This document shows positions 1-64,000 of a stretch of 64,000 bases of DNA, in pieces. This DNA comes from Desulfatitalea sp. BRH_c12 (GTDB lineage: Bacteria; Desulfobacterota; Desulfobacteria; Desulfobacterales; Desulfosarcinaceae). The notes below the pieces were generated by a model. The model was not told the origin of the DNA. It made no database searches and was given only the letters and a program-made list of their open reading frames with translations. The translations under genes and the position numbers were made by a program. Every line of letters starts with the position of its first letter. Positions within the stretch are counted from its first letter, which is position 1. The DNA lies in the NCBI GenBank assembly GCA_000961655.1, contig LADR01000047.1:1-64000 (forward strand), read 5' to 3'.

Positions 1-299
1 AGGCGGTTTGCCGCCTCGATCTTAGACTCTGTCTCAAGCATATCCGTTAGAGAGCTTGTTCGCCAGTCCACGTTATAGCCGAGCCGAGTAAGGCGGTTTG
101 CCGCCTCGATCTTAGACTCTGTCTCAAGCATATCCGTTAGAGAGCTTGTTCGCCAGTCCACGTTATAGCCGAGCCGAGTAAGGCGGTTTGCCGCCTCGAT
201 CTTAGACTCTGTCTCAAGCATATCCGTTAGAGAGCTTGTTCGCCAGTCCACGTTATAGCCGAGCCGAGTAAGGCGGTTCGCCGCCTCGATCTTAGACTG
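1..299 (-). repeat. Tandem 90-bp coding repeats, three perfect copies plus a partial one
   Basis: Units at 1-90, 91-180 and 181-270 are identical base for base. A fourth, partial unit at 271-299 differs by a T to C change and then diverges. The period is exactly 30 codons and the array is open in the minus-strand gene that crosses it, so each unit encodes the same 30-residue block (SKIEAANRLTRLGYNVDWRT and on). The array runs off the left edge, so its copy number is unknown. There are no spacers, so it is not a CRISPR array. Confidence 0.95.
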
Positions 300-1361
300 T
301 TCCTCGAATGAGAGGTTCTCCGGTGTAGCTGTAGTGACCGCCGAAGGGGTGCTGGACCGCGGCTGTAAACTATTCTGGGTTTGAGGTTTGGGCTGAGAGC
401 CGCTTGGCGGTTTATAAGCGACATTTGCTCTCCGCAGTGTACTAAGCAAGTCCTCGTCAATCCATCCGTTCTGGATGATACCAGCGTCACGCTGAAAAGC
501 CTTCACCGCGTCGGCAGTCCGGCGACCGAAATCGCCATCTACCGGTCCAGGGTCGTAGCCGAGATCGGTTAGGAGCTGTTGCGCCTCTCTGGTGTATTGG
601 GCGTTGGGCTTCTTGGGGGCGTTGCTCGTCAAGGTACCTGGTGAAACTGATGGATACGAGCGCCCCAACCGCCTGGCCTCCCGAATGGCCTCAGAGACAA
701 TCTGGCTTCGGTATGCTTCAACATCACGCTCAGCTCGCGACCGGGAACCCTGGCGATACCGATAACTTGCACAGCGGCTATTGTAATCGTTTACAATCTT
801 ATTGAATTCATCGATTCCGTCGTTTGTATCAATGACGTCCCTCATCGATTCCATACGAATGACTTCCCGGATACACCATCGAATCTCAGGTACTGACAGC
901 GCATTATTTGTGCCGACCGAAGGCTTTGTATAATGCAATCCGGCACTTTGGGTTGCACTGGGTGTTTGGACGGTTGGAGCGGGGCTAACCCGCGGGTTGC
1001 TGTAGCTTTGCGACGATGATGGTGGGCTGTACGATGGTTTCTTGTTACTTTGTCCAACACTGTTAATAAGCCAGATTACCCCGAAGATGATGCCAATGAT
1101 GCCGAAAATCAATTTGTTACCTGAAACGACACCGCTTTTACCCGAGCTGAAGGTTTCAATGGATGTAGGAGAGCTTGTGTTTTTCCGCCCCGGTTCGGAG
1201 GGGGCTGTTCCCCGTTGTGGCAGGGGAGGCTGCATAGAGGCCGAGGGCTCAACCTCCGCTTTTTGTTCCGGTTTTATGGGCTCGTCGATGCCACTGACCT
1301 CGGATGCCAAATCTAAAAGACCAGAGAAGCCCTTTTTATCTTTTTCGTTATCACCTGCCAT
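1..1361 (-). CDS. Membrane-anchored peptidoglycan-binding protein with 30-residue repeats (3' end outside the window)
   Basis: The frame is open from ATG 1361 to the window edge (about 453 codons); GGGGG seven bases upstream is the ribosome binding site. Visible order: an N-terminal cytoplasmic motif GFSGLLDLASEVSGIDEP; a Pro/Ser-rich linker; one membrane segment near residues 95-110 (LIFGIIGIIFGVIWLI); a second low-complexity linker; a helical domain with paired Cys (RWCIREVI and YNSRCASYRYR); a PG_binding_1 domain (QQLLTDLGYDPGPVDGDFGR with the FQRDAGI core); then the 30-residue repeats, which themselves resemble degenerate peptidoglycan-binding units (RLTRLGYNVDW). Family knowledge suggests binding to cell-wall glycan in the periplasm. 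It is the last visible gene of the Hsp70 operon, which is unusual company for a wall-binding protein. The partner role is inferred. Confidence 0.8.
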   Translation of the reverse strand, partial: MAGDNEKDKKGFSGLLDLASEVSGIDEPIKPEQKAEVEPSASMQPPLPQRGTAPSEPGRKNTSSPTSIETFSSGKSGVVSGNKLIFGIIGIIFGVIWLINSVGQSNKKPSYSPPSSSQSYSNPRVSPAPTVQTPSATQSAGLHYTKPSVGTNNALSVPEIRWCIREVIRMESMRDVIDTNDGIDEFNKIVNDYNSRCASYRYRQGSRSRAERDVEAYRSQIVSEAIREARRLGRSYPSVSPGTLTSNAPKKPNAQYTREAQQLLTDLGYDPGPVDGDFGRRTADAVKAFQRDAGIIQNGWIDEDLLSTLRRANVAYKPPSGSQPKPQTQNSLQPRSSTPSAVTTATPENLSFEEQSKIEAANRLTRLGYNVDWRTSSLTDMLETESKIEAANRLTRLGYNVDWRTSSLTDMLETESKIEAANRLTRLGYNVDWRTSSLTDMLETESKIEAANR

Positions 1362-1409
1362 GGGTGTCGCCCCCTTTTATCCCTCGCATAAATATCATGC
1401 CGAGCTCCC

Positions 1410-1550
1410 TCATATGAACGTCAGCCCCCAAGCGCCCAGGCCGCCGATACCAATGCACAAAAGAATCACCGGGGCGCATCCAGAGTTTTTCATTTTGGCG
1501 GGCAGTCCCGTTTCCGAGTGCCCACGAGTCTGCGCCAGGTCACCTATCAT
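1410..1550 (-). CDS. Small single-pass membrane protein (46 residues)
   Basis: The ATG at 1550 overlaps, as ATGA, the stop of the upstream broken frame, which is a typical translational-coupling arrangement. The product has a polar N-terminus and one hydrophobic segment (CAPVILLCIGIGGLGAWGLT) that reaches almost to the C-terminus. No family is recognised. It may instead be the C-terminal part of the disrupted gene just upstream. The next gene starts about 50 bases downstream on the same strand. Confidence 0.4.
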   Translation of the reverse strand: MIGDLAQTRGHSETGLPAKMKNSGCAPVILLCIGIGGLGAWGLTFI

Positions 1551-1842
1551 CTTTGCTGGCCGATTACTCCCAACTGTCGATCCAGTATCTCGAAAAACCT
1601 CCGCTTGACTGCCTGTGGGCTTGTGTCGCCATCATAATCACCGAGGTTCAATCGTGTCTCGCCCAATCATCAGCGGTCCCATTTTGATACCCCCCTTGGG
1701 TTGAAGGAGTTCGCAGCTTCACTGCAGAGCATTTTGGCCAGCATGCCCATATCGGCTTGCTAAGGGCAACGGTCATAATCGGCCGGCTGTCGGCCACTAG
1801 CACACGCCCAGAAAATCCGCGTTTATTATCTTTGTCATTCAT
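1547..1842 (-). pseudogene. Frame-disrupted gene of the Hsp70 operon
   Basis: An intact ribosome binding site (AAGGA) and ATG at 1842 lie just after the stop of the J-like gene. The first codons give MNDKDNKRGFSG, matching the GFSG start of the peptidoglycan-binding protein downstream, so this was probably a paralogue or relative. The frame then breaks. Plausible protein continues in other frames (GMLAKMLCSEAANSFNPRG, then LGDYDGDTSPQAVKRRFFEI ending at 1547). One break lies next to a run of six Gs. Either this is a decayed gene or the consensus sequence carries indel errors. The uninterrupted product cannot be named. Confidence 0.5.
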
Positions 1843-1848
1843 AGATCC

Positions 1849-3495
1849 TTATTCCCCCAAGAGACTGCTCAGCCTGTCTCCGCCCCTTTTCCAAAACAAG
1901 CGGATAGCGGCCTCAAGAACATGAATGTTGTCCTCCTCCTGGTAAGAGAAGGCCGCAGCCACCTTCTTGTCCTCCTTTTTCCCGATGCAGAAAACGCCAG
2001 CACCATTCCAGATCGTCAGTTCACCCCAGCGGCAAAAAACCCGTTCGTTGCTACCAAAGAGCTTTTTGCGCTCCAATTCCATTCCGTGATCGCTCATGAC
2101 AGCGGAGCCGAATCGGAATTTTTTGCCATCTCGCAATCCTTCTAAGTATTCCGTTAACAAACGGACACCAACAGCCCTCCACAAGCGATCAATAAAGTTG
2201 CTGTAGACCGCCTCTTTCTTTAACTCAATGGATGAATAATTGGAGCCGTTACCAAATACGATACTGTATCTGGTACCGGTGGGAATGCCGTTGACTGAGT
2301 GCCGGGTTCCTCCCCAACGAACCCGCGTAATTGAATCGATATCCCAGCGGCGGCCTTTCCACTCGATACCTTCGGGAGAAATGCGCAGTTTGTCTTTGAA
2401 GATGGCCCCGACATCGGCCTCATAGGTTATTTCTCTTCGCCATTCTTCAGCTTTGTTCTTTGCGTCCTCTATCAAACGAACCCGCTTCTCCGCTATCTCA
2501 CCAAGTGCATCTGCGTCCTCAGCGGTGCGTTCGGCAACCTCACCAACCTCTGCGAATACTTCCTGCAGCATGTTCGTGAGTTTCTGCGAGAAATCGAGTT
2601 TGCCATGTTCATTGAACATATGAATCCCCAGGCCACGAACCAGACCGGCAACGCGGTGGCTCGCGTCATGATCGAGTCCTCGACTCTTCATGCTGACCTG
2701 AAGCGGCTGAGCGACGGTATCCCAGTTCTTCACAACCTGGATTAACTGGTTCACCATGGGGGCCAATATGGAATCGGGCCGTTCTGCATCGACGGCGGCC
2801 CGCAGTTTTTCCACTAGGGCTCTTATGTTCCCTTCTTCCTTATCAAGGAACCCCTGTGCCTCAACCTCATACGAATCAACGAGGTCAGCTATCAGAATAG
2901 GGCCGTGTTCCTCGCCATCATCGGTTCCGGATACAACGGCAACAGTGACTGCCTCTACGAGCTCCTTTGGGGAAAGGTTATCAAGGGCCGACTTGATTAC
3001 CTTGCAATAGTGTCTCCGACGTTCTTGAATTTCAGTTTCGACGGCCGAGAGGTCCAACACTTCTGGAAAACCGGAAACTATCCTTTCCTCGTTGATGATT
3101 ACACTCAGTTCTTCGAGGTCGATATCTTCAAACGCCCATGAGATTTCAAGAATCCACTTTGCTATGTCATCGGCATTGTGGCAAGGTAAACAGGCGAGGC
3201 CTGCTGCAAGCAGATTCGTCCGAGCAATAGATGACAGTTTGTCGACGGCGAGCAAATCCCCTGGTGAGGATTCGAGGATCGACAACACCTCTCCGGCTCG
3301 TTTCGGTCCAATACCTGGCAGCCAAGCTACTTCAGCGGAGAGCCTTTTCCGGGGATTGGTCAACTCCGAACGCGCCTCCATGCACTCACTTGAGTCGAGC
3401 AAAAGGCTACGTTCATCGGCCAGTTCCATGATCCGCCGACGGTTGTCGCGCGGGCTGGCATTTAGAATGTGAAAAGGATTTTGTAATAGGTCCAT
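1849..3495 (-). CDS. J-like N-terminal / PH-like C-terminal protein, putative Hsp70 co-factor
   Basis: 548 residues from ATG 3495, chosen because GGAGGGG lies just upstream; a longer reading frame begins at 3519 inside the AAA gene. Residues 1-60 (NPFHILNASPRDNRRRIMEL, then LTNPRKRLSAEVAWLPG) have the outline of a J domain: a short start, an Arg/Lys-rich helix, and a closing NP-x-R-R-L-like turn. The catalytic HPD tripeptide is absent. The middle is helical with a coiled coil around 320-360. The C-terminus holds two beta-rich segments resembling bacterial PH-like modules (ISPEGIEWKGRRWDIDSITR and MELERKKLFGSNERVFCRWG). It lies 13 bases after the AAA ATPase gene and two genes after the Hsp70. 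A co-chaperone or adaptor role is inferred from context and the J-like start. Confidence 0.6.
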   Translation of the reverse strand: MDLLQNPFHILNASPRDNRRRIMELADERSLLLDSSECMEARSELTNPRKRLSAEVAWLPGIGPKRAGEVLSILESSPGDLLAVDKLSSIARTNLLAAGLACLPCHNADDIAKWILEISWAFEDIDLEELSVIINEERIVSGFPEVLDLSAVETEIQERRRHYCKVIKSALDNLSPKELVEAVTVAVVSGTDDGEEHGPILIADLVDSYEVEAQGFLDKEEGNIRALVEKLRAAVDAERPDSILAPMVNQLIQVVKNWDTVAQPLQVSMKSRGLDHDASHRVAGLVRGLGIHMFNEHGKLDFSQKLTNMLQEVFAEVGEVAERTAEDADALGEIAEKRVRLIEDAKNKAEEWRREITYEADVGAIFKDKLRISPEGIEWKGRRWDIDSITRVRWGGTRHSVNGIPTGTRYSIVFGNGSNYSSIELKKEAVYSNFIDRLWRAVGVRLLTEYLEGLRDGKKFRFGSAVMSDHGMELERKKLFGSNERVFCRWGELTIWNGAGVFCIGKKEDKKVAAAFSYQEEDNIHVLEAAIRLFWKRGGDRLSSLLGE

Positions 3496-3508
3496 GCTCC
3501 CCCTCCGG

Positions 3509-4978
3509 TTACTTATCATCCCAGACGAATCCGATGCGGCTGCTTTTTTCCTCTTGGTCTTTAGGAAGGCTGTTCAACGCATCCTCGATGTTCTTTTGAT
3601 CGAGCTCTGTTTTCCCGGCCTTGGCAGCAAGCCGCGCGGCCTCGCGTATGACAAAAGCTGAATCGGAGAGAGCCTTGCCCGTAAGGGTATCGAGGATCTT
3701 GTCCACTTTAAGGTCGTCGGCTTTCGGCAGTTTGTCCAATAGTGAGTCGATCAGTGAAGCCACTTCTTCCCTCGACGGCATGCCGACCTCTATTATGTGG
3801 TCAAACCGGCCGCGCCGCAGAATCGCCGGATCGATCATCTCGATCAGGTTCGTCATGGCGATAATCAGCACCTTGCTCTTGATGGCTTCCGGAATCCGTC
3901 GAAGAAACTCAGCCACTTCCTCGACGTGATGCAAGCCGGAGGTGCTGCCGGAGCTCCTATCCGACAGGAAAGATTCCATCTCGTCGATGACAACAATAGA
4001 TGGAGCGCCATCAATCGCCTTGTCAAAAAGTTCGGAGATCTTCTTGCTGGTTTCGTGAATGTAGGGACTGCCCACGCTGTGGGAATCAATCGAGTAGCTG
4101 GGCCAATCGATAAACTCGACAAGCCGCTCCACAGCAAAGGTCTTCCCACAACCCGGCGGCCCATGCAAGACGATGGCGGAAGGAAAATCAATGCCTAAAG
4201 CCTGGTATTTCTCTGCATTGAAGATGATGTCGATGACATGTTCGTTGAAAAACTCCTCGAGCTGTGGCCGCCCTGGAAGCTTGAACACCTTGGCCTCGCC
4301 AGGTTCTTCGGGCATTCTGGGCTGTTCAGGTTCAGGGGCCTCCTTAGCAATGGAGGACTTTGCGTCAGCCTTGCCTTTAGAAGCGGGCTTGCACTTAGCC
4401 AGTAGACCCGCATCTGCAGGTACGCTAAACCCCGCCGCCTTTACAATGTCCGCCAGATCTCCAGAGGACATCCAACCGGTCAGATTGGTTAAACGGCGGA
4501 AGGATTCCGTAGAGATGATGACCCCACCGGTGATCCAGGTTCCCAACACAACTTCATCATCGACTTGGGGTGTCATCGTCCAGGCCGGAAGCAGTCTGGA
4601 GTACTGTTCCACATATACGGCATCATGGAAGGAGGCATTCTCCGACAGTTTTCGAGACTCTTTAAGAGCGAATGCAAAAGCCAGTGCGTCGACCTTGCTT
4701 TCGGGCGATTTGCCATTTTCAACCGCCATCAGGGTGTACTTCTTATGGCTACTCAGGCTCCGGAATGATTCACTCCCGAAAGCAACATCCCCTAACAGGG
4801 CTTCGTCCAGAAAACCGAATTGATCCCATTTCCGCGCCAGTTCCGGACGCGTGAGCAGGATATTGTTCGAGCCATTGGTATCGAAAATTTGCCACTCGTC
4901 TCCTGAATAGAGGAGCGACCGGATTTTCGATCCGTCCGGCAACTCAAACCCTTTAGGCAGCCATAAGTCCTTCGCCAT
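3509..4978 (-). CDS. AAA ATPase of the Hsp70 operon
   Basis: 489 residues. The N-terminal ~230 residues have no recognised domain and end in a Pro/Glu/Lys-rich linker. The C-terminal half is a classical AAA module: Walker A GPPGCGKT at 273-280, Walker B IVVIDE at 328-333, sensor-1 AMTN at 374-377, arginine-finger stretch RRGRFD at 388-393, then a helical lid. This is the FtsH/CDC48-type fold expected to form a hexamer that remodels or threads proteins. There is no HExxH, so it is not itself a protease. It begins 3 bases after the Hsp70 stop codon, so the two are co-transcribed. The N-terminal region probably selects partner or substrate (inference). Confidence 0.85.
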   Translation of the reverse strand: MAKDLWLPKGFELPDGSKIRSLLYSGDEWQIFDTNGSNNILLTRPELARKWDQFGFLDEALLGDVAFGSESFRSLSSHKKYTLMAVENGKSPESKVDALAFAFALKESRKLSENASFHDAVYVEQYSRLLPAWTMTPQVDDEVVLGTWITGGVIISTESFRRLTNLTGWMSSGDLADIVKAAGFSVPADAGLLAKCKPASKGKADAKSSIAKEAPEPEQPRMPEEPGEAKVFKLPGRPQLEEFFNEHVIDIIFNAEKYQALGIDFPSAIVLHGPPGCGKTFAVERLVEFIDWPSYSIDSHSVGSPYIHETSKKISELFDKAIDGAPSIVVIDEMESFLSDRSSGSTSGLHHVEEVAEFLRRIPEAIKSKVLIIAMTNLIEMIDPAILRRGRFDHIIEVGMPSREEVASLIDSLLDKLPKADDLKVDKILDTLTGKALSDSAFVIREAARLAAKAGKTELDQKNIEDALNSLPKDQEEKSSRIGFVWDDK

Positions 4979-4981
4979 AAA

Positions 4982-7477
4982 TCATCCCCTGATAATGTTG
5001 GCTATATCGAACATTTCGTTGTCGGAGCCACCGCTGATCCGAATCATCGAAAGCTGGGCGACAACGGCGCGAAGTTTTTCAATTTCGTCAGAGCGCATGA
5101 GCTGCGTGCCGGTCTGGGCCAGCTCTTCGAAGTGGTGCTTGTCGGCAAATAGATGGGGTGAGCTGACCATACATTTGAACCGCTCGACCACAAACCAATC
5201 CTGACGCCAGAGGATCTCGAAGTTTTTGCCTTTCAGCTCATCAAGGTGGTGCTCGAAATCCTTATCGTTTCGGTCGATTGAGCGTTGAGCTGTTTTCGCC
5301 AGGTGGTCGAAAGCTGACGCCTCGGACGGACGGGCATGCTGCCGGATATGTTCTTCGAAGAAGGACACCACACTGTCGAGGTCAATCTGCCGGATTTCCT
5401 TGAGGTGCTCCTTTCGGACCTGGGCAAGGAGTTTCCGTGCCTCATAAACCTTTTCCATCGCCTCCTGGGACTTCTCGGTCTCTGCTTCCTCTGGATCGAG
5501 AGACACAGCGGATTTAAGCTTCTGGCGTGCCTGTTCCAGTTTTGGGTTGTCCACCACCTCGTTGATCTCGTCGATGCGGTTCAGCGTTCTTTCACCTTCT
5601 TCCACAATCATGACAGCCGCTGTGGTGTAGTTGAGCTGCCCTTCCTGGCGGGAATAGAAGTTCTTCCCGGAGTGGAAGGTCCCGCCAATACAGGGTACGG
5701 AGACTTCGATGATAATGTTGCCGGAGTCCAGGATTTCGTATTCGCATTCCAGATCGGCACCGGCGGGAATCACGCCGTCATCGAAGTCGGAGCCGGAAAT
5801 TTTCAAGACACCGATTGGGCGGTTATCGGTAATGGGGTCTTCGATTTCACCCTCCCAAAGAGCGAAATTTAATGATCCAGTAGAACCGGCCTTTAACGAC
5901 TCTCCAGCCTTGAAGGTTTTATTTCCTTTTTTAGGAAGTGAATCGCCAGCCTTTACCAAATATACCAGCACCTGCGGCCCGCCGATCTTGTCCAGAGCTG
6001 CAACTGCAATTGAGTGAGAGGCCGGGATGGCATCGATGGTCGCGGCGGTACGGGTAATGACGATCTTGTCCTGTTCCAGGGCAATCGGGCCTCCCACGGA
6101 ATCGAATACAAACACCTTGAATATGTTGTCGCCAGTTCTTTTCAGGGTAACGTCTATGGTTGCGCCATGTTTGAGAGGCAGGCGGCCGGAAGTCCAGCCG
6201 GTGTCGACGCTATCAATCTGGAATTCTGAGCCTGACGTAACCTGACCAGCCAATTGCACAGCAACCTTGGCTTTAATATCCGGCGTGCGGGCGATGTAAT
6301 TGAAAGACAACGCCAGTCCACCTCCGGAAGAAATCTGCCCACGGATATTCTTGCGTGACCGGTTCTGGGAACTCCAGTCGATGGATTCCGCAAAGAGGCT
6401 CGCGCCTTCCGCCACCGCCGTCATGGGGTTTACATCGGTGTTTCCCGGAATGCCCAGCTCAAAGGCAACCTTGTCGCGCAGTGGTTTGTAGTTGGTCGGG
6501 CCGCCGACGAACACAATACGTTCTAAATCATGAGGAGTAAGACCTGCTTTTGAGAGCGTCTCTCTCGCGGAGTCTAGCGATTCATTGATTTTGTCCGCAA
6601 CAAGTTGATCAAGCAGTCCTCTTGACAAAGGTATTTCGAGGTAAATATCAGTACCGGAGAGATCCTTACATCTCATATCATCCTCTGAAAGCATAATGGT
6701 TGTATCTTCTTTGGAGGAAAGTTCTATTTTGGCTTTCTCAGTTGCCCACAAAGCTACCCGTTTATGCGTGTCGAATCTCGAGTTCGCAGAAAAATCGGCA
6801 GGAAGATCAAAATTTTCAAGTAGCCACGGCTTAACGATGTTATCCATTAGTAGTCGATCAAAATCTCGACCTCCACACATGGCGATTCCCCCATTAGCAA
6901 GCAGGTTTATACGCCCACCGATACCCTCGGCAATAGCGATGTCCAGGGTGCCGCCACCCAGGTCATAGATCAGGAACATGCCATCGGTGTTGCGGGCACG
7001 CATGACGCTCATGACCGCCGCGACCGGTTCCTGCATAAGTGCAACCTTGCCAAGACCGGCCATATTTGCCGCCTGCATGGTTGCGTCTTTCTGCATTTGG
7101 TTGAATGCCGCTGGTACCGTTATTACTGTACCAGTATTTGGGTCATTTCTCATTTCTTCTGGCAGGTAGCCAAACATGAGTTTGAGTATTTCTGAAGAGC
7201 ACTCCTCTGGAGACATAGTTAGACCAAGTGTTGGCAAATTAATTGGTGTGCTGGTTCCCATTACACGTTTAAACAAAAGAGCGGCACTTTCATGTTGCCA
7301 TGGAGCTGAGTTATAAGCCCGCGCACCAAGGTATTTGTTTCCTCTGCGGGCGAAAAGGATCGCCGATGGTGTCACATCATTCTGTTCAGGACTCTTCCAG
7401 ATACGGGTTTCGGAACCGTTATAGGAACAGATCGCGCTGTTTGTTGTACCCAGGTCAATGCCAATGAAATTTTTCAT
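4982..7477 (-). CDS. Hsp70-family chaperone, long divergent form (831 residues)
   Basis: The N-terminal actin-like ATPase is complete: phosphate-1 GIDLGTTNSA at 6-15, Lys70 in LLFKRVMG (equivalent to the catalytic Lys of DnaK), phosphate-2 YDLGGGTLDI at 171-180, and adenosine motif VFVGGPTNY. After residue ~385 comes a beta-rich substrate-binding-like region that is much longer than in DnaK, then a charged helical C-terminus of ~230 residues. At 831 residues against ~640 for DnaK, it is nearer the enlarged Hsp70 forms. The start overlaps the grpE-like gene by 4 bases. The operon lacks canonical dnaK, dnaJ and grpE, so this is a dedicated paralogous machine and not the housekeeping one. Confidence 0.9.
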   Translation of the reverse strand: MKNFIGIDLGTTNSAICSYNGSETRIWKSPEQNDVTPSAILFARRGNKYLGARAYNSAPWQHESAALLFKRVMGTSTPINLPTLGLTMSPEECSSEILKLMFGYLPEEMRNDPNTGTVITVPAAFNQMQKDATMQAANMAGLGKVALMQEPVAAVMSVMRARNTDGMFLIYDLGGGTLDIAIAEGIGGRINLLANGGIAMCGGRDFDRLLMDNIVKPWLLENFDLPADFSANSRFDTHKRVALWATEKAKIELSSKEDTTIMLSEDDMRCKDLSGTDIYLEIPLSRGLLDQLVADKINESLDSARETLSKAGLTPHDLERIVFVGGPTNYKPLRDKVAFELGIPGNTDVNPMTAVAEGASLFAESIDWSSQNRSRKNIRGQISSGGGLALSFNYIARTPDIKAKVAVQLAGQVTSGSEFQIDSVDTGWTSGRLPLKHGATIDVTLKRTGDNIFKVFVFDSVGGPIALEQDKIVITRTAATIDAIPASHSIAVAALDKIGGPQVLVYLVKAGDSLPKKGNKTFKAGESLKAGSTGSLNFALWEGEIEDPITDNRPIGVLKISGSDFDDGVIPAGADLECEYEILDSGNIIIEVSVPCIGGTFHSGKNFYSRQEGQLNYTTAAVMIVEEGERTLNRIDEINEVVDNPKLEQARQKLKSAVSLDPEEAETEKSQEAMEKVYEARKLLAQVRKEHLKEIRQIDLDSVVSFFEEHIRQHARPSEASAFDHLAKTAQRSIDRNDKDFEHHLDELKGKNFEILWRQDWFVVERFKCMVSSPHLFADKHHFEELAQTGTQLMRSDEIEKLRAVVAQLSMIRISGGSDNEMFDIANIIRG

Positions 7478-7854
7478 AGTCCCACCTTCCTCAAAGTGAC
7501 GGTTCCTGTCTTAACCAAACCTTCTTTCCCCATGATAATCGGCTCGAGCATCTGATCGACTATCAAGGCATCCTTCGCATCGAACTCTTCGATATTCAGG
7601 GGGGTGACGGCCATACCTGGATCGAAGGGATCCCCCTCTACGTTGACGATCCTCAGTTCCGCCTTCTCTAAGGCCTCTTCGACCTTTTTGATAAACCACC
7701 GGAACTGGCTCTTGTATCGATTATTTTCTCCGGCATCGAGCTTCGTGAGCAGACGGTCGAACACCCGGCCAAAGCGCCAGGATTCAACTGCCATGCTGAT
7801 CACCGCATCCGTCATGGCCTCAAGGGTCATTGTGGTTTGTTCAGAGTTCGCCAT
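7474..7854 (-). CDS. GrpE-like small protein, putative nucleotide-exchange factor
   Basis: 126 residues, first gene of the Hsp70 operon, overlapping the Hsp70 start by 4 bases. Residues 10-65 are helical. The C-terminal part contains GDPFDPGMAV (74-83), followed by a beta-type stretch ending VKTGTVTLRKV. GrpE proteins carry a comparable G-x-PFDP turn at the start of their beta domain and end in a short V-x-V strand. The order helix then beta domain, and the position beside an Hsp70, support an exchange-factor role, but similarity is low and this is inference. The first two thirds of the gene are duplicated at 26450-26668. Confidence 0.55.
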   Translation of the reverse strand: MANSEQTTMTLEAMTDAVISMAVESWRFGRVFDRLLTKLDAGENNRYKSQFRWFIKKVEEALEKAELRIVNVEGDPFDPGMAVTPLNIEEFDAKDALIVDQMLEPIIMGKEGLVKTGTVTLRKVGL

Positions 7855-7857
7855 TTA
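7643..7857 (-). repeat. Left copy of a ~215-bp direct repeat (5' part of the grpE-like gene)
   Basis: This stretch recurs in the same orientation at 26450-26668. From 7666 to about 7848 the two are nearly identical; the flanks carry small indels. This copy is part of the intact gene. The two copies enclose about 18.6 kb with the drm-like operon, the NACHT gene and the UDG-like gene. Confidence 0.9.
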
Positions 7858-8192
7858 TTTCTCACTTTTGTATTTTTAAAAGCAGTTGTGTACATCAGAT
7901 GGTTGATGCATCAACTTACTCGCATGTACCCGATCGGTCAAGGAAAAGAGGTTTTCTGGATCCGTGAGCAAGCCATCCAAGGCACCCCCAAAAGCAGCAT
8001 CAATCAGTCCCGGGGAAATGGTTGATGTGGCCCACCCCACTCGATCCCAAGAGGGCACCCTGATCGTTGCCGAAGGGGCTCTTTGCGCTGCTGGAATTAG
8101 GGGCCCAGAGGGCCACCATGAGGCAGGGACCAACTTGAGACCCAGGCAAAGGAATGCCTGGGGCGTTGATCATAAAGATCTGATCTAAGATT
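7855..8192. other. Intergenic region between the Hsp70 operon and the UDG-like gene
   Basis: The minus-strand Hsp70 operon and the plus-strand UDG-like gene diverge here. Apart from the 14-bp palindrome near 7902, I see no supported gene. Short open frames exist on both strands but have no ribosome binding site or recognisable product. Confidence 0.5.
7902..7915. promoter_or_regulatory. Perfect 14-bp palindrome upstream of the Hsp70 operon
   Basis: GTTGATGCATCAAC is perfectly self-complementary and lies about 50 bases upstream of the grpE-like start codon, where an operator would sit. It is absent from the partial copy at 26.5 kb, whose similarity stops before this point. No cognate regulator is encoded nearby, so the function is a guess. 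Confidence 0.3.
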
Positions 8193-8221
8193 TTGTTCTA
8201 AAGTTATTAGCGTGCTATACT
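8193..8221 (+). promoter_or_regulatory. Sigma-70-type promoter for the UDG-like gene
   Basis: TTGTTC (8193-8198) and TATACT (8216-8221) are separated by exactly 17 bases, with the expected start of transcription about 35 bases before the ATG at 8265. Confidence 0.6.
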
Positions 8222-8264
8222 GACAAGAAATGATGAACACATACTTATCAGATCCGTACATACA

Positions 8265-9077
8265 ATGCTGACGGACAGGATGTATAGCAAAACCATCGAG
8301 CATGCCCACGAACTGAGCAGAAACTTACCTAATACTGTACCTGAAGACATAGAGGCTGTTCCCTCAAGGTTTCATCTGTTCAGCGACGACCGGATCTCTG
8401 TCATATATGCGCCGATTAACCATATAAACAGGACCGCTCGGATCCTTATTCTCGGAATCACGCCTGGCTGGCAGCAGGCAAAGATAGCTTTCGAGACGGC
8501 TATCGCAATGCGCGGATGCTCAGATGACGAGGTTGGGAGGGAAGTAAAACGGCGGGCGGCCTTCGCGGGGTCAATGAGGAAGAATCTGGTTTCCATGCTT
8601 GATGAACTGGGCGTTGCAAGATTGCTATGTATCAAAACAACCGCAGAAATGTTCGCGGCGAGGTCAGATCTACTGCACAGCACGTCAGCGCTCCGATATC
8701 CGGTCTTTAAGCGGGGTGCGAATTTCTCTGGGTATGACCCAAATCCGACGAGACATCCATTCCTGTTGTCAATGATTGAGCACCTTCTTGCACCAGAGTT
8801 GGCTGCAGTGCCAGATGCGTTGATCATTCCACTCGGGAGATCCGTAGAAGCGGTGCTTGATTATCTCTCGGTCACCGGGCGCTTGGAGGAGGCCAGATGG
8901 ATGAAAGGGTTTCCGCACCCATCTGGGGCAAATGGACATCGGAAACGATTCTTTGAATATAGGAAGAAAGAATTGGCGATCGCAGCGGAACGTTGGTTTA
9001 GTCGTTCAGCAGAGGTTGCCTATGACGGCGTTGACCGGCCCTCAACTCGCCGGCTGTCGCCTAACGGCAAAGCGTAA
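8265..9077 (+). CDS. Uracil-DNA-glycosylase-superfamily protein
   Basis: 270 residues. Two signature motifs of the UDG fold are visible: GITPGWQQ at 64-71 after a hydrophobic strand (ARILIL), and PHPSGANGHR near 217-226. In the family, the first motif holds the water-activating and uracil-contacting residues and the HPS motif sits in the DNA-intercalating loop. The first motif has Thr where many members have Asn or Asp, so substrate cannot be assumed. The gene stands alone with its own promoter, divergent from the Hsp70 operon, inside the block bounded by direct repeats. Some UDG-fold enzymes act on modified phage bases; that role here is speculation. ATG 8265 has a weak ribosome binding site; ATG 8280 is an alternative. 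Confidence 0.7.
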   Translation: MLTDRMYSKTIEHAHELSRNLPNTVPEDIEAVPSRFHLFSDDRISVIYAPINHINRTARILILGITPGWQQAKIAFETAIAMRGCSDDEVGREVKRRAAFAGSMRKNLVSMLDELGVARLLCIKTTAEMFAARSDLLHSTSALRYPVFKRGANFSGYDPNPTRHPFLLSMIEHLLAPELAAVPDALIIPLGRSVEAVLDYLSVTGRLEEARWMKGFPHPSGANGHRKRFFEYRKKELAIAAERWFSRSAEVAYDGVDRPSTRRLSPNGKA

Positions 9078-9171
9078 TTTATCATATGGGTCTCTTTCAG
9101 GATCATTCGAGCTAACATCGAATCATGTATTCGCATCTGAAAAATCGTCTCAGCCATCAAAAAGAGGAATC

Positions 9172-9438
9172 ATGAAGATCAGGTGCCGGAGTTGCGGGCA
9201 TTACGAGGAAACTTCTCTGGGGTTTTTCGTATAGCTACTGGGGGTGCTATGGCTATAGGTGGATTCTGGGCGTGGGCAGCCTATCTGTTTGCCGGCACAG
9301 GGTTCGCAATGCCAATCGTAATCGCCATCATCGCGGGGGGGAACTGCGATGCTCATGTTCAAAGACGAGATTGTGCAATGGATTGTAAATAGAGGTTATG
9401 CATGTCCCAAGTGCGGCAAAGTGAGTTGGGAGGTATAG
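9172..9438 (+). pseudogene. Small zinc-ribbon membrane protein gene, broken by two frameshifts
   Basis: AAAGAGGAATC precedes ATG 9172. Joining three frames gives a coherent small protein: an N-terminal CRSCGHYEETSLGF zinc half-site, two hydrophobic segments (AIGGFWAWAAYLFAGTGF and AMPIVIAIIAGG), then MLMFKDEIVQWIVNRGYACP with a closing CPKCGKVSWEV half-site and stop at 9436-9438. The first frame stops at 9232 and the second is left next to a run of seven Gs near 9337. It is either a decayed gene or a correct gene with indel errors. The paired CxxC motifs around membrane segments suggest a small metal-binding membrane protein of unknown role. Confidence 0.55.
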
Positions 9439-9732
9439 TTCGCCGGGTCTATCGGCCATTGAGGCCGGTGGGTCCAGTGCCATCTATTCTAAATCCAACC
9501 AGATCTGGGCGTGGTTTTCAAGGACGGTAATGGTATCCTCACCAGATACGCCATCCACTTTTCCGATGATTATGTTGCCGGCATGAGCATTAGTGGCAGC
9601 GGCAATTCAAACAGTGGCGCTATTGGCTGATCGGGCAAGCCAGCCACGTGTCGATCTCCAGGGTGGGAGAGGTTGCCTTGGCTTCCATCCGTGCCAAGAT
9701 TAACGGGGAAACTGCGAAATTTGGAGGAACTG
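9439..9732. other. Non-coding stretch, possible gene debris
   Basis: A short open stretch on the plus strand (about 9510-9630, ending in GSGNSNSGAIG and a stop) has no start or ribosome binding site and may be the end of a deleted gene. Nothing else is recognisable. Confidence 0.3.
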
Positions 9733-9963
9733 ATGATGGGTGAGAAAGCCCGAGATCAAGTTCTGGCCCTGCTGGCAGTGGAGTGGGAACTATCCGGTGC
9801 ACCGGGGATTTTGGACCTCAGCGAGATCGTGGAAGCCCTGCCTCTGGCGCCCAGCGAGGTGCTCGCCGCGGTAAAAGAGCTGTTTGCGGAGGGGATTGTT
9901 GACATGAACCGGCTGAAAACCAGTGCCTTTCTCACGCCAGAAGGGTATGCCACTGTTGAATAG
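9733..9963 (+). CDS. Small winged-helix-like protein
   Basis: 76 residues from the first of two adjacent ATGs (9733, 9736), preceded at good spacing by GGAGG. A longer frame begins at 9673 without a ribosome binding site. The sequence reads as a single wHTH unit: helix RDQVLALLAVEWELSG, helix DLSEIVEALPL, recognition-type helix APSEVLAAVKELFAEGIVDM, and a short wing ending TPEGYATVE, similar in outline to small MarR/DprA-type winged domains. It probably binds DNA or acts as a protein-interaction module. No partner gene adjoins it. Confidence 0.55.
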   Translation: MMGEKARDQVLALLAVEWELSGAPGILDLSEIVEALPLAPSEVLAAVKELFAEGIVDMNRLKTSAFLTPEGYATVE

Positions 9964-10133
9964 GAAAGAGCGGGAAAATAAGTCGAGCATGGGCACCACC
10001 GCGCCGCTCTGATCAACTGCGATGGCCCTTTTTGTCATGAGCGAATATAAGGCGTCGATCATTGTCGGCAGTTAGGACTCGATTAGGCACACACTCCCTG
10101 CAGCGGGAGGATTGCAAGTGTAGAACACCGGAG

Positions 10134-10337
10134 TTAATCCAGATCATGACCATCACCGGTTTCATATGATTTGATGTTGAGCAGCCTGTATATGCACTCG
10201 CCGCAATCAAAGTACTGGTTCCGTCGAACAGCCTCGTTGAGACACGCGTCGTAATGTGGGCAGAACACATGACGGGCTTGGGAAAAATATTCTGAGAGTT
10301 CTGATGGGACTTCCAAAAAGATCGGATTGGGAACCAT
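10134..10337 (-). CDS. Small Cys-rich, probably metal-binding protein
   Basis: 67 residues from ATG 10337, preceded by GGAGG at eight bases. An upstream in-frame ATG at 10508 lacks this signal. The C-terminal half holds FCPHYDACLNEAV and FDCGECIYRL: one C-x-H-x(3)-C and one C-x(2)-C, together able to form a zinc or cluster site. Similar CPHYxxCL proteins occur as small uncharacterised genes in proteobacteria. It converges with the wHTH gene and is followed in the same direction by no partner. Confidence 0.5.
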   Translation of the reverse strand: MVPNPIFLEVPSELSEYFSQARHVFCPHYDACLNEAVRRNQYFDCGECIYRLLNIKSYETGDGHDLD

Positions 10338-10539
10338 TCGGGTACCTCCGTGAATCAGTTTGGGTCCATTGAGTCCAAACAAGGGGTGTGCGGCTGAGGG
10401 ATGGATTGCGAAGAGTTCTGCTTGGATGGAGCATGTCGAAAATAGACGCCACGACGGGTGGATGCAAGTGAAAATTGGGGCCTGAAACCCTGGCAGAGGT
10501 TCACTCACTGATTCGAATCAATGGTGATATTGGAGGGGC

Positions 10540-10761
10540 CTAATTTACCCCTCCTTGCCAAATGTTATGAATGAGGATGCCCTTCTCTAATACTTCGCGA
10601 ATCGCATTCCTGAACTCTGTGGTATCGCTATGCCCGTGTACCGCCATGCCATGTTGCACAGCAGCTTCCACAAGTTCATCATCCGAATCCGCAAAGATCG
10701 CAACCGTGCATCTCTTGTCAGTTTGCGGAATGTCCCTGCAGTCTATATAATTGCGCATCAT
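10540..10761 (-). CDS. DUF1059-like small protein
   Basis: 73 residues from ATG 10761, with GGGGGAC upstream. The pattern YIDCRDIP, then CTVAIFADSDDELVEAAVQH and GMAVHG, matches the layout of DUF1059 (a CRD-type Cys strand, a second Cys, and an EL-x(6)-H-x(3)-HG helix), although the spacing to the second Cys is shorter than usual. The biochemical role of this family is unknown. It is divergent from the rhodanese gene with a 118-base gap. Confidence 0.6.
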   Translation of the reverse strand: MMRNYIDCRDIPQTDKRCTVAIFADSDDELVEAAVQHGMAVHGHSDTTEFRNAIREVLEKGILIHNIWQGGVN

Positions 10762-10879
10762 GGGAAAGTCCCCCTTGATCATCATGATGGTATTCCGGTA
10801 CCTGCCCGGTAAGAGAAAGTTTAAGCAGTGTCCCGGACGCTGCAATAATGACAGGATCACCTAAAAGAGAGGCTGTTTG

Positions 10880-11248
10880 ATGGAAACGCTGCCCCGCTTC
10901 TGGTGGGTTCCATTTGGGAAGGTACCCGAAGTGAACGCTACCAACTTGGCCGAGGAACTCAGATCAGACTTCCCGCCTCAAATTCTGGATGTGCGGACAG
11001 GAAGGGAATTCAGGAAAGGCCATATAGAGGGAGCGGTTCATGTTCCCATTTCCAAGCTCCGCTCAAGAGTTGATGAGCTCCCCTTTGATCGTCAGAAACC
11101 AGTCGTGACCATTTGTCTGACTGCCCACAGGAGTATTCCAGCAGTGAGGGTTCTGAATGCAAGGGGTTTTAAAAATGTAGCGCAACTTGCAGGAGGCATG
11201 GTGGCCTGGCGCAGAAATGGTTTCCCAATAAAGTCGGAGAAAGGCTGA
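10880..11248 (+). CDS. Rhodanese-domain protein
   Basis: 122 residues from ATG 10880 (GAGAGG upstream). A single rhodanese domain fills the protein: ILDVRTGREFRKGHIEGAVH (the conserved DxR-x-E-x-x-GHI-x-GA-x-x-P run), catalytic-loop Cys in TICLTAHRS, and the closing GGMVAWRRNGFP. With Cys in the six-residue loop followed by Arg-Ser it is likely a sulfurtransferase that carries a persulfide, but the donor and acceptor are not shown by the context. It is predicted cytoplasmic, with no signal peptide. Confidence 0.85.
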   Translation: METLPRFWWVPFGKVPEVNATNLAEELRSDFPPQILDVRTGREFRKGHIEGAVHVPISKLRSRVDELPFDRQKPVVTICLTAHRSIPAVRVLNARGFKNVAQLAGGMVAWRRNGFPIKSEKG

Positions 11249-11586
11249 TACTCCCTCTGTCGACTTTTTGGTGGCAAGATTCCGACCCAGGGCTCGAGCG
11301 TTCCAATGCATCGGGTGCAGGTTGATGATACTGGCGGGAAGGTTCCGAGTGAGTCCCCTTTACCGGAACCTCCTCGGCAACCGGATGACTATTGTCTGGC
11401 CCCTAAATTTTCAAGGAGCTCAGTTAGTTTGGTTGAGAGGCATACAGCCGGAAGCACAGCGAGCATGACAAGTCGGAATAAATGTAGTTGATTTGTTGAA
11501 TAAATGTGCTGTAGGACGAGGCAAGTCAAGTGTAGTGAGATGTTTTAAAAAAATAATTACTAATCGTTCAGCACTTTGTTGTCGCA
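11249..11586. other. Intergenic region upstream of the NACHT gene
   Basis: No supported gene. The last part becomes AT-rich before the promoter-like element at 11587. A short inverted repeat (GGACG-TCG-CGTCC) lies at about 11631-11643, between that element and the gene. Confidence 0.4.
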
Positions 11587-11616
11587 TTGACAACTTTCAA
11601 TAATACTGAGTGTTAT
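11587..11616 (+). promoter_or_regulatory. Promoter-like element for the NACHT gene
   Basis: A perfect TTGACA (11587-11592) is followed after 18 bases by TGTTAT (11611-11616), in an AT-rich stretch about 55 bases before the first possible start codon. Confidence 0.45.
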
Positions 11617-11669
11617 AGAAAATATTCAAAGGACGTCGCGTCCTAAATTCTGTTTTAAGGTTCCGGTGG

Positions 11670-14600
11670 GTGATTCTCCTAAACATCAATGGTGGTGCAG
11701 AGCGCTATACGCTGTTCGATAAGGAAACGATGATCTTAAGAACTTTTCATAACATACAAGAGGACGAACTAAGAGACGCTGATCAGCAGTCTATTCTGGT
11801 CAGCCTGGGATGGTCAAGAAGTACCACATGGGAGAACCTGCTGCGGTCAAAGCGTGTACTGATGATCTCAGAAGCCGGGGCGGGCAAAACATATGAGTGT
11901 CGTAAACAGGCTCAACGATTGCGGGATGCAGGGGGACCTGCATTCTTCATTGAGTTGGTAGCTTTGGGATCAACGGATCTTCGGAGCATGCTCGATGATG
12001 AGGAGGAAGCTCTTCTGGATGCATGGCTTTCATCGCAATCGGGCGTGGCGACGTTCTTTCTCGACTCCATCGACGAGCTCAAATTGAGTTTGGGGTCGTT
12101 CGAGTTGGCCCTCAAGCGCTTGAAGAAGGGCATTTGTGGCCAACTCGGCCGAGCCCGGATCGTCATAACAACGCGGCCGATCACGTTCGACCAGCAGCTT
12201 GTTCGCCGTCTGCTTCCTATTCCTCTAACGCCTTCGACGGAGCCGAGTGAAAAAACCTTCGCTAAGATCGCTATGCTTGGTCGCCAGAACCGGAAAGCCG
12301 GCCACAAGGACGAAGAAGCTGCTGCCTATTGGCGAACGGTCGCGCTGATGCCGTTATCGGACGCACAGATTGTCGAATTTGTTCAGGCTCAAGGTATCGA
12401 GGATCCTGCGGCGTTATTGGACGACCTGAAGAAACGGAACGCACAGGAGTTTGCGCGGCGCCCGCAGGACTTAATAGAGCTCTGCGCGGACTGGCGAGAA
12501 CATAAGCGTATCCGAACTCATCGCGATCAAGTAGCGGCAAATGTGCGCATCAAGCTGCAGCCACGTGAAGACAGGCCTGAACCTGCTGAGCTGTCGGTCG
12601 ATAAGGCCATTGAGGGGGCCAGCCGACTAGCGCTCGCGATGCTCGTTACCCGCCGTATGACAATTCGACACAGCGCAGCTTCTGACGCCATTGAAGAGGA
12701 GGCCGCCCTCGATCCAGCGATCATATTGTCGGATTGGAACCCGAACGAGCGAAAAGCTTTACTTGAACGGCCGCTGTTCGGGTTTGCCTCTTATGGTCGC
12801 GTGCGCTTTCATCACCGTTCTGTGGCTGAATATCTTGCTGCACAACGTCTTCGGGCACTTCGCGAGCGCGGCATGCCTTTCCGCGCGCTTAAACGACTGT
12901 TGTTAGCAGAGACCAAAGGCAGGACAATTGTCCGCCCTTCCAAACGGCAGGTGGCCGGCTGGTTGGCGCTCACGGATGACGGAATATTCGAGATACTGCG
13001 AGACAATGAGCCAGCCGTTCTTCTCGACCAGGGGGACCCTGAATCACTGACCCAAATGCAGCGCAACCAAGCGCTTCGAGCGTATGTTGAGCGCTACGGT
13101 GAAGGCGGTTGGCGTGGACTGAGCGTTCCTCATATCCAGATCCACCGTTTCGCTTCGCCGGAATTGGCCTGCGAAGTCAATCGGCTCTGGGGTAAGGGTA
13201 TTGAAAACCCCGATGTTCGGCAGACTGTTCTCTATCTCATTGAGTCAGGAGGGATCAGCGATTGTGCCAACATTGCGCATGATGCCGCCTGTGATCCAAA
13301 AACGTCTGGAATAGAGCGGGTTATCGCTCTCGACGCGCTGGTAGCGCTCAAAGATCTAAGGCTCAAGGATATCGCGTGCGCAGTGGCCGATGATGTTGAT
13401 CTGTGGCCAGACGAAATTGCGTGGGGAGCCATCTTGAGGATGTTCCCACGTGACCTTTCTGTTGAGCAGCTCTGTCAGACTTTGGGTAGGGTGAAGGAGA
13501 AAAAGCGTAGTGCCGGTGACCTGAGTTGGCAATTGTCACGTCTGATCGAGAATGCTGAACTCGATACGCCCAGCTTGGAGGCGCTTCGGGACGGACTCGT
13601 CGGCCTAGCTTCTGATGGGCTTCGCTGGCGGCAGGAATGGCCACACATTGTCAGTAACCGTCCACATCTGAGCAGTGTGTTGGCAGCAACTTGTGCGCGT
13701 GGGCTTGACGTGAGCAAGAACGATGTATGGTTTCACGCCAGTGTCCTTGCCCTGCGTCTTTACAATCACGAATATAGCAACGAAGAAACGCATAAGGCGC
13801 TTCAAGAGCGACTAACTGGCCTTAATGCCGAGGAGAATGCCCGCCTCTTCTGGGTGGAGGATTCCTTAGTGCAATCCCTCCATATAATCGCCGATCCATG
13901 GAAGCGCTTGGCGGAAGTAACGTTACATGACGGCCCCATTGAGCTTAATGTTGATCGTGATCTGAGGTGGATAAAAGAAGCTCTCGGCGAAACGGTTCGC
14001 GACGTTAATGAGCGGGCCATGCTCTTGGAGGCGGCGATACGCCTTCCACCTGACCGCGAGCATTGTCGAGATCACGTGTCAGGACTGAAGCCGCTCGTCG
14101 GTGATCAGCCAATCCTCCTTGCCGCAATTGATGAAAGACTAAAGCTTCCAAAACACGACAAGGAACTAAAATACTGGGAAAAAAAAGAAGCTGAACGGAA
14201 GAAACAAAAAGATCGGCGGGACGCGAAGAACCGGGAGAGCTGGATACAGTTTTGGCATAAAGTCGCGGAGCAGCCCGAGAATGCCTTTTCGTCTGAGCAC
14301 AGCTGGACAACTGCGTGGAATCTCTGGAAAGCAATGAGCCACGATGGTGAAGATAGCCGAGCATCAGGGTGGAACCGTCGATTTATTGAAGAGCATTTTG
14401 GGAAAGAGACGGCGGATCGGCTGCGGCACACCCTGATGAGTATCTGGCGCAAAGATAGTCCAACCTTTGCGAGTGAAAGACCAAAAGGAGAGCGCGGCAC
14501 CTATCTCGTCCGTTGGCAACTCGGGTTGGCAGCGATCTACGCCGAGGCCGAAGATCCTAAATGGGCTACCAAAATTAGTGAAGACGAAGCGAAGATTGCG

Positions 14601-16010
14601 TCGCGCTACGCCCCCATCGAACTCAATGGGCTGCCTATCTGGATGGAGAGCGTCGTCGCAGCCCACTCCAATGCAGTGGACGCAACACTTGGAAAAGAAC
14701 TGAGTTGGGAGTTGCAGCAGGTTGCCGGCGCACACGGCCATTCGATGCTGCTGCAAAGTATCAGCTACGTTCCAAGCCTAATCGCCAGAGTATTTCTTCC
14801 TCGTCTCCGGGCTTGGTTTGATGCGGCCGGAGATCGTATCGAGGACGCAAGCAATCTTGCCGGCACAGCCGAACGCCTCCGGCAAGTGATCGACGTGATG
14901 CTAAAACATGGCGACGAAGCTGTGCGTGGGCACTTGCGCGCCCTCGTACGTCAGCGTCTCAAAGATGACCTACCAGATGAACTCCTTTTTGTTTGGCTGC
15001 AGACGCTAATGCGGATCGATCCCGCGTTCGGCGTAGCTGCACTTGAGGACCAGCTAAGGAAGGTCGAGCCAGGGGAGCGTAGCGAAGCAGTGACGCGGTT
15101 CAGTGTTCTCTTCGGTGATCGCCACGATGCGATTAATCTTAGGGATGGGGCATTCACGCCGACTTTGCTCCTGCGACTTCTTCGTCTCGCGTACCTTCAT
15201 ATTCGACCTGACGACGATGCCGAGCGCGCACGAAACGAGATCGTGAACGTGCTGTTCAATGCGGAAGGTGAAGAAGGCTGGGCAGCGAAGCTGGAAATGG
15301 CCGAGGATCCTCTTTGCGCACACTTCAAGGATCGCATTCTCGCTGTTGCCGAGGAGCATTGGGCTCAGGAAATCGATTCAGTTGCATTCGACGAAGCACA
15401 AGCCATTGCGCTCGATAAAACAGGTGAAGCACCTGCCTCCACCAATGAGATGATTTTCGCTATAATGAATGATCGTCTGGCTGACCTTGATGACCTTTTA
15501 CTACGCGACTCATCGCCAAGAGAAGCTTGGGCAGGTATTGCTGACGAGAAGGTTATGCGCCGCGAGATCGCGCGGGAACTGAACCACGCGGCGAAGGGCC
15601 TTTACAAGGTGGACCAAGAGGCCGTTACTGCTGACGAGAAGGAGACGGATATCCGTCTGCGTTCCGTCCTGTCCGATAACGAAGCGGTGATTGAACTTAA
15701 GCTCGCTGATGTCCGGTCAGCTCGTGACTTGAGTGACACGATATATGATCAACTAGTCAAGAAGTATATGGCGGCCGAGAATAGCAGGTCAGGGTGCTTG
15801 CTCATAACGCTGGCGAAAGATAGGCATTGGAAACATCCAGAAAGTGGACAGCTTGTCGGATTAACCGAGTTGGAATCGCTGCTTCGCGACGAAGCGAAAC
15901 GCGTTGAGAATGCTATGGGTGGCTCCGTTGCTTTATCTGTGCACATTCTGGATCTACGCCCGCGGCTGCCCAAGGAGAAAGTACGAGGAACAGGTGCCGT
16001 GAGCATCTAA
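11670..16010 (+). CDS. STAND/NACHT-type NTPase with C-terminal PD-(D/E)xK nuclease-like domain (Avs-like)
   Basis: 1446 residues. P-loop SEAGAGKT at 67-74, Walker B TFFLDSIDEL at 128-137, and an Arg-containing sensor RIVITTRP at 163-170 define the NACHT NTPase. RFHHRSVAEYLAA at 379-391 is the typical element closing the winged-helix part of NACHT proteins. About 850 helical residues follow, resembling a repeat-type sensor. The last ~130 residues contain ETDIRLR and EAVIELKLAD (about 1325-1347), which fit the D and ExK half-sites of a PD-(D/E)xK nuclease. STAND proteins of this kind act in phage sensing, usually with the effector at the N-terminus; here it is at the C-terminus. The start is GTG 11670; ATG 11730, preceded by AAGGA, is an attractive alternative. 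Antiphage function is inferred. Confidence 0.75.
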   Translation: MILLNINGGAERYTLFDKETMILRTFHNIQEDELRDADQQSILVSLGWSRSTTWENLLRSKRVLMISEAGAGKTYECRKQAQRLRDAGGPAFFIELVALGSTDLRSMLDDEEEALLDAWLSSQSGVATFFLDSIDELKLSLGSFELALKRLKKGICGQLGRARIVITTRPITFDQQLVRRLLPIPLTPSTEPSEKTFAKIAMLGRQNRKAGHKDEEAAAYWRTVALMPLSDAQIVEFVQAQGIEDPAALLDDLKKRNAQEFARRPQDLIELCADWREHKRIRTHRDQVAANVRIKLQPREDRPEPAELSVDKAIEGASRLALAMLVTRRMTIRHSAASDAIEEEAALDPAIILSDWNPNERKALLERPLFGFASYGRVRFHHRSVAEYLAAQRLRALRERGMPFRALKRLLLAETKGRTIVRPSKRQVAGWLALTDDGIFEILRDNEPAVLLDQGDPESLTQMQRNQALRAYVERYGEGGWRGLSVPHIQIHRFASPELACEVNRLWGKGIENPDVRQTVLYLIESGGISDCANIAHDAACDPKTSGIERVIALDALVALKDLRLKDIACAVADDVDLWPDEIAWGAILRMFPRDLSVEQLCQTLGRVKEKKRSAGDLSWQLSRLIENAELDTPSLEALRDGLVGLASDGLRWRQEWPHIVSNRPHLSSVLAATCARGLDVSKNDVWFHASVLALRLYNHEYSNEETHKALQERLTGLNAEENARLFWVEDSLVQSLHIIADPWKRLAEVTLHDGPIELNVDRDLRWIKEALGETVRDVNERAMLLEAAIRLPPDREHCRDHVSGLKPLVGDQPILLAAIDERLKLPKHDKELKYWEKKEAERKKQKDRRDAKNRESWIQFWHKVAEQPENAFSSEHSWTTAWNLWKAMSHDGEDSRASGWNRRFIEEHFGKETADRLRHTLMSIWRKDSPTFASERPKGERGTYLVRWQLGLAAIYAEAEDPKWATKISEDEAKIASRYAPIELNGLPIWMESVVAAHSNAVDATLGKELSWELQQVAGAHGHSMLLQSISYVPSLIARVFLPRLRAWFDAAGDRIEDASNLAGTAERLRQVIDVMLKHGDEAVRGHLRALVRQRLKDDLPDELLFVWLQTLMRIDPAFGVAALEDQLRKVEPGERSEAVTRFSVLFGDRHDAINLRDGAFTPTLLLRLLRLAYLHIRPDDDAERARNEIVNVLFNAEGEEGWAAKLEMAEDPLCAHFKDRILAVAEEHWAQEIDSVAFDEAQAIALDKTGEAPASTNEMIFAIMNDRLADLDDLLLRDSSPREAWAGIADEKVMRREIARELNHAAKGLYKVDQEAVTADEKETDIRLRSVLSDNEAVIELKLADVRSARDLSDTIYDQLVKKYMAAENSRSGCLLITLAKDRHWKHPESGQLVGLTELESLLRDEAKRVENAMGGSVALSVHILDLRPRLPKEKVRGTGAVSI

Positions 16011-16052
16011 TCCAGAGTCGGGTAAATAGGTCACCTGAGTCAGTTTGTAAAC

Positions 16053-16083
16053 ATGGGGCTCAAAACTCGTGGTGAGGCCCCAT
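16053..16083 (+). terminator. Stem-loop after the NACHT gene
   Basis: ATGGGGCTCA (16053-16062) pairs with TGAGGCCCCAT (16073-16083) with one bulge, 40 bases after the stop codon. There is no T run after it, so it is only a weak terminator candidate. Confidence 0.3.
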
Positions 16084-16125
16084 CGAATATAATTGATTCT
16101 GATTATGCACTTCGCTCCAGTGAAA

Positions 16126-16590
16126 TCAGTTCGCCAAGCCCAGACTCGGAACGCCGAGCATAATTTGCTTTTTTGGCAAAGCTTTGGTTGTAACTGCTTG
16201 CTGGACGATCCGGAAGAATCGTTTGCCAACTGAAGCGGTCGTGCGGCGATTAAACCGAAAGACGTATTCGTCCAAATAGCGCTGAAGGTACTTTTTCTCA
16301 AAACGCCCTTGAAAGGTTCCGATCATCACCCGCTTAAATAAAGAGATCACCAGATGCGCACCAGACAATACACTTTCTTTCTCGGGAGCGTTGGACCGTA
16401 CGTTTTTTCGATGGATGTAACCCTCAGAGCCGAGCTCATTGTAGCTTTTCCACCCATCGGTGGTAACAACGCTGCCTTGACTGATATTGCAGCATACGAA
16501 AGGAACCAGTTGGCCCGATGAACAACCATCTATCAACTGCAATCGGATGCGGCCCAGTTTGTGCTCCTTGCGCTCCACTGCAATGGCGAC
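16126..16590 (-). mobile_element. Truncated IS1595-type transposase remnant
   Basis: The minus-strand frame encodes only the C-terminal half of an ISXO2-like DDE transposase: VAIAVERKEHKLGRIRLQ, then the TTDGWKSYNEL block carrying the second catalytic Asp, GAHLVISLFKRVMIGTFQGR, and YLDEYVFRFNRR near the third catalytic acid. The N-terminal zinc-ribbon and first-Asp half is missing; upstream of about 16590 the sequence switches abruptly to an exchanger-like fragment. No clear inverted repeats remain. It is a dead element that marks a rearrangement. Confidence 0.75.
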
Positions 16591-16599
16591 CGCACACTT

Positions 16600-17040
16600 A
16601 TGTTCAGCTCCGGGACCTCATTTGCCGCCAGCGTGCTCGCCGCCAATATAGAATCGAGAGCGATATCGTGTTCACCCTTCCTGGCTGCAATGATTGATGA
16701 AGCCAGTTCCGGCAGCGAGGTGCCGACCGCGACGATGATCAGGTCGCGGACCCCGAACCCATGCGCGATCTCCACCGCACCCCAGACCAAAATGCGGGAA
16801 CTGACAATCAAAAGCGCCAGCCGACCACCAGCCAGAAGACCGCACGGCGGATCGGCATGGCGCGGACATCCAGCTCCTGCTCCATCTCGCTTCCCAGCGC
16901 ATCCTCTTTCTTCCGTAGTAGCCCCGCCAGATGGTCCAGCCATCAGACCGCCGAATACGGCCAGCAACACGATGGCATCGAGGCGGGTAATCTCGCCATC
17001 CCAGAGTTGCCATGGAGGTATCAGCAACAGATCATGCTCA
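16600..17040 (-). pseudogene. Fragment of a sodium/calcium-exchanger-type membrane protein
   Basis: In the minus strand a stretch around 16640-16800 reads SSRILVWGAVEIAHGFGVRD then LIIVAVGTSLPELASSIIAA, which carries the alpha-repeat signature of NCX-type antiporters (GTSLPE). Before it, DGEITRLDAIVLLAVFGG also fits the family, but the piece between is out of frame. Both ends are cut, by the IS1595 remnant on one side and by the end of the NERD-helicase gene on the other. Not functional. Confidence 0.65.
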
Positions 17041-18583
17041 ACAGCGCGCGTGCCCTGCTCATCCCAACATAGTGAAGCGAACGTAGGGGCTCGCTATGCC
17101 CAGGTCTTGGCATATCGACAAGAACAACTACCTCGCTCTCAAGCCCTTTGAAATCCCCAATCTGTGCAAAGCCAATGGAATGACGATTTATGTTACGGGG
17201 TGAAGCATCGTCCAGAACGGAGATTGAACCTCGTAAATTCTCGGAAAGAGAAGACGTCCAGGACTGTACAAATGGTAAAGGCGAAAGTACGACGATGTCT
17301 CCCAGGCTGAATCTCTCGACATCCACTAGGTCGTGTAGCTCTTTCTCCAGGGCTTGGATGGCACTGTCTGCGTCCGCGACACAAATTTCACGTACCGCAG
17401 GGCCATCGCCAACTCCTGAATTACCCACATCAGCGTCCAAATCACCTTGTATCCGTTGCAGGATCGGCAGTGAGTTCCGGCAATTCGTCTTTAGCGGGAT
17501 TCGTACCGGGCAAATACTTTCCAGATACTCATAGGCATCGGGCACATAGGAGCCGCATAGGCCGGATTGATTGTTGGCATCGTGAAAAAAGCACCAACGG
17601 CCTTCGCTTATGCCACCATGTAAACATCTATCCAGTTGGGCCAGCACATACATGTTCAATATGTCCTGACCTTCATCGACGATCAATGCATCGAATCCTT
17701 CAATGCTGGCACGCTTAGCGGCGACATGAAGGGACTCCGCCAGGCTGACGATCAGCCCGGGCACGGCGTTCCGTTCCAGAAAACGTTTTAGCCATGGTGA
17801 ATGGCAGGCCAGCGCGGTTTTCATTCCTGATGCGCTCCAGCGCTTCGCCAGTTCAAGCGCCAGCATTGTTTTCCCTGTCCCAGCACCTCCAGAACATATT
17901 ACCCGCGGATTGGCTTCGACGACATCGATCAACCTCAGCTGATCCTCTGTCAGGCGAGCAATGCGCATTTCAACCTCATGGGCAGAAACATGCAATGGCA
18001 CAACAGCCTCGAAATCTGGTCGCAAGTGTTGCTGCAATACCTTCAATTGCGAAGGGGTTGCGGCACTCTTGCGAGGATCCTTCGCACTCCAGTACCTAAT
18101 AAATCGCTCCAGCCACTTTTCGAACTGTCTGAAGTCCCGACCGTCCGCAAGAACAGCGCGATCCCACTCCGCGCTATCGGGAAGTCGGTCGACATCCGGC
18201 ATGACTACACCGTAACCGACCACAAATACATTGGAGAGAGAAGCGGGAAGCTTTCCCCGCAAACCATGTAGCGCCCCCTCCGCTTGTTTGAACGGTGACT
18301 CACGCAATCGTTCGGTTTCACCATATCGGTTCGTAGTTTCCCAGATGCCATCATGGCAGGATACTCCGCCGCCTTTGACCTCCAGCACGAAAAGGCCTTC
18401 CGGCCCGCATATAACAAAGTCGATTTCTCCAAACCGCTTGTACTCATGCCGCGGGAGGTTGAGTGAGTGCATGGCAAACCAACCGTTCTGGTCCGGCCTG
18501 GAAAATGCCGAGCGCAGCTGGTCAAACATGCGTATTTCCGCATTACTGCTGGTGACCAGGGGTTGGCTGGGAATCATCCGCAT
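17021..18583 (-). CDS. NERD nuclease-like domain fused to an SF1 helicase
   Basis: 520 residues from ATG 18583, overlapping the upstream gene by 10 bases. Residues 45-75 hold the NERD signature FGEIDFVICG then LFVLEVKGG, i.e. the E-x-D and ExK half-sites of a PD-(D/E)xK fold. The rest is a UvrD-like SF1 motor: Walker A GGAGTGKT at 232-239, Walker B ALIVDEGQD near 305, the NCR block of motif IV, FKGLESEVVVLVD as motif V, and YVGMSRAR as motif VI. The protein ends only about ten residues after motif VI, and exchanger debris begins at once, so the natural C-terminus may be cut off. It is the last gene of the drm-like operon. Likely role: DNA-cleaving or DNA-translocating component of that defence system (inference). 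Confidence 0.8.
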   Translation of the reverse strand: MRMIPSQPLVTSSNAEIRMFDQLRSAFSRPDQNGWFAMHSLNLPRHEYKRFGEIDFVICGPEGLFVLEVKGGGVSCHDGIWETTNRYGETERLRESPFKQAEGALHGLRGKLPASLSNVFVVGYGVVMPDVDRLPDSAEWDRAVLADGRDFRQFEKWLERFIRYWSAKDPRKSAATPSQLKVLQQHLRPDFEAVVPLHVSAHEVEMRIARLTEDQLRLIDVVEANPRVICSGGAGTGKTMLALELAKRWSASGMKTALACHSPWLKRFLERNAVPGLIVSLAESLHVAAKRASIEGFDALIVDEGQDILNMYVLAQLDRCLHGGISEGRWCFFHDANNQSGLCGSYVPDAYEYLESICPVRIPLKTNCRNSLPILQRIQGDLDADVGNSGVGDGPAVREICVADADSAIQALEKELHDLVDVERFSLGDIVVLSPLPFVQSWTSSLSENLRGSISVLDDASPRNINRHSIGFAQIGDFKGLESEVVVLVDMPRPGHSEPLRSLHYVGMSRARALLSMICC

Positions 18584-20202
18584 GATGAACCGTTTCCGTT
18601 TGCCTTTTCTTCGATTTCTTGCAAGCTTCCAAGTTTCTTGCGCACTTCGGATTCGATCTGGGGAGCTATCGGCGGCCATTGTCCCAAACGATGCAGAAAT
18701 TTGACCTCATCCACTTCTTCCTTAACAGTCGTTACCCTACCCGGCAACACTACCTGCAAGCCTTTTCGTTCAAAGCTTTCAGGTAAATTACCCTCCGCCA
18801 AAGTGATGCGTGTCTGAATGCAATCGTTCCAATTGCATTTGCTCGCGAGTTCTACGGCTACGTCCTTCTTCATGCTGTTCCACTCACCGCTTGGCGATGT
18901 AAAAATTTCTCGCAAGGATTTCGGACGTGGCGGCGCACTCATGGCAAGGTTTTCACCTTGTTTACGGTGCTCAGCGTCTACCATCCGAAAAGCCACGTAG
19001 GCAGACATATCCGGATCGCGCAGCTCCTTAGGCAACTGCAGCCAGCTATCGCGTACACCGAACAGGATTCCAGCAAGAATGTACTCGGCATCGTTCAATA
19101 ACGGATGTGAAAATTCCAGCAGGTCCGTGCAATGCTCGCGCAGGCAGAACAATAGTAAAGGTCTCGATAAAGACCCCTTGTGCCGCTCAAGCAGTTCAGT
19201 GATTGTTCCACCACCGAGGCCTAATAAACCTCGCATGTCCGCGATCAATCGTTCCAAACGTGGCCGAAATTCCATTTCCCGTAGCAGGTCAAGTTGATTC
19301 TCTAAATACGCAAGTGCCACATCGATGGGTGTTTGCGGGCGTTCCTGCGTCTGCGCAACGACCAGCGATTGGATAACGCCCCAGAAGAGCCGGGCACGGG
19401 TATCTGCTTGCCCGGATATCTCACCCCCAACCATCCAGTTAGGAAGCTCAGCCAGTATGGGGTCGCTTTGGACTATGTCACTATCTTTACCACGTGCGGC
19501 TCCAGTTACTAACCGAAAGGCCGCAAGTCCCAGATCGCTGCGGTTAGCAGTGTGGTGCAGCATCGCAAGCACACCGCCAAGTGCCTGTCCAAAAGCCGGA
19601 AAATTGTCATTGCCATCCTCAAACAGCTGCTTTTGTGGCTGCACTGCTGGCCACGCTACCTCCGTGTCTGCGGAAAACAGCGATTCAGCAATCTCAACCC
19701 GATGAGAGGACAAATCGACGTTCGAGACATCATTGGCGGCACTTTCGAATGCTTGCCTGTCCTCGGGTGTGAAAAAGTTAACGCTCAATAGCAAGGTTGG
19801 TGGTAATGGCGCACGGACGAGAATAGCAATTTCGTCTTTGCATTTTCTCGCGGCTGGTGAGGCGACGTCTCGCATACGTCCATCCCGCGACAGCATCCGA
19901 ACTGGGCCGGAAAGATCACTCAAATCGAAGGACGCGATGCAGGGCAACAAATGTTTACGTTCACTGGTAGCGTGTTTCAAAGCATCAGCTGGAATATTGA
20001 CCTTGTCACGGAATAAGGGAATCCAGCCCGGATAGACGCTCAATGGATCAGAATAGTGCTTACCTCGAAAACCCGCGGGGCCCATCACCATACCGGCAGC
20101 CAGCATGTAAAGCATGTTTTGATGGTTGGTTACCAGGTGCCATATGCGCGCCGGTTTTCGTCGACTTCGTGGCTTCTTTGGAGTACCTATTTTCGTGTTC
20201 AT
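18574..20202 (-). CDS. Unrecognised protein of the drm-like operon
   Basis: 542 residues; I recognise no family. The basic N-terminus (TPKKPRSRRKPARIWHLVTN) is followed by NMLYMLAAGMVMGPAGFRGK and a WIPLFRD motif. A strand-rich first third leads into a mostly helical remainder. No P-loop, nuclease triad, membrane segment or zinc pattern is evident. It starts 3 bases after the stop of the SF1 ATPase gene and overlaps the NERD-helicase start, so the three are translated together. It is the least-known member of the system and may be the specificity or sensor subunit; that is only inferred from elimination. Confidence 0.75.
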   Translation of the reverse strand: MNTKIGTPKKPRSRRKPARIWHLVTNHQNMLYMLAAGMVMGPAGFRGKHYSDPLSVYPGWIPLFRDKVNIPADALKHATSERKHLLPCIASFDLSDLSGPVRMLSRDGRMRDVASPAARKCKDEIAILVRAPLPPTLLLSVNFFTPEDRQAFESAANDVSNVDLSSHRVEIAESLFSADTEVAWPAVQPQKQLFEDGNDNFPAFGQALGGVLAMLHHTANRSDLGLAAFRLVTGAARGKDSDIVQSDPILAELPNWMVGGEISGQADTRARLFWGVIQSLVVAQTQERPQTPIDVALAYLENQLDLLREMEFRPRLERLIADMRGLLGLGGGTITELLERHKGSLSRPLLLFCLREHCTDLLEFSHPLLNDAEYILAGILFGVRDSWLQLPKELRDPDMSAYVAFRMVDAEHRKQGENLAMSAPPRPKSLREIFTSPSGEWNSMKKDVAVELASKCNWNDCIQTRITLAEGNLPESFERKGLQVVLPGRVTTVKEEVDEVKFLHRLGQWPPIAPQIESEVRKKLGSLQEIEEKANGNGSSCG

Positions 20203-20205
20203 GAC

Positions 20206-21399
20206 CTACTTCCTAACAAGAATAGAGGGATCGGTGGGCAATAATCCATCCACGACGGGACAAATATTGCCAGTACGGAGCAGCATGAGCTGTTCTCTGG
20301 CACGCGCCACCATTACATAAAAACGTGCCTTGAGCGCATAAGGATCGCGTTTGGGTTGATGTTGGTCGATATCAGGCAAGATGACGGTATCAAACTCCAG
20401 GCCTTTGCAGGACTGGGCATTAATGATCATGATGCCGCCCTGACCGAAGTCCGGTAATTCCCGCTGGCCAGAAACAAAGGTCTGGATCGGCGGTTTGTCA
20501 TTGTCCATCTTTGGATTGGCACGACGAAGCGCGTCATTGAATTTCGTCCGCACTTTATTGTCTGGAGTAATGATTCCAATTAGCTTGCGTGGATTACGGT
20601 CGCTCAACTGGAGGATATTGTCTGCAATCGAAGCCAGTGTTGCTGTGTTTGCCGTACCATAAGTCCATAACTCCGGCGTCGCAGCAGCAGGTATGAGATC
20701 GGGCAGGTCCGGCCTTGGACTGGCCGGGTCAGCTGGGTAAAAGTGCTGGGCAAGCAGCGCTATAGGACGCGTGTTCCGGTAGTTGGTTTTCAGTTCCAGC
20801 GTGTCGCCGGGTTCAATTGCTAACGTGTTTTCGATGTCTTGGCGTGAGCTACACTTGTCGGGGTGAATCTGCTGGTTTTGGTCGGCCGCCACGTAGAAAT
20901 TCTCGAAGCCCAGTTGGGTCAGCGTTCGATAAAAGGCTGGTGGCATATCCTGCCCCTCATCGATAACGATAAACTTATCGCTTTGATCTGGAACATTATC
21001 CAGAGATTGAACTTGGAGTTCGATGGCATTCCAATCTATTGGGCGATATCCTCCCGGATAGTCTGGTGCAAGCATAGGAATATCAGCTGAAAGACGTCTT
21101 TTAAAGTGCCGGCGAAACCAGCTATCCCAAGTCATCGCTGCGAAAGGCTGATCCCTACCGAATAGGTGGCGATTTGAATGATGTAACAATTGATTGTATA
21201 CGAGCGTCCCGTAGGTTCTGTTTGTTTCCTTAAGCCGACGCGCACGGAGAAGAGCCACCACTGACTTACCAGTTCCGGGGCCACCGATAATCAGGTGTTG
21301 CCCCTCCAACGCCAATGCCAGCGCCTCATCCTGATCCTTATTAAGTTCATGAATTCCCGGAAGTGTGAACTGGCGTGTGCGATCAATAGGCATAGTCAA
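20206..21399 (-). CDS. UvrD-like SF1 helicase/ATPase of the drm-like operon
   Basis: 397 residues, compact. All SF1A motifs are visible: Walker A GGPGTGKS at 39-46, Walker B IVIDEGQD, motif III VAADQNQQI, motif IV NYRNTRPI, motif V NAQSCKGLEFD, and motif VI FYVMVARAREQL. It lacks the large 1B/2B insertions of true UvrD/Rep (over 650 residues), so it may be a switch ATPase instead of a processive helicase. The start overlaps drmB by 4 bases (ATGA-type coupling). It has clear motor similarity to the helicase part of the NERD protein two genes on. Confidence 0.85.
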   Translation of the reverse strand: MTMPIDRTRQFTLPGIHELNKDQDEALALALEGQHLIIGGPGTGKSVVALLRARRLKETNRTYGTLVYNQLLHHSNRHLFGRDQPFAAMTWDSWFRRHFKRRLSADIPMLAPDYPGGYRPIDWNAIELQVQSLDNVPDQSDKFIVIDEGQDMPPAFYRTLTQLGFENFYVAADQNQQIHPDKCSSRQDIENTLAIEPGDTLELKTNYRNTRPIALLAQHFYPADPASPRPDLPDLIPAAATPELWTYGTANTATLASIADNILQLSDRNPRKLIGIITPDNKVRTKFNDALRRANPKMDNDKPPIQTFVSGQRELPDFGQGGIMIINAQSCKGLEFDTVILPDIDQHQPKRDPYALKARFYVMVARAREQLMLLRTGNICPVVDGLLPTDPSILVRK

Positions 21400-23219
21400 G
21401 TTACTCCAAAGAATGAAGGCAGCCCGTTGGCGGCATCGTCCTTGACGAAGCCGCGGTCCAGCAAAGTATTGCCATATTCGCAGGCAGGCTCGGGTACCAG
21501 CGCACAGGCATGGCAGGCAGCGCGATTCAGCAAGCCCGGTCCTTGACCTTCATGCTCGCTGCAAACTGGGTCAAGCGAACACCAGCGTGAATGCTCCAGT
21601 GCTCGAATCAGGATGCTTAGAAAGCGCCGGGGTTCACTAAGTTCAGCCAGGCCACCCAGTGAACCAGCGATGTCGGGAACAGCGACATGGATGAGGATGC
21701 CGGCCATGGGCTCCGGAGCGTTGGCGCAATAGAGTCGCTCAATCAACGACGCCGTGGGATAACCACCCTCGGACTCGATTTGTCGCATCAGCAGGTGTGA
21801 CAACGTATGCAATAACATGAAGCGCGTTGTCACCGGATTGGGGTCATTGCGACCGGATTGGGCAAATCGGGGAAGAAGTCGATTCAGTCGCGAAACAACT
21901 GCCGGTGTTTGCTCCCACTCCTTGAGCCGGTCCTCATTGAGCGCGAGGAAGATGCCCTCTCCGTACAACTCAATGGCCGGCAACCAATCGGATTTCCCTA
22001 CGATGTCCGGTGGTACTATTCCCTCACCTCCCAGGCGGGTAAACCCCTTGAATACTTTCACCGCCTTGAGGCGATCCACGCGGACAAGGTGACAGACGCC
22101 GTGGATAATTTTCTGTTCATTAGTATTCAGGTCGACCGCCATTCCCAGTTCACGCCACTCATCACTTCTGTTGCGAGTCACCAGGTCTTCGTCCTCGCGC
22201 TGGTCGGGCAGCACCTCCAGGAATGCCTTAAACTCGCTTTCCCGTAATTGCCCAGGTGTAAGATTCTCACCATACAAGGGATAGCCGCGGGCAAGATCAG
22301 CCAATGCGGTTTCGATATCGTTGGGCTTACAGCGATACTCCGTCGCCAGCATCCGTATGATGCCTTTCCTCGCCAATGACGTTCGTGCAGTGTCTATGCG
22401 ACTACGATCACCGGAATTGCGGTACAAGCGATCCACGACGGTTCCCTTGCGCACACGGGATTCAGGTGGAATCACCAGAACGGATTCAGCGACTGGCAGG
22501 TAAACCCGCGTATCATTGATCACCAGCACCTGCGCGAGGTTTTTATCTCCTTGTTCCGCGGCCTCTATTGGTGGAACCAGGTCGTCTTTGGTCCATGGCT
22601 GCATCCGGCCCTGACCAAAGCCCACTCGTTCATCACCACGAAACCGGGTTTCAGCACGGCAGGCGCCGCACCGTAAAATACGCTCTTCATAGCCGCGTTC
22701 AATCAACCGTAATTGATCTTGCACTTTGCAGTTGCGCTGTGCAGCTTCACGCGCGTCCTTGTGCGAGAGAAAATGCCACGGCACATCGGCAAGATACCCT
22801 GAAGGATGCGCAAGCACCCAGGTCACCTGTTCCAGCTCAGAGCGTCGCCTGCAGTCTTGATGATTGCAACGGGGTGCGGAATCAGGCTGAACGTTCCGCC
22901 ACGGCAAACGATACATGGCGCCACAGGCCGGGCAGCGCATCCAAGAGGGGAATCGCGTCGCCGGCACACAGGTACCATCGACCTGTCCATTCGTTAATTC
23001 TTTCGCTACAGGCGGCTCGCGCAGTTGCTCCTCGATGCCCAGCGCGGCACGCACGCGCTCCACATACGGAATCAGCTTGCCGGCGGAGATGCCCTGGCGA
23101 TCAATCCATTGGCGGGTGTCCTGAACGACCACCAGCCAATTCGCCCCTCGCACGATGGCTCCGACGCCGCTATTGCCGAGCAAGTGTGACAGGCGTATCG
23201 GAATCAGTTCACTGGTCAT
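21396..23219 (-). CDS. drmB: DrmB-like DUF1998 protein
   Basis: 607 residues. N-terminal zinc-ribbon-type Cys pairs (CPACGAMYRL, CNHQDC, and later CGACRA) lead to a C-terminal DUF1998 module: LLHTLSHLLMRQIESEGGYP, then the Cys cluster CSLDPVCSEHEGQG, CHACALVPEPACEYGN and a final LLDRGFV. This is the architecture of DrmB, the DUF1998 partner of the DrmA helicase in DISARM. The gene begins 3 bases after the drmA stop. In DISARM, DrmA and DrmB form the core complex that engages incoming DNA; that is family knowledge. I assign DrmB on domain type and adjacency. Confidence 0.8.
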   Translation of the reverse strand: MTSELIPIRLSHLLGNSGVGAIVRGANWLVVVQDTRQWIDRQGISAGKLIPYVERVRAALGIEEQLREPPVAKELTNGQVDGTCVPATRFPSWMRCPACGAMYRLPWRNVQPDSAPRCNHQDCRRRSELEQVTWVLAHPSGYLADVPWHFLSHKDAREAAQRNCKVQDQLRLIERGYEERILRCGACRAETRFRGDERVGFGQGRMQPWTKDDLVPPIEAAEQGDKNLAQVLVINDTRVYLPVAESVLVIPPESRVRKGTVVDRLYRNSGDRSRIDTARTSLARKGIIRMLATEYRCKPNDIETALADLARGYPLYGENLTPGQLRESEFKAFLEVLPDQREDEDLVTRNRSDEWRELGMAVDLNTNEQKIIHGVCHLVRVDRLKAVKVFKGFTRLGGEGIVPPDIVGKSDWLPAIELYGEGIFLALNEDRLKEWEQTPAVVSRLNRLLPRFAQSGRNDPNPVTTRFMLLHTLSHLLMRQIESEGGYPTASLIERLYCANAPEPMAGILIHVAVPDIAGSLGGLAELSEPRRFLSILIRALEHSRWCSLDPVCSEHEGQGPGLLNRAACHACALVPEPACEYGNTLLDRGFVKDDAANGLPSFFGVT

Positions 23220-23222
23220 AGT

Positions 23223-26200
23223 TCATAGCGCCTTGAGCAGAGCGGTGTTTTCCACGTTGCGCAGGGATTGCAAGGTTGGCCACAGGCCAAGAATCCGATC
23301 ATCATGGTTGTACATCAGGCGATCGCACCTATTGTCCTTTTCGTGGACTTGATACTCCAATTGTCTTCGAGCTAACCGGCAGCGTTCGACCTCGTTCCGC
23401 CAATCAGCAATTAGGGCGTCGATATGCCCGCTCACCTCATCGACCTGATCGGTTGCTGACAATACGCAACGTCGTTTGAGTTGTTCAACGGCTTTGGCTA
23501 CTTGTAAATCCTTTGGATCAAAGTTGGCGGCAGCACTGTTATTCAACAATCCAACCCCACCGTGTCTCAACACGATGACCAGCGTCGCCGACAGGGCGCG
23601 CAGGCGGGCTTGGTAGGTATAAGGCGTGACGCTGGTAGGCTCGACGAAACGGTAGAATGCTTCATGGTAAGGGCGGAAGCTCTCGTAGTGTGACAGGCTG
23701 CGTGCCTGTTCACGGTAGTAGTTCGCGAACACCACGCCGGGCGCCTCGCTGCGCCCGACGCGGCTGCTGGCCTGAATATATTCCGCCGTAGTCAACGGCT
23801 GGCCGTTGATAATCATCAGTGCCAATCGAGCCACATCAAGCCCGACCGAGATCATATTAGTGGCCAGCACGGCATCCAGGCAGCCATCCTCTTCGCGCGT
23901 TTTGCTCAACCGGGTGAAAACTTCGGCATTCTGCACCGCCGTCTGCAAGCTGGTAAGTTGTGCAATGCTCGGCGCCGAGCGCTCTTGTTTCTTCGCCTTT
24001 TCGTTTTCCTGGGCCCGCGCGTCCGTTGTGCCAAACAACAACCTCATGAAATCACGCACATCGCTCGCAAAAGCCGTATGGCTGTTGCCTACCCCCTTAA
24101 GGCTGCCGTGATATACCACCTGCGTCCACCAGGCATCTAATAGCTCCCGCTCGTGCTGATCACCCTCGAACAGCACGTGCGGGGCTAACAGCAATGCCGC
24201 AGACAGCGGCGCCAGACATCGCTGCCGGTTCAGCATCGGCGCCAGATAGCCTACGTAGATTCGGCCCGGGCGTTGCTCTAAAGGCACGGTACGAGCGAAA
24301 TAGGCATCGTCGCAGCTCAATCCCGGCGGTGGAAACACGGCGACTTCGCGTCCATACAGTCGTTTCACCTGTTGATCTGCCATACGGATGGTGGCGGTCG
24401 ACGCAACGTACTTTGGATACACGCCACGCAATTGAAGTACGGTGTCGATAGCGGCTTCGTACAGACCAGCCACCGAACCCAGCGCGCTGGCAATCAAGTG
24501 CAATTCATCCTGGATGATGAGTTCCGGCGGTCGATGCTGAGTGCCTCCCAAGAATGCATTGGCACGCTCTTCCCAGGCCAGCCTCGCGAGTTTATCCACC
24601 GTGGCGACCAACATGGTAGGTGGCTCAGCATACAAGGCTTCATCTACGATGTTACAAGGCAGTAGGCCATCCGAGGACGCGCCAAAGCCGCACTCCAGAT
24701 TCCGGCAGAGGAAGTAAAAATGGTTCGTGGTGCTGTCGTAGTTACGGCCAGCCGAGAACTCCTGTCCGCACCAGGGGCAGTGGTGGAGCACCAGTTCGGG
24801 CTTCTTGTTGGCAGAAATTGCCTTCTTTACAAGTTCAGCCGCTTTCTGAAAGGAATTGGGACTGGCTGCCTCTCCCACCCACATGCCTATGGTAATCGGC
24901 TCGGAACCGAGATCATCGCGTTGACGCCGGATCAGCTCCAACGCACAGATTAGGCGGGTAGCGCGTATGAATTGATCACGGGTCAACAGACGCAGGGTAT
25001 AACGCATTAGGATAGCCATCCCGCCCCCGGTATCAGAGTGGCGAAGACGCCTCAGCGTAATCTGGAATGCGATCAGGCCAAGATAAGCTTCAGTCTTACC
25101 GCCGCCCGTTGGAAACCAGATCAGGTCAACTGTATCGCGGAAATCGCTGTCCTCATTCGCCGAAGACTCCAGCACGGTCAACAGGAAGGCCAACTGAAAC
25201 GGACGCCAACGATATGCATCATCGGCGCGGGCCTTGCCCTTAAGATGATCATGCTGGCGCATCTGATCCAACATGGCGCGATTGGCCAAGGCAAAGGCAA
25301 GCCTGATTTGTGCACTGTCGCCCAGCAGACGCAGGCTTACACGCATGCGCGAGACGGCAGTGTTCATGCGCTCGACCATGCGGCTTGCGGCTGTGCGATC
25401 GTCGGCTGAAAGGCCCGGGATATTGCCCTGTTGGCCGGCAACCCAGCTCGCGTATCCGCTGATGAAATCGTCCAACTCAGGCAGAAGGGTTGCGTGAGCG
25501 TTGTCGATGTCAGACAGTCGTGCCAGCGACAGTACAGGCTCGCCCCCCGATCCAGTATCCGCCGTCATCTGCGGCACTTCCACCGCCGGCATCGTTTCGG
25601 AGCGCAGTTCGACGACCTTCCCTTCCTTTACCTTCCAGTTGGCGGCGCAACCATGCCCGATGGCGTAGATGTGCCGGTGGGCGTACTGGAGTTCGATTTC
25701 CTGTTCTTCCTGATCTAACAGGCTTCGATCGACGCGGGGGTAGGCACCAACATCGCCGGCGTCGATCACGCAGCGGAGACTGGCCTCGAACAGGGTCTTT
25801 TCCGCGCGTTCGTAGACATAGTCCCTGCCTGCCGCGCTGTTTGCAAGCTCCTGTGCATTGCAAAGAGAAACCGTGACGATCCAACCATCGGCGAAGCGAC
25901 GCCACTGTACATCTGCGCGTGCCCTATTTACCAGTTTTGAAAAGCTCTGACGCTGGTCTTTTCCAGGGCAACTGATGCTCTCTAATTCCTCGTACTCTCC
26001 TATCCTGGAAACCAGTTCCTTGCGTGTCCAGTCGTTTTTGTATCGTCCTCGTTCACCTCGATCTGTAAGTTCATACCTGACGCCACGGCACAACAGCTGG
26101 AATCGGATATCCTCACCCTTAATAAAGAACGAGAAACCCAGTGACGATGGTGGAATGTAACGTCGTACTACGGCAGGCTCGGCTAATCTTTCACCCGCAA

Positions 26201-26414
26201 CCTCAGTAGTAGACTCAGCTTCATCGACGTCTTCAGCGGCAGGATCGATACCTTCGCCCCATTGGGATGTGGGGTAAAGCGCACCGCAGGGGAAACGTTC
26301 CGTAGGCAGCACACCACGTAGGACCGGGCCATCAGGCGCCGACTCAGGTGGACCGATCAGTTGCTGGCGTACCCAGTCGATGAGTCTCTTTCGTGGTTCA
26401 GTGAACATTGTCAT
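23223..26414 (-). CDS. drmA: DrmA-like SF2 helicase
   Basis: 1063 residues. After a ~400-residue N-terminal region come Walker A FPTGGGKT at 434-441, an inserted zinc ribbon (CPWCGQEF and CRNLECGFG), a DEAD-box-type motif II written QDELH, motif III STAT (VASTATIRM), and motif VI QASSRVGR. The Lys-Thr-Glu after the P-loop and the DELH box are typical of DISARM DrmA. It is the first gene of a five-gene minus-strand operon. Its start lies about 35 bases after the truncated grpE-like copy. There is no methyltransferase or PLD nuclease gene in the cluster, unlike described DISARM classes. Confidence 0.85.
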   Translation of the reverse strand: MTMFTEPRKRLIDWVRQQLIGPPESAPDGPVLRGVLPTERFPCGALYPTSQWGEGIDPAAEDVDEAESTTEVAGERLAEPAVVRRYIPPSSLGFSFFIKGEDIRFQLLCRGVRYELTDRGERGRYKNDWTRKELVSRIGEYEELESISCPGKDQRQSFSKLVNRARADVQWRRFADGWIVTVSLCNAQELANSAAGRDYVYERAEKTLFEASLRCVIDAGDVGAYPRVDRSLLDQEEQEIELQYAHRHIYAIGHGCAANWKVKEGKVVELRSETMPAVEVPQMTADTGSGGEPVLSLARLSDIDNAHATLLPELDDFISGYASWVAGQQGNIPGLSADDRTAASRMVERMNTAVSRMRVSLRLLGDSAQIRLAFALANRAMLDQMRQHDHLKGKARADDAYRWRPFQLAFLLTVLESSANEDSDFRDTVDLIWFPTGGGKTEAYLGLIAFQITLRRLRHSDTGGGMAILMRYTLRLLTRDQFIRATRLICALELIRRQRDDLGSEPITIGMWVGEAASPNSFQKAAELVKKAISANKKPELVLHHCPWCGQEFSAGRNYDSTTNHFYFLCRNLECGFGASSDGLLPCNIVDEALYAEPPTMLVATVDKLARLAWEERANAFLGGTQHRPPELIIQDELHLIASALGSVAGLYEAAIDTVLQLRGVYPKYVASTATIRMADQQVKRLYGREVAVFPPPGLSCDDAYFARTVPLEQRPGRIYVGYLAPMLNRQRCLAPLSAALLLAPHVLFEGDQHERELLDAWWTQVVYHGSLKGVGNSHTAFASDVRDFMRLLFGTTDARAQENEKAKKQERSAPSIAQLTSLQTAVQNAEVFTRLSKTREEDGCLDAVLATNMISVGLDVARLALMIINGQPLTTAEYIQASSRVGRSEAPGVVFANYYREQARSLSHYESFRPYHEAFYRFVEPTSVTPYTYQARLRALSATLVIVLRHGGVGLLNNSAAANFDPKDLQVAKAVEQLKRRCVLSATDQVDEVSGHIDALIADWRNEVERCRLARRQLEYQVHEKDNRCDRLMYNHDDRILGLWPTLQSLRNVENTALLKAL

Positions 26415-26449
26415 TACACTTCTATCCCGTCCTGAAATACCGCTGCCTT

Positions 26450-26668
26450 TACGATTCTCAATCCGCCTGCTCTAAGGCCTCTTCGACCTTTTTGATAAAC
26501 CACCGGAACTGGCTCTTGTATCGATTATTTTCTCCGGCATTGAGCTTCGTGAGCAGACGGTCGAACACCCGGCCAAAGCGCCAGGATTCAACTGCCATGC
26601 TGATCACCGCATCCGTCATGGCCTCAAGGGTCATTGTGGTTTGTTCAGAGTCCGCCCATATTTTTCTC
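26450..26668 (-). pseudogene. Truncated copy of the grpE-like gene (right direct repeat)
   Basis: This matches the first two thirds of the gene at 7474-7854 and its start region. An extra base near 26650 shifts the frame right after the ATG, and indels near 26470 give an in-frame stop where the intact protein reads AELRIV. It lies between the type I hsdR stop (26687) and the drmA start (26414), in the same orientation as the intact gene. It is clearly non-functional and marks the right boundary of the ~18.6 kb block. Confidence 0.85.
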
Positions 26669-26686
26669 CGTATCCTATAAAAATTC

Positions 26687-29664
<2,978 letters not shown>

Positions 29665-29668
<4 letters not shown>

Positions 29669-32250
29669 TTCTGTCCGCCTCCTGCCAATGAGGAAAGTTT
29701 TCTACTCGTCAATCTTGCCAGAATGTCATCACTGCCCAGTTTCGCTTCGGCCAACTTGCGTGCAGCAAGCTCCCTCCATTCAATAACTCCAGGCGACCGG
29801 AAAGAGTCCCAGAGCGCTCGCATTGTTGTCATGCACTCTTCTGAAAACTTTTTGAAATCTTCAACGCTGATGTAAAAAACATCTCCCGTGTGAGGTTCAG
29901 CAGCGAAATGTAATTTGTCCGACATTGAGCAGAATACGACCGAGAAACTTACTCCCGGGTGTTCTGCTGCGAGGGTGTCCGGATGGGCCTTGGCCTGAAG
30001 TGTTTTCTCTTTTGAGACGACAGGATTCTCTCCGGTTGCCGTGTAATCCTCAAAAACAACGCCCTGTCGCCCAAAGATCCACCACGGGTCCGGATCACCG
30101 GATCGCTCCGTGTTCCCCGATTCAAAGCCCATCAGGCGACCGAGCTTTGCCTGAGCTTCTTCAAACGGCTTCGATTCCGTGCTTGAAAGCCCTTCCCGGA
30201 TGGCCTGGAAATATTTTTCGATTTTTACGCTGCCGGACTTTCCAAACCGTTCAAGGACTCCTTCTATACGCTCGATGCGCTCTCCATAAATGACATCGAC
30301 AGGTACTTCCTGTGCCTGGATTGAGAGCAGCTTTTGAATCTGTTTGAGCCACGGCAACGTACTGGCGCATGAAAAGGCTGCCGAAAAATGTTCTTGAGCT
30401 ACCTGTGCTTGATCCGCCTGGTAGGCGGCTGAGCCAGCAAGGTAATTCCAAAGAGCAGAATATCCCTTCAGGTCATGCCCACCGGCAAGACTGGCAAGCA
30501 CATCTTTTGCTGAAGAGAGGGCACTGTCAAAATCTCCGGACCAAAGAGCATCGTGAAATTTCACTTCATGAACAACCGAGTTCCCGAGCGGACTTGCCGA
30601 TGGTATCGGTGATTGAGACAGTTCGTCTCTCGTTTCCAATATATGGTTATCGGCCGAGTTCCAGTCTGGCCCGTGGGCAATGAATATGTCGATGTTATCC
30701 CCCAGCTCAGACGGATTATCGACTTTTGATTGATCGACACCAAAATTGACTTCGGCCTGAAGTTCCGGATGCAGTGTTTCTCTCTTTTCCGGCATATGGA
30801 AATACTGATGCACCTTGTCGCCGATGATAACCACGAGCGCGTAGTCGGTTGATGAGCGTGTGCATCTTCCCACAGCCTGAGTGATCCTGGTGCGAATGCG
30901 AACCTGGAAAAGAACAGAGGCACCCAGTCGGCTGATGATGAAGCGCTCCTGAAGATTTGTGGATTCCGGAAGGCCGTAGATAATCAGGTATCTGCATTCG
31001 TCTCCGATCAGATCGATCCCGTCATACCTGTTCGCAAGAACGGCAATGGCGGAACCGGCCAGAGTGAAAGACTTCTTCGACGCCTCCAATTGGGCGGCGT
31101 CAAAGAGTGAATGACTCTGCGTCGTCGGGAGTGACCGAATGGCTTCTTTGACTTTGTCGGCGTCGCGGTTACTTGGGGTGAGAACAAGTGCTCTGTCAAA
31201 TTTCGTAACCCAGGAAACCGCGAGATCCAACGAAGCCGCTTCATCCCACATCCGCATGGGGAATACGAAAAAACGTCTGCCGATTCCCTGCTTATCCCAA
31301 CCCTCTGGAGCAGGTATCCGTTCGATTTTCTTACGGCCGAAAATTCTTTCCAGATCCCCACCTTCACCGAGAGTTGCAGACATGTAAATGCGCTGCTGCG
31401 CATTCTGAAAGGGCACGAAACTTTTTGTGGGGGCGATAAGAGGGCGAATGAGAATTGAATTACTGGTGTAATAGAGATGGCAGGCGTGAAGGTGATCTCT
31501 GATCATGCGCCATCGATAACCGTATTCCTCCGGGCTTTCATCGTCTCTGGAGGCACTATCAATCGCGGCTGTCAGAGCTGTCCTGCACTTGAGTAAATAT
31601 GGCGTCGGAATCTTGTTCACGAATGACGTATCAAGCGATCCCTCATTGCCCTGATCGTAACGGAGCTGGTCATTTTCCGTGGTGTAAGGCGCGATTATCT
31701 GCCAGATCGCATCGAAGGTAGTTTCATCCTGATAGCGCCGGACCTCCAACGACCAGAAACTCGACACGTAATTCTCAGCGGCATGCGCATCGTCAAAAAT
31801 GAGTGTATGAACGTCGCTGAAAAATGGGTTCGTGTTGAACAGAGCGCTATAGGTGGCAACACCTATTGATTCGCAATTGTTGAAAGCGGTCTTATCGGCC
31901 TCCGGGTACTGGTGTTTGGAACCTGAGAAATCAAGAGCGTTAATTCCGTATTTTTCTTTGGCCTGTTCAACCACCTGATGGACGAGCTGTTTGGTAGGAC
32001 AGAGCAGTACACATCTCTCCCGTTTCGTTCTTCTGCGCCATTCTGCGATCAGAAGACCAACCAGGGTTTTGCCGCTGCCTGTGGGCAATTCAAGCGCGAT
32101 ATCACGATTGTCGACATGGTCCATGTAGTTGCGGAGCATGTCGGCCTGCTGCGCAAGAAGGCCTTCTACGGTACGGTCCCGCAGGTCACGGAACAACGAT
32201 TCAGGATCTTTGATGGATACCGAAGATTTCTGGGGAATTTTAAATGCCAT
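29665..32250 (-). CDS. XPD/DinG-like SF2 helicase inside the type I operon
   Basis: 861 residues from ATG 32250, chosen because of a strong AAGGAGG seven bases upstream. Walker A ELPTGSGKT near 75, motif II written DDAHAAEN where DEAH is usual, motif III MSATL, and QAVGRCTRSSTDYALV as motif VI place it with Rad3/XPD/DinG-type or related DEAH helicases. There is no 4Fe-4S Cys cluster between motifs I and II. The C-terminal ~250 residues are not recognised. It sits between hsdS and hsdR, coupled to hsdR by a 4-base overlap. An N-terminal hsdR stub precedes it. It may be an accessory defence factor added to the operon (inference). Confidence 0.8.
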
Positions 32251-32251
32251 G

Positions 32252-32383
32252 GAGTAATCCTCCTTGGATTCTATTGCATGCGCCGCCGTAACTGGCGAGA
32301 TCTTCGGCAACCATGTTCGAAGTCACGCCGCCGCAGAGCGTGTCGAGAACCATCTGTGCGACAGTGTTTTCTTCGTTAAACAT
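32252..32383 (-). pseudogene. N-terminal stub of an older hsdR gene
   Basis: ATG 32383 overlaps the hsdS stop by 8 bases, the usual S-R coupling. The product begins FNEENTVAQMVLDTL, matching FNEENTVEQLVLDTL at the start of the intact HsdR, and continues to about AEDLASYGG before homology ends at the helicase ribosome binding site. Base-level divergence from the intact gene shows it is not a recent copy of it. It marks where the helicase cassette and a different hsdR were inserted. Confidence 0.75.
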
Positions 32384-33584
32384 GGGCGGCTTCTCCGTTT
32401 TCGATAAATCCGTTAATGAGCCTACCCAGCAAGGCTCGCGAATCACGGACAGAATCTTTTGCTGCCTTTCTTGCTACATCAATGGAACTCGCAGCTTGAA
32501 TTATTTCCCTTTGCTCCTCAGAACTTACCTTGACGACGGGCAGGTCAGCAAAGTGGCGGAAGTATGTATGCCTAACCTTACTACCCTCACATCGTGCTTC
32601 CACCATCCGACGGAAACGTGATGTTTGCAGAACACGGTACAGATACTCGCCTTCGACCCCTTCGTTACAAAGAAATCTTCCTAAACGCTGGTTCAATAGA
32701 CTATCGTCGCCTTCAACGGCCAGACAAACTCTCCCCATAAATCCGTCTTCGAGGGATTGGGCGGTAAGGTTGATTACGACATCGCCAGGACGAACGACCC
32801 AGCCAAAGTTCTCTTGCACATATTTTTCGTCAAGACGCACCGTCGAGCCTTCCGCCCAACTGAGACTTCCATCGGGAGCAAGATTTCCGGGGCGCAGCAA
32901 TTTGAAACCATGTTCCGAATAAGCAGTGCTTGGGAATGGTCGTCCATTTTGCATCGAACAAAGGTCATCAAGGCGAACTACAGTCCGACTCGGAGAATCA
33001 TCCGGGTCCGGGACAATCGAATCAATGAGCTTTTGCCATGAGACAGTGAACTCACTAACCACACGGGACTTTGTTTCCACCGCCTCATCCGCCGCCCACA
33101 GAATCTCGGCAATGCGCTTCTGTTCATCAAGCGGGGGCAGAGGGAACTCAAAGTCCTTCAACGCTGTCCAACTGGTCCTCGGCGACAGCGATCCGGCCGA
33201 GGTATCAAGCGCATGATCGAAGAATGCATCGCTCTGGCAGATAAATGGCAGAAGCCCTGGCAGCAGAACCTTTCTGTTCTTCGGCTCGAACGTCAGGATG
33301 TCCCCGGAGCAAATGCCTTCAAACTCGGCGTAGGCGACCTTGCGTTGATAGGCCCGGCGCTTGCCGAAAAGCGTCTGTCCCGGTACAAACTTGCGGGTAA
33401 ACGAGGTGCCATCCGCAACAGAGTTCCAGCGCCGAATATGCAGATTCTCGGGGTCGATGTGTTCAAGCCCGACGATTCTTTCAACGCTATTTGTCTCGGG
33501 ATCGCGTTCTACGAGGTTGGCGTTTTTCACCACCTCGCCGAACTTCACCATCTTCCAGCCGGGCTTCAGGGATTGTGTGCTCAA
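32376..33584 (-). CDS. hsdS: Type I restriction-modification specificity subunit
   Basis: 402 residues with the two-half layout of HsdS: target-recognition domain 1 (about 1-150), a conserved helical spacer (PLPPLDEQKRIAEILWAADE), target-recognition domain 2 (about 205-350), and a second helical repeat (VSSEEQREIIQAASSI). The first half begins with the common motif WKMVKFGEVV and the second with VRLDDLCSMQNGRPF. It determines the bipartite DNA site for HsdM and HsdR. The start overlaps the end of hsdM by 4 bases. The recognition sequence cannot be read from the protein. Confidence 0.92.
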   Translation of the reverse strand: MSTQSLKPGWKMVKFGEVVKNANLVERDPETNSVERIVGLEHIDPENLHIRRWNSVADGTSFTRKFVPGQTLFGKRRAYQRKVAYAEFEGICSGDILTFEPKNRKVLLPGLLPFICQSDAFFDHALDTSAGSLSPRTSWTALKDFEFPLPPLDEQKRIAEILWAADEAVETKSRVVSEFTVSWQKLIDSIVPDPDDSPSRTVVRLDDLCSMQNGRPFPSTAYSEHGFKLLRPGNLAPDGSLSWAEGSTVRLDEKYVQENFGWVVRPGDVVINLTAQSLEDGFMGRVCLAVEGDDSLLNQRLGRFLCNEGVEGEYLYRVLQTSRFRRMVEARCEGSKVRHTYFRHFADLPVVKVSSEEQREIIQAASSIDVARKAAKDSVRDSRALLGRLINGFIENGEAAHV

Positions 33585-35104
33585 TTGCCACCTCCCATCA
33601 CCCGTGCGTCCTCAAGCACCTTGAAGAGGCCATCCATGGACTCCCGCAATGCCATCGAGCTTTCCTGCCAGTTTGCTATGGCCTGTTTGAGGCTGACCGT
33701 TTCGGTCGCTCCGTTGCCATTGCCGTTTCCGTTGTCCGCCCGAACGTAGAGCGGGATGCTGAGGTTGCTGCTTTTCTCCCGGATCTCGTCATTGCCGACC
33801 ACCCGGGCAAAGCCTTCCACGTCACCGAACGTCTGGTAGGCGGCGACAATGCGCTGGATATGATCGTCGGTGAGGAAGCTCTGTGCCCGCTCTCGGGTCA
33901 CCTCATTCACCGCGTTGATGAAGAGCACCTTGTTTCTGCGCTCCCTGGGCTTGTTCATGCGGCAGATGACGACACAGGCTTCCATGGGCGAGTTGTAAAA
34001 GAGATTGGGACCGAGGCCCAGCACGCACTCCACCACGTCGTGGGCGACCAGCTTTTCGCGCATGGCCGACTCTTCGTTGCGGAAGAGGACGCCATGTGGA
34101 AACAGGATGGCGCAGCGGCCGCTTTTGGCCTTCATGCTCTTGATGATGTGCTGCCAGAAGGCATAGTCGGCACGGCCCTGGGGAGGGGTGCCGTAGAGGT
34201 TCCGGCCCCACGGATCGGCGGACCAGGCATCGCGGTCCCACTGCTTGATGGAGTATGGCGGATTAGCCAGGACCACGTCGAACTGCATGAGTCGGTCGCC
34301 TTCGACGAAGGCGGGGTTGGCCAGGGTATCGCCCCGGAAAATGCGGAAGTCCTCGATGCCGTGCAGGAACAGATTCATCCGGCCGATTGCCGAGGTGAGC
34401 AGGTTGCGCTCCTGGCCGAACAGCCGCAGGTTGCGCCACTCCTTGTTCTGCCGCTTGAGATGGGCGACGGCGGAGAGCAGCATGCCCGCCGAACCACAGG
34501 TAGGGTCATAGATCGACTCACCCGGCCTGGGTTCGAGCATCTCGGTCATCAGATGAACCACGGTGCGGTTGGTATAGAACTCCGCAGCGGTGTGACCGGA
34601 ATCGTCGGCGAACTTCTTGATCAGAAACTCATAGCCCACGCCCAGCTCATCTTCCGGGCAGTTGGAGAGCGAAAGCGTCTGCGAGCTGAAGTGCTCGATC
34701 AGCTCGCGCAGCATGTGATCCGGCAGGCGGTCCTTGTTGGTCCACTGGGCATCGCCGAACACCCCATACAGGGTGTCGGGGTTAGCCGTTTCAATAGTCC
34801 GCAGGGCCTCCTGGATGGCCTTACCCACGTTTTTGACCTTGGTTCGGGTGGCCTTCCAGTGGGCGCCCTCCGGGATCTGGAAGCGGTGCTGTTCGGGAAG
34901 CGCGGCGTATTCCTGATCGCCGCCGGACTCCTCCAGCGCATCGGCCAGCTCCTCGTCATAGACGTCGCACAGGCGCTTATAGAACAGCAGCGGGAAGATG
35001 AACTGCTTGTAGTCCCCGGCGTCAATGTAGCCGCGCAGCAAGGTGGCCGCGCCCCAGAGGTAGGATTCCAGCTCCGATTGGGAAATGTGTTTGTTCTTCT
35101 TCAT
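33581..35104 (-). CDS. hsdM: Type I DNA adenine methyltransferase subunit (second of two)
   Basis: 507 residues from ATG 35104, which overlaps the stop of the small upstream gene (ATGA). N-terminal HsdM helical domain (LWGAATLLRGYIDAGDYKQF), then the N6-adenine methyltransferase core: SAM motif I DPTCGSAGM and catalytic motif IV NPPYS. Compared with the usual DPACGTGGM, motif I has Thr and Ser-Ala replacements. A Gly/Asn repeat (NGNGNGNG) precedes the C-terminal helix. It is directly coupled to hsdS, so it is the likelier partner of this HsdS. It is a diverged paralogue of the hsdM at 35325-36842. Confidence 0.92.
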   Translation of the reverse strand: MKKNKHISQSELESYLWGAATLLRGYIDAGDYKQFIFPLLFYKRLCDVYDEELADALEESGGDQEYAALPEQHRFQIPEGAHWKATRTKVKNVGKAIQEALRTIETANPDTLYGVFGDAQWTNKDRLPDHMLRELIEHFSSQTLSLSNCPEDELGVGYEFLIKKFADDSGHTAAEFYTNRTVVHLMTEMLEPRPGESIYDPTCGSAGMLLSAVAHLKRQNKEWRNLRLFGQERNLLTSAIGRMNLFLHGIEDFRIFRGDTLANPAFVEGDRLMQFDVVLANPPYSIKQWDRDAWSADPWGRNLYGTPPQGRADYAFWQHIIKSMKAKSGRCAILFPHGVLFRNEESAMREKLVAHDVVECVLGLGPNLFYNSPMEACVVICRMNKPRERRNKVLFINAVNEVTRERAQSFLTDDHIQRIVAAYQTFGDVEGFARVVGNDEIREKSSNLSIPLYVRADNGNGNGNGATETVSLKQAIANWQESSMALRESMDGLFKVLEDARVMGGGN

Positions 35105-35328
35105 CGCGCTACCACTTCCCATTCAGAAATGTCCGTTGGAATATCGACGCCATCCAGGGAGTCCCAGTCGTAATCGCCGGTCGCCTGCATGTAAACGTCA
35201 TCGGCGGCCGCCAAGGCCGAGTGATAGGAGCCGAGCAGGTCGTCTTTGAACCAAAGTCCCCAGCGGCCGTTGGCTTGCGGTTTGATGAGGAAGCGACCGA
35301 TGGGTGATCTGTACTGGTAGATCTTCAC
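35101..35328 (-). CDS. Small protein between the two hsdM genes
   Basis: 75 residues from GTG 35328, which overlaps the stop of the upstream hsdM (GTGA); its own stop overlaps the start of the next hsdM (ATGA). Sequence features: a beta-hairpin-like start (YQYRSPIGRFLIKPQANGRW), GLWFKDDLLGSYHSALAAAD, and an acidic end with IPTDISEWEVV. No catalytic motif. The double overlap with both methyltransferase genes shows it is a genuine translated member of the operon. It may assist assembly of the two HsdM proteins; this is inference. Confidence 0.75.
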   Translation of the reverse strand: MKIYQYRSPIGRFLIKPQANGRWGLWFKDDLLGSYHSALAAADDVYMQATGDYDWDSLDGVDIPTDISEWEVVAR

Positions 35329-36842
35329 AGCAGACCCTCCCGGAGCAGCAGACCCTTCAGGCGATCCTCGGCCGCATACGCCGCCTGCAACGATTCCTTG
35401 AGGTCGGCGATGGCCTGATCGATGGCTATGGTTTCTTCCTCGATCACCGGTTCCACGTAGCGGGGGATGTTCAGGTTGAAATCGTTCTCGCGGATCTCGT
35501 CGAGCGTGACCACCCGGCAGATCCCTTCCACATCCTGATAGCCCTCGTACCAGCGATGGATGTTGTCCACGTGTTCCGGCAGCAGTTCGTTCTGGGCGCG
35601 GCCGGTCTTGAACTCCTTGGAGGCGTCGATGAACAGCACCTTCTGACGGTGAGCCTTGGGCTTGCTGTCGCGGAAGACCAGGACGCAAGGCGCGAGACCG
35701 GTGCCATAGAAAATGTTCTGTCCGAGGCCGATCACCGCTTCGAGGATGTCCATTTCCAGCAGCTTGCGCCGGATCTCGCCTTCCTTGGACATGCGGAACA
35801 GCACGCCATGGGGAAGCACCACGGCCATACGGCCGGTCTTGCGGGCCATGGACTTGATCATGTGCTGTACCCAGGCGAAGTCGCCAGACTTGGCTGGCGG
35901 CAGCCCGGCAAAGTTGCGGCCATAGGGGTCGTTGATCCAGATGTCGTCTCCCCACTTTTCCAGGGAGAAGGGAGGATTGGCGATGACGCAGTCAAAGGTG
36001 GCGAGGCTGTCGCCTGAATAAAAGGCGGGCAAGCGCAGGGTGTCGCCACGTTCGATATGGAAATCTTCCTCGCCGTGGAGAAAGAGGTTCATCCGGGCGA
36101 TGGAGGATGTGGTCAGGTTCTTTTCCTGGCCGTAGAGCTTGCCCAGCATGAGGTTCTCGTCGCCGCCATGCTCTTTGACATGATGCAGCGCCTCAAGGAG
36201 CATGCCGCCGGTCCCGCAGGCCGGGTCATAGATGGTTTCCCCGGCCTTGGGCGCAAGGATGCGAACCATCAGCGCGACCACGGAGCGCGGGGTATAGAAT
36301 TCACCGGCCTTCTTGTTGGTCAGGTCGGCAAATTTCTTGATCAGATATTCATAGGCCTGGCCGAGAATGTCCGCCCTGCAGTGCTCATTGCCCAGGTTGA
36401 GCGACGAGAAGTGTTCGATCAGGTCCTTGAGCAACGCGTCCGAAAGGCGGTCTTTGTTGGTCCATTGGGCATCGCCGAAGATGCCGTGCAGGGTATCCGG
36501 GTTGGCCTGCTCGATGCAGCGCATAGCCTTCTGGAGCGCATGACCGATATTGGCGCTCTTGGCCCGGACATCCTTCCAGTGGCAGCCCTCCGGAACCTGA
36601 AACCGGTGGTTCTCGGGGAACTGGGCAAATTCCACGTCGCCGTCGGACTCTTCCAGGGCAACGGCATACTCCTCGTCATAGACGTCGGAGAGCCGTTTGA
36701 AGAACAACAGCGGGAAGATGTAGGTCTTGAAGTCGGCCGCGTCGACAGGACCACGCAGGATATTGGCCGCTTGCCAGAGGTGACCGGTTAATACGCCTGT
36801 ATCCAAACTGAGAGAATTGAGTACACGCTTGAGATCCGGCAT
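35325..36842 (-). CDS. hsdM: Type I DNA adenine methyltransferase subunit (first of two)
   Basis: 505 residues, first gene of the type I operon, with GGGAAAG upstream. Canonical motifs: DPACGTGGM for SAM binding and NPPFS for the adenine-flipping catalytic loop, with the HsdM N-terminal domain (LWQAANILRGPVDAADFKTY) and C-terminal helices. It is clearly homologous to the second hsdM (shared QWTNKDRL and IEHFSS blocks). Having two full HsdM genes with one hsdS is uncommon; a heteromeric methyltransferase or two alternative enzymes are both possible. Confidence 0.92.
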   Translation of the reverse strand: MPDLKRVLNSLSLDTGVLTGHLWQAANILRGPVDAADFKTYIFPLLFFKRLSDVYDEEYAVALEESDGDVEFAQFPENHRFQVPEGCHWKDVRAKSANIGHALQKAMRCIEQANPDTLHGIFGDAQWTNKDRLSDALLKDLIEHFSSLNLGNEHCRADILGQAYEYLIKKFADLTNKKAGEFYTPRSVVALMVRILAPKAGETIYDPACGTGGMLLEALHHVKEHGGDENLMLGKLYGQEKNLTTSSIARMNLFLHGEEDFHIERGDTLRLPAFYSGDSLATFDCVIANPPFSLEKWGDDIWINDPYGRNFAGLPPAKSGDFAWVQHMIKSMARKTGRMAVVLPHGVLFRMSKEGEIRRKLLEMDILEAVIGLGQNIFYGTGLAPCVLVFRDSKPKAHRQKVLFIDASKEFKTGRAQNELLPEHVDNIHRWYEGYQDVEGICRVVTLDEIRENDFNLNIPRYVEPVIEEETIAIDQAIADLKESLQAAYAAEDRLKGLLLREGLL

Positions 36843-37148
36843 TAACTTTCCCGTTTCGTTGTGGTGCGTGTTAAGAGAATAACGACAACTTACCCGCAGG
36901 TACTTGAAAGGTCAAGAAAGGATGGCTCGCCGATTAAATGGTCGTCTTACCTGGCGAATGATGATCGGGACAGGAGGGCCCCACCCGGTGCCTGGTTGAT
37001 ACACCATCCTGATGAATCGCCCAATCATGTCCAGGTTGAGCGATCTATGATGAGCGACAGCCTGGGAGGAATACAGGCGGTTGGAAAGTTTCAGATCGGG
37101 TCAGGTGTCATCCTGGATAGATGTGTAATAAGTTCCTCTAACTCCCCT
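36843..37148. other. Intergenic region upstream of the type I operon
   Basis: Should contain the type I operon promoter on the minus strand close to 36850-36900, but I cannot point to a convincing -35/-10 pair. The plus-strand open frame here (36861 onward) has no ribosome binding site or recognisable product. Confidence 0.35.
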
Positions 37149-37826
37149 TTACGTACGCTCAATCCACTTTAGAATTGCGCTCAACAACGACGCACTGTGG
37201 TTAAGCTGTCGGTAGGCCTCGTGCCTTGTCATGAGCCGGTTCTCATTTTCGAGTGTGCGGCCGAGGGCCATGGAAAGGTTGGCGATCCGAGCCACCTCGG
37301 TGGCCAGATCGGTTTCGGTCTTGATAGTGATCTCGTAGGTCTTGATCTTATCCAGGTTCCGGAGGACTTCGTCCTCGATGATACCATCGTTGGCAAGATG
37401 GTTCTTCTTGCTGAAGTCGTTCATGGTGTGGTGCAGGGGCATTGACAGATCCCCAATATAGTGGACCAGGTACGCGAACAGATGTTCAGCGTATCTGCCC
37501 CTGGGTTTATTCTTCATATAGGTTCTGAGTGAGCTGATGATGGCGCCGTACAGGTGCCCATTCGGATCGAACGTGTCGTACCTTTCCGCTTGTTCCAGGA
37601 CCATCTCGGGGGTTATCACGATGCCCGGCGGGCTGTTGTAATAATGGTTGTAGCCTTCGATCTTTCCGAGTTTTGCCCGGGCAATGTCGGGAGCGGCAGC
37701 ATTGTACCATTTCTTGTAGCCGGCAGCTTTGGCAATGGCCAGGTGGGTTTCGTCGAACCAAGCATGTGATGGCGCGGTAGCGGATATTAAGAAAAAGACT
37801 GTGATCAGTATCTTGGCTATCTTCAT
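37149..37826 (-). CDS. Secreted zinc-dependent phospholipase C / S1-P1 nuclease-like protein
   Basis: 225 residues from ATG 37826 (GGAAGG upstream). A cleavable signal peptide (MKIAKILITVFFLISATA) ends at SHA, leaving Trp as mature residue 1. That Trp is a zinc ligand in the PLC/S1-P1 superfamily. Further ligand-type motifs: DETHLAIAK, FAYLVHYIGDLSMPLHH (H-x(3)-D and HH) and a downstream E in GIIEDEV. The predicted product is a periplasmic or secreted trinuclear-zinc hydrolase; phospholipid or nucleic-acid substrate is not decided. It stands next to, but outside, the type I operon, in the same direction. Confidence 0.7.
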   Translation of the reverse strand: MKIAKILITVFFLISATAPSHAWFDETHLAIAKAAGYKKWYNAAAPDIARAKLGKIEGYNHYYNSPPGIVITPEMVLEQAERYDTFDPNGHLYGAIISSLRTYMKNKPRGRYAEHLFAYLVHYIGDLSMPLHHTMNDFSKKNHLANDGIIEDEVLRNLDKIKTYEITIKTETDLATEVARIANLSMALGRTLENENRLMTRHEAYRQLNHSASLLSAILKWIERT

Positions 37827-37908
37827 GGGCAGCTTCCTTCCAAGTGCCTGTTGTCCAGCCGTATCACACGAGCCACACTCGAATAAGGATTTTAACGTAA
37901 GGACCACC

Positions 37909-38166
37909 ATGCAGACCATCAAGATCGAGTTCAAGATCGATAAAACGACCTGGCAAGGTCTGGATGCCGAAAAGGAACGTCACGGCTTGAGACAGTTGAT
38001 AAATAACGCGCTGAAGCGCTCCGCCCATGGAAAATGGGTTGGAAGTTACGCGAGAGACACCTCTCTGGTTTTCTATTGCATGGTCACCGATGAGACCCTG
38101 GCGAGGAATACCGTTCAGAAGGAGCTCAGTGGACATCACCTGATTAGGTTTTTGCAAGCGAGGTGA
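37909..38166 (+). CDS. Small unrecognised protein
   Basis: 85 residues from ATG 37909, preceded by AAGGA. Divergent from the zinc hydrolase gene with an 82-base gap. The protein is charged and compact: TIKIEFKIDKTTWQGLDAEK, helix RHGLRQLINNALKR, strand SLVFYCMVTDETLA. No membrane segment, Cys pair or known motif. The short spacing to a divergent neighbour suggests a shared promoter region. Confidence 0.55.
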   Translation: MQTIKIEFKIDKTTWQGLDAEKERHGLRQLINNALKRSAHGKWVGSYARDTSLVFYCMVTDETLARNTVQKELSGHHLIRFLQAR

Positions 38167-38414
38167 AGGTTCTTGAGTGAGGGGCGCTCCGGATCGGCCT
38201 GTTCCCACCACCGCTCCTTGTGGTGCCCAGGCGTCGATGTGGGGGCTCAGATACTGACCGAGAAAATCTGCCAGGGATCGGCTTGCCCATCCTCGTAAAA
38301 GTTTTTCCGATGGTGTTGGGTCTGGAGACCTAAAGTCGATCGGGGAAGGGTAAGGTATGGGTTTATTTTGGGGGTTTAAAAGCCCAGTCATTTGGGGAAA
38401 GTTTTGATAGGCGA

Positions 38415-38444
38415 TGGCATGCCCGGGAAGAATCGAACCCGGGC
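38415..38444 (-). other. tRNA T-arm-like palindrome, possible attachment-site remnant
   Basis: GCCCGGG (38421-38427) and CCCGGGC (38438-38444) flank a loop that on the minus strand reads TTCGATTCTT, very like a tRNA TPsiC loop followed by an acceptor-type CCGGGC end. No full tRNA can be folded upstream of it. Integrases often leave the 3' end of a tRNA at the edge of an island, and gene content changes from accessory to resident near here, so this may be such a scar. No integrase gene is present. Confidence 0.35.
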
Positions 38445-39129
38445 CTTACCCTGGGCTCCACTCGGACGGGGTTTCCGGGTGAGGCCCACCGGAACTCTCA
38501 GTTTCTTTCCAGCACTCCCGGTTTATCAGACACATAATACCTCGACTGTTTCTCAACTTATGCAATTCAGGTTGAGAACACAGAGGTGCAATAGTGTTGA
38601 ATTTAGACAGCCTTTGCAAACCTTGGAAAATGGGTGCAGATAGGGTGCAAAATGGGATAAAAAAGGGCACCTTTTTGAAAGATGCCTTTAATAATTTCAG
38701 TGGTTTACACGCAAAAATTGAATCTCCCCTTCGGCACCAAAAAAAGATAAGGGTTGTAACTTCTGGTTGCAGCCCTTTTCGTTTTGAGTAGGTTGCGGAT
38801 AAGTTTCTCCAGAATTTCCCATCAGTTAATAGGGTAGCTTCATAGGCATTGTAGTGGGTTCCGGTTCCATCTTCTGTTTGAAGCTCACTACAAATTAATT
38901 GACTCATCCCCAAGCTTTGGTTATGTTTATCATATTTCATAATGCATGTTCTCAAAGGTCTTCTGCGCGTCAATACCCCCATTCCCATTTTCCAAATTCC
39001 TACGAACTGAACGTAAGCGAAATCTCCTGATCCATATGCCAAGCTCCTTTCGCATTCCCACAGCCTGGAAACATCTGATTTTATTATTATTCCTATAGAC
39101 TTAACTTAAAATAAGGAACCAAGGGTTGC
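38445..39129. other. Long non-coding stretch at the island/resident boundary
   Basis: About 960 bases from 38167 to 39129 hold no supported gene. The stretch includes the T-arm-like palindrome and one terminator-like hairpin. Short open frames here lack start signals. Confidence 0.45.
38749..38787 (+). terminator. Rho-independent terminator-like hairpin
   Basis: AAGGGTTGTAAC pairs with GTTGCAGCCCTT (11-12 pairs including G-T pairs) around a short loop, followed by TTCGTTTT. It lies upstream of the histidine kinase and downstream of nothing intact, so it probably ended a gene that has been lost. Confidence 0.6.
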
Positions 39130-41334
39130 ATGAGAGCAACACATTGGTTGTTCATTACATTAGTGATATTTTTTCACCCCGGACCCTGTCCGCAGGCCAT
39201 TTGTTTGCCCAAACGAGTCCTTCTTTTAGATTCGTATGGCATCAACGTGGCTTACATCGGCAACATTATTTCAGCCTTTCAGATGGCGGTGTCCTCCTTT
39301 TCCCCGGAACCCGTCGATCTGCACGCGGTTTCTTTGGATATGGCGCGTTTCGCCCAACCCGATCAGGAGGTTTCTTTCGTCGCTTTCCTCAGAGAACGAT
39401 TCTCTGAATGCAAACCTGATCTGGTGGTGTCCTTCGGCGGACCTGCCTATACGTTTTTGGTACGTCACCGGGAAGATCTCTTTGCGGCATCGCCAGTATT
39501 GATCGCGGGAGTGGCGGAGCAGGTTGTGCATTCCATATCGGTTCCCGAAAATGCAGCCGTTGTTCCTTTGCGAGTTAACCTACAGGGAATGATAGAGGAT
39601 ATTCTTCGGGTGGTGCCCGCCACAGACAATGTTTACGTGATTCTGGGTTCTTCGGCTCTTGAAGAGTTCTGGCTGAAAGAGTGCCGGCATGAATTCGCCG
39701 CATTTTCAAATCGAGTGCGATTTACATATTTAAATCATCTGCGTTTTGAAGCGCTTAGAAATCGCGTCGCCAGTTTGCCGGCGAACTCCGTGGTTCTGTT
39801 TTGTCTCCTGATTGTGGATGCAGGCGGAACCCCATTGAATTCGAACGAAGCGCTCACAGCTATTGTCAAGGACGCAAACGCGCCTGTGTTCTCTTTCCAC
39901 GAGAGCTTTTTTGGAACTGGGACGGTGGGAGGGAGGCTCTTGTCCGAGCGCGACGCCGGCTTACAGGCCGCAAAAGCGGCCCTGCGCATTCTTGGGGGAG
40001 AATCGGCAGCCAGTGTGCGGGTTCCGCCAAATCCTCACAGCGCCCCTGTGTATGACGCGCGGGCGCTGCAACGGTGGGGTATCAACGAGCGCAGGCTGCC
40101 ATATGGCAGCACGGTCCATTTTGGCCATCCTTCCTTATGGGCGCTTTATCATTGGCACATCGTCGGTGTCGCGGGGTTGGTGATCCTTCAAGGTTTCTTG
40201 ATCAGCAGGCTTCTTTGGCAAAACCGACGGCGGAACCATGCTGAACGAATGCTCGTGGAAAGTGAACAGATGCTGCGCATGATCACCAATTCCCTGCCGG
40301 TGCTCATCGCCTATATCGATTCAGATCAACGGTATCGTTTCAACAATGACGCGTACATGGCATGGTTCGGCGTCAGCCCTGAACAGGCGTGGGGGTGTAC
40401 TATCCGGGAAGTGGTCGGAGAACGGTTCTACCAAAGCATCAGGCCGTTTGTGGAACGGGCCTTGTCAGGCGAACATGTTCACTATGCTCTGGATATCGAC
40501 ATAGACGGACGACCCCGTTCAGTGGAATCCATTTATGTGCCGGACCAGGAAGAAAGCGGAACCGTGCGCGGCATCTATGTTCTTGTGATGGACGTCACGG
40601 AACGAAACACCGCCCTTAAGGAATCCAAGCGCTTGCAGGATGAACTGTTGCACACCGGTCGTATCTCCACAATGGCTGAATTGGCCGGAGCGATCGCCCA
40701 CGAGATCAATCAACCCTTGAGCGCGATCATGAGTAATGCCCAAGCGGCCAGGCGATATTTGAACGCACCGGTGTCAAACATCGAAGAGGTGAAAGAAATC
40801 ATCGATGACATCATAAAAGACGACGACCGGGCAGGGAATGTCATTAACCGGTTGCGGGCACTCTTGAAAACAGCGGAGACCGGTTTTGAGCAGGTAGACC
40901 TGAATTCGATAATACGCGAGGTAGTCATGCTGATGCATAGCGATGCGGTTATGCGCGATGTCAAGGTTTCCCTTGATCTGGACCCGCGGCTTCCAGTGAT
41001 TTGGGGCGACCGCATTCAACTGCAGCAGGTCGTTTTGAACCTGGTGTTGAACGCATTCGATGCCGCGAACGAGCGCCCGCGCTGGGAGCGGCGTGTAGCG
41101 ATAAGGACCTGCGTGACAGAGTCGAACGTCCTGGTCGCCGTAAAAGACAGCGGCAAAGGCATTCCGGTTAAAGATATCGATAAAATTTTTAAACCGTTTT
41201 TTACATCCAAACCTGAAGGGTTGGGCATGGGGTTGTACATCAGCTGCTCTATTATCACGCGTCATCAAGGTCGGATATGGGGTGAGAACAATGAAGGTGG
41301 CGCGACGTTCTATTTCTGCCTGCCGGTTCCTTGA
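39130..41334 (+). CDS. Hybrid sensor: periplasmic binding-like domain, PAS, histidine kinase
   Basis: 734 residues. N-terminal signal/anchor (~1-24), then a ~300-residue periplasmic domain resembling ABC-type substrate-binding proteins (KRVLLLDSYG, LVVSFGGPAYTF). A membrane segment lies at about 335-360 (HIVGVAGLVILQGFLI), followed by a PAS domain (MLRMITNSLPVLIAYIDSDQ). The kinase has the H-box AGAIAHEINQPLSA (His near 523), N-box LQQVVLNLVLNAFDA and G-box DSGKGI with GLGMGLYI. The HEINQPL form is typical of the FixL/TodS-like class that pairs with FixJ-type regulators. The regulator gene begins about 24 bases downstream, so the two form one operon. The ligand is unknown. AAGG-type ribosome binding sites precede ATG 39130. 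Confidence 0.88.
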   Translation: MRATHWLFITLVIFFHPGPCPQAICLPKRVLLLDSYGINVAYIGNIISAFQMAVSSFSPEPVDLHAVSLDMARFAQPDQEVSFVAFLRERFSECKPDLVVSFGGPAYTFLVRHREDLFAASPVLIAGVAEQVVHSISVPENAAVVPLRVNLQGMIEDILRVVPATDNVYVILGSSALEEFWLKECRHEFAAFSNRVRFTYLNHLRFEALRNRVASLPANSVVLFCLLIVDAGGTPLNSNEALTAIVKDANAPVFSFHESFFGTGTVGGRLLSERDAGLQAAKAALRILGGESAASVRVPPNPHSAPVYDARALQRWGINERRLPYGSTVHFGHPSLWALYHWHIVGVAGLVILQGFLISRLLWQNRRRNHAERMLVESEQMLRMITNSLPVLIAYIDSDQRYRFNNDAYMAWFGVSPEQAWGCTIREVVGERFYQSIRPFVERALSGEHVHYALDIDIDGRPRSVESIYVPDQEESGTVRGIYVLVMDVTERNTALKESKRLQDELLHTGRISTMAELAGAIAHEINQPLSAIMSNAQAARRYLNAPVSNIEEVKEIIDDIIKDDDRAGNVINRLRALLKTAETGFEQVDLNSIIREVVMLMHSDAVMRDVKVSLDLDPRLPVIWGDRIQLQQVVLNLVLNAFDAANERPRWERRVAIRTCVTESNVLVAVKDSGKGIPVKDIDKIFKPFFTSKPEGLGMGLYISCSIITRHQGRIWGENNEGGATFYFCLPVP

Positions 41335-41357
41335 GGCTGAATTTACCTTTGAAGGCG

Positions 41358-41999
41358 ATGATGCGCGAGAACCTTCATCCCACAGTTTTCGTGGTCGATG
41401 ACGATGATGCGGTTCGCAAGAGCCTGGTTCGTCTGTTGACGTCGGCCGGTTATCATACGGCAAGCTACGCGTCGGCGGACGAATTTCTCCAGCACTGGAT
41501 GAAAAATCCTGTACCCGGTTGCGTTTTGCTCGATATCTACATGCCCGGCCTGGATGGTTTTGAACTCCAACAAAAACTGCAAACCTGTGCACCCACCATT
41601 CCCATTATTTTCATTACCGGTTTAGGCGATATCCCTTCGAGCGTCAAAGCCATGAAGGCCGGCGCGGTCGATTTTTTCTCCAAGCCCATCGATGGTGAAA
41701 AACTGCTCGAAGCTGTCGGCGAGGCCATCGCGCGAGACTACCAGGAACGCATAGAGGGTCGTGAGCGAGAAAAAGCAAGGCGGCTTTATGACACATTGAC
41801 GACGCGCGAATGCCAAGTCATGTCACTGGTCATTCGCGGCATGTTAAACAAGCAGATTGCCGATGCACTTGGCGCCAGTGAAAAAACCATTAAAATCCAT
41901 CGCGGACGTGTGATGCAAAAAATGAGAGCGCAGTCCGTACCCGACCTGGTGCGTGTCTCACAAAAGATCGGCTTGAAGGACGATTCTTGCGCGTTATAA
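41358..41999 (+). CDS. FixJ/NarL-family response regulator
   Basis: 213 residues from ATG 41358 (a second ATG follows at 41361; GAAGG just upstream). An in-frame TTG at 41331 has no ribosome binding site. Receiver domain: acidic pair VVDDDDAVR, phospho-acceptor Asp in LLDIYMPG (near 58), Thr in FITGLGD, and Lys in FFSKPI. The C-terminus is a LuxR-type HTH (LTTRECQVMSLVIRGMLNKQ then ASEKTIKIHRGRVMQKM). It is paired with the kinase just upstream. Its likely target is the palindrome ATAAGAC-N4-GTCTTAT, one copy of which overlaps this gene's stop codon. Confidence 0.92.
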   Translation: MMRENLHPTVFVVDDDDAVRKSLVRLLTSAGYHTASYASADEFLQHWMKNPVPGCVLLDIYMPGLDGFELQQKLQTCAPTIPIIFITGLGDIPSSVKAMKAGAVDFFSKPIDGEKLLEAVGEAIARDYQERIEGREREKARRLYDTLTTRECQVMSLVIRGMLNKQIADALGASEKTIKIHRGRVMQKMRAQSVPDLVRVSQKIGLKDDSCAL

Positions 42000-42013
42000 G
42001 ACTATGGTCTTAT
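41996..42013. promoter_or_regulatory. Operator-like palindrome, copy 1
   Basis: ATAAGAC-TATG-GTCTTAT. A TATGAT -10 element lies 11 bases downstream (42025-42030), so the palindrome covers the -35 position, as for activator-dependent promoters. The same half-sites occur at 44954. It closely resembles ATAAACC-type sites of TodT/StyR regulators, which are FixJ relatives. The stem followed by TTTT could alternatively act as a terminator for the regulator gene. Confidence 0.6.
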
Positions 42014-42307
42014 TTTTAATCACTTATGATTGCGATATGAGTATCAATGAACCTGTTTTTCTGTTTGATGCAGTTATTGCTACTCCGTTCAGGCCTCTTC
42101 CGTGCAACATTGGGTTATCTTCCTTACAGAAATATAAACACAATCTCATATTCGCTCCAGCATCTGACGAGCAAATTACATACCCGTTGACAAAGTTATC
42201 CAATCTTTACTCTCTTTATTGTCTGTCACAATGATGGCGAAATAGGGGTGGATCCGTCTGACTGGTAACAGGACTGGCTTAGAAGAAAAGGAGCAAAAGG
42301 CATAGTC

Positions 42308-43126
42308 ATGGCAAAGCCCAAATGTATCGTCATGCCATTCCGGGAAGCGAACGCAAGCGGAATCGGCCTGAGTTTGCATTTTTTACTTGGCAACGTCATC
42401 GCCGTGCACACCGGTTTCGCTGAATGCTGGTTTGGTTGGCGCGTTGGCAAAATATTTCGATCCTCCGAGAACCTCAGTGATTATATCCGCATGCAATGCG
42501 CAGCCATAGATAGAAAAAAAATGAGCGCCGAACAGAAGATCCGCTGCTGGATCTTTGGGCAAATGGAAGGCGAAGCAGTAAGATTGTCCCTTTTCGACAG
42601 AGGCAAGAGTGCGCAAGCGGCTCCTGAGTCTTTTACTTTTACTGTGCGGGATGACCTGATCGGCTTCAGAAAACAATTTATTGAATGGCTGGGGCGATGC
42701 GGACTGCCAATGGAAAACCACCGTCGCCCAATGGCGCTATGGCCGGAGCGAACCTCTCTGCTGGGATTGCTGCGCCTTGGGCAAGCTTTAAGGTATTTTT
42801 ACATCCACTCCGCTTACGGCGGCCAAAGCCGAATCGATCTCGCCCTTTTTGAAACAGCTGTGAATGCGGCCCCTGAATCCTTCATGGCCAACAACCTGTG
42901 CGGCTGGGCCCATTACCGCCACCAAGATGCCCGGTCAGCCGGACGATTCTTCGATCGCGCGCTGGCGCTGAACCCGAACAGTCCAGGCGTTACCGCCGGG
43001 CGCATGGGGTGTGCGATTTTGGAAAAGGATGTCGAGGCTTCCGTGCATTGGGCTGTCCGAAAAGCCGACCTGCTGGAACAGGATGTGGCCGCCGCGGCCG
43101 GCAAGGCGCGCAAGCGTTTTGAATAA
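42308..43126 (+). CDS. TPR-like protein, function unknown
   Basis: 272 residues. AAGG lies nine bases before ATG 42308. The first ~120 residues show no known domain. The second half contains a helical-repeat pattern of TPR type (DLALFETAVNAAPESFMANN then ARSAGRFFDRALALNPNSPG), ending in an Ala-rich helix. No signal peptide or membrane segment. It is the first gene after operator copy 1, with a ~270-base leader in which I see no gene. Transcription with the downstream channel genes is likely. Confidence 0.6.
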   Translation: MAKPKCIVMPFREANASGIGLSLHFLLGNVIAVHTGFAECWFGWRVGKIFRSSENLSDYIRMQCAAIDRKKMSAEQKIRCWIFGQMEGEAVRLSLFDRGKSAQAAPESFTFTVRDDLIGFRKQFIEWLGRCGLPMENHRRPMALWPERTSLLGLLRLGQALRYFYIHSAYGGQSRIDLALFETAVNAAPESFMANNLCGWAHYRHQDARSAGRFFDRALALNPNSPGVTAGRMGCAILEKDVEASVHWAVRKADLLEQDVAAAAGKARKRFE

Positions 43127-43194
43127 GCAAAGAACAAGACAGTGCGGCCTCCGACATCCGCTGGAAACTACAACCAAAACGACAGGAAGGCACC

Positions 43195-44055
43195 ATGAAT
43201 ATAACCATACCGCCAGGAATGGAGCGACTGAGATACGTATTGACCAACTACGGGTGGGACCTGGTTTTGGGGATGGCAGCGCTTGTGGCCGGCCTGCTGG
43301 TTGCGCGCTATGTTGTCCGCCAGTTTGCAAAATCGCTCGCGCTGGCACCTTTGAAACCTGCGGCAAGAGCCACCATTGTACTGTTGGTAAGTGTGCTGCT
43401 GTATGTCACGGTATTGACCATAGCCTTCGTAATAATCGGCTTTAATAGCGATAACATTTTCAAATTTCTCATGGTGCTGACCTTGGCGGTCATTGCCGGC
43501 ATTCTCATGTTTCGGCCTTACCTTCCCAGCCTGCCGTTTAAAGAAGGTAACACTATCAAAAGCGGCACTCTGCTTGGCAAAGTCGAGGCGATAACGTTTT
43601 TGAATACGCGCATGCGGACCTTCGATGGTAAAACTGTCTGGATACCTAACAGCAAGATATTCAAAGACTATCTGATGAACTATCACTACTCGCCCACGCG
43701 CAAGATCAGCCTGGATGTCCGCATCGGCTACCATCAGGATTTGCTGCACGCCAAACAAACCCTGGAGGCAGTGATGATCGAAGATGCCCGCATTCTGACA
43801 AGTCCGCGGCCAGTGGTCTGGGTGATCAATCTTTTGCCCGACTGTGTGGCCCTGGGCGGACGATGCTGGGTCGACAACAGCAAGTACTGGACCACGCGAT
43901 GTGATTTACTGGAGAAAGTCAAACTGCGTTTTGACGTGGAAGGCATTGCCTTTGCGCTGCCCCAGCAAGCCGTGCATCTCAACTATCCGGATCACATGAA
44001 AAGCCAGGCCACGGAATTGCCCGCGAGCGATGAAGAAAGCACCGAGGTGGCCTGA
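43195..44055 (+). CDS. MscS-family mechanosensitive channel
   Basis: 286 residues. Three hydrophobic segments: WDLVLGMAALVAGLLVARYV, TIVLLVSVLLYVTVLTIAFV, and FLMVLTLAVIAGILMF as the pore-lining-type helix. They are followed by the cytoplasmic beta domain signature FKEGNTIKSGTLLGKVEAI and WIPNSKIFKDYLMNY. Expected to release small solutes during osmotic downshift from the inner membrane. The upstream region carries GACAGGAAGG as ribosome binding site. It lies in one direction with the TPR gene and the next two genes. Confidence 0.85.
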   Translation: MNITIPPGMERLRYVLTNYGWDLVLGMAALVAGLLVARYVVRQFAKSLALAPLKPAARATIVLLVSVLLYVTVLTIAFVIIGFNSDNIFKFLMVLTLAVIAGILMFRPYLPSLPFKEGNTIKSGTLLGKVEAITFLNTRMRTFDGKTVWIPNSKIFKDYLMNYHYSPTRKISLDVRIGYHQDLLHAKQTLEAVMIEDARILTSPRPVVWVINLLPDCVALGGRCWVDNSKYWTTRCDLLEKVKLRFDVEGIAFALPQQAVHLNYPDHMKSQATELPASDEESTEVA

Positions 44056-44079
44056 TAGAAGGGCAAGGAGAGTGGTCAC

Positions 44080-44400
44080 ATGAAAATCAAAGAGCTTCTG
44101 GCAGTGGTGGATAAAGGCTGGATTCGCAAACCAAAGGGGTTCCGGGTGCATTTCGAGAAACTGACATCCGAGGGCCCGATAGTCGATTTTGTGCCCGGTT
44201 TGGATCAGGCCCTGATGGATTCGGATGTGGTGGCTTGGCGTTCGGCCTGGAAGCTCTTTCAGGCCAGCCAATCGGATGATGCCGAATTCGGTAACGGTAA
44301 ACTGGTCAATATTTTTGTCGTAGATGAAGACGGCCGGCCGGTAAAATTCTATGCTACCAACCGCCACGAGATTTTCAATCCCCATCCCCCAAAAACATAG
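44080..44400 (+). CDS. Unrecognised 106-residue protein
   Basis: ATG 44080 follows AAGGAGAG at good spacing. The protein reads MKIKELLAVVDKGWIRKPKG, then a central GPIVDFVPGLDQALMDSDVV, and ends with VNIFVVDEDGRPVKFYATNR. No membrane segment or known motif. It overlaps nothing but is only 24 bases after the MscS gene, so it belongs to the same transcript. It could be a soluble regulator of the channels, but that is a guess. Confidence 0.6.
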   Translation: MKIKELLAVVDKGWIRKPKGFRVHFEKLTSEGPIVDFVPGLDQALMDSDVVAWRSAWKLFQASQSDDAEFGNGKLVNIFVVDEDGRPVKFYATNRHEIFNPHPPKT

Positions 44401-44434
44401 ACCAGAGTCGAAACAAAAAAATGAGTTTCGCCAA

Positions 44435-44905
44435 ATGTGCCGTGAATGGAAAAAACGAAAAAATGGATCGGCGAGTCTGATGCTAACAAAACTTCTCATG
44501 GCCTGGTGTCTGATGGCCCTCTGCGTGGTGGTCCATTCAACCGGACTGATCGCCGCCCTCCAGTGGGCATCGCGCACGTGCGTGCCCAAAGCGTTCAGCT
44601 CCAGGGCGGGAACCTGGCTGCTCATCCGGCTCGCCAGTTGGATCATATTTCTTCATTTGTTGGAAATTGTTTTGTGGGCTCTGTATTACGCCTGGAATGA
44701 AGCCCTGCCTGATCTTCACTCGGCGTTTTACTTCAGTGTGGTGACATACACGACGGTCGGCTATGGTGACCTTGTCTTGCCGCGTGAATGGCGCCTGGTG
44801 GGCGGTGTCGAAGCGCTCACAGGCATCTTGATGTGCGGATTGTCCACAGGCTTCTTTTTTGCAGTACTCAGCCGGTTGCATCGGGATCCAACAAGTCATG
44901 CGTAA
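44435..44905 (+). CDS. K+-channel-like two-helix membrane protein
   Basis: 156 residues from ATG 44435; the start is uncertain (in-frame ATG at 44480 also possible; a longer frame reaches back to 44351 inside the previous gene). Hydrophobic segments at the N-terminus (LLMAWCLMALCVVVH), the middle (WIIFLHLLEIVLWALYY) and the C-terminus (ALTGILMCGLSTGFFFAVL) surround a pore loop with the filter TYTTVGYGDL. This is the Ion_trans_2-type pore of bacterial potassium channels. There is no RCK or cyclic-nucleotide domain, so gating is not evident. Confidence 0.8.
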   Translation: MCREWKKRKNGSASLMLTKLLMAWCLMALCVVVHSTGLIAALQWASRTCVPKAFSSRAGTWLLIRLASWIIFLHLLEIVLWALYYAWNEALPDLHSAFYFSVVTYTTVGYGDLVLPREWRLVGGVEALTGILMCGLSTGFFFAVLSRLHRDPTSHA

Positions 44906-44953
44906 CCCTGATATCCTATAAAACATTTCGCATGAATCAGACATTCAGCCCTC

Positions 44954-44971
44954 ATAAGACCAAGGTCTTAT
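44954..44971. promoter_or_regulatory. Operator-like palindrome, copy 2
   Basis: ATAAGAC-CAAG-GTCTTAT, with half-sites extended by one base (8-bp arms around AA). A -10-like TTAGAT/TATTAG lies 8-10 bases downstream, the same geometry as copy 1. It stands about 180 bases upstream of the lone receiver gene. Confidence 0.65.
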
Positions 44972-45154
44972 TGCAATCATATTAGATTCCAGTATGGTTT
45001 TAAAAAAGAGCTGTTTTCTTTAATTGAACCACCCATCGCTTCTACTTAGGCAGATTCCCCGCAATACCGACGCTCACCTGGTTATCCAATCTCATTGCCA
45101 CGTGATCCCGCGGATAGCATCTATTGCTTTGATAATTAAGGAGGGTGACCGCAC

Positions 45155-45550
45155 TTGTCGGACATACAACCCCTCATTCATGTGGTTGACGATGACCCCT
45201 CGGTGGTAAAGTCGCTCAGACGTTTGCTGCAATCCTGGGGTATGAAGGTCCGAACGTTTGGATCCGGCGAAGAGTTGCTGTCTGCCCTGCGGGAATCCCT
45301 TGATGCGGATTGCACGGTCATCGATGTGAAAATGCCCGGAATGACTGGGCTGGAGGTGCAAGAGCACATGAACCGTTCGGGAATGAATGTTCCGATTATT
45401 TTCATCACAGCCCACGAAGAAGAGGGTGTCGAAGAATATGCCTTGCGAGCGGGAGCGGTGGGTTTTCTGCGTAAGCCCTTTGCCGATGAAGCACTTGTGG
45501 GCCTGATACGCAAAGCATTGCATCAGTTCCGTCCACCCGGTCGTGACTAA
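45155..45550 (+). CDS. Stand-alone receiver-domain protein
   Basis: 131 residues from TTG 45155, justified by AAGGAGGGTG ten bases upstream; no ATG is near. A complete receiver: HVVDDDPSVV acidic pair, phospho-acceptor Asp in VIDVKMPGM, Thr in FITAHEEE, and Lys in FLRKPF. It is very like the N-terminal half of FixJ-type regulators but ends right after the domain, with no DNA-binding part. It may act as a phosphate sink or competitor for the kinase at 39130. Located downstream of operator copy 2, it is probably controlled by the system it would dampen. Confidence 0.85.
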   Translation: MSDIQPLIHVVDDDPSVVKSLRRLLQSWGMKVRTFGSGEELLSALRESLDADCTVIDVKMPGMTGLEVQEHMNRSGMNVPIIFITAHEEEGVEEYALRAGAVGFLRKPFADEALVGLIRKALHQFRPPGRD

Positions 45551-45603
45551 ATAGTCGAAGAATACACGTGGTCAAGCATTTCGGCCGCAAAAAAGAGACA
45601 ATC

Positions 45604-46725
45604 ATGACAGAACGCGCTAAACAGATCGAACAGTTGGCAACCCTATTGGTCATTGCCGTGCTCGTCGTCGGAAGCGTCGTGATCGTATTCCCATTCATGC
45701 GGGCCATCCTATGGGCCGTGGTGTTCGCGGTGGCCATGTGGCCTTTTTTTCTGAAAGTCGAAAGAGCCTTAGGCGGCAGAACGCGTCTGGCCGCAATGGT
45801 GCCCACTCTTTTACTCGCTCTCATCTTTTTCCTGCCCCTCTTTTACGCTGGCTCCAGGATAGTGGCTAAGACTTCGATCACGCTGGACTATGCGCAGGGA
45901 TTGTTGGAAAAAAAGTTCGGTCCACCGCCCATATGGTTCGAGAGTTTGCCGCTGGTCGGCGACAGGCTTGAGGAAATCTGGTGGGAGATCGGCCGGAATA
46001 GCCCAAAACTGATCGAGATGATCAAGCCGCATGCGAAAAATCTCTTAGGTTCGATCGTGAGTGCCGGCACCGGTATGGCCCGTTTTGGTCTGACGGCGCT
46101 CCTTAGTCTGGTTCTATTATTCTTCATCCTCAGGGATGGCCGTCCCATTCGAATCAGCATAGAGAGGATGGCCTTACAATTGGGCGGTGAAAAGGGCCTC
46201 CGTCTTCTTTTCGTGGCCGCTTCCACAATGCGTTCCGTGGTGTATGGGATTTTGTTCTCCGCAGTTGTGCAGGGAATCCTGTCGTTTTTCGGCCTTTGGA
46301 TATCAGGGGTCCCCAACCCGGTCTTGATCGGTACGGCTGCAGGATTGTTCGCCCTTGTCCCCGTTGGCCTGATCCACCTGATTTTACTGCCAGCGGCAGG
46401 ATGGCTTATTTTTCAAGGCCACATGGGCTGGGGAATTTTCCTGTTTATCTGGGCTATTGCACTCGTCGGCAACATCGACAACGTGATCCGCCCAATGTTG
46501 ATCAGCAGGGGCGCAAAAGTTCCTTTTTTAGTTATTTTATTAGGCGTGCTGGGCGGGCTGACATTTGGTGGCATAATCGGCCTTTTCGTAGGTGCCACAC
46601 TATTGGCCGTATTCTATACGATGCTAAAAGAATGGGTTGTAGCCACCGATGAGGAATCAAATGCGGTGCCACTTGTGACGGACCGTATTGCCGAAATGGA
46701 AGGGCCGCACCCACTGAACCTTTGA
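45604..46725 (+). CDS. AI-2E/PerM-family permease
   Basis: 373 residues from ATG 45604 (AAGAGA upstream); a GTG at 45568 is less likely. About eight hydrophobic segments, including the family features: early paired helices, a central soluble part (PPPIWFESLPLVGDRLEE), and the late GNIDNVIRPMLISRG then VPFLVILLGVLGGLTFGG run typical of the family. Members export small molecules or exchange ions; the substrate here is not indicated. It follows the receiver gene by 53 bases and probably shares its transcript. Confidence 0.85.
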   Translation: MTERAKQIEQLATLLVIAVLVVGSVVIVFPFMRAILWAVVFAVAMWPFFLKVERALGGRTRLAAMVPTLLLALIFFLPLFYAGSRIVAKTSITLDYAQGLLEKKFGPPPIWFESLPLVGDRLEEIWWEIGRNSPKLIEMIKPHAKNLLGSIVSAGTGMARFGLTALLSLVLLFFILRDGRPIRISIERMALQLGGEKGLRLLFVAASTMRSVVYGILFSAVVQGILSFFGLWISGVPNPVLIGTAAGLFALVPVGLIHLILLPAAGWLIFQGHMGWGIFLFIWAIALVGNIDNVIRPMLISRGAKVPFLVILLGVLGGLTFGGIIGLFVGATLLAVFYTMLKEWVVATDEESNAVPLVTDRIAEMEGPHPLNL

Positions 46726-46729
46726 CCAT

Positions 46730-46786
46730 TCAAAACCATGACTGGCGGGGGGCGTAACTGCGGGAAGTACTCTAAAATGGTTTTGA
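46730..46786. promoter_or_regulatory. Perfect 10-bp inverted repeat upstream of the efflux operon
   Basis: TCAAAACCAT (46730-46739) and ATGGTTTTGA (46777-46786) are exact complements 37 bases apart, between the permease stop and the efflux adaptor start. Possible operator half-sites or a long hairpin; there is no T run. Confidence 0.35.
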
Positions 46787-46813
46787 TATGGATGTAATTT
46801 AACAGGAGGTCAT

Positions 46814-47947
46814 GTGAAGATCACGTCAAAATTCTTTTTTATGGCCTTGATGGCTGTCGCGGCGACCTTAAGCAGTTGTTCCGAGAAGAAAAACGCGACC
46901 GCGCCGCCGCCACCGGAAGTCGACGTTGTCAATGTTGTGCAAAAAGACGTCCCCCTTTACCGCGAATGGGTCGCTTCCTTGGACGGTGTGGTGAATGCCA
47001 CCATTCTAGCCCAGGTGCAGGGATATCTGACCAAGCAGAACTACAGGGAAGGAGATTTCGTCAAAGCCGGCACGCTGCTCTTCGAAATCGATCCGCGTCC
47101 CTTCCAGGCATCGCTGGACGAGGCTATAGCCGCTTTAGCCAAGCAGAAAGCGATCCTGCAAACCGCTCGCGCCAATCTGGCCAGAATAGAACCGCTGGCC
47201 GCAGCCAACGCCGTGAGTCAGAAAGACAAGGACGACGCCGTCGGCAGTGTGCAGGCAGCCGAAGCCCAGGCGCTGCAGGCACGGGCGGCGGTGCGCAGAG
47301 CTGAATTCGAACTGGGCTTTACCAAAATTACTTCGCCCATCGATGGCATTGCCGGAGCGGCCAGCGCCCAGATCGGCGATCTGGTGGGAACGCCCCAGGC
47401 CAAGTTGTTGACCGCAGTGTCCACGGTGAATCCGGTTAAGGTGTATGTGCCCATCAGCGAAAGAGAATATCTCGAGATCGTCGAACGGCATCAGCAAAGG
47501 CAAAATACCGATGCCGCCGAGAAGGCGTCCTTCAGTCTGATCCTGGCCGACGGCAGCGTTTGGCCGCACACGGGAACGTTTTCATTCGCAGACCGCCAGG
47601 TGGACCCCCAGACCGGCACGCTGCGCGTGGCGATTTTATTTCCCAATCCCGATTTCATTCTGCGGCCAGGGCAGTATGCCAAGGTGCGCGCCATGTACAA
47701 AACCGAAATAGGGGCATTGCTGGTGCCCCAGCGCTGTGTCGGCGAGCTTCAGGGCACCTACCAGGTGGCAGTGGTGAATGATGAAAATACGGTCCAGGTC
47801 CGCAACGTGAAAATGGGCGAACGCTCCGGCGACCTGTGGATCGTCAGTGATGGGCTGAAGCCCGGCGATCGGGTTATTGCCGAAGGTATCCAGAAGGTGA
47901 GCGACGGCATCAAGGTAACCCCCAGGCTGCCGCCGGCAAAGCCGTAG
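46814..47947 (+). CDS. RND efflux periplasmic adaptor lipoprotein
   Basis: 377 residues. The start is GTG 46814, set by AGGAGGT upstream; the ATG at 46812 is out of frame and followed at once by TGA. Lipobox TLSSC (Cys22) anchors it to the inner membrane. Order: barrel-hybrid start (VDVVNVVQKDVPLYREWVAS), lipoyl half (GDFVKAGTLLFEIDPRPFQA), coiled-coil hairpin rich in Ala/Gln, second lipoyl half (ITSPIDGIAG), beta-barrel, and a membrane-proximal end. AcrA/MexA-type adaptor linking the RND pump and the outer-membrane channel encoded next. Substrates unknown. Confidence 0.92.
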   Translation: MKITSKFFFMALMAVAATLSSCSEKKNATAPPPPEVDVVNVVQKDVPLYREWVASLDGVVNATILAQVQGYLTKQNYREGDFVKAGTLLFEIDPRPFQASLDEAIAALAKQKAILQTARANLARIEPLAAANAVSQKDKDDAVGSVQAAEAQALQARAAVRRAEFELGFTKITSPIDGIAGAASAQIGDLVGTPQAKLLTAVSTVNPVKVYVPISEREYLEIVERHQQRQNTDAAEKASFSLILADGSVWPHTGTFSFADRQVDPQTGTLRVAILFPNPDFILRPGQYAKVRAMYKTEIGALLVPQRCVGELQGTYQVAVVNDENTVQVRNVKMGERSGDLWIVSDGLKPGDRVIAEGIQKVSDGIKVTPRLPPAKP

Positions 47948-48016
47948 ACGTGTCGATTCCACCAGGGGCAATCCTTCTTCCCGAGGGGTCACTTTTAACG
48001 CCGAAAGGTCTATGCC

Positions 48017-51000
48017 ATGGCAAAGTTTTTCATCAACCGGCCGATCGTGGCCATTGTCATCTCCATTATCTTTGTCATTGTGGGCATCGTGGCCATGCTG
48101 GGACTGCCGGTGGCCCAGTACCCCGACATCGTTCCGCCCGAAATCGTCGTCAACACTACCTATGTAGGAGCCGACGCCCAGACTGTGGAGCAATCCGTGG
48201 CCACCCCCGTCGAGCAGGAGATGAGCGGGGTGGACAACATGAACTACATGTATTCCCTCAATGCCAACAACGGCGAGATGAAGCTGTATGTCAATTTCGA
48301 CGTCAAGACCGATCCCAACATCGACCAGGTGCTCACCCAGATGCGCAAGGCTCAGGCCGATGCCAAACTGCCCGCCGAGGTGCGCGATTTCGGCGTCACC
48401 GTCAAGAAGTCCACGGCCGCGCCTCTGATGCTGATCAATTTGTCTTCTCCCAAGGGTACTTACGATGCCACCTTTCTGGCCAACTACGCTTACATCAACT
48501 TGAACGACCAACTGACGCGCGTGCCCGGCATCGCCAGCGTCACGGTGTTCGGCGCTGGCCAGTACGCCATGCGCATGTGGGTCCAGCCCGACCAACTGGC
48601 CAGACGCAATCTGACGGTGGCTGAGATCGTGGATGCCATCCAGAAGCAGAACACCGTCAACCCGGCCGGTCAGGTGGGCGCCGAGCCTGCGCCGCCTGGA
48701 ATGGCGTTCACCTATGCCATACGCGCCCAAGGCCGTTTGGAGAGCCCGGCGCAGTTCGAGAACATCGTGGTGCGCGCCAATCCGGATGGGTCCCTGGTCC
48801 GTTTGAAAGATGTCGCCCGCATCGAACTCGGGTCCCAGAACTACAGCATCGTGGGACGGCTCAACGGCAAACCCTCGGCGGCCCTGGCCCTCTATCAGTT
48901 GCCCGGCACCAATGCCATTGCGGCCGTCGACGGGGTTAAAAAACTGATGGAACAGATGAAAGCGACCTCTTTTCCACAGGATCTGGATTACACTATCGCC
49001 TTGGATACGACGCTGTCGGTGCGCGAGGGTATCAAAGAAATCGTCCACACTCTTTTCGAGGCCCTGATCCTCGTGATCATCGTGGTGTTCATCTTTCTGC
49101 AAGGCTGGCGGGCCACCTTGATCCCGGCGTTGGCCGTTCCGGTTTCCCTGGTGGGCACATTCGCCGTATTTCCCCTTCTCGGTTTTTCTATCAATACCAT
49201 CGCCTTGATGGGACTGGTGTTGGCTATCGGGCTGGTGGTGGATGACGCCATCGTGGTGGTGGAGGCAGTGGAACACCACATCGAGCATGGTCTTTCACCC
49301 AAGGAAGCCACCCTGAAAGCGATGCAGGAGGTGTCCGGCCCGGTGATCGCCATCGCCCTGGTGCTCTCAGCGGTCTTTCTGCCCACCATGTTCATTCCCG
49401 GCATCACGGGCAAACTCTTCCAGCAGTTCGCCGTAACGATCGCCATCTCGGTCATCATTTCTGCTTTCAACGCTCTGACGCTCAGCCCGGCTTTGGCCGC
49501 AATGATTCTTAAACCCAAAAAACAGGCCCGGGGACCGTTGGGCGCTTTTTACCGCTGGTTCAACAAGGTTTTCGGCCGTGCCACCAACGGGTACGTCAGA
49601 ATGTCCGGATGGTTCATCCGCAAGTTTGTGGTCAGCCTGTTGCTGCTGGCCATTATTACCGGCGCCATCGGGGTTCTGGGCAAGCGGGTGCCCGGCGGGT
49701 TTCTGCCCGAGGAGGATCAGGGGTACCTCTACGCCGGCATCCAACTGCCCAATGCCGCTTCCCTGCAGCGCACCGACGCCGCTGCCAAGGAAATGGAAAA
49801 GGTGATCATGGAGACCCCGGGGGTCGAATTCGTCACCACGGTAACGGGATACAGCATGCTTTCGGGCGTGACCAACTCCTACAGCGGATTTTTCTTCATC
49901 TCGCTGAAGCCCTGGCACGAACGCAAAGCGCCCGAAGAGAAGTACGCTGCCATCATGGCAAGTCTCAACCACCGTCTGAACGGGCTGCCACAGGGGATTG
50001 CTTTCGCCTTCTCGCCACCGGCCATTCCCGGCATCGGGACCTCCGGCGGCGTGACTTTCCTCCTGCAGGACCGCGCCGGCAAGGATATCTCCTTTCTCTG
50101 GGACAACACTCGCAAGTTCCTGGCGGCGGCCCAACAGCGCCCCGAGATCGCCAGGGTCTCCACAACGTTTCTGCCCACCGTGCCGCAACTCTTCGTGGAC
50201 GTGGATCGCGACAAGGCCCTCAAGCAAGGTGTGGATCTGAATCAGGTCTACCGGACTTTGCAGGCCTTCATGGGCGGCATATTCGTAAATTACTTCAACC
50301 GGTTCGGCCGCCAATGGCAAGTCTATGTACAGGCCGAAGGAGAGTACCGCACGCACGCCGAACAGTTGGGACAGTTCTATGTGCGCAACGCGGCTGGCGC
50401 AGCGGTACCGCTTGCGACCCTGACCAATATCGAGGAGCGATGGGGCCCCGAATTCACCATGCGCTACAATCTCTATCGTTCGGCCCAGATCAATGCCATT
50501 GGCGCGCCTGGCTATAGCAGCGCCCAGGCCATGGGAGCCCTGGAAGAAGTGTTCGCCCAAACGATGCCGCGGGAAATAGGGTATGATTACCTGGGCATGT
50601 CCTACCAAGAGAAAAAGGCCCAGGAAGGCATTCCGATATCGGTCATTTTCGGTCTTTCCATGCTTTTTGTCTTCCTTATCCTGGCGGCCCAATACGAAAG
50701 CTGGTCTTTGCCCTTCAGCGTGCTTCTGGGCACGCCTGTGGCCGTATTCGGGGCCTTTGCGGCTATTCTCCTGCGGCGTATGGAGTTCAACCTCTACGCC
50801 CAGATCGGTTTGATCATGCTCATCGGTCTGGCGGCCAAAAATGCCATTCTCATCGTCGAGTTCGCCAAGGTGGAATATGAGAAGGGCAGGCCTCTTGCGG
50901 AGGCAGCCCTTGAGGGGGCGCGCCTGCGTCTGCGGCCGATTCTGATGACCAGCTTCGCTTTCATCCTGGGCTGTGTGCCTCTGGCGATCGCCTCTGGTGC

Positions 51001-51226
51001 CGGGGCCGTGTCCCGCCAGGTGATGGGCACAGGCGTTATCGGTGGCATGCTGGCCGCGAGTTTCATTGCCATTTTCCTGATTCCCATGACCTTTTACATT
51101 ATCGAAAAAATGGCTCACCGCCAGGTTGGCCAGGATGCCCCTGAGCAGCCCCTGCCTTCTGAGCAGCCTTTAATACCGGTGCAGTCCATGGCCTCCGAGG
51201 CAAAGAAGGGGGAGCAGCATGCGTAA
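48017..51226 (+). CDS. RND multidrug efflux transporter (HAE1 family)
   Basis: 1069 residues, full length for AcrB/MexB-type pumps. N-terminal [20 protein letters not shown], then a large periplasmic loop with [20 protein letters not shown], the TM4 proton-relay [18 protein letters not shown] with adjacent Asp pair, a second loop, and the C-terminal TM block ([15 protein letters not shown] with the conserved Lys). The tail is Pro/Gln-rich. Proton-driven export from inner membrane and periplasm through the partner channel. The stop lies 8 bases inside the next gene. Confidence 0.95.
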
Positions 51227-52661
51227 CGTATTTCTGTGGGCTGTTCTGCTGGGGGCGCTGACCGGTTGCATGACCGTCGGTCCTGAGTACCAGCGGCCTC
51301 AGTTCGAAAACCCGCCCCGCTGGCGGTTTGAAGAAAAGCAGGCCACCGATATGGCCAACACGGCCTGGTGGGAGCAGTTCAATGATCCGGTGCTCAACGC
51401 GCTGGTGGTCGAGGGGCTTGCGCAGAACAAAGACGTGCGCATCGCCACGGCACGGGTCGAAGAGTATTTCGGACGCTATTTTTCCACTCGCGGCGACCGG
51501 TATCCGTTTGCCGATGCCGGTGCAAGCGCCTACCGCCAGCGAGCTTCCGAAGAAGGCGGAGCACTGGCCTCCGGCGCGAACAACCCCTATAGCGTGTACG
51601 AAGTCTCTCTTGGGGTCAGTTGGGAGATCGATTTTTGGGGCAAATACCGTCGCGCCGCGGAAGCCGCCCGGGCCGAGTTACTGGCTACCGAAGAAGCGCG
51701 CCAGACGGTGGTGCTCACGCTGGTCAGTGCCATCGCAAGTACCTATATCGATCTGCGCTCCCTGGACAAGCAGTTGGCCATCACCGTGCAAACAGCCGCA
51801 AGTCGCAAGGAGACCCTGGATTTGTTCACGCTGCGTTTTTCCCGCGGCGTCACCTCTGAAGTGGACCTGAGCCAGGCGGAATCCCAATATCAGGATGCCA
51901 TGGCGCGAATCCCCGACATCGAACGCGCCATCGGCCGAACTGAAAACGCCCTGAGCATCCTGCTGGGCCGCAACCCCGGTCCAATTTCCCGCGGCCTGGA
52001 CATCGAGGCCTTGACCCTTCCCCAAGTCCCGGCCGGCGTTCCCTCTGACATTCTGGAAAGACGGCCCGATATACGCCAGGCCGAACAGACCCTGGTGTCC
52101 GCCAATGCCCGCATCGGGGTTGCCAGATCGCTTTACTTTCCAAACATCTCGCTGACGGCGGCGTTTGGTTCGGTCAGCACCGATTTGTCAGACCTGTTCT
52201 CGGGCGCATCGAAAACATGGAACTACGGCGTCCCCATCTCGGTGCCGCTCTTCACGGCCGGCAGGATAGGCGGCGAAGTCAAATCCGCCGAAGCATTCCG
52301 GCAGCAAGCCCTGTACAGTTATCAGCAGGCGGTCCAGAATGCTTTTCGCGAAACCGAAGATGCCCTTGTCGACCGCACGCAATCATCCCGGCGGTTGGAA
52401 GCCCTTGCGCTGCAGCGCAACGCCCTGCGAAACTACGCGCGCCTTTCGCGCATGCGATACGAAGGCGGGTACACCAGTTATCTGGAGGTACTAGACGCCG
52501 AACGCAGCCTCTTCGATGTCGAGGTCGCCTATACCAACGCACAGGACACTCTTTTCCGGTCGATCGTCGATATTTACAAATCCATGGGCGGCGGTTGGGT
52601 GGCCGTTGCAACGGAGCAGGTCTCTGTTCAGCCGGCAAAAAAAGCCGGTTTTATCCCTTGA
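51219..52661 (+). CDS. Outer-membrane efflux channel lipoprotein (NodT/OprM type)
   Basis: 480 residues; the start overlaps the pump gene by 8 bases. Lipobox ALTGC (Cys17) followed by [10 protein letters not shown], typical of NodT-type channels. Two repeats of the TolC fold (ISWEID-type [12 protein letters not shown], then [20 protein letters not shown] and the second [15 protein letters not shown]). Helical barrels end with a coiled region. Completes the tripartite pump with the two genes upstream. Anchored in the outer membrane. Confidence 0.93.
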
Positions 52662-52716
52662 ATCGAGCCAGTGGCGCAATCTGCTCGTGAGTCTGTCTGA
52701 AAGTAAGGAGAAAATT

Positions 52717-53901
52717 ATGACCAGTGCCATCCTTGTGGTCAATGCAGGGTCGTCGAGTATCAAATTTTCGCTGTTCATGGATCGTTCCGATACTCTGGAC
52801 CTCACCGTCCGGGGCCACGTCGAAGGGCTTTTCACGGCCCCTCGGTTCGTTTCAAAGGCGCCGGACGGCACCGTGAAATCCGAGAAGTCATGGCCCGCAG
52901 GGGATGTGCTGGGACACGCTGGGGCGATCGACCATATCATCGGTCACTTGCGATCGGGATTCGGAGATGGCAGCCGATTATTGGGGATCGGCCACCGCGT
53001 GGTACACGGCGGCAAAGCTTTCAAGGCACCGGTGCGGGTGGACGCCCGGGTACTCAGTCATTTGGAAGCATTTATTCCACTGGCGCCCCTTCATCAACCG
53101 CATAATCTGGCCCCGATTCGCCGCGCATTGGAACGCGTGCCCGATTTGCCGCAAGTCGCCTGCTTCGATACCTCCTTTCACCGCACCCAACCCGCCGTGG
53201 CCCAGACTTTTGCCCTGCCTGCCGGTTTAAGGGAAGCTGGCGTCATGCGCTACGGCTTTCACGGGTTATCCTACGAGTACATTGCTTCGGTATTGCCCGC
53301 AATCGATCCGGTGGCGGCCAACGGCAGGACCATCGTGCTGCACCTGGGCAATGGCGCGAGCATGTGCGCCCTTGCGGCCGGACGCAGCGTCGACAGCACG
53401 ATGGGATTCACGGCCGTCGAGGGACTGCCGATGGGCACACGCAGCGGCTCGCTCGATCCGGGCGTCATCCTGTATCTCAAGGATCAGCTGGCAATGGATG
53501 CCCGTGACATTGAAGATCTCATCTATAACAAATCGGGGCTGCTCGGCGTATCCGGCATCTCCAGTGATATGCGCACCCTGCTGGCCAGCGAAGAGCCGCA
53601 GGCCAAACTCGCCATCGATTTGTTCGTCTACCGGATCCGCTGCTGGTTGGGCGCTTTGACGGCCGCTCTGGGCGGACTGGACGCGGTGGTGTTTACGGCC
53701 GGCATCGGAGAAAACAGTCCGGAGATTCGCAGCCGCGTCTGCAGCGATGCTGGCTGGTTGGGTATAAAAATGGATGATGCGGCCAATGTTGCCGGGCATG
53801 AGCGCATCAGCGCCGGAACGAGCCGCGTTGCCGTCTTTGTCGTTCCGACCAACGAAGAGCTGATGATTGCGCGCCACGCACGCCGTCTGCTGACGCAATA
53901 A
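52717..53901 (+). CDS. ackA: Acetate kinase
   Basis: 394 residues from ATG 52717 (GGAG upstream), the family's normal length. Signatures: LVVNAGSSSIKFSL at the start, GHRVVHGG, catalytic FDTSFHRT, HLGNGASM phosphate loop, GLPMGTRSG, and TAGIGENSPEIR. Interconverts acetyl phosphate + ADP and acetate + ATP in the cytoplasm. With the MaoC-phosphotransacetylase fusion two genes on it forms an acyl-CoA/acyl-phosphate/ATP route. Intact. Confidence 0.95.
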   Translation: MTSAILVVNAGSSSIKFSLFMDRSDTLDLTVRGHVEGLFTAPRFVSKAPDGTVKSEKSWPAGDVLGHAGAIDHIIGHLRSGFGDGSRLLGIGHRVVHGGKAFKAPVRVDARVLSHLEAFIPLAPLHQPHNLAPIRRALERVPDLPQVACFDTSFHRTQPAVAQTFALPAGLREAGVMRYGFHGLSYEYIASVLPAIDPVAANGRTIVLHLGNGASMCALAAGRSVDSTMGFTAVEGLPMGTRSGSLDPGVILYLKDQLAMDARDIEDLIYNKSGLLGVSGISSDMRTLLASEEPQAKLAIDLFVYRIRCWLGALTAALGGLDAVVFTAGIGENSPEIRSRVCSDAGWLGIKMDDAANVAGHERISAGTSRVAVFVVPTNEELMIARHARRLLTQ

Positions 53902-53967
53902 CCTGTATTACTGCGCAAGATGAACAAGGCAACGTTTAACTCCTGCAGCCGGTTTAGGAGAATAAAA

Positions 53968-54132
53968 ATGAAGATAGACATACCGCGGCCCGTGTTGAAA
54001 GGCAAAAAGGCGCTCGTGACCGGCATCGCAAATGACCAGTCTATCGCATATGGCTGCGCCAGGGCCTTTCGCGAGTGCTTCGATCCGATCAAAACCAAAA
54101 AAGGAGACCCGGATAATGAAAGATATCAATGA
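53968..54132 (+). pseudogene. fabI: Truncated enoyl-ACP reductase (fabI) remnant
   Basis: ATG 53968 has a good TAGGAG site, and the product begins with the FabI N-terminus: PVLKGKKALVTGIANDQSIA then YGCARAFRE, i.e. the Rossmann TGIAN motif. After about 40 residues it runs into CFDPIKTKKGDPDNERYQ and stops, overlapping the next gene. The ~220 residues carrying the catalytic Tyr and Lys are missing, so this is an internal deletion that joined the fabI start to the leader of the DUF3141 gene. Related clusters in other proteobacteria carry a full fabI at this position. Confidence 0.8.
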
Positions 54133-56308
54133 CACCCCTTATGCTGCTTACCAGAAGTTCATGGAATACATGGTCGACACCGGCCAGCGTTCGGTTCTGT
54201 ATTGGGATGTCATGCGCCAGCGTGGCAATCAGTATTTGGAGCAAATGGCGGAAAACATCCCCCATGTGCTGCAATTCAAGTGCGATTTGATCCTGGATGG
54301 CCGAAAGCTGACCCCGCCGGTGAATTACGGTATCGTCAAAATCGATCCGCCCAAGGGAACCGCCCTCGATGATCGCAAACGCCCTTTTGTCGTCATCGAT
54401 CCCCGCGCGGGTCACGGGCCCGGCATCGGAGGCTTCAAGGCCGACAGTGAAATAGGCGAGGCGCTGCGCGCAGGGCATCATTGTTACTTTATCGGGTTTA
54501 CACCGTTTCCCGAACCTGGGCAGACCATCGATGCCGTTATCGATGCCTGGGCGGTTTTTTTGGATCATGTTGCGCATCGTCACCCCGAGGCCGACGGCAA
54601 ACCGGTCGTGATCGGCAACTGCCAGGCAGGATGGGCCTTGATGATGCTGGCGGCCAAACGCCCCGAACTCTGTGGCCCGATAATTGCGGCCGGCTCGCCG
54701 GTTTCCTATTGGGCGGGTGTACGCGGCGCCAATCCCATGCGCTATACCGGCGGCATGCTGGCCGGCAGCTGGCTTTCAGCCCTCACCAGCGACCTGGGAA
54801 ACGGCATGTTCGATGGCGCCTGGCTGGTGCAGAACTTCGAAAATCTCAATCCGGCCAACACCCTGTGGTCCAAGCAATACAACCTGTACGCCAACATCGA
54901 TAAGGAAGGCCCGCGCTATCTGGGTTTTGAACGCTGGTGGGGCGGGCACGTAGTGCTATCCGGCGAGGAGATCCAGTACATCGTCGACAATCTTTTTGTC
55001 GGCAATAAGCTGAGCACCGCCGGTATCGTCAGTGCCGACGGCGTGCGGCTGGATTTGCGAAAAATCCGCTCGCCCATCATCTGTCTATGTTCCAAGGGCG
55101 ACAACATCACACCGCCACAGCAGGCCCTGGGTTGGATCATCGACCTGTACGGGAGCGATGCGGACATCCTGGCAGCAGGCCAGACGATTGTCTACTCAGT
55201 GCACGAAACAATCGGCCACCTGGGGATCTTCGTGTCAGGCAGCGTGGCCAAAAAGGAGCATCAGGAATTCGCCAGCAATATCGATCTCATCGATTGCCTG
55301 CCGCCCGGGCTTTACGAAGCGATCATGCAGAAGAAAAAAGCGGATGATGCCGGCATCGGGCTGGTCATCGGAGAGTACATCTCCCGTTTTGAAAGACGCA
55401 GCCTTGCGGACATTCGCGCAATGGGCGGGAATACGCCGGAGGAAGAGCGTTGTTTTGCTGCCGTGGCACGCTTGTCCGATGTAACCCATGGTCTTTACCG
55501 CACCACAGCGCAACCCATGATTCGCACCCTTTCCAGCGAACGCAGCGCCGAATGGCTGCGGCGCATGCATCCGTTGCGTCTTTCATACGAGTTGTGCTCG
55601 GACCGCAACCCCGCCGTAAAACCGCTGCCGGAAATGGCGCAGCAGGTCAAAAAAAATCGCCGTCCGGTCGCGGCGGACAACCCGTTCTTGGAATGGGAAA
55701 AATCCTTTTCGGACTGGATGACGTTCAGCCTGGATGCCTACCGGGACTTTCGCGATATGATGGTGGAGCAGATGTTCTTCGGCATTTATGGGCAATCGTG
55801 GCTGCAAGCCCTTCTGGGCCTGCACGCATCGGAGGAGCCGCCGAGAGTCAAACCGGGCCGGGATGCGGATCACATGGTATTTGTCAAGCGCCGCATCGAG
55901 GAGTTGCGCTTAAAAATGGATCAAGGGGGACCGCGCGAGGCGGCGATACGCGCAGTGCTCTATATTCGCCTGGCGGAAAATGCGGCCGATGAAAGAGGTT
56001 TCGAGACGCTCCGTCGCATAAGAGCCGAGCAGTCCTCGCGGAAAACCCTGGCTGAATTCAAGCAAGACCTTCGCGAGCAATTTTTTATGCTCCACCTGGA
56101 CGAAAAGCGCGCGGTTGCGCTGATTTCCGAACTGCTGAAAAAAGAGGACCATGATGGCCGACAACTATTTGAAACGATCCGCACAATGGTCACTGCCGGC
56201 GGTCCTTTGAATGAAGAAGGCCATAAACGCCTCGCCCAAGTTGAGCAAATATTCTGTCCCCCTCAGCCGGCCGCGCGCAGCCGACGCAAAACCGAAACTC
56301 CGGCCTGA
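54116..56308 (+). CDS. DUF3141 alpha/beta-hydrolase-like protein
   Basis: 730 residues from ATG 54116 (AAGGAG nine bases upstream). The first ~400 residues look like a PhaC-type alpha/beta hydrolase: FVVIDPRAGHGPGIGG, HCYFIGFTPFPEPGQT, nucleophile elbow GNCQAGW with Cys near 169, Asp in CSKGDNITPP, and His in HETIGHLGIF. The last ~300 residues are helical (WEKSFSDWMTFSLDAYRDFR). This full-length form is DUF3141, often encoded beside ackA and the MaoC-PTA fusion. A Cys in the elbow fits acyl transfer, but the true substrate is not known. The gene is coupled to the next by a 15-base gap. Confidence 0.85.
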   Translation: MKDINDTPYAAYQKFMEYMVDTGQRSVLYWDVMRQRGNQYLEQMAENIPHVLQFKCDLILDGRKLTPPVNYGIVKIDPPKGTALDDRKRPFVVIDPRAGHGPGIGGFKADSEIGEALRAGHHCYFIGFTPFPEPGQTIDAVIDAWAVFLDHVAHRHPEADGKPVVIGNCQAGWALMMLAAKRPELCGPIIAAGSPVSYWAGVRGANPMRYTGGMLAGSWLSALTSDLGNGMFDGAWLVQNFENLNPANTLWSKQYNLYANIDKEGPRYLGFERWWGGHVVLSGEEIQYIVDNLFVGNKLSTAGIVSADGVRLDLRKIRSPIICLCSKGDNITPPQQALGWIIDLYGSDADILAAGQTIVYSVHETIGHLGIFVSGSVAKKEHQEFASNIDLIDCLPPGLYEAIMQKKKADDAGIGLVIGEYISRFERRSLADIRAMGGNTPEEERCFAAVARLSDVTHGLYRTTAQPMIRTLSSERSAEWLRRMHPLRLSYELCSDRNPAVKPLPEMAQQVKKNRRPVAADNPFLEWEKSFSDWMTFSLDAYRDFRDMMVEQMFFGIYGQSWLQALLGLHASEEPPRVKPGRDADHMVFVKRRIEELRLKMDQGGPREAAIRAVLYIRLAENAADERGFETLRRIRAEQSSRKTLAEFKQDLREQFFMLHLDEKRAVALISELLKKEDHDGRQLFETIRTMVTAGGPLNEEGHKRLAQVEQIFCPPQPAARSRRKTETPA

Positions 56309-56323
56309 GAGGAGGGTCCGTCA

Positions 56324-57727
56324 ATGCTCAGCAACAAAACTTATAACGAAATTCACATCGGCGATACCGCCAGCATGCAACGAACGTTGACCAAACAGGA
56401 TATCGACCTGTTCGGCCTTCTGTCAGGCGACATGAACCCGACTCATTTCAGCGACGCATATGCAAAGATGCTGCTGGAGCGTCACAAATTGGTCGGCCAT
56501 AGCATGTGGGGTGCCGCTTTGATATCGAGTTTGCTGGGAAACGACCTGCCGGGTCCCGGCACGATCTATCAGTCCCAACAGTTCGACTTTCATAATGCGG
56601 TGGAGCTTGGCGATAACCTGACCATTAGCGTGACCGCCACAGCAAAAAACAATGCGGACGGTAGCGTCGTTTTCGACTGCCGGGTGGTCAATCAAAGCAA
56701 TGAGGAAATTATCACCGGCGTCGCCAAAGTTAAAGCGCCCACCCGAAAACCGATCGATGCCGGATCACCTTACGCCGCCATGCAACTGCACCGCAAAGCC
56801 GCTTTTAAAAAGCTGATCAGCATCGTGAAAGAGTGGGCGCCCATTGCCACCGCCGTATGCCACCCCTGCAGCAAAGAAGCGCTGGAAGGGCCGGTCCAGG
56901 CCGCTCTGAGCCATCTAATCGATCCCATCCTGGTGGGGCCGGAATCCAAGATACGGGAGCTGGCCGAGCGCCTGACGATCGACATCCGGCCTTATCGTGT
57001 GGTGGACGCCAAGCACAGCCATGATGCAGCCGTGAAAGCCGTGGCCTTGTGTCGATCGGGCGAAGCCGAAGCACTCATGAAAGGCAGCCTGCATACCGAC
57101 GAATTAATGCGCGCGGTCGTCCCTTCGGCCACCGGACTGCGCACGGAGCGCCGCATCAGCCATATTTTTGCCATGGATCTGCCGACCTATCCACGTCCTT
57201 TGTTTATCACCGATGCGGCCATCAATATCTATCCGACCCTGGAAGACAAGGTCGACATTCTGAAGAATGCCATTGCGTTGGCCCACGCGCTGAAAATCTC
57301 CCAGCCCAAGGTGGCCATCCTCTCGGCCGTAGAAACCGTGAATCCCAAGATTCCGTCGACCATCGAAGCTGCTGCCTTGTGTAAGATGGCCGATAGGGGT
57401 CAGATCGAAGGGGCTATCATCGACGGCCCTTTGGCGTTCGACAATGCCATCAGCATGGAAGCCGCCCTGATCAAAGGTATCCGGTCACCTGTGGCCGGCG
57501 AGGCGGATATACTTCTGGTGCCCGACCTCGAGGCCGGCAACATGCTGGCCAAACAACTGGCTTACCTGGGAAAAGCCGATTCGGCCGGTATCGTTCTGGG
57601 CACGCGGGTTCCCATAATCCTGACCAGCCGGGCGGATTCGGCTGAAGCACGCCTGGCGTCGTGTGCTGTTGCGGTGGCCTTTGCATACTGGCAGCGTGAA
57701 AACCAGCTAACCGCCAAAAACGTTTGA
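56324..57727 (+). CDS. MaoC hydratase / phosphate acetyltransferase fusion
   Basis: 467 residues; GAGGAGGG precedes ATG 56324. Residues 1-145 form a MaoC-type hot-dog domain with the hydratase motif FGLLSGDMNPTHFSD and LVGHSMWGA. Residues ~155-467 are a PTA/PTB phosphate acyltransferase (CHPCSKEALEGPVQ, RISHIFAMDLPTYPRPLFIT, VAILSAVETVNPKIPST, DGPLAFDNAIS). Such fusions may hydrate enoyl-CoA and pass acyl-CoA to acyl phosphate. Together with acetate kinase this gives substrate-level ATP from acyl-CoA, or the reverse. Confidence 0.9.
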   Translation: MLSNKTYNEIHIGDTASMQRTLTKQDIDLFGLLSGDMNPTHFSDAYAKMLLERHKLVGHSMWGAALISSLLGNDLPGPGTIYQSQQFDFHNAVELGDNLTISVTATAKNNADGSVVFDCRVVNQSNEEIITGVAKVKAPTRKPIDAGSPYAAMQLHRKAAFKKLISIVKEWAPIATAVCHPCSKEALEGPVQAALSHLIDPILVGPESKIRELAERLTIDIRPYRVVDAKHSHDAAVKAVALCRSGEAEALMKGSLHTDELMRAVVPSATGLRTERRISHIFAMDLPTYPRPLFITDAAINIYPTLEDKVDILKNAIALAHALKISQPKVAILSAVETVNPKIPSTIEAAALCKMADRGQIEGAIIDGPLAFDNAISMEAALIKGIRSPVAGEADILLVPDLEAGNMLAKQLAYLGKADSAGIVLGTRVPIILTSRADSAEARLASCAVAVAFAYWQRENQLTAKNV

Positions 57728-57809
57728 GGCGACATATTGAAGAATACGACTGGCACAATTTCTTAGAACAATGCAAGTTTTAGATAATTCCGAAAAAGGA
57801 GAACCAAAG

Positions 57810-58469
57810 ATGAAAAAGATTGTTTTTTTGCTGGTGGGCGTGATGATTTTTACCGGCTGCGCCACAACGAGTAAGTCATCGGAGCCGCAATCGGCTTTCC
57901 TGGGAGAGTATAGCAAAAATTTAAACCCCGGGGCGGAAGGTGAGGCCAAGCTCGTCTGGATCAAACCGGGGGTTGATTTCACGAGATATAAAAGGGTCAT
58001 GGTGGACTACGTGATCTTCGCTTTTGCCGCTGATTCGGAATACAAAGGAATCGATGCGAGCGAATTGAAGGAAATTGCGGATACCGCCTCTCTGGCGCTC
58101 GTCCAAGCCCTTCAAAAAGAGTTCCCGGTGGTTGGCGAAGCGGGTCCGGATGTCCTGCGGATCCGTGTGGCGATTACCGACTTGAAGCAGAGCAAACCGG
58201 TTCTGAGCGGCGTCACATCGGTTGTGCCCGTGGGGCTGGCCGTCAGTCTCGTGAAGAAAGGTTCGACAAGTTCATGGACCGGTTCCGGAGCGACCACTGC
58301 GGAAATGATGGTACTGGACGCATTGACCAACGAGGTCCTCGCCGCCGGGGTGGACGAGAAAAGCGCGGGTTTCACGGAGAGGTTCAGTAGATGGGGCTCG
58401 TCCGAAGATGCGTTCAAGTTCTGGGGCGAAAGATTCACCAACCGGTTGGTTGCGTTGACGCGAAAATAA
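57810..58469 (+). CDS. DUF3313 lipoprotein
   Basis: 219 residues from ATG 57810 (GGAG upstream). Lipoprotein signal peptide with lipobox FTGC (Cys17). The mature protein fits DUF3313: AFLGEYSKNLNPGAEGEAKL, LVWIKPGVDFTRYKRVMVDY, a helical region, VLRIRVAITDL, and a closing TRWG-type FSRWGSSEDAFKFWGERF. Anchored to a membrane, probably outer. Its role in this family is unknown. The permease gene of the ABC system follows directly. Confidence 0.85.
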   Translation: MKKIVFLLVGVMIFTGCATTSKSSEPQSAFLGEYSKNLNPGAEGEAKLVWIKPGVDFTRYKRVMVDYVIFAFAADSEYKGIDASELKEIADTASLALVQALQKEFPVVGEAGPDVLRIRVAITDLKQSKPVLSGVTSVVPVGLAVSLVKKGSTSSWTGSGATTAEMMVLDALTNEVLAAGVDEKSAGFTERFSRWGSSEDAFKFWGERFTNRLVALTRK

Positions 58470-58471
58470 CT

Positions 58472-59641
58472 GTGCCAGCGCCTACAGTCAACAACCCCAT
58501 CGAGAGCAGTGGAAAAGTGGAAATATTACACTTCGATCAAATTTCCGATGATGCCGCAATCGTCCGGCTGTCGGGACGTTGGAAAACAGGCCCGCAGCTT
58601 CCTTCCGCAAGCGAGCTAAGCGGACACCTCGACCAGACACCCGCAACGCGGCGGCTTTCTTTTGACACCCAGGGGTTGACGGAGTGGGATACAGGGCTTT
58701 TATCTTTTCTCAAAAGCGTCATGCGGGAATGTTCCGCAAGGAAGATCGATGTGGATCGATCCGGTCTGGCTGCCGGTGTCAGACGGCTTCTTGACCTGGC
58801 CATGGCTGTCCCCGAAAAAAAAGATGCCCACAGGAGCACGAAAAGCGAGTCGTTCCTGTCCCGCGTGGGCAGCGAGACGATTGCGTTCATACAATCCGCC
58901 GGCGAAATGGTCGCTTTTGTAGGCGCCGCTTGTTCGGCCCTCGGCAGGTTATTGCTACGAAGAGCCAGTTTCCGGACGGATGAATTCAAACTTCTGGTGC
59001 AGGAGTCCGGTGCCCAGGCCTTGCCAATCGTATCCCTGATCAGCTTCCTGGTTGGTCTCATTCTGGCTTTTATAGGGATTCTCCAATTGAAACTTTTCGG
59101 CGCCCAGATCTATGTGGCCGACCTGGTAGGCATCGCCATGGTCAGAGAAATGGGCGCCATCATGACTGGTATCATCATAGCCGGCCGGACCGGCGCCGCA
59201 TTTGCAGCCCAACTTGGCACCATGCAAGTGAATGAGGAAATCGATGCCCTGACGACGCTGGGTATTTCGCCAATGGCATTTCTGGTCTTGCCCCGCATGG
59301 TTTCCTTAACTCTTATGATGCCTCTGTTGTGCCTTTATGCGAACATTATGGGCATCTTGGGCGGCATGATGGTTGCCGCAGGCCTCCACGGGATCAAACC
59401 AGTGTCCTATTTCCAGCGCACCGCCGAGGCGGTGGGTCTCAACGACTTGGCCATCGGCCTTTTCATGAGCATCGTGTTCGGCATTTTAATCTCCCTTGCA
59501 GGGTGCATGCGCGGAATGCAGTGCGGCCGCAGCGCCTCGGCTGTGGGCAGTGCCACGACCTCCGCTGTGGTGACAAGCATTGTAGCCATTATCATGGCGA
59601 CAGCGATGATCACCGTCGTATGTGACGTCATCGGCATATGA
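58472..59641 (+). CDS. mlaE: MlaE-type ABC permease with N-terminal STAS-like domain
   Basis: 389 residues if the start is GTG 58472, immediately after the DUF3313 stop; GTG 58517 is also possible, and neither has a strong ribosome binding site. Residues 1-125 resemble a STAS-like regulatory domain. The rest is a MlaE permease: IVSLISFLVGLILAF, MVREMGAIMTGIIIAGRTGA, the EIDALTTLGISPM coupling helix, then four more hydrophobic segments. Moves phospholipid or other lipids with the ATPase, MCE and lipoprotein encoded next. The fused STAS form is common outside enterobacteria. Confidence 0.88.
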   Translation: MPAPTVNNPIESSGKVEILHFDQISDDAAIVRLSGRWKTGPQLPSASELSGHLDQTPATRRLSFDTQGLTEWDTGLLSFLKSVMRECSARKIDVDRSGLAAGVRRLLDLAMAVPEKKDAHRSTKSESFLSRVGSETIAFIQSAGEMVAFVGAACSALGRLLLRRASFRTDEFKLLVQESGAQALPIVSLISFLVGLILAFIGILQLKLFGAQIYVADLVGIAMVREMGAIMTGIIIAGRTGAAFAAQLGTMQVNEEIDALTTLGISPMAFLVLPRMVSLTLMMPLLCLYANIMGILGGMMVAAGLHGIKPVSYFQRTAEAVGLNDLAIGLFMSIVFGILISLAGCMRGMQCGRSASAVGSATTSAVVTSIVAIIMATAMITVVCDVIGI

Positions 59642-59696
59642 AGGGATTTAAAGGATGCAGCGCTTCCGCCCAAAGCGTGTATTCTGAAGGAAGATC

Positions 59697-60494
59697 ATGC
59701 CTCATACTTTCAACTCCGGCGCTACCGATTCGAGGAAGGTGAATGGGAATGCTCCCGTGATTTCCGTTCAGGATTTGACCATGGCCTACGGCAGTTTCGT
59801 GTTGATGCGGGATGTGAATTTTACTGTTCAGCGGGGAGATATTTTCATCATTATGGGAGGCAGCGGCTGCGGTAAAAGCACCCTGCTAAGACATATGGTG
59901 GGGCTTCTGTCACCCGCCAAGGGCCGCATTCTTTACGAGGGAATCAGTTTTTTCGATGCCGCGCCGCCGACACGATCCGCGCTCATGAAACGCATGGGGA
60001 TCCTTTACCAGAGCGGCGCCCTTTGGAGTTCCATGACGTTGGCCGAAAACATCGCCTTGCCGCTGGAACACTATACCGCTCTGAGCCCCGGCCAAATCGC
60101 CGAGATCGTTTCTTTCAAACTGGCCCTCGTCGGCTTGGCGGGATTCGAGCATTACTATCCATCGGAAATCAGCGGCGGGATGCGCAAGCGCGCAGGATTG
60201 GCGCGCGCTTTGTCGTTGGACCCGGACATTCTGTTTTTTGACGAGCCCTCCGCTGGTCTCGATCCGGTCAGCGCCAAACGTCTGGACGATTTGATCCTCG
60301 AACTGAGGGATAACCTCGGGGCGACGGTGGTGGTGGTCACGCATGAGCTGCACAGTATATTCGCCATCGGCAACAACTCCGTGTTTCTAGACGCTCAGAC
60401 CCGCACTATGATCGCAGCGGGAAATCCCAACACACTGCTGAGGGAATCCCAAGACCCGACAGTGCGCACTTTTCTCACACGGGGCAAAGAATAA
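59697..60494 (+). CDS. mlaF: MlaF-type ABC ATPase
   Basis: 265 residues; GAAGGAAG precedes ATG 59697. Walker A GGSGCGKST, Q-loop YQSGALW, signature SGGMRKRAG, Walker B ILFFDEPSAGLDP and H-loop VVVTHEL are all complete. The SGGM signature and the AGLDP box are typical for lipid-transport (Mla/Mkl) ATPases. Powers the permease just upstream. The N-terminal ~18 residues extend beyond the domain. Confidence 0.92.
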   Translation: MPHTFNSGATDSRKVNGNAPVISVQDLTMAYGSFVLMRDVNFTVQRGDIFIIMGGSGCGKSTLLRHMVGLLSPAKGRILYEGISFFDAAPPTRSALMKRMGILYQSGALWSSMTLAENIALPLEHYTALSPGQIAEIVSFKLALVGLAGFEHYYPSEISGGMRKRAGLARALSLDPDILFFDEPSAGLDPVSAKRLDDLILELRDNLGATVVVVTHELHSIFAIGNNSVFLDAQTRTMIAAGNPNTLLRESQDPTVRTFLTRGKE

Positions 60495-60515
60495 CAGGAG
60501 GCGGGAGGTCATCTT

Positions 60516-61514
60516 ATGTCGAAGCCATTCAGCAGCACAGTCATCGGACTTTTTGTCATCAGCGCCATCGGGCTGCTGGTGGCAGGCGTCCTCGTATTCG
60601 GAAGCGGCGGCTTTTTCAAGGAAAAGAGAAATTTCGTCCTCTTTTTCGAAGGCTCCGTCAAGGGCCTCCAAGTCGGGGCGCCGGTGGTCTTCCGGGGGGT
60701 GGAGATCGGTACGGTCAAAGAGATCATTATGAGAGCGGACCTCGATACGCTGGATATCACTATCCCGGTGATCATCGAAATTGATAGAGAGCGATTCGGC
60801 ATCAGCGGCAACGATAAAGATCGACGGGTCAACATTCGGAAACTCATCGAAAAAGGGTTCAGAGGCCAGTTGGGCATGCAAAGTATGGTGACGGGGCAGC
60901 TCATGATCGAATTCGATTTTCTGCCGGGAACACCCGTGCGGCTTGTAAATGCGGACCTGGGCTATACTGAACTGCCGACCCTTCCTTCAAAGCTGGAGCA
61001 GCTGGCCGATACCATTGCCGAGCTTCCCATTCGGAAACTCTTTGTGACGCTCAATGAGGCTGTGGAGGGTGTGGAGAAAATAATGAATGCCCCTGAAGTA
61101 AAGGCAACGCTGGTTTCCCTGAAGTCTGCGGCGCAAGGTGCCGACCGGCTGATGCACCATGCCGGCGATCTTGTGGCCCGTACGGACAAGCAGATCGATC
61201 CAACTGTGAAAAGTTTGAGGACGGTTGCCGATGATGCGAGTTCATTGCTTAAGAATGTTGACGGGGAGTTGGTCTCAGTGGCTGCAAAGATTGAAAAAGT
61301 ATCCGATGCAGCGACACTTGCGATGAAGCAGGGCCAGGCAACCTTGAAATCCATTCAGGGCATTGCCGGCGATGATTCGGAAATGGTTTACCGGTTGGCT
61401 GACGCTTTGAAAGAATTATCGGTCGCATCGCGTTCCGTTCGCCTCCTGGCTGAACAATTGGAGCAATATCCGGATTCGATCATCCGAGGCAAGAGCGCGG
61501 CTGGAGGTGAGTGA
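60516..61514 (+). CDS. mlaD: MCE-domain (MlaD-like) lipid-binding protein
   Basis: 332 residues with GGGAGG before ATG 60516. One N-terminal membrane anchor (TVIGLFVISAIGLLVAGVLV), then the MCE domain: FVLFFEGSVKGLQVGAPVVF, RGVEIGTVKEI, a hydrophobic stretch, and FRGQLGMQSMVTGQLMIEFD. The C-terminal third is a long helical/coiled segment. Single-MCE proteins form hexameric rings in the periplasm that carry lipids. It is longer than E. coli MlaD (~180 residues). Confidence 0.9.
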   Translation: MSKPFSSTVIGLFVISAIGLLVAGVLVFGSGGFFKEKRNFVLFFEGSVKGLQVGAPVVFRGVEIGTVKEIIMRADLDTLDITIPVIIEIDRERFGISGNDKDRRVNIRKLIEKGFRGQLGMQSMVTGQLMIEFDFLPGTPVRLVNADLGYTELPTLPSKLEQLADTIAELPIRKLFVTLNEAVEGVEKIMNAPEVKATLVSLKSAAQGADRLMHHAGDLVARTDKQIDPTVKSLRTVADDASSLLKNVDGELVSVAAKIEKVSDAATLAMKQGQATLKSIQGIAGDDSEMVYRLADALKELSVASRSVRLLAEQLEQYPDSIIRGKSAAGGE

Positions 61515-62149
61515 TGAGCAAAATGAAATCCATGATTATAGCCGTACTAGTCGTCTGCGTGGCCTTCCCCTTGGGATGTTTCAATCTCGGGGGCACGAAA
61601 GAAAAAACGAAGTTCTATATCCTGACTGCCTCACCCAATCCTGAAATGCTGCAAGCGGCTGCACCGCCCGAAGCTCCGAGCGATTGTATCGCCATAGGGA
61701 TAGCGCGGGTTGATATACCGGATTACCTGAATCGTCCCCAAATCGTCACGCGGGTCAGTCCCACCCAGATCGAAACATCCGAATTTCACCGCTGGGCGGA
61801 ACCGTTGGCAGTGAATTTCGGCCGTGTTTTAGCGGACAATCTCTCCAAATACACTTGCGCCGAAACGGTGGTCTTTCCGCATATACGAGGAAACAATTCT
61901 TCTTTCCGGGTGAAAGTCGAAGTTTTGCGGTTTGACGGAAGTCTTGGCAACGATGTCGAATTGAAGGTCCGCTGGAGCCTTTTCGATAGAAACGAAGCAG
62001 AACCGAGAATCACAAAGCAGAGCAGCCACACCGCCAAAATGGATTCAGCCAGCTATGAAGATCTGGTTTGTGCAATGTGCCTCACAGTTGACGCTTTCGG
62101 TAAAGAGGTCTTCGACGAGGTGGCCCGTCTCAGAAAAGCGTCTTTGTAA
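61514..62149 (+). CDS. ABC-associated auxiliary lipoprotein (DUF330/PqiC-like)
   Basis: 211 residues from ATG 61514, overlapping the stop of the MCE gene by one base (TGATG) with GGAGGTGA upstream. Signal peptide and lipobox FPLGC (Cys22), then KFYILTASPNP, IGIARVDIPDYLNRPQIVTR, HRWAEPLAVNFGRVLADNL and a C-terminal VDAFGKEVFDEVARL helix, all features of the family of lipoproteins that accompany MCE systems. Probably placed on the outer membrane facing the MCE ring. Last gene of the transport operon. Confidence 0.88.
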   Translation: MSKMKSMIIAVLVVCVAFPLGCFNLGGTKEKTKFYILTASPNPEMLQAAAPPEAPSDCIAIGIARVDIPDYLNRPQIVTRVSPTQIETSEFHRWAEPLAVNFGRVLADNLSKYTCAETVVFPHIRGNNSSFRVKVEVLRFDGSLGNDVELKVRWSLFDRNEAEPRITKQSSHTAKMDSASYEDLVCAMCLTVDAFGKEVFDEVARLRKASL

Positions 62150-62345
62150 ATTAGGCAGGGAAGCTTAATAACCAGGTACTTTTAAGCTCACCACATGCGC
62201 AGCATGCAGAAAGGCTGCCGATGAAAGGATACAAAATGAGAAAACTGTGCAGTGACAAAAAATATAAAGATTGATCGATTGATCACTATGATAAAAATAT
62301 CCGGTGCAAATACCTATTATTTTTAGCCTATTTGAGGACGTTATC

Positions 62346-62891
62346 ATGGGAAACGCAGCATCCTATTGCGAAAACGGCACTTTGAAAAACGGAATCGGGG
62401 TTAGAATCAGATCCATCCGGCCGGACGACAAGCATCGGCTTTTTGAAGCTTTCCGCAACCTCGAAACCGAATCTGTTTATACACGTTTTTTCCACCACAA
62501 AAAGACGCTGACCGATGAAGAACTCACAGCCGCAACCGAAGTTGATTTCGAATCTGTGGTCGCTTTGGTCGTTACGGTGGGGGAAGGGGAAAGTGAGACG
62601 ATCATCGGGTCCGGACGCTTTATGACGTACGAGGATAAGGGCGCTCTCATGGCGGAGGTAGCCTTTACGGTCGAAGAAGATTACCACGGGCAAGGTGTCG
62701 CCGGTCTGCTCCTGCGCCACCTGGTTTCAATAGCACGTACGGCAGGCGTAACGCAACTCGAAGCGGAAGTGCTTTCAACAAACAAAGCGATGCTCCGGGT
62801 CTTTTCGCGCAGTGGGCTCCCAATGGAAATGAAGAATGAAGGCGGTGTCGTTCGGGTCGGGCTTATGCTAAAGGATCACCGCAATGTCTGA
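62346..62891 (+). CDS. GNAT-family acetyltransferase
   Basis: 181 residues from ATG 62346 (GAGGACG upstream). GNAT fold elements: IRSIRPDDKHRLFEAFRNLE, strand MAEVAFTVEEDYHGQGVAGL with the Q/R-x-x-G-x-A/G acetyl-CoA loop (HGQGVAGLL), and LEAEVLSTNKAMLRVFSRSG. The substrate is unclear; similar domains modify acyl-CoA synthetases or small molecules. It lies 197 bases after the lipoprotein gene with an AT-rich leader (a TTGATCGATTGATCA repeat near 62271), suggesting its own promoter. Confidence 0.85.
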   Translation: MGNAASYCENGTLKNGIGVRIRSIRPDDKHRLFEAFRNLETESVYTRFFHHKKTLTDEELTAATEVDFESVVALVVTVGEGESETIIGSGRFMTYEDKGALMAEVAFTVEEDYHGQGVAGLLLRHLVSIARTAGVTQLEAEVLSTNKAMLRVFSRSGLPMEMKNEGGVVRVGLMLKDHRNV

Positions 62892-62972
62892 CCGGACAAT
62901 CGAACTACCCGATGGTGGATTCAATGCCATAATCTCACAAGGACCGTTTCGTTGCGAAACTCAAGATCAGCC

Positions 62973-64000
62973 CTATGGTTTCGGTTGTCTTTTCTTTGGG
63001 GTCTTTGGGGCGATTGCAGTGTCGCTCAAAATCGGGTTGTACATCGTGTGAAATGTGCCGCCGCTTTCTATATGACCGACCGCCATTTCGGGCTCGCTTT
63101 CTATGTCCACAACGTTGCCTTTCGTGTCGATCGGTTTCCCCTCATCATTGACGGCTACGATTCCTGTGGGGATGATCCCTTCGCCTTCTTCGTTGAACGG
63201 CCTGCTGGTAATGATTCCGCCAATGGGTATCATCTTGCCGTCAGCGTCTTTGGCCGTGCCGTCAGACCGGAATGTGAACGGGACATTCTCTTCGCCTGAC
63301 CCGAAAACATCTTTGCCGAGATTGAAGCCTTGATCGAGAACGATCTTGCGGTAGAGCTGAATGTTGCTCCTCATGGTCGCCTCGTTAGGATACAGCAAGG
63401 TGCCTTTTACATATAAGTTTCCGGTTGTTTCATCATGGTCGAGATAATCCAGCTCTGCAACAAATGCCCGCATGATTTTTTGTCTTTCTATCAAGAGCGT
63501 TTTTCGCCGATCCTTGCCCAAGCTTTTAAGCTTCTCGTCATCGAAGACCGCGGGATCCATTTGCAGCCCAAGGGACTGCCCTTTGTGGGCCACGAATGCC
63601 TTTAACGCCTCCGCTATTTCATCCGGCATGACGCCATATAAATTGGCCCCGACCACAACATAATAGAAAAAACCGAGTTCACCCATCTCGGAGCCCTCAT
63701 GAACATAGTCCATTAACTTGCTTTTGCCGGGCTTTTTTGAATCGTAATCACCGTAGTCCATTTCACGCCAACCGGTAGATCCGGGAAGCTTTCGCTCAAA
63801 AGACCATACCGAATCGACTGTGTTGCCGACTTTGCCATGACAGCCGATACACTGCATCATCTCCTCAGTGGTTTGCGGGCGAAGCGCACCCTTGCGATCT
63901 TCGATAAATGCAACCAGAAGCCAACCTGCATTGTTGTCAACCCAGCCTTGACCCTCGTTGCCGATGACATAGTCCTCGGGATGGGCATCTTCATCGATAT
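62973..64000 (-). CDS. c-type haem protein, N-terminus outside the window
   Basis: The frame is open from the right edge (about 342 codons) to a stop at 62973. A haem-attachment motif CIGCH occurs near codon 53 of the visible part, preceded by EDYVIGNEGQGWVDNNAGWL and FIEDRKGALRPQTTEEMMQ. After it come a YYVVVGANLYGVMPDEIAEA block and a beta-rich C-terminus ending GTFHTMYNPILSD. A single CxxCH and the soluble layout suggest a periplasmic cytochrome-domain protein. It converges with the GNAT gene. The family name is not known to me. Confidence 0.7.
   Translation of the reverse strand, partial: IDEDAHPEDYVIGNEGQGWVDNNAGWLLVAFIEDRKGALRPQTTEEMMQCIGCHGKVGNTVDSVWSFERKLPGSTGWREMDYGDYDSKKPGKSKLMDYVHEGSEMGELGFFYYVVVGANLYGVMPDEIAEALKAFVAHKGQSLGLQMDPAVFDDEKLKSLGKDRRKTLLIERQKIMRAFVAELDYLDHDETTGNLYVKGTLLYPNEATMRSNIQLYRKIVLDQGFNLGKDVFGSGEENVPFTFRSDGTAKDADGKMIPIGGIITSRPFNEEGEGIIPTGIVAVNDEGKPIDTKGNVVDIESEPEMAVGHIESGGTFHTMYNPILSDTAIAPKTPKKRQPKP

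Follow-up and report, generated by a model that had tools for sequence, protein, structure and literature searches.

Five genes packed almost without gaps on the minus strand of the window (the whole stretch of DNA that was analysed, 64,000 nucleotides) recur as a set in several bacterial groups. They look like a variant of DISARM that lacks its own DNA-marking enzyme and carries a predicted nuclease and a protein resembling an inactivated DNA-modifying toxin in shape, and they may tell phage DNA from host DNA by its shape and not by chemical marks. The evidence was computed and consists of the gene set, its order and recurrence, the grouping of DrmA, the conserved motor and NERD residues and, for the fourth protein, a predicted DarT fold in which the catalytic residues are missing. 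We give a probability of about 0.5 to the reading that this is a DISARM-family module without its own methylase, in which DrmA-DrmB and an adaptor with a pseudo-DarT domain sense DNA architecture and a NERD domain serves as the nuclease. DISARM was named for its link to restriction-modification (RM), and the host could be spared through a methyl mark or through DNA structure. A DrmAB system without its own methylase permits a direct test: if the cluster works in a methylase-free host, the methyl mark is not needed.

Table 1. Coordinates of the five genes and of selected protein features in the window.
Feature	Position	Strand	Basis or remark
drmA: YprA-family SF2 helicase, 1063 aa	23223..26414	-	PADLOC, NCBIfam, 7s9v
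drmB: DUF1998/MZB protein, 607 aa	21396..23219	-	PADLOC, Pfam, NCBIfam, 7s9v
Compact SF1 (UvrD/HelD-like) ATPase, 397 aa	20206..21399	-	ATG at 21393 is the probable conserved start
U, 542 aa, fourth gene, conserved partner of drmAB-SF1	18574..20202	-	recurrence
U residues 1-185, predicted DarT (ADP-ribosyltransferase) fold	19648..20202	-	AF2, Foldseek
NERD-SF1 (nuclease domain plus SF1 helicase), 520 aa	17021..18583	-	conserved start; ORF opens 18679
DrmA acidic linker, residues ~53-85	26160..26258	-	putative trigger-loop equivalent, from place only
DrmA V1054 in 'SLRNVE'	23253..23255	-	counterpart of Serratia V1296

The cluster occupies positions 17021-26414 (Table 1) in the order drmA, drmB, compact SF1 ATPase, a 542-aa protein called U here, and NERD-SF1 helicase. 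All five ORFs were found where a preliminary description, made from the sequence, had placed them, in the same order and with the same tight spacing. Gaps of 3 nt separate drmA from drmB and SF1 from U, and drmB overlaps the SF1 gene by 4 nt, or is followed by a 2-nt gap if the conserved ATG is taken as start. The overlaps and 3-nt gaps described earlier were therefore recovered, except that U and NERD-SF1 overlap by 10 nt and not by 106, because the conserved NERD-SF1 start lies at 18583; this start is M33 of the ORF ('MRMIP') and is present in 8/8 aligned sequences. Upstream, on the same strand as the cluster, lies a type I RM operon (two HsdM, HsdS and HsdR; 26687-36842), with 272 nt between the end of HsdR and drmA. 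The other side harbours a HyoA-type antiphage NACHT protein (NF058534, 1525 bits for a cut-off of 1200). The window is thus a defence island.

DrmA (E 1.6e-202) and DrmB (E 6e-51) match the DISARM models of PADLOC, and both match the solved Serratia DrmAB (7s9v; E 1.3e-126 and 3.5e-52, respectively). In NCBIfam, DrmB scored 330.1 bits, above the cut-off of 240, and DrmA 821.6 bits against DrmA_S (DISARM_DrmAS), below the cut-off of 950. PADLOC, the NCBIfam DrmB model and 7s9v confirm the DrmA- and DrmB-like identities first proposed for these genes. DrmA motifs include Walker A GGGKT at 437, DELH at 636, TAT at 673 and SRVGR at 884. An acidic linker directly precedes the PPSSLG motif. The trigger loop of Serratia DrmA sits at this place (residues 176-232 in the account of PMC9142583), and by position only, residues ~53-85 of the window's DrmA may be its equivalent. 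In Serratia, the loop limits DrmAB to ssDNA and 5' overhangs, and a passage of the same paper suggests it as a route to sparing self DNA (PMC9142583). V1054 of DrmA aligns with V1296 of Serratia DrmA ('SMREVE'), described there as contacting a base (PMC9142583). This Serratia valine has been proposed as a methylation sensor, and it is conserved here; the acidic linker and the DrmA motifs are kept as well.

Profile searches identified the 397-aa ORF as a UvrD/HelD-like SF1 protein, with K45, D147, E148, D151, R208 and R366 kept in 26/26 alignment rows, and the last ORF as a NERD domain joined to SF1 (PF08378, E 4.4e-11), with E85, D87, E100, K102 and Q132 (ORF numbering) conserved in 18/18. These profile matches agree with the preliminary naming of a UvrD-like compact ATPase and a NERD-SF1 helicase. 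NERD-SF1 is not peculiar to the five-gene cluster, as it also adjoins drmAB in other DISARM lineages, several of which carry a C5 methylase. NERD may be dispensable, since the cluster of locus L111 is without NERD-SF1 and a Streptomyces plasmid locus ends after SF1.

The gene order repeats in 12/12 genome-contig loci with U, as far as the contigs extend, and all five genes are visible in 8 of them. It was also found in 8/9 further loci showing the gene after SF1, the ninth being without NERD. The cluster occurs in Gammaproteobacteria, in Planctomycetota MAGs and on a Deinococcus plasmid, which carries all five genes with NERD-SF1 shifted ahead of drmA. The Deinococcus U homologue, reached only via DrmA, is a 576-aa protein with BLASTP E values of 1.4e-10 and 2.7e-11 to the U proteins of L115 and L116, respectively. 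Aligned by hhalign with A1 it gave P 4.6e-4, and with 20 U sequences P 1.3e-14; for the latter, the columns derive from an alignment of which this protein had been part. Recurrence of the three extra genes with drmAB, whose absence the preliminary description had named as grounds for refutation, is thus seen both in genome-contig loci and on this plasmid. Spacing is variable, with 1360 nt between drmA and drmB in L116 and 370 nt in L114. No match to U was obtained in plasmids by tblastn; among viral contigs, 24 pattern matches to the U profile included no relative, and in phages DrmA gave one partial match (27.9%). BLAST comparison of 17 DrmB neighbourhoods of 18 other genomes (G322 left out) found the SF1-U type in none. 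The cluster is rare and its DrmA is shorter than that of Serratia (1063 versus 1325 aa), as might be expected had a DISARM system decayed, losing its methylase and gaining its neighbours by chance. We strongly disfavour this explanation: the same order is found in many genomes, the Deinococcus set is rearranged yet complete, and key residues hold down to about 35-40% DrmA identity.

The DrmA phylogeny suggested in the preliminary description was run on a pool of 57 rows, each of 900 aa or more, reduced to 50 rows by removal of seven near-copies and to 48 by removal of L064 and L131 as well; we assigned the operon labels ourselves. The DrmA proteins of the SF1-U class form one side of a single branch with an SH-aLRT support of 100, which is 60 when two long branches are kept.

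YprA/MrfA-type helicases also serve in repair, and the cluster could act primarily in DNA repair or plasmid control rather than against phages. Its two SF1 motors and nuclease resemble an end-processing machinery, and in MrfAB systems, according to a section of PMC12458937, a 3'-5' exonuclease partners a YprA-family helicase. The same section describes DrmA and DrmB as separate genes consistently only in the DISARM branch (PMC12458937). Together with the patchy occurrence of the cluster (U in 1/395 genomes of the phylum) and the defence genes flanking it on both sides in the window, this makes a repair or plasmid-control function quite unlikely.

U had been called unrecognised, and the family searches bear this out: neither Pfam nor NCBIfam gave a match at a threshold of E 0.01, nor did PADLOC at 0.001, and the best PDB sequence, a single chance-level match, had E 0.83. 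Its N-terminal part nevertheless has a predicted DarT-like fold by Foldseek. AF2 models were built on 11 sequences, a second one drawing on window and genome-contig sequences only. The model of residues 1-185 (pLDDT 83.4, pTM 0.80) matched DarT with probability 1.00, E 2.2e-6, TM by query of 0.55-0.62 and rmsd of 4.6-7.6, and the first unrelated match had E 0.34; the whole-protein model was modest (pLDDT 71.9). This predicted DarT (DNA ADP-ribosyltransferase) fold is new here. Sequence support for kinship is weak (hhalign with 10 DarTs, P 0.03), and Pfam gave no match to the DarT family PF14487 to E 0.01. In 21/21 U homologues the His of the ART motif is replaced by L/F/I/M/V and the position of the DarT Glu by A/G/I/L/S, the His register being that of the hhalign alignment and the Glu register being set by eye. 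The domain is therefore probably a catalytically dead DarT-like fold.

U could instead be catalytically active, transferring ADP-ribose to DNA by means of unusual residues so as to mark or poison phage DNA, a DarTG-like activity joined to a helicase core. The predicted fold is compatible with this, as are N26, N29, D52 and E81, invariant in 21/21, and an Azospirillum drmAB locus has a free-standing DarT1-like gene 113 nt after NERD-SF1. That locus, however, is a single case on another DrmA branch, and the missing His and Glu and the lack of a PF14487 match make an active enzyme very unlikely. An ARH3/DraG-like identity of the helical part of U (Foldseek E 0.02-0.19, TM at most 0.36) was not accepted, because of an rmsd of about 9-13 and because inspection by eye revealed no metal motif of the ARH type. 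The fourth genes of Photobacterium loci (467/483 aa) gave P 0.0027 with U in hhalign (score 33.1 versus at most 15.3 in four shuffles) and P 0.09 with A1 alone, which is suggestive of a relationship that we do not claim. Comparison of U with X520, X437, E and Y683, proteins of unknown function beside NERD in other DISARM loci, gave nothing clearly above shuffles.

Among the five genes, no methyltransferase was detected by PADLOC, Pfam or NCBIfam, no DrmC/PLD model by PADLOC or Pfam, and none of the PADLOC matches carried the name DrmD or DrmE, as judged by PADLOC model names only. PADLOC and Pfam thus bear out the reported absence of DrmC, DrmD and DrmE; the claim of a methyltransferase-free cluster holds for the five genes, but methylases of the type I RM system adjoin drmA. 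We searched the whole genomes of nine class carriers with four Pfam DNA-methylase families. A methylase lies within 10 kb of the cluster in L109, where a type II RM system is directly upstream, and in L112, where a type I RM system is 5.7 kb downstream, and in none of the other seven. Only one (L112) of the seven class loci with at least 10 kb known on both sides has such a neighbour, so that a methylase is not always nearby; a constant one would have spoken against the preliminary description, which neither this check nor that on recurrence refuted. The window itself is a further case with a methylase nearby, and RM systems within 6 kb of the cluster are present in the window, L109 and L112.

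This claim rests on the whole-genome family searches because a scan of neighbouring ORFs (107 of 141 ORFs in 19 loci, the 34 ORFs of L041-L044 being left out), read from the best 25 of 131 PADLOC and 25 of 154 Pfam families, was incomplete, the L109 methylase being absent from its listed Pfam families. Among the scan matches listed, one ORF (L109) matched MTase_II models, and three matched mad2, a MADS methylase model: the same L109 ORF, an ORF of 195 aa in L001 that resembles SAM methyltransferases in general, and one further ORF.

The cluster may still depend on methylation if host methylases supply the marks in trans; in the window, the source would be the type I RM operon and its two HsdM. 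Besides the RM systems adjoining the cluster in the window, L109 and L112, and the kept base-contact valine of DrmA, N6_Mtase and N6_N4 matches were found in 10/10 carrier genomes examined, each of which has some DNA methylase. Genome G468 had first seemed almost free of methylases, but a weak PF02384 match on contig C86 turned out to be a type IIG-like enzyme of full length (PADLOC 2.1e-271) that adjoins a PLD/Snf2-type helicase. We abandoned the view that G468 encodes only one full-length methylase, and shifted a little weight from the architecture reading to methylation in trans. The neighbouring methylases nevertheless differ in type and are inconstant, and C5 methylases are absent from 5/10 carriers, namely the whole genome of the window and 4/9 others. 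Methylation in trans therefore appears rather unlikely, though it deserves serious consideration.

In the architecture-sensing reading that we prefer, the cluster would have an anti-phage role. DrmA-DrmB would be kept off by the acidic trigger-loop-like linker and would load only on an accessible 5' single strand, such as incoming ends or replication and recombination intermediates; self would then be told from non-self by DNA architecture, with no methyl mark. Acting as an adaptor, U would couple DrmAB to both SF1 proteins and would contact this strand or the DNA end by means of its predicted DarT-fold domain, which would no longer transfer ADP-ribose. The compact SF1 ATPase would translocate or remodel, and the NERD domain would be the effector nuclease that degrades DNA, replacing DrmC. 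We know of no earlier use of the fold as a pseudo-ADP-ribosyltransferase defence adaptor, and if confirmed it would be a new use of the ART fold. DrmC is reported as dispensable and often missing in a passage of PMC9142583, where the DISARM nuclease step is called unresolved; the recurrent NERD-SF1 partner is a candidate for this step. We tentatively raise the possibility, doubtful as it stands, of a third DISARM class that dispenses with methylation, in which a dead DarT-fold sensor of ssDNA or ends licenses DrmAB, NERD is the effector and non-self is recognised by architecture only.

DISARM class 2 is known by its DrmE and DrmMII genes, and class 1 consists of DrmD, an adenine methyltransferase, DrmA, DrmB and DrmC. 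The cluster resembles class 1 in its separate adjacent drmA and drmB genes and in the DrmA motifs, acidic linker and base-contact valine, but has two SF1 proteins and U in place of DrmD, methyltransferase and PLD nuclease, and falls on a separate side of the DrmA tree. DISARM loci with a C5 methylase (L062, L117, L118-L121) share a homologous NERD-SF1, located directly before drmA; they differ by a Dcm-type gene within the operon or next to it, by the lack of compact SF1 and U, and by their DrmA, on the other side of the tree. The likeness to DarT1 and DarT2 of the DarTG toxin-antitoxin systems lies in the predicted fold of U residues 1-185, whereas U has lost the catalytic His and Glu, extends over about 350 further residues, and is accompanied by neither DarG nor NADAR in the five-gene cluster. 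In the sections of PMC12458937 that describe them, TALON and ARMADA share a YprA-like helicase with the cluster, TALON also a NERD nuclease and ARMADA II a GajB-like helicase; by contrast, the BrxHII-like helicase and PglX-like methylase of ARMADA and the TPR-CSD and TBP proteins of TALON have no counterpart in the five-gene cluster. Druantia III differs in that a single protein, DruE, combines the helicase with a DUF1998-like module and PLD domains, and has DruH as partner. It is nevertheless, like the cluster, a YprA-family helicase system, for which a part of PMC13192584 proposes action on ssDNA-containing intermediates, recognised by their architecture and not by sequence.

We consider it probable (about 0.8) that the drmA-drmB cluster of the window is a DISARM-family defence module without a methylase of its own. 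It consists of five ORFs on one strand, separated or overlapping by at most 10 nt when the NERD-SF1 gene is started at the ATG chosen by conservation. ORFs and family matches confirmed the composition given in the preliminary description (DrmA, DrmB, a UvrD-like ATPase, a 542-residue protein and a NERD-SF1 helicase). DrmA scored 821.6 bits with its NCBIfam model, below the cut-off of 950. The fourth product, called U here, was assigned to no family by Pfam, NCBIfam, PADLOC or PDB-sequence searches.

Features of the window and coordinates of genes noted at other loci
Feature	Position	Strand	Basis or content
Five-gene cluster	17021-26414	-	
Gene 1, DrmA		-	PADLOC, NCBIfam, solved Serratia DrmAB
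Gene 2, DrmB		-	PADLOC, NCBIfam, solved Serratia DrmAB
Gene 3, compact SF1 ATPase		-	UvrD/HelD-like
Gene 4, U (542 aa)		-	
Gene 5, NERD nuclease domain fused to SF1 helicase	start 18583	-	
Type I RM operon	26687-36842	-	two HsdM, HsdS, PDC-S28-type DinG-like helicase, HsdR
HyoA-type antiphage NACHT protein, 1446 aa	11670-16010	+	NCBIfam NF058534, 1525.1 bits over cut-off 1200
IS1595/ISXO2-type transposase fragment	16126-16578	-	
Closely spaced three-gene group	1849-7477	-	Hsp70-like ATPase (831 aa), AAA ATPase with IetA/TRIP13-like match (489 aa), uncharacterised 556-aa protein
Sigma-70-like protein, 1273 aa	L041:6123-9944		Streptomyces plasmid
DarT1-like ADP-ribosyltransferase gene	L046:15069-15671		Azospirillum drmAB locus
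Type IIG-like methylase group	L137:518-11436		methylase (1197 aa), PLD/Snf2 helicase (1080 aa, DrmD-like C-terminal part), two large ORFs

The type I RM operon on one side and the HyoA-type protein on the other make the surroundings of the cluster a defence island. The RM operon is located upstream of drmA on the same strand and ends 272 nt from it; its two HsdM genes are in tandem and 54% identical, and the PDC-S28-type helicase sits between HsdS and HsdR. The NACHT protein, which faces the cluster, had no match in Pfam or PADLOC. The transposase fragment is found immediately downstream of the cluster, and the three-gene group with the Hsp70-like ATPase may be a further defence operon.

A pattern scan for U in a collection of 84,980 species genomes returned 12 loci, all of which keep the order drmA-drmB-SF1-U-NERD up to the contig ends. 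All five genes are visible in eight (L001, L002, L004-L007, L009 and L010, some trimmed by a contig end); the other four (L003, L008, L011 and L012) leave the contig before that, with U fragmentary in the last two. Identity to the U of the window is 44-89% for the 10 sequences aligned. By the names in their records, the carriers are Gammaproteobacteria or members of groups within that class, and those of L008 and L012 are Planctomycetota (MAGs). When 389 genomes of the window's class were searched with DrmA, 29 matched, including the window's own, nine of them only at E near 1e-4, and neighbourhoods were taken from the other 19. The compact SF1 gene follows drmB in 10 of these; U is the next gene in all nine where it can be seen (HMM E 2e-105 to 1.6e-7), and NERD-SF1 comes after U in eight of the nine (exception L111). 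The three additional genes thus recur with drmAB elsewhere, as expected if the module described from the single sequence is real. Tight spacing is not universal: between drmA and drmB there are 1360 nt in L116 and 370 nt in L114. The system is rare, since among 395 sampled genomes of the phylum U was found only in the window's own.

Plasmids carry related arrangements. Plasmid P4 of Deinococcus gobiensis has NERD-SF1 (NERD by Pfam) first, then drmA, drmB, SF1 and a gene for a 576-aa protein, which matches U of L115 and L116 by BLASTP (E 1.4e-10 and 2.7e-11) and 11 close U sequences by hhalign (P 4.6e-4). Against 20 U sequences, with columns from an alignment that had included the Deinococcus protein itself, hhalign gave P 1.3e-14 over 448 columns (score 114.7; six shuffles at most 18.7). 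Judged by these alignments, the protein is a U homologue. Photobacterium plasmids have drmA-drmB-SF1 followed by an uncharacterised protein, and a Streptomyces plasmid has drmA-drmB-SF1 only; in the latter, the Sigma-70-like gene lies immediately 5′ of drmA. In quick, unrooted DrmA trees, the 20 drmA-drmB-SF1 rows are split from the rest by a branch whose SH-aLRT is 60 in the 50-row tree and 100 in the 48-row tree from which the long branches L064 and L131 were removed. The 16 rows left when plasmids are excluded have SH-aLRT 100 in both, and class 1 DISARM, NERD-upstream loci and UvrD-drmAB loci fall on the opposite side. On these trees, the DrmA proteins of drmA-drmB-SF1 loci are one lineage.

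An AlphaFold2 model of U with 10 homologues had pLDDT 71.9, and the eight best Foldseek matches in the PDB were all chains of DarT, of which six had E 2.8e-5 to 6.6e-4. Residues 1-185 modelled alone (pLDDT 83.4, pTM 0.80) again gave DarT chains as the top eight (E 2.2e-6 to 1.7e-3, probability 1.00, TM by query 0.55-0.62, rmsd 4.6-7.6). Next came a tRNA 2′-phosphotransferase (E 2.9e-3), a protein with the ART fold, and the tenth match had E 0.34. Alignment of 21 U with 10 DarT sequences by hhalign found the N-terminal motif with a score of 26.0 and a P of only 0.03 (0.019 for the N-domain alone); 10 column shuffles, one reversal and two other families scored at most 17.0. Passages of PMC11543638 state that DarT requires an ART-type Glu and that the DarT2 motif is [H-Y-E]. 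In U the His position is L/F/I/M/V (hhalign register) and the Glu position A/G/I/L/S (register by eye against Thermus DarT), each in 21 of 21 sequences, so that U looks like a dead transferase retained for binding. N26, N29, D52, E81, F176, G209, G210 and L380 are invariant among the columns checked.

None of the five genes encodes a methyltransferase. We searched four Pfam DNA-methylase families (PF00145, PF02384, PF01555 and PF02086) throughout the window's genome and those of nine class carriers, G737 (a 6.5-kb contig) being left out. Among the places listed, methylases within 10 kb of the cluster are the two HsdM in the window, a type II RM methylase immediately 5′ of drmA in L109 (G399) and a downstream type I RM in L112 (G604), whose HsdM starts 5.7 kb away; the other seven carriers have none there from these families. 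At least 10 kb is available on both sides in seven of the nine class loci (not L107 and L109), and only one, L112, has a methylase in that interval, so a nearby methyltransferase is not a constant companion, in agreement with the initial view. The Deinococcus plasmid has an annotated cytosine methylase at a distance of 2.7 kb, encoded on the opposite strand. Because the cluster lacks a methylase and nearby ones are inconstant, a dedicated linked enzyme is, on gene content, not needed. A methyl mark may instead be supplied in trans: N6_Mtase and N6_N4 matches occur in all ten genomes, and in G468 the PF02384 matches seemed weak, yet a full type IIG-like enzyme is present. C5 methylases had no match in five of the ten, the window's included. 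The G468 enzyme adjoins a PLD/Snf2 helicase and two more large ORFs, and this group may be a further antiphage system of the phospholipase D type.

The motifs Walker A, DELH, TAT and SRVGR are present in DrmA, as is an acidic linker immediately N-terminal of the PSSLG motif, at the position of the Serratia trigger loop (176-232). According to passages of PMC9142583, this loop bars DrmAB from dsDNA and 3′ overhangs; its authors propose that self DNA is spared in this way, and they suggest V1296 as a methylation sensor. The drmA-drmB-SF1 clade retains both the linker and a Val matching V1296 with no linked methylase. The motors and the nuclease look intact from their conserved residues. In the compact SF1, K45, D147, E148, D151, R208 and R366 are kept in 26 of 26 sequences, and E335 and R368 in 25. 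In NERD, residues E85, D87, E100, K102 and Q132 show no substitution in any of 18 sequences, and the motifs checked in the helicase part are kept in the 17 rows reaching it, except N402 (one) and R544 (two). Of the scheme proposed here, the analysis shows the gene set, linkage, motifs and predicted fold, and we infer the defence role, sensing and coupling: DrmAB would most likely read DNA architecture, U would aid recognition or holding of the single strand and couple the parts, the compact SF1 would translocate and NERD would cut. We give this whole scheme, from DrmAB sensing through NERD cutting, even odds.

We found no description of the five-gene set in the full-text literature searched, which takes in few subscription papers and no supplementary files, and no publication there brings DISARM, DarT and DrmB together; its novelty holds within that literature. 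In passages of two papers, NERD is tied to TALON, not DISARM (PMC12458937), and listed for Mokosh and Nhi-like (PMC10952713). The DarT1-like gene of L046 lies directly behind NERD-SF1, in a different DrmA branch. A recurrent DISARM arrangement (L055, L118-L121) has two uncharacterised proteins (356-615 and 517-543 aa), then NERD-SF1, drmA and drmB, accompanied by a C5 methylase in L118-L121. In other branches of DISARM, NERD-SF1 homologues also lie immediately 5′ of drmA, and a Dcm-type gene is then present inside or adjoining the operon (L062, L117, L118-L121) or 3.1 kb past drmB (L132), or none is seen (L055-L057, two of whose contigs stop near drmB); in L045, L046 and L048 they are placed after drmB. 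NERD-SF1 may be a common, hitherto unnamed DISARM nuclease.
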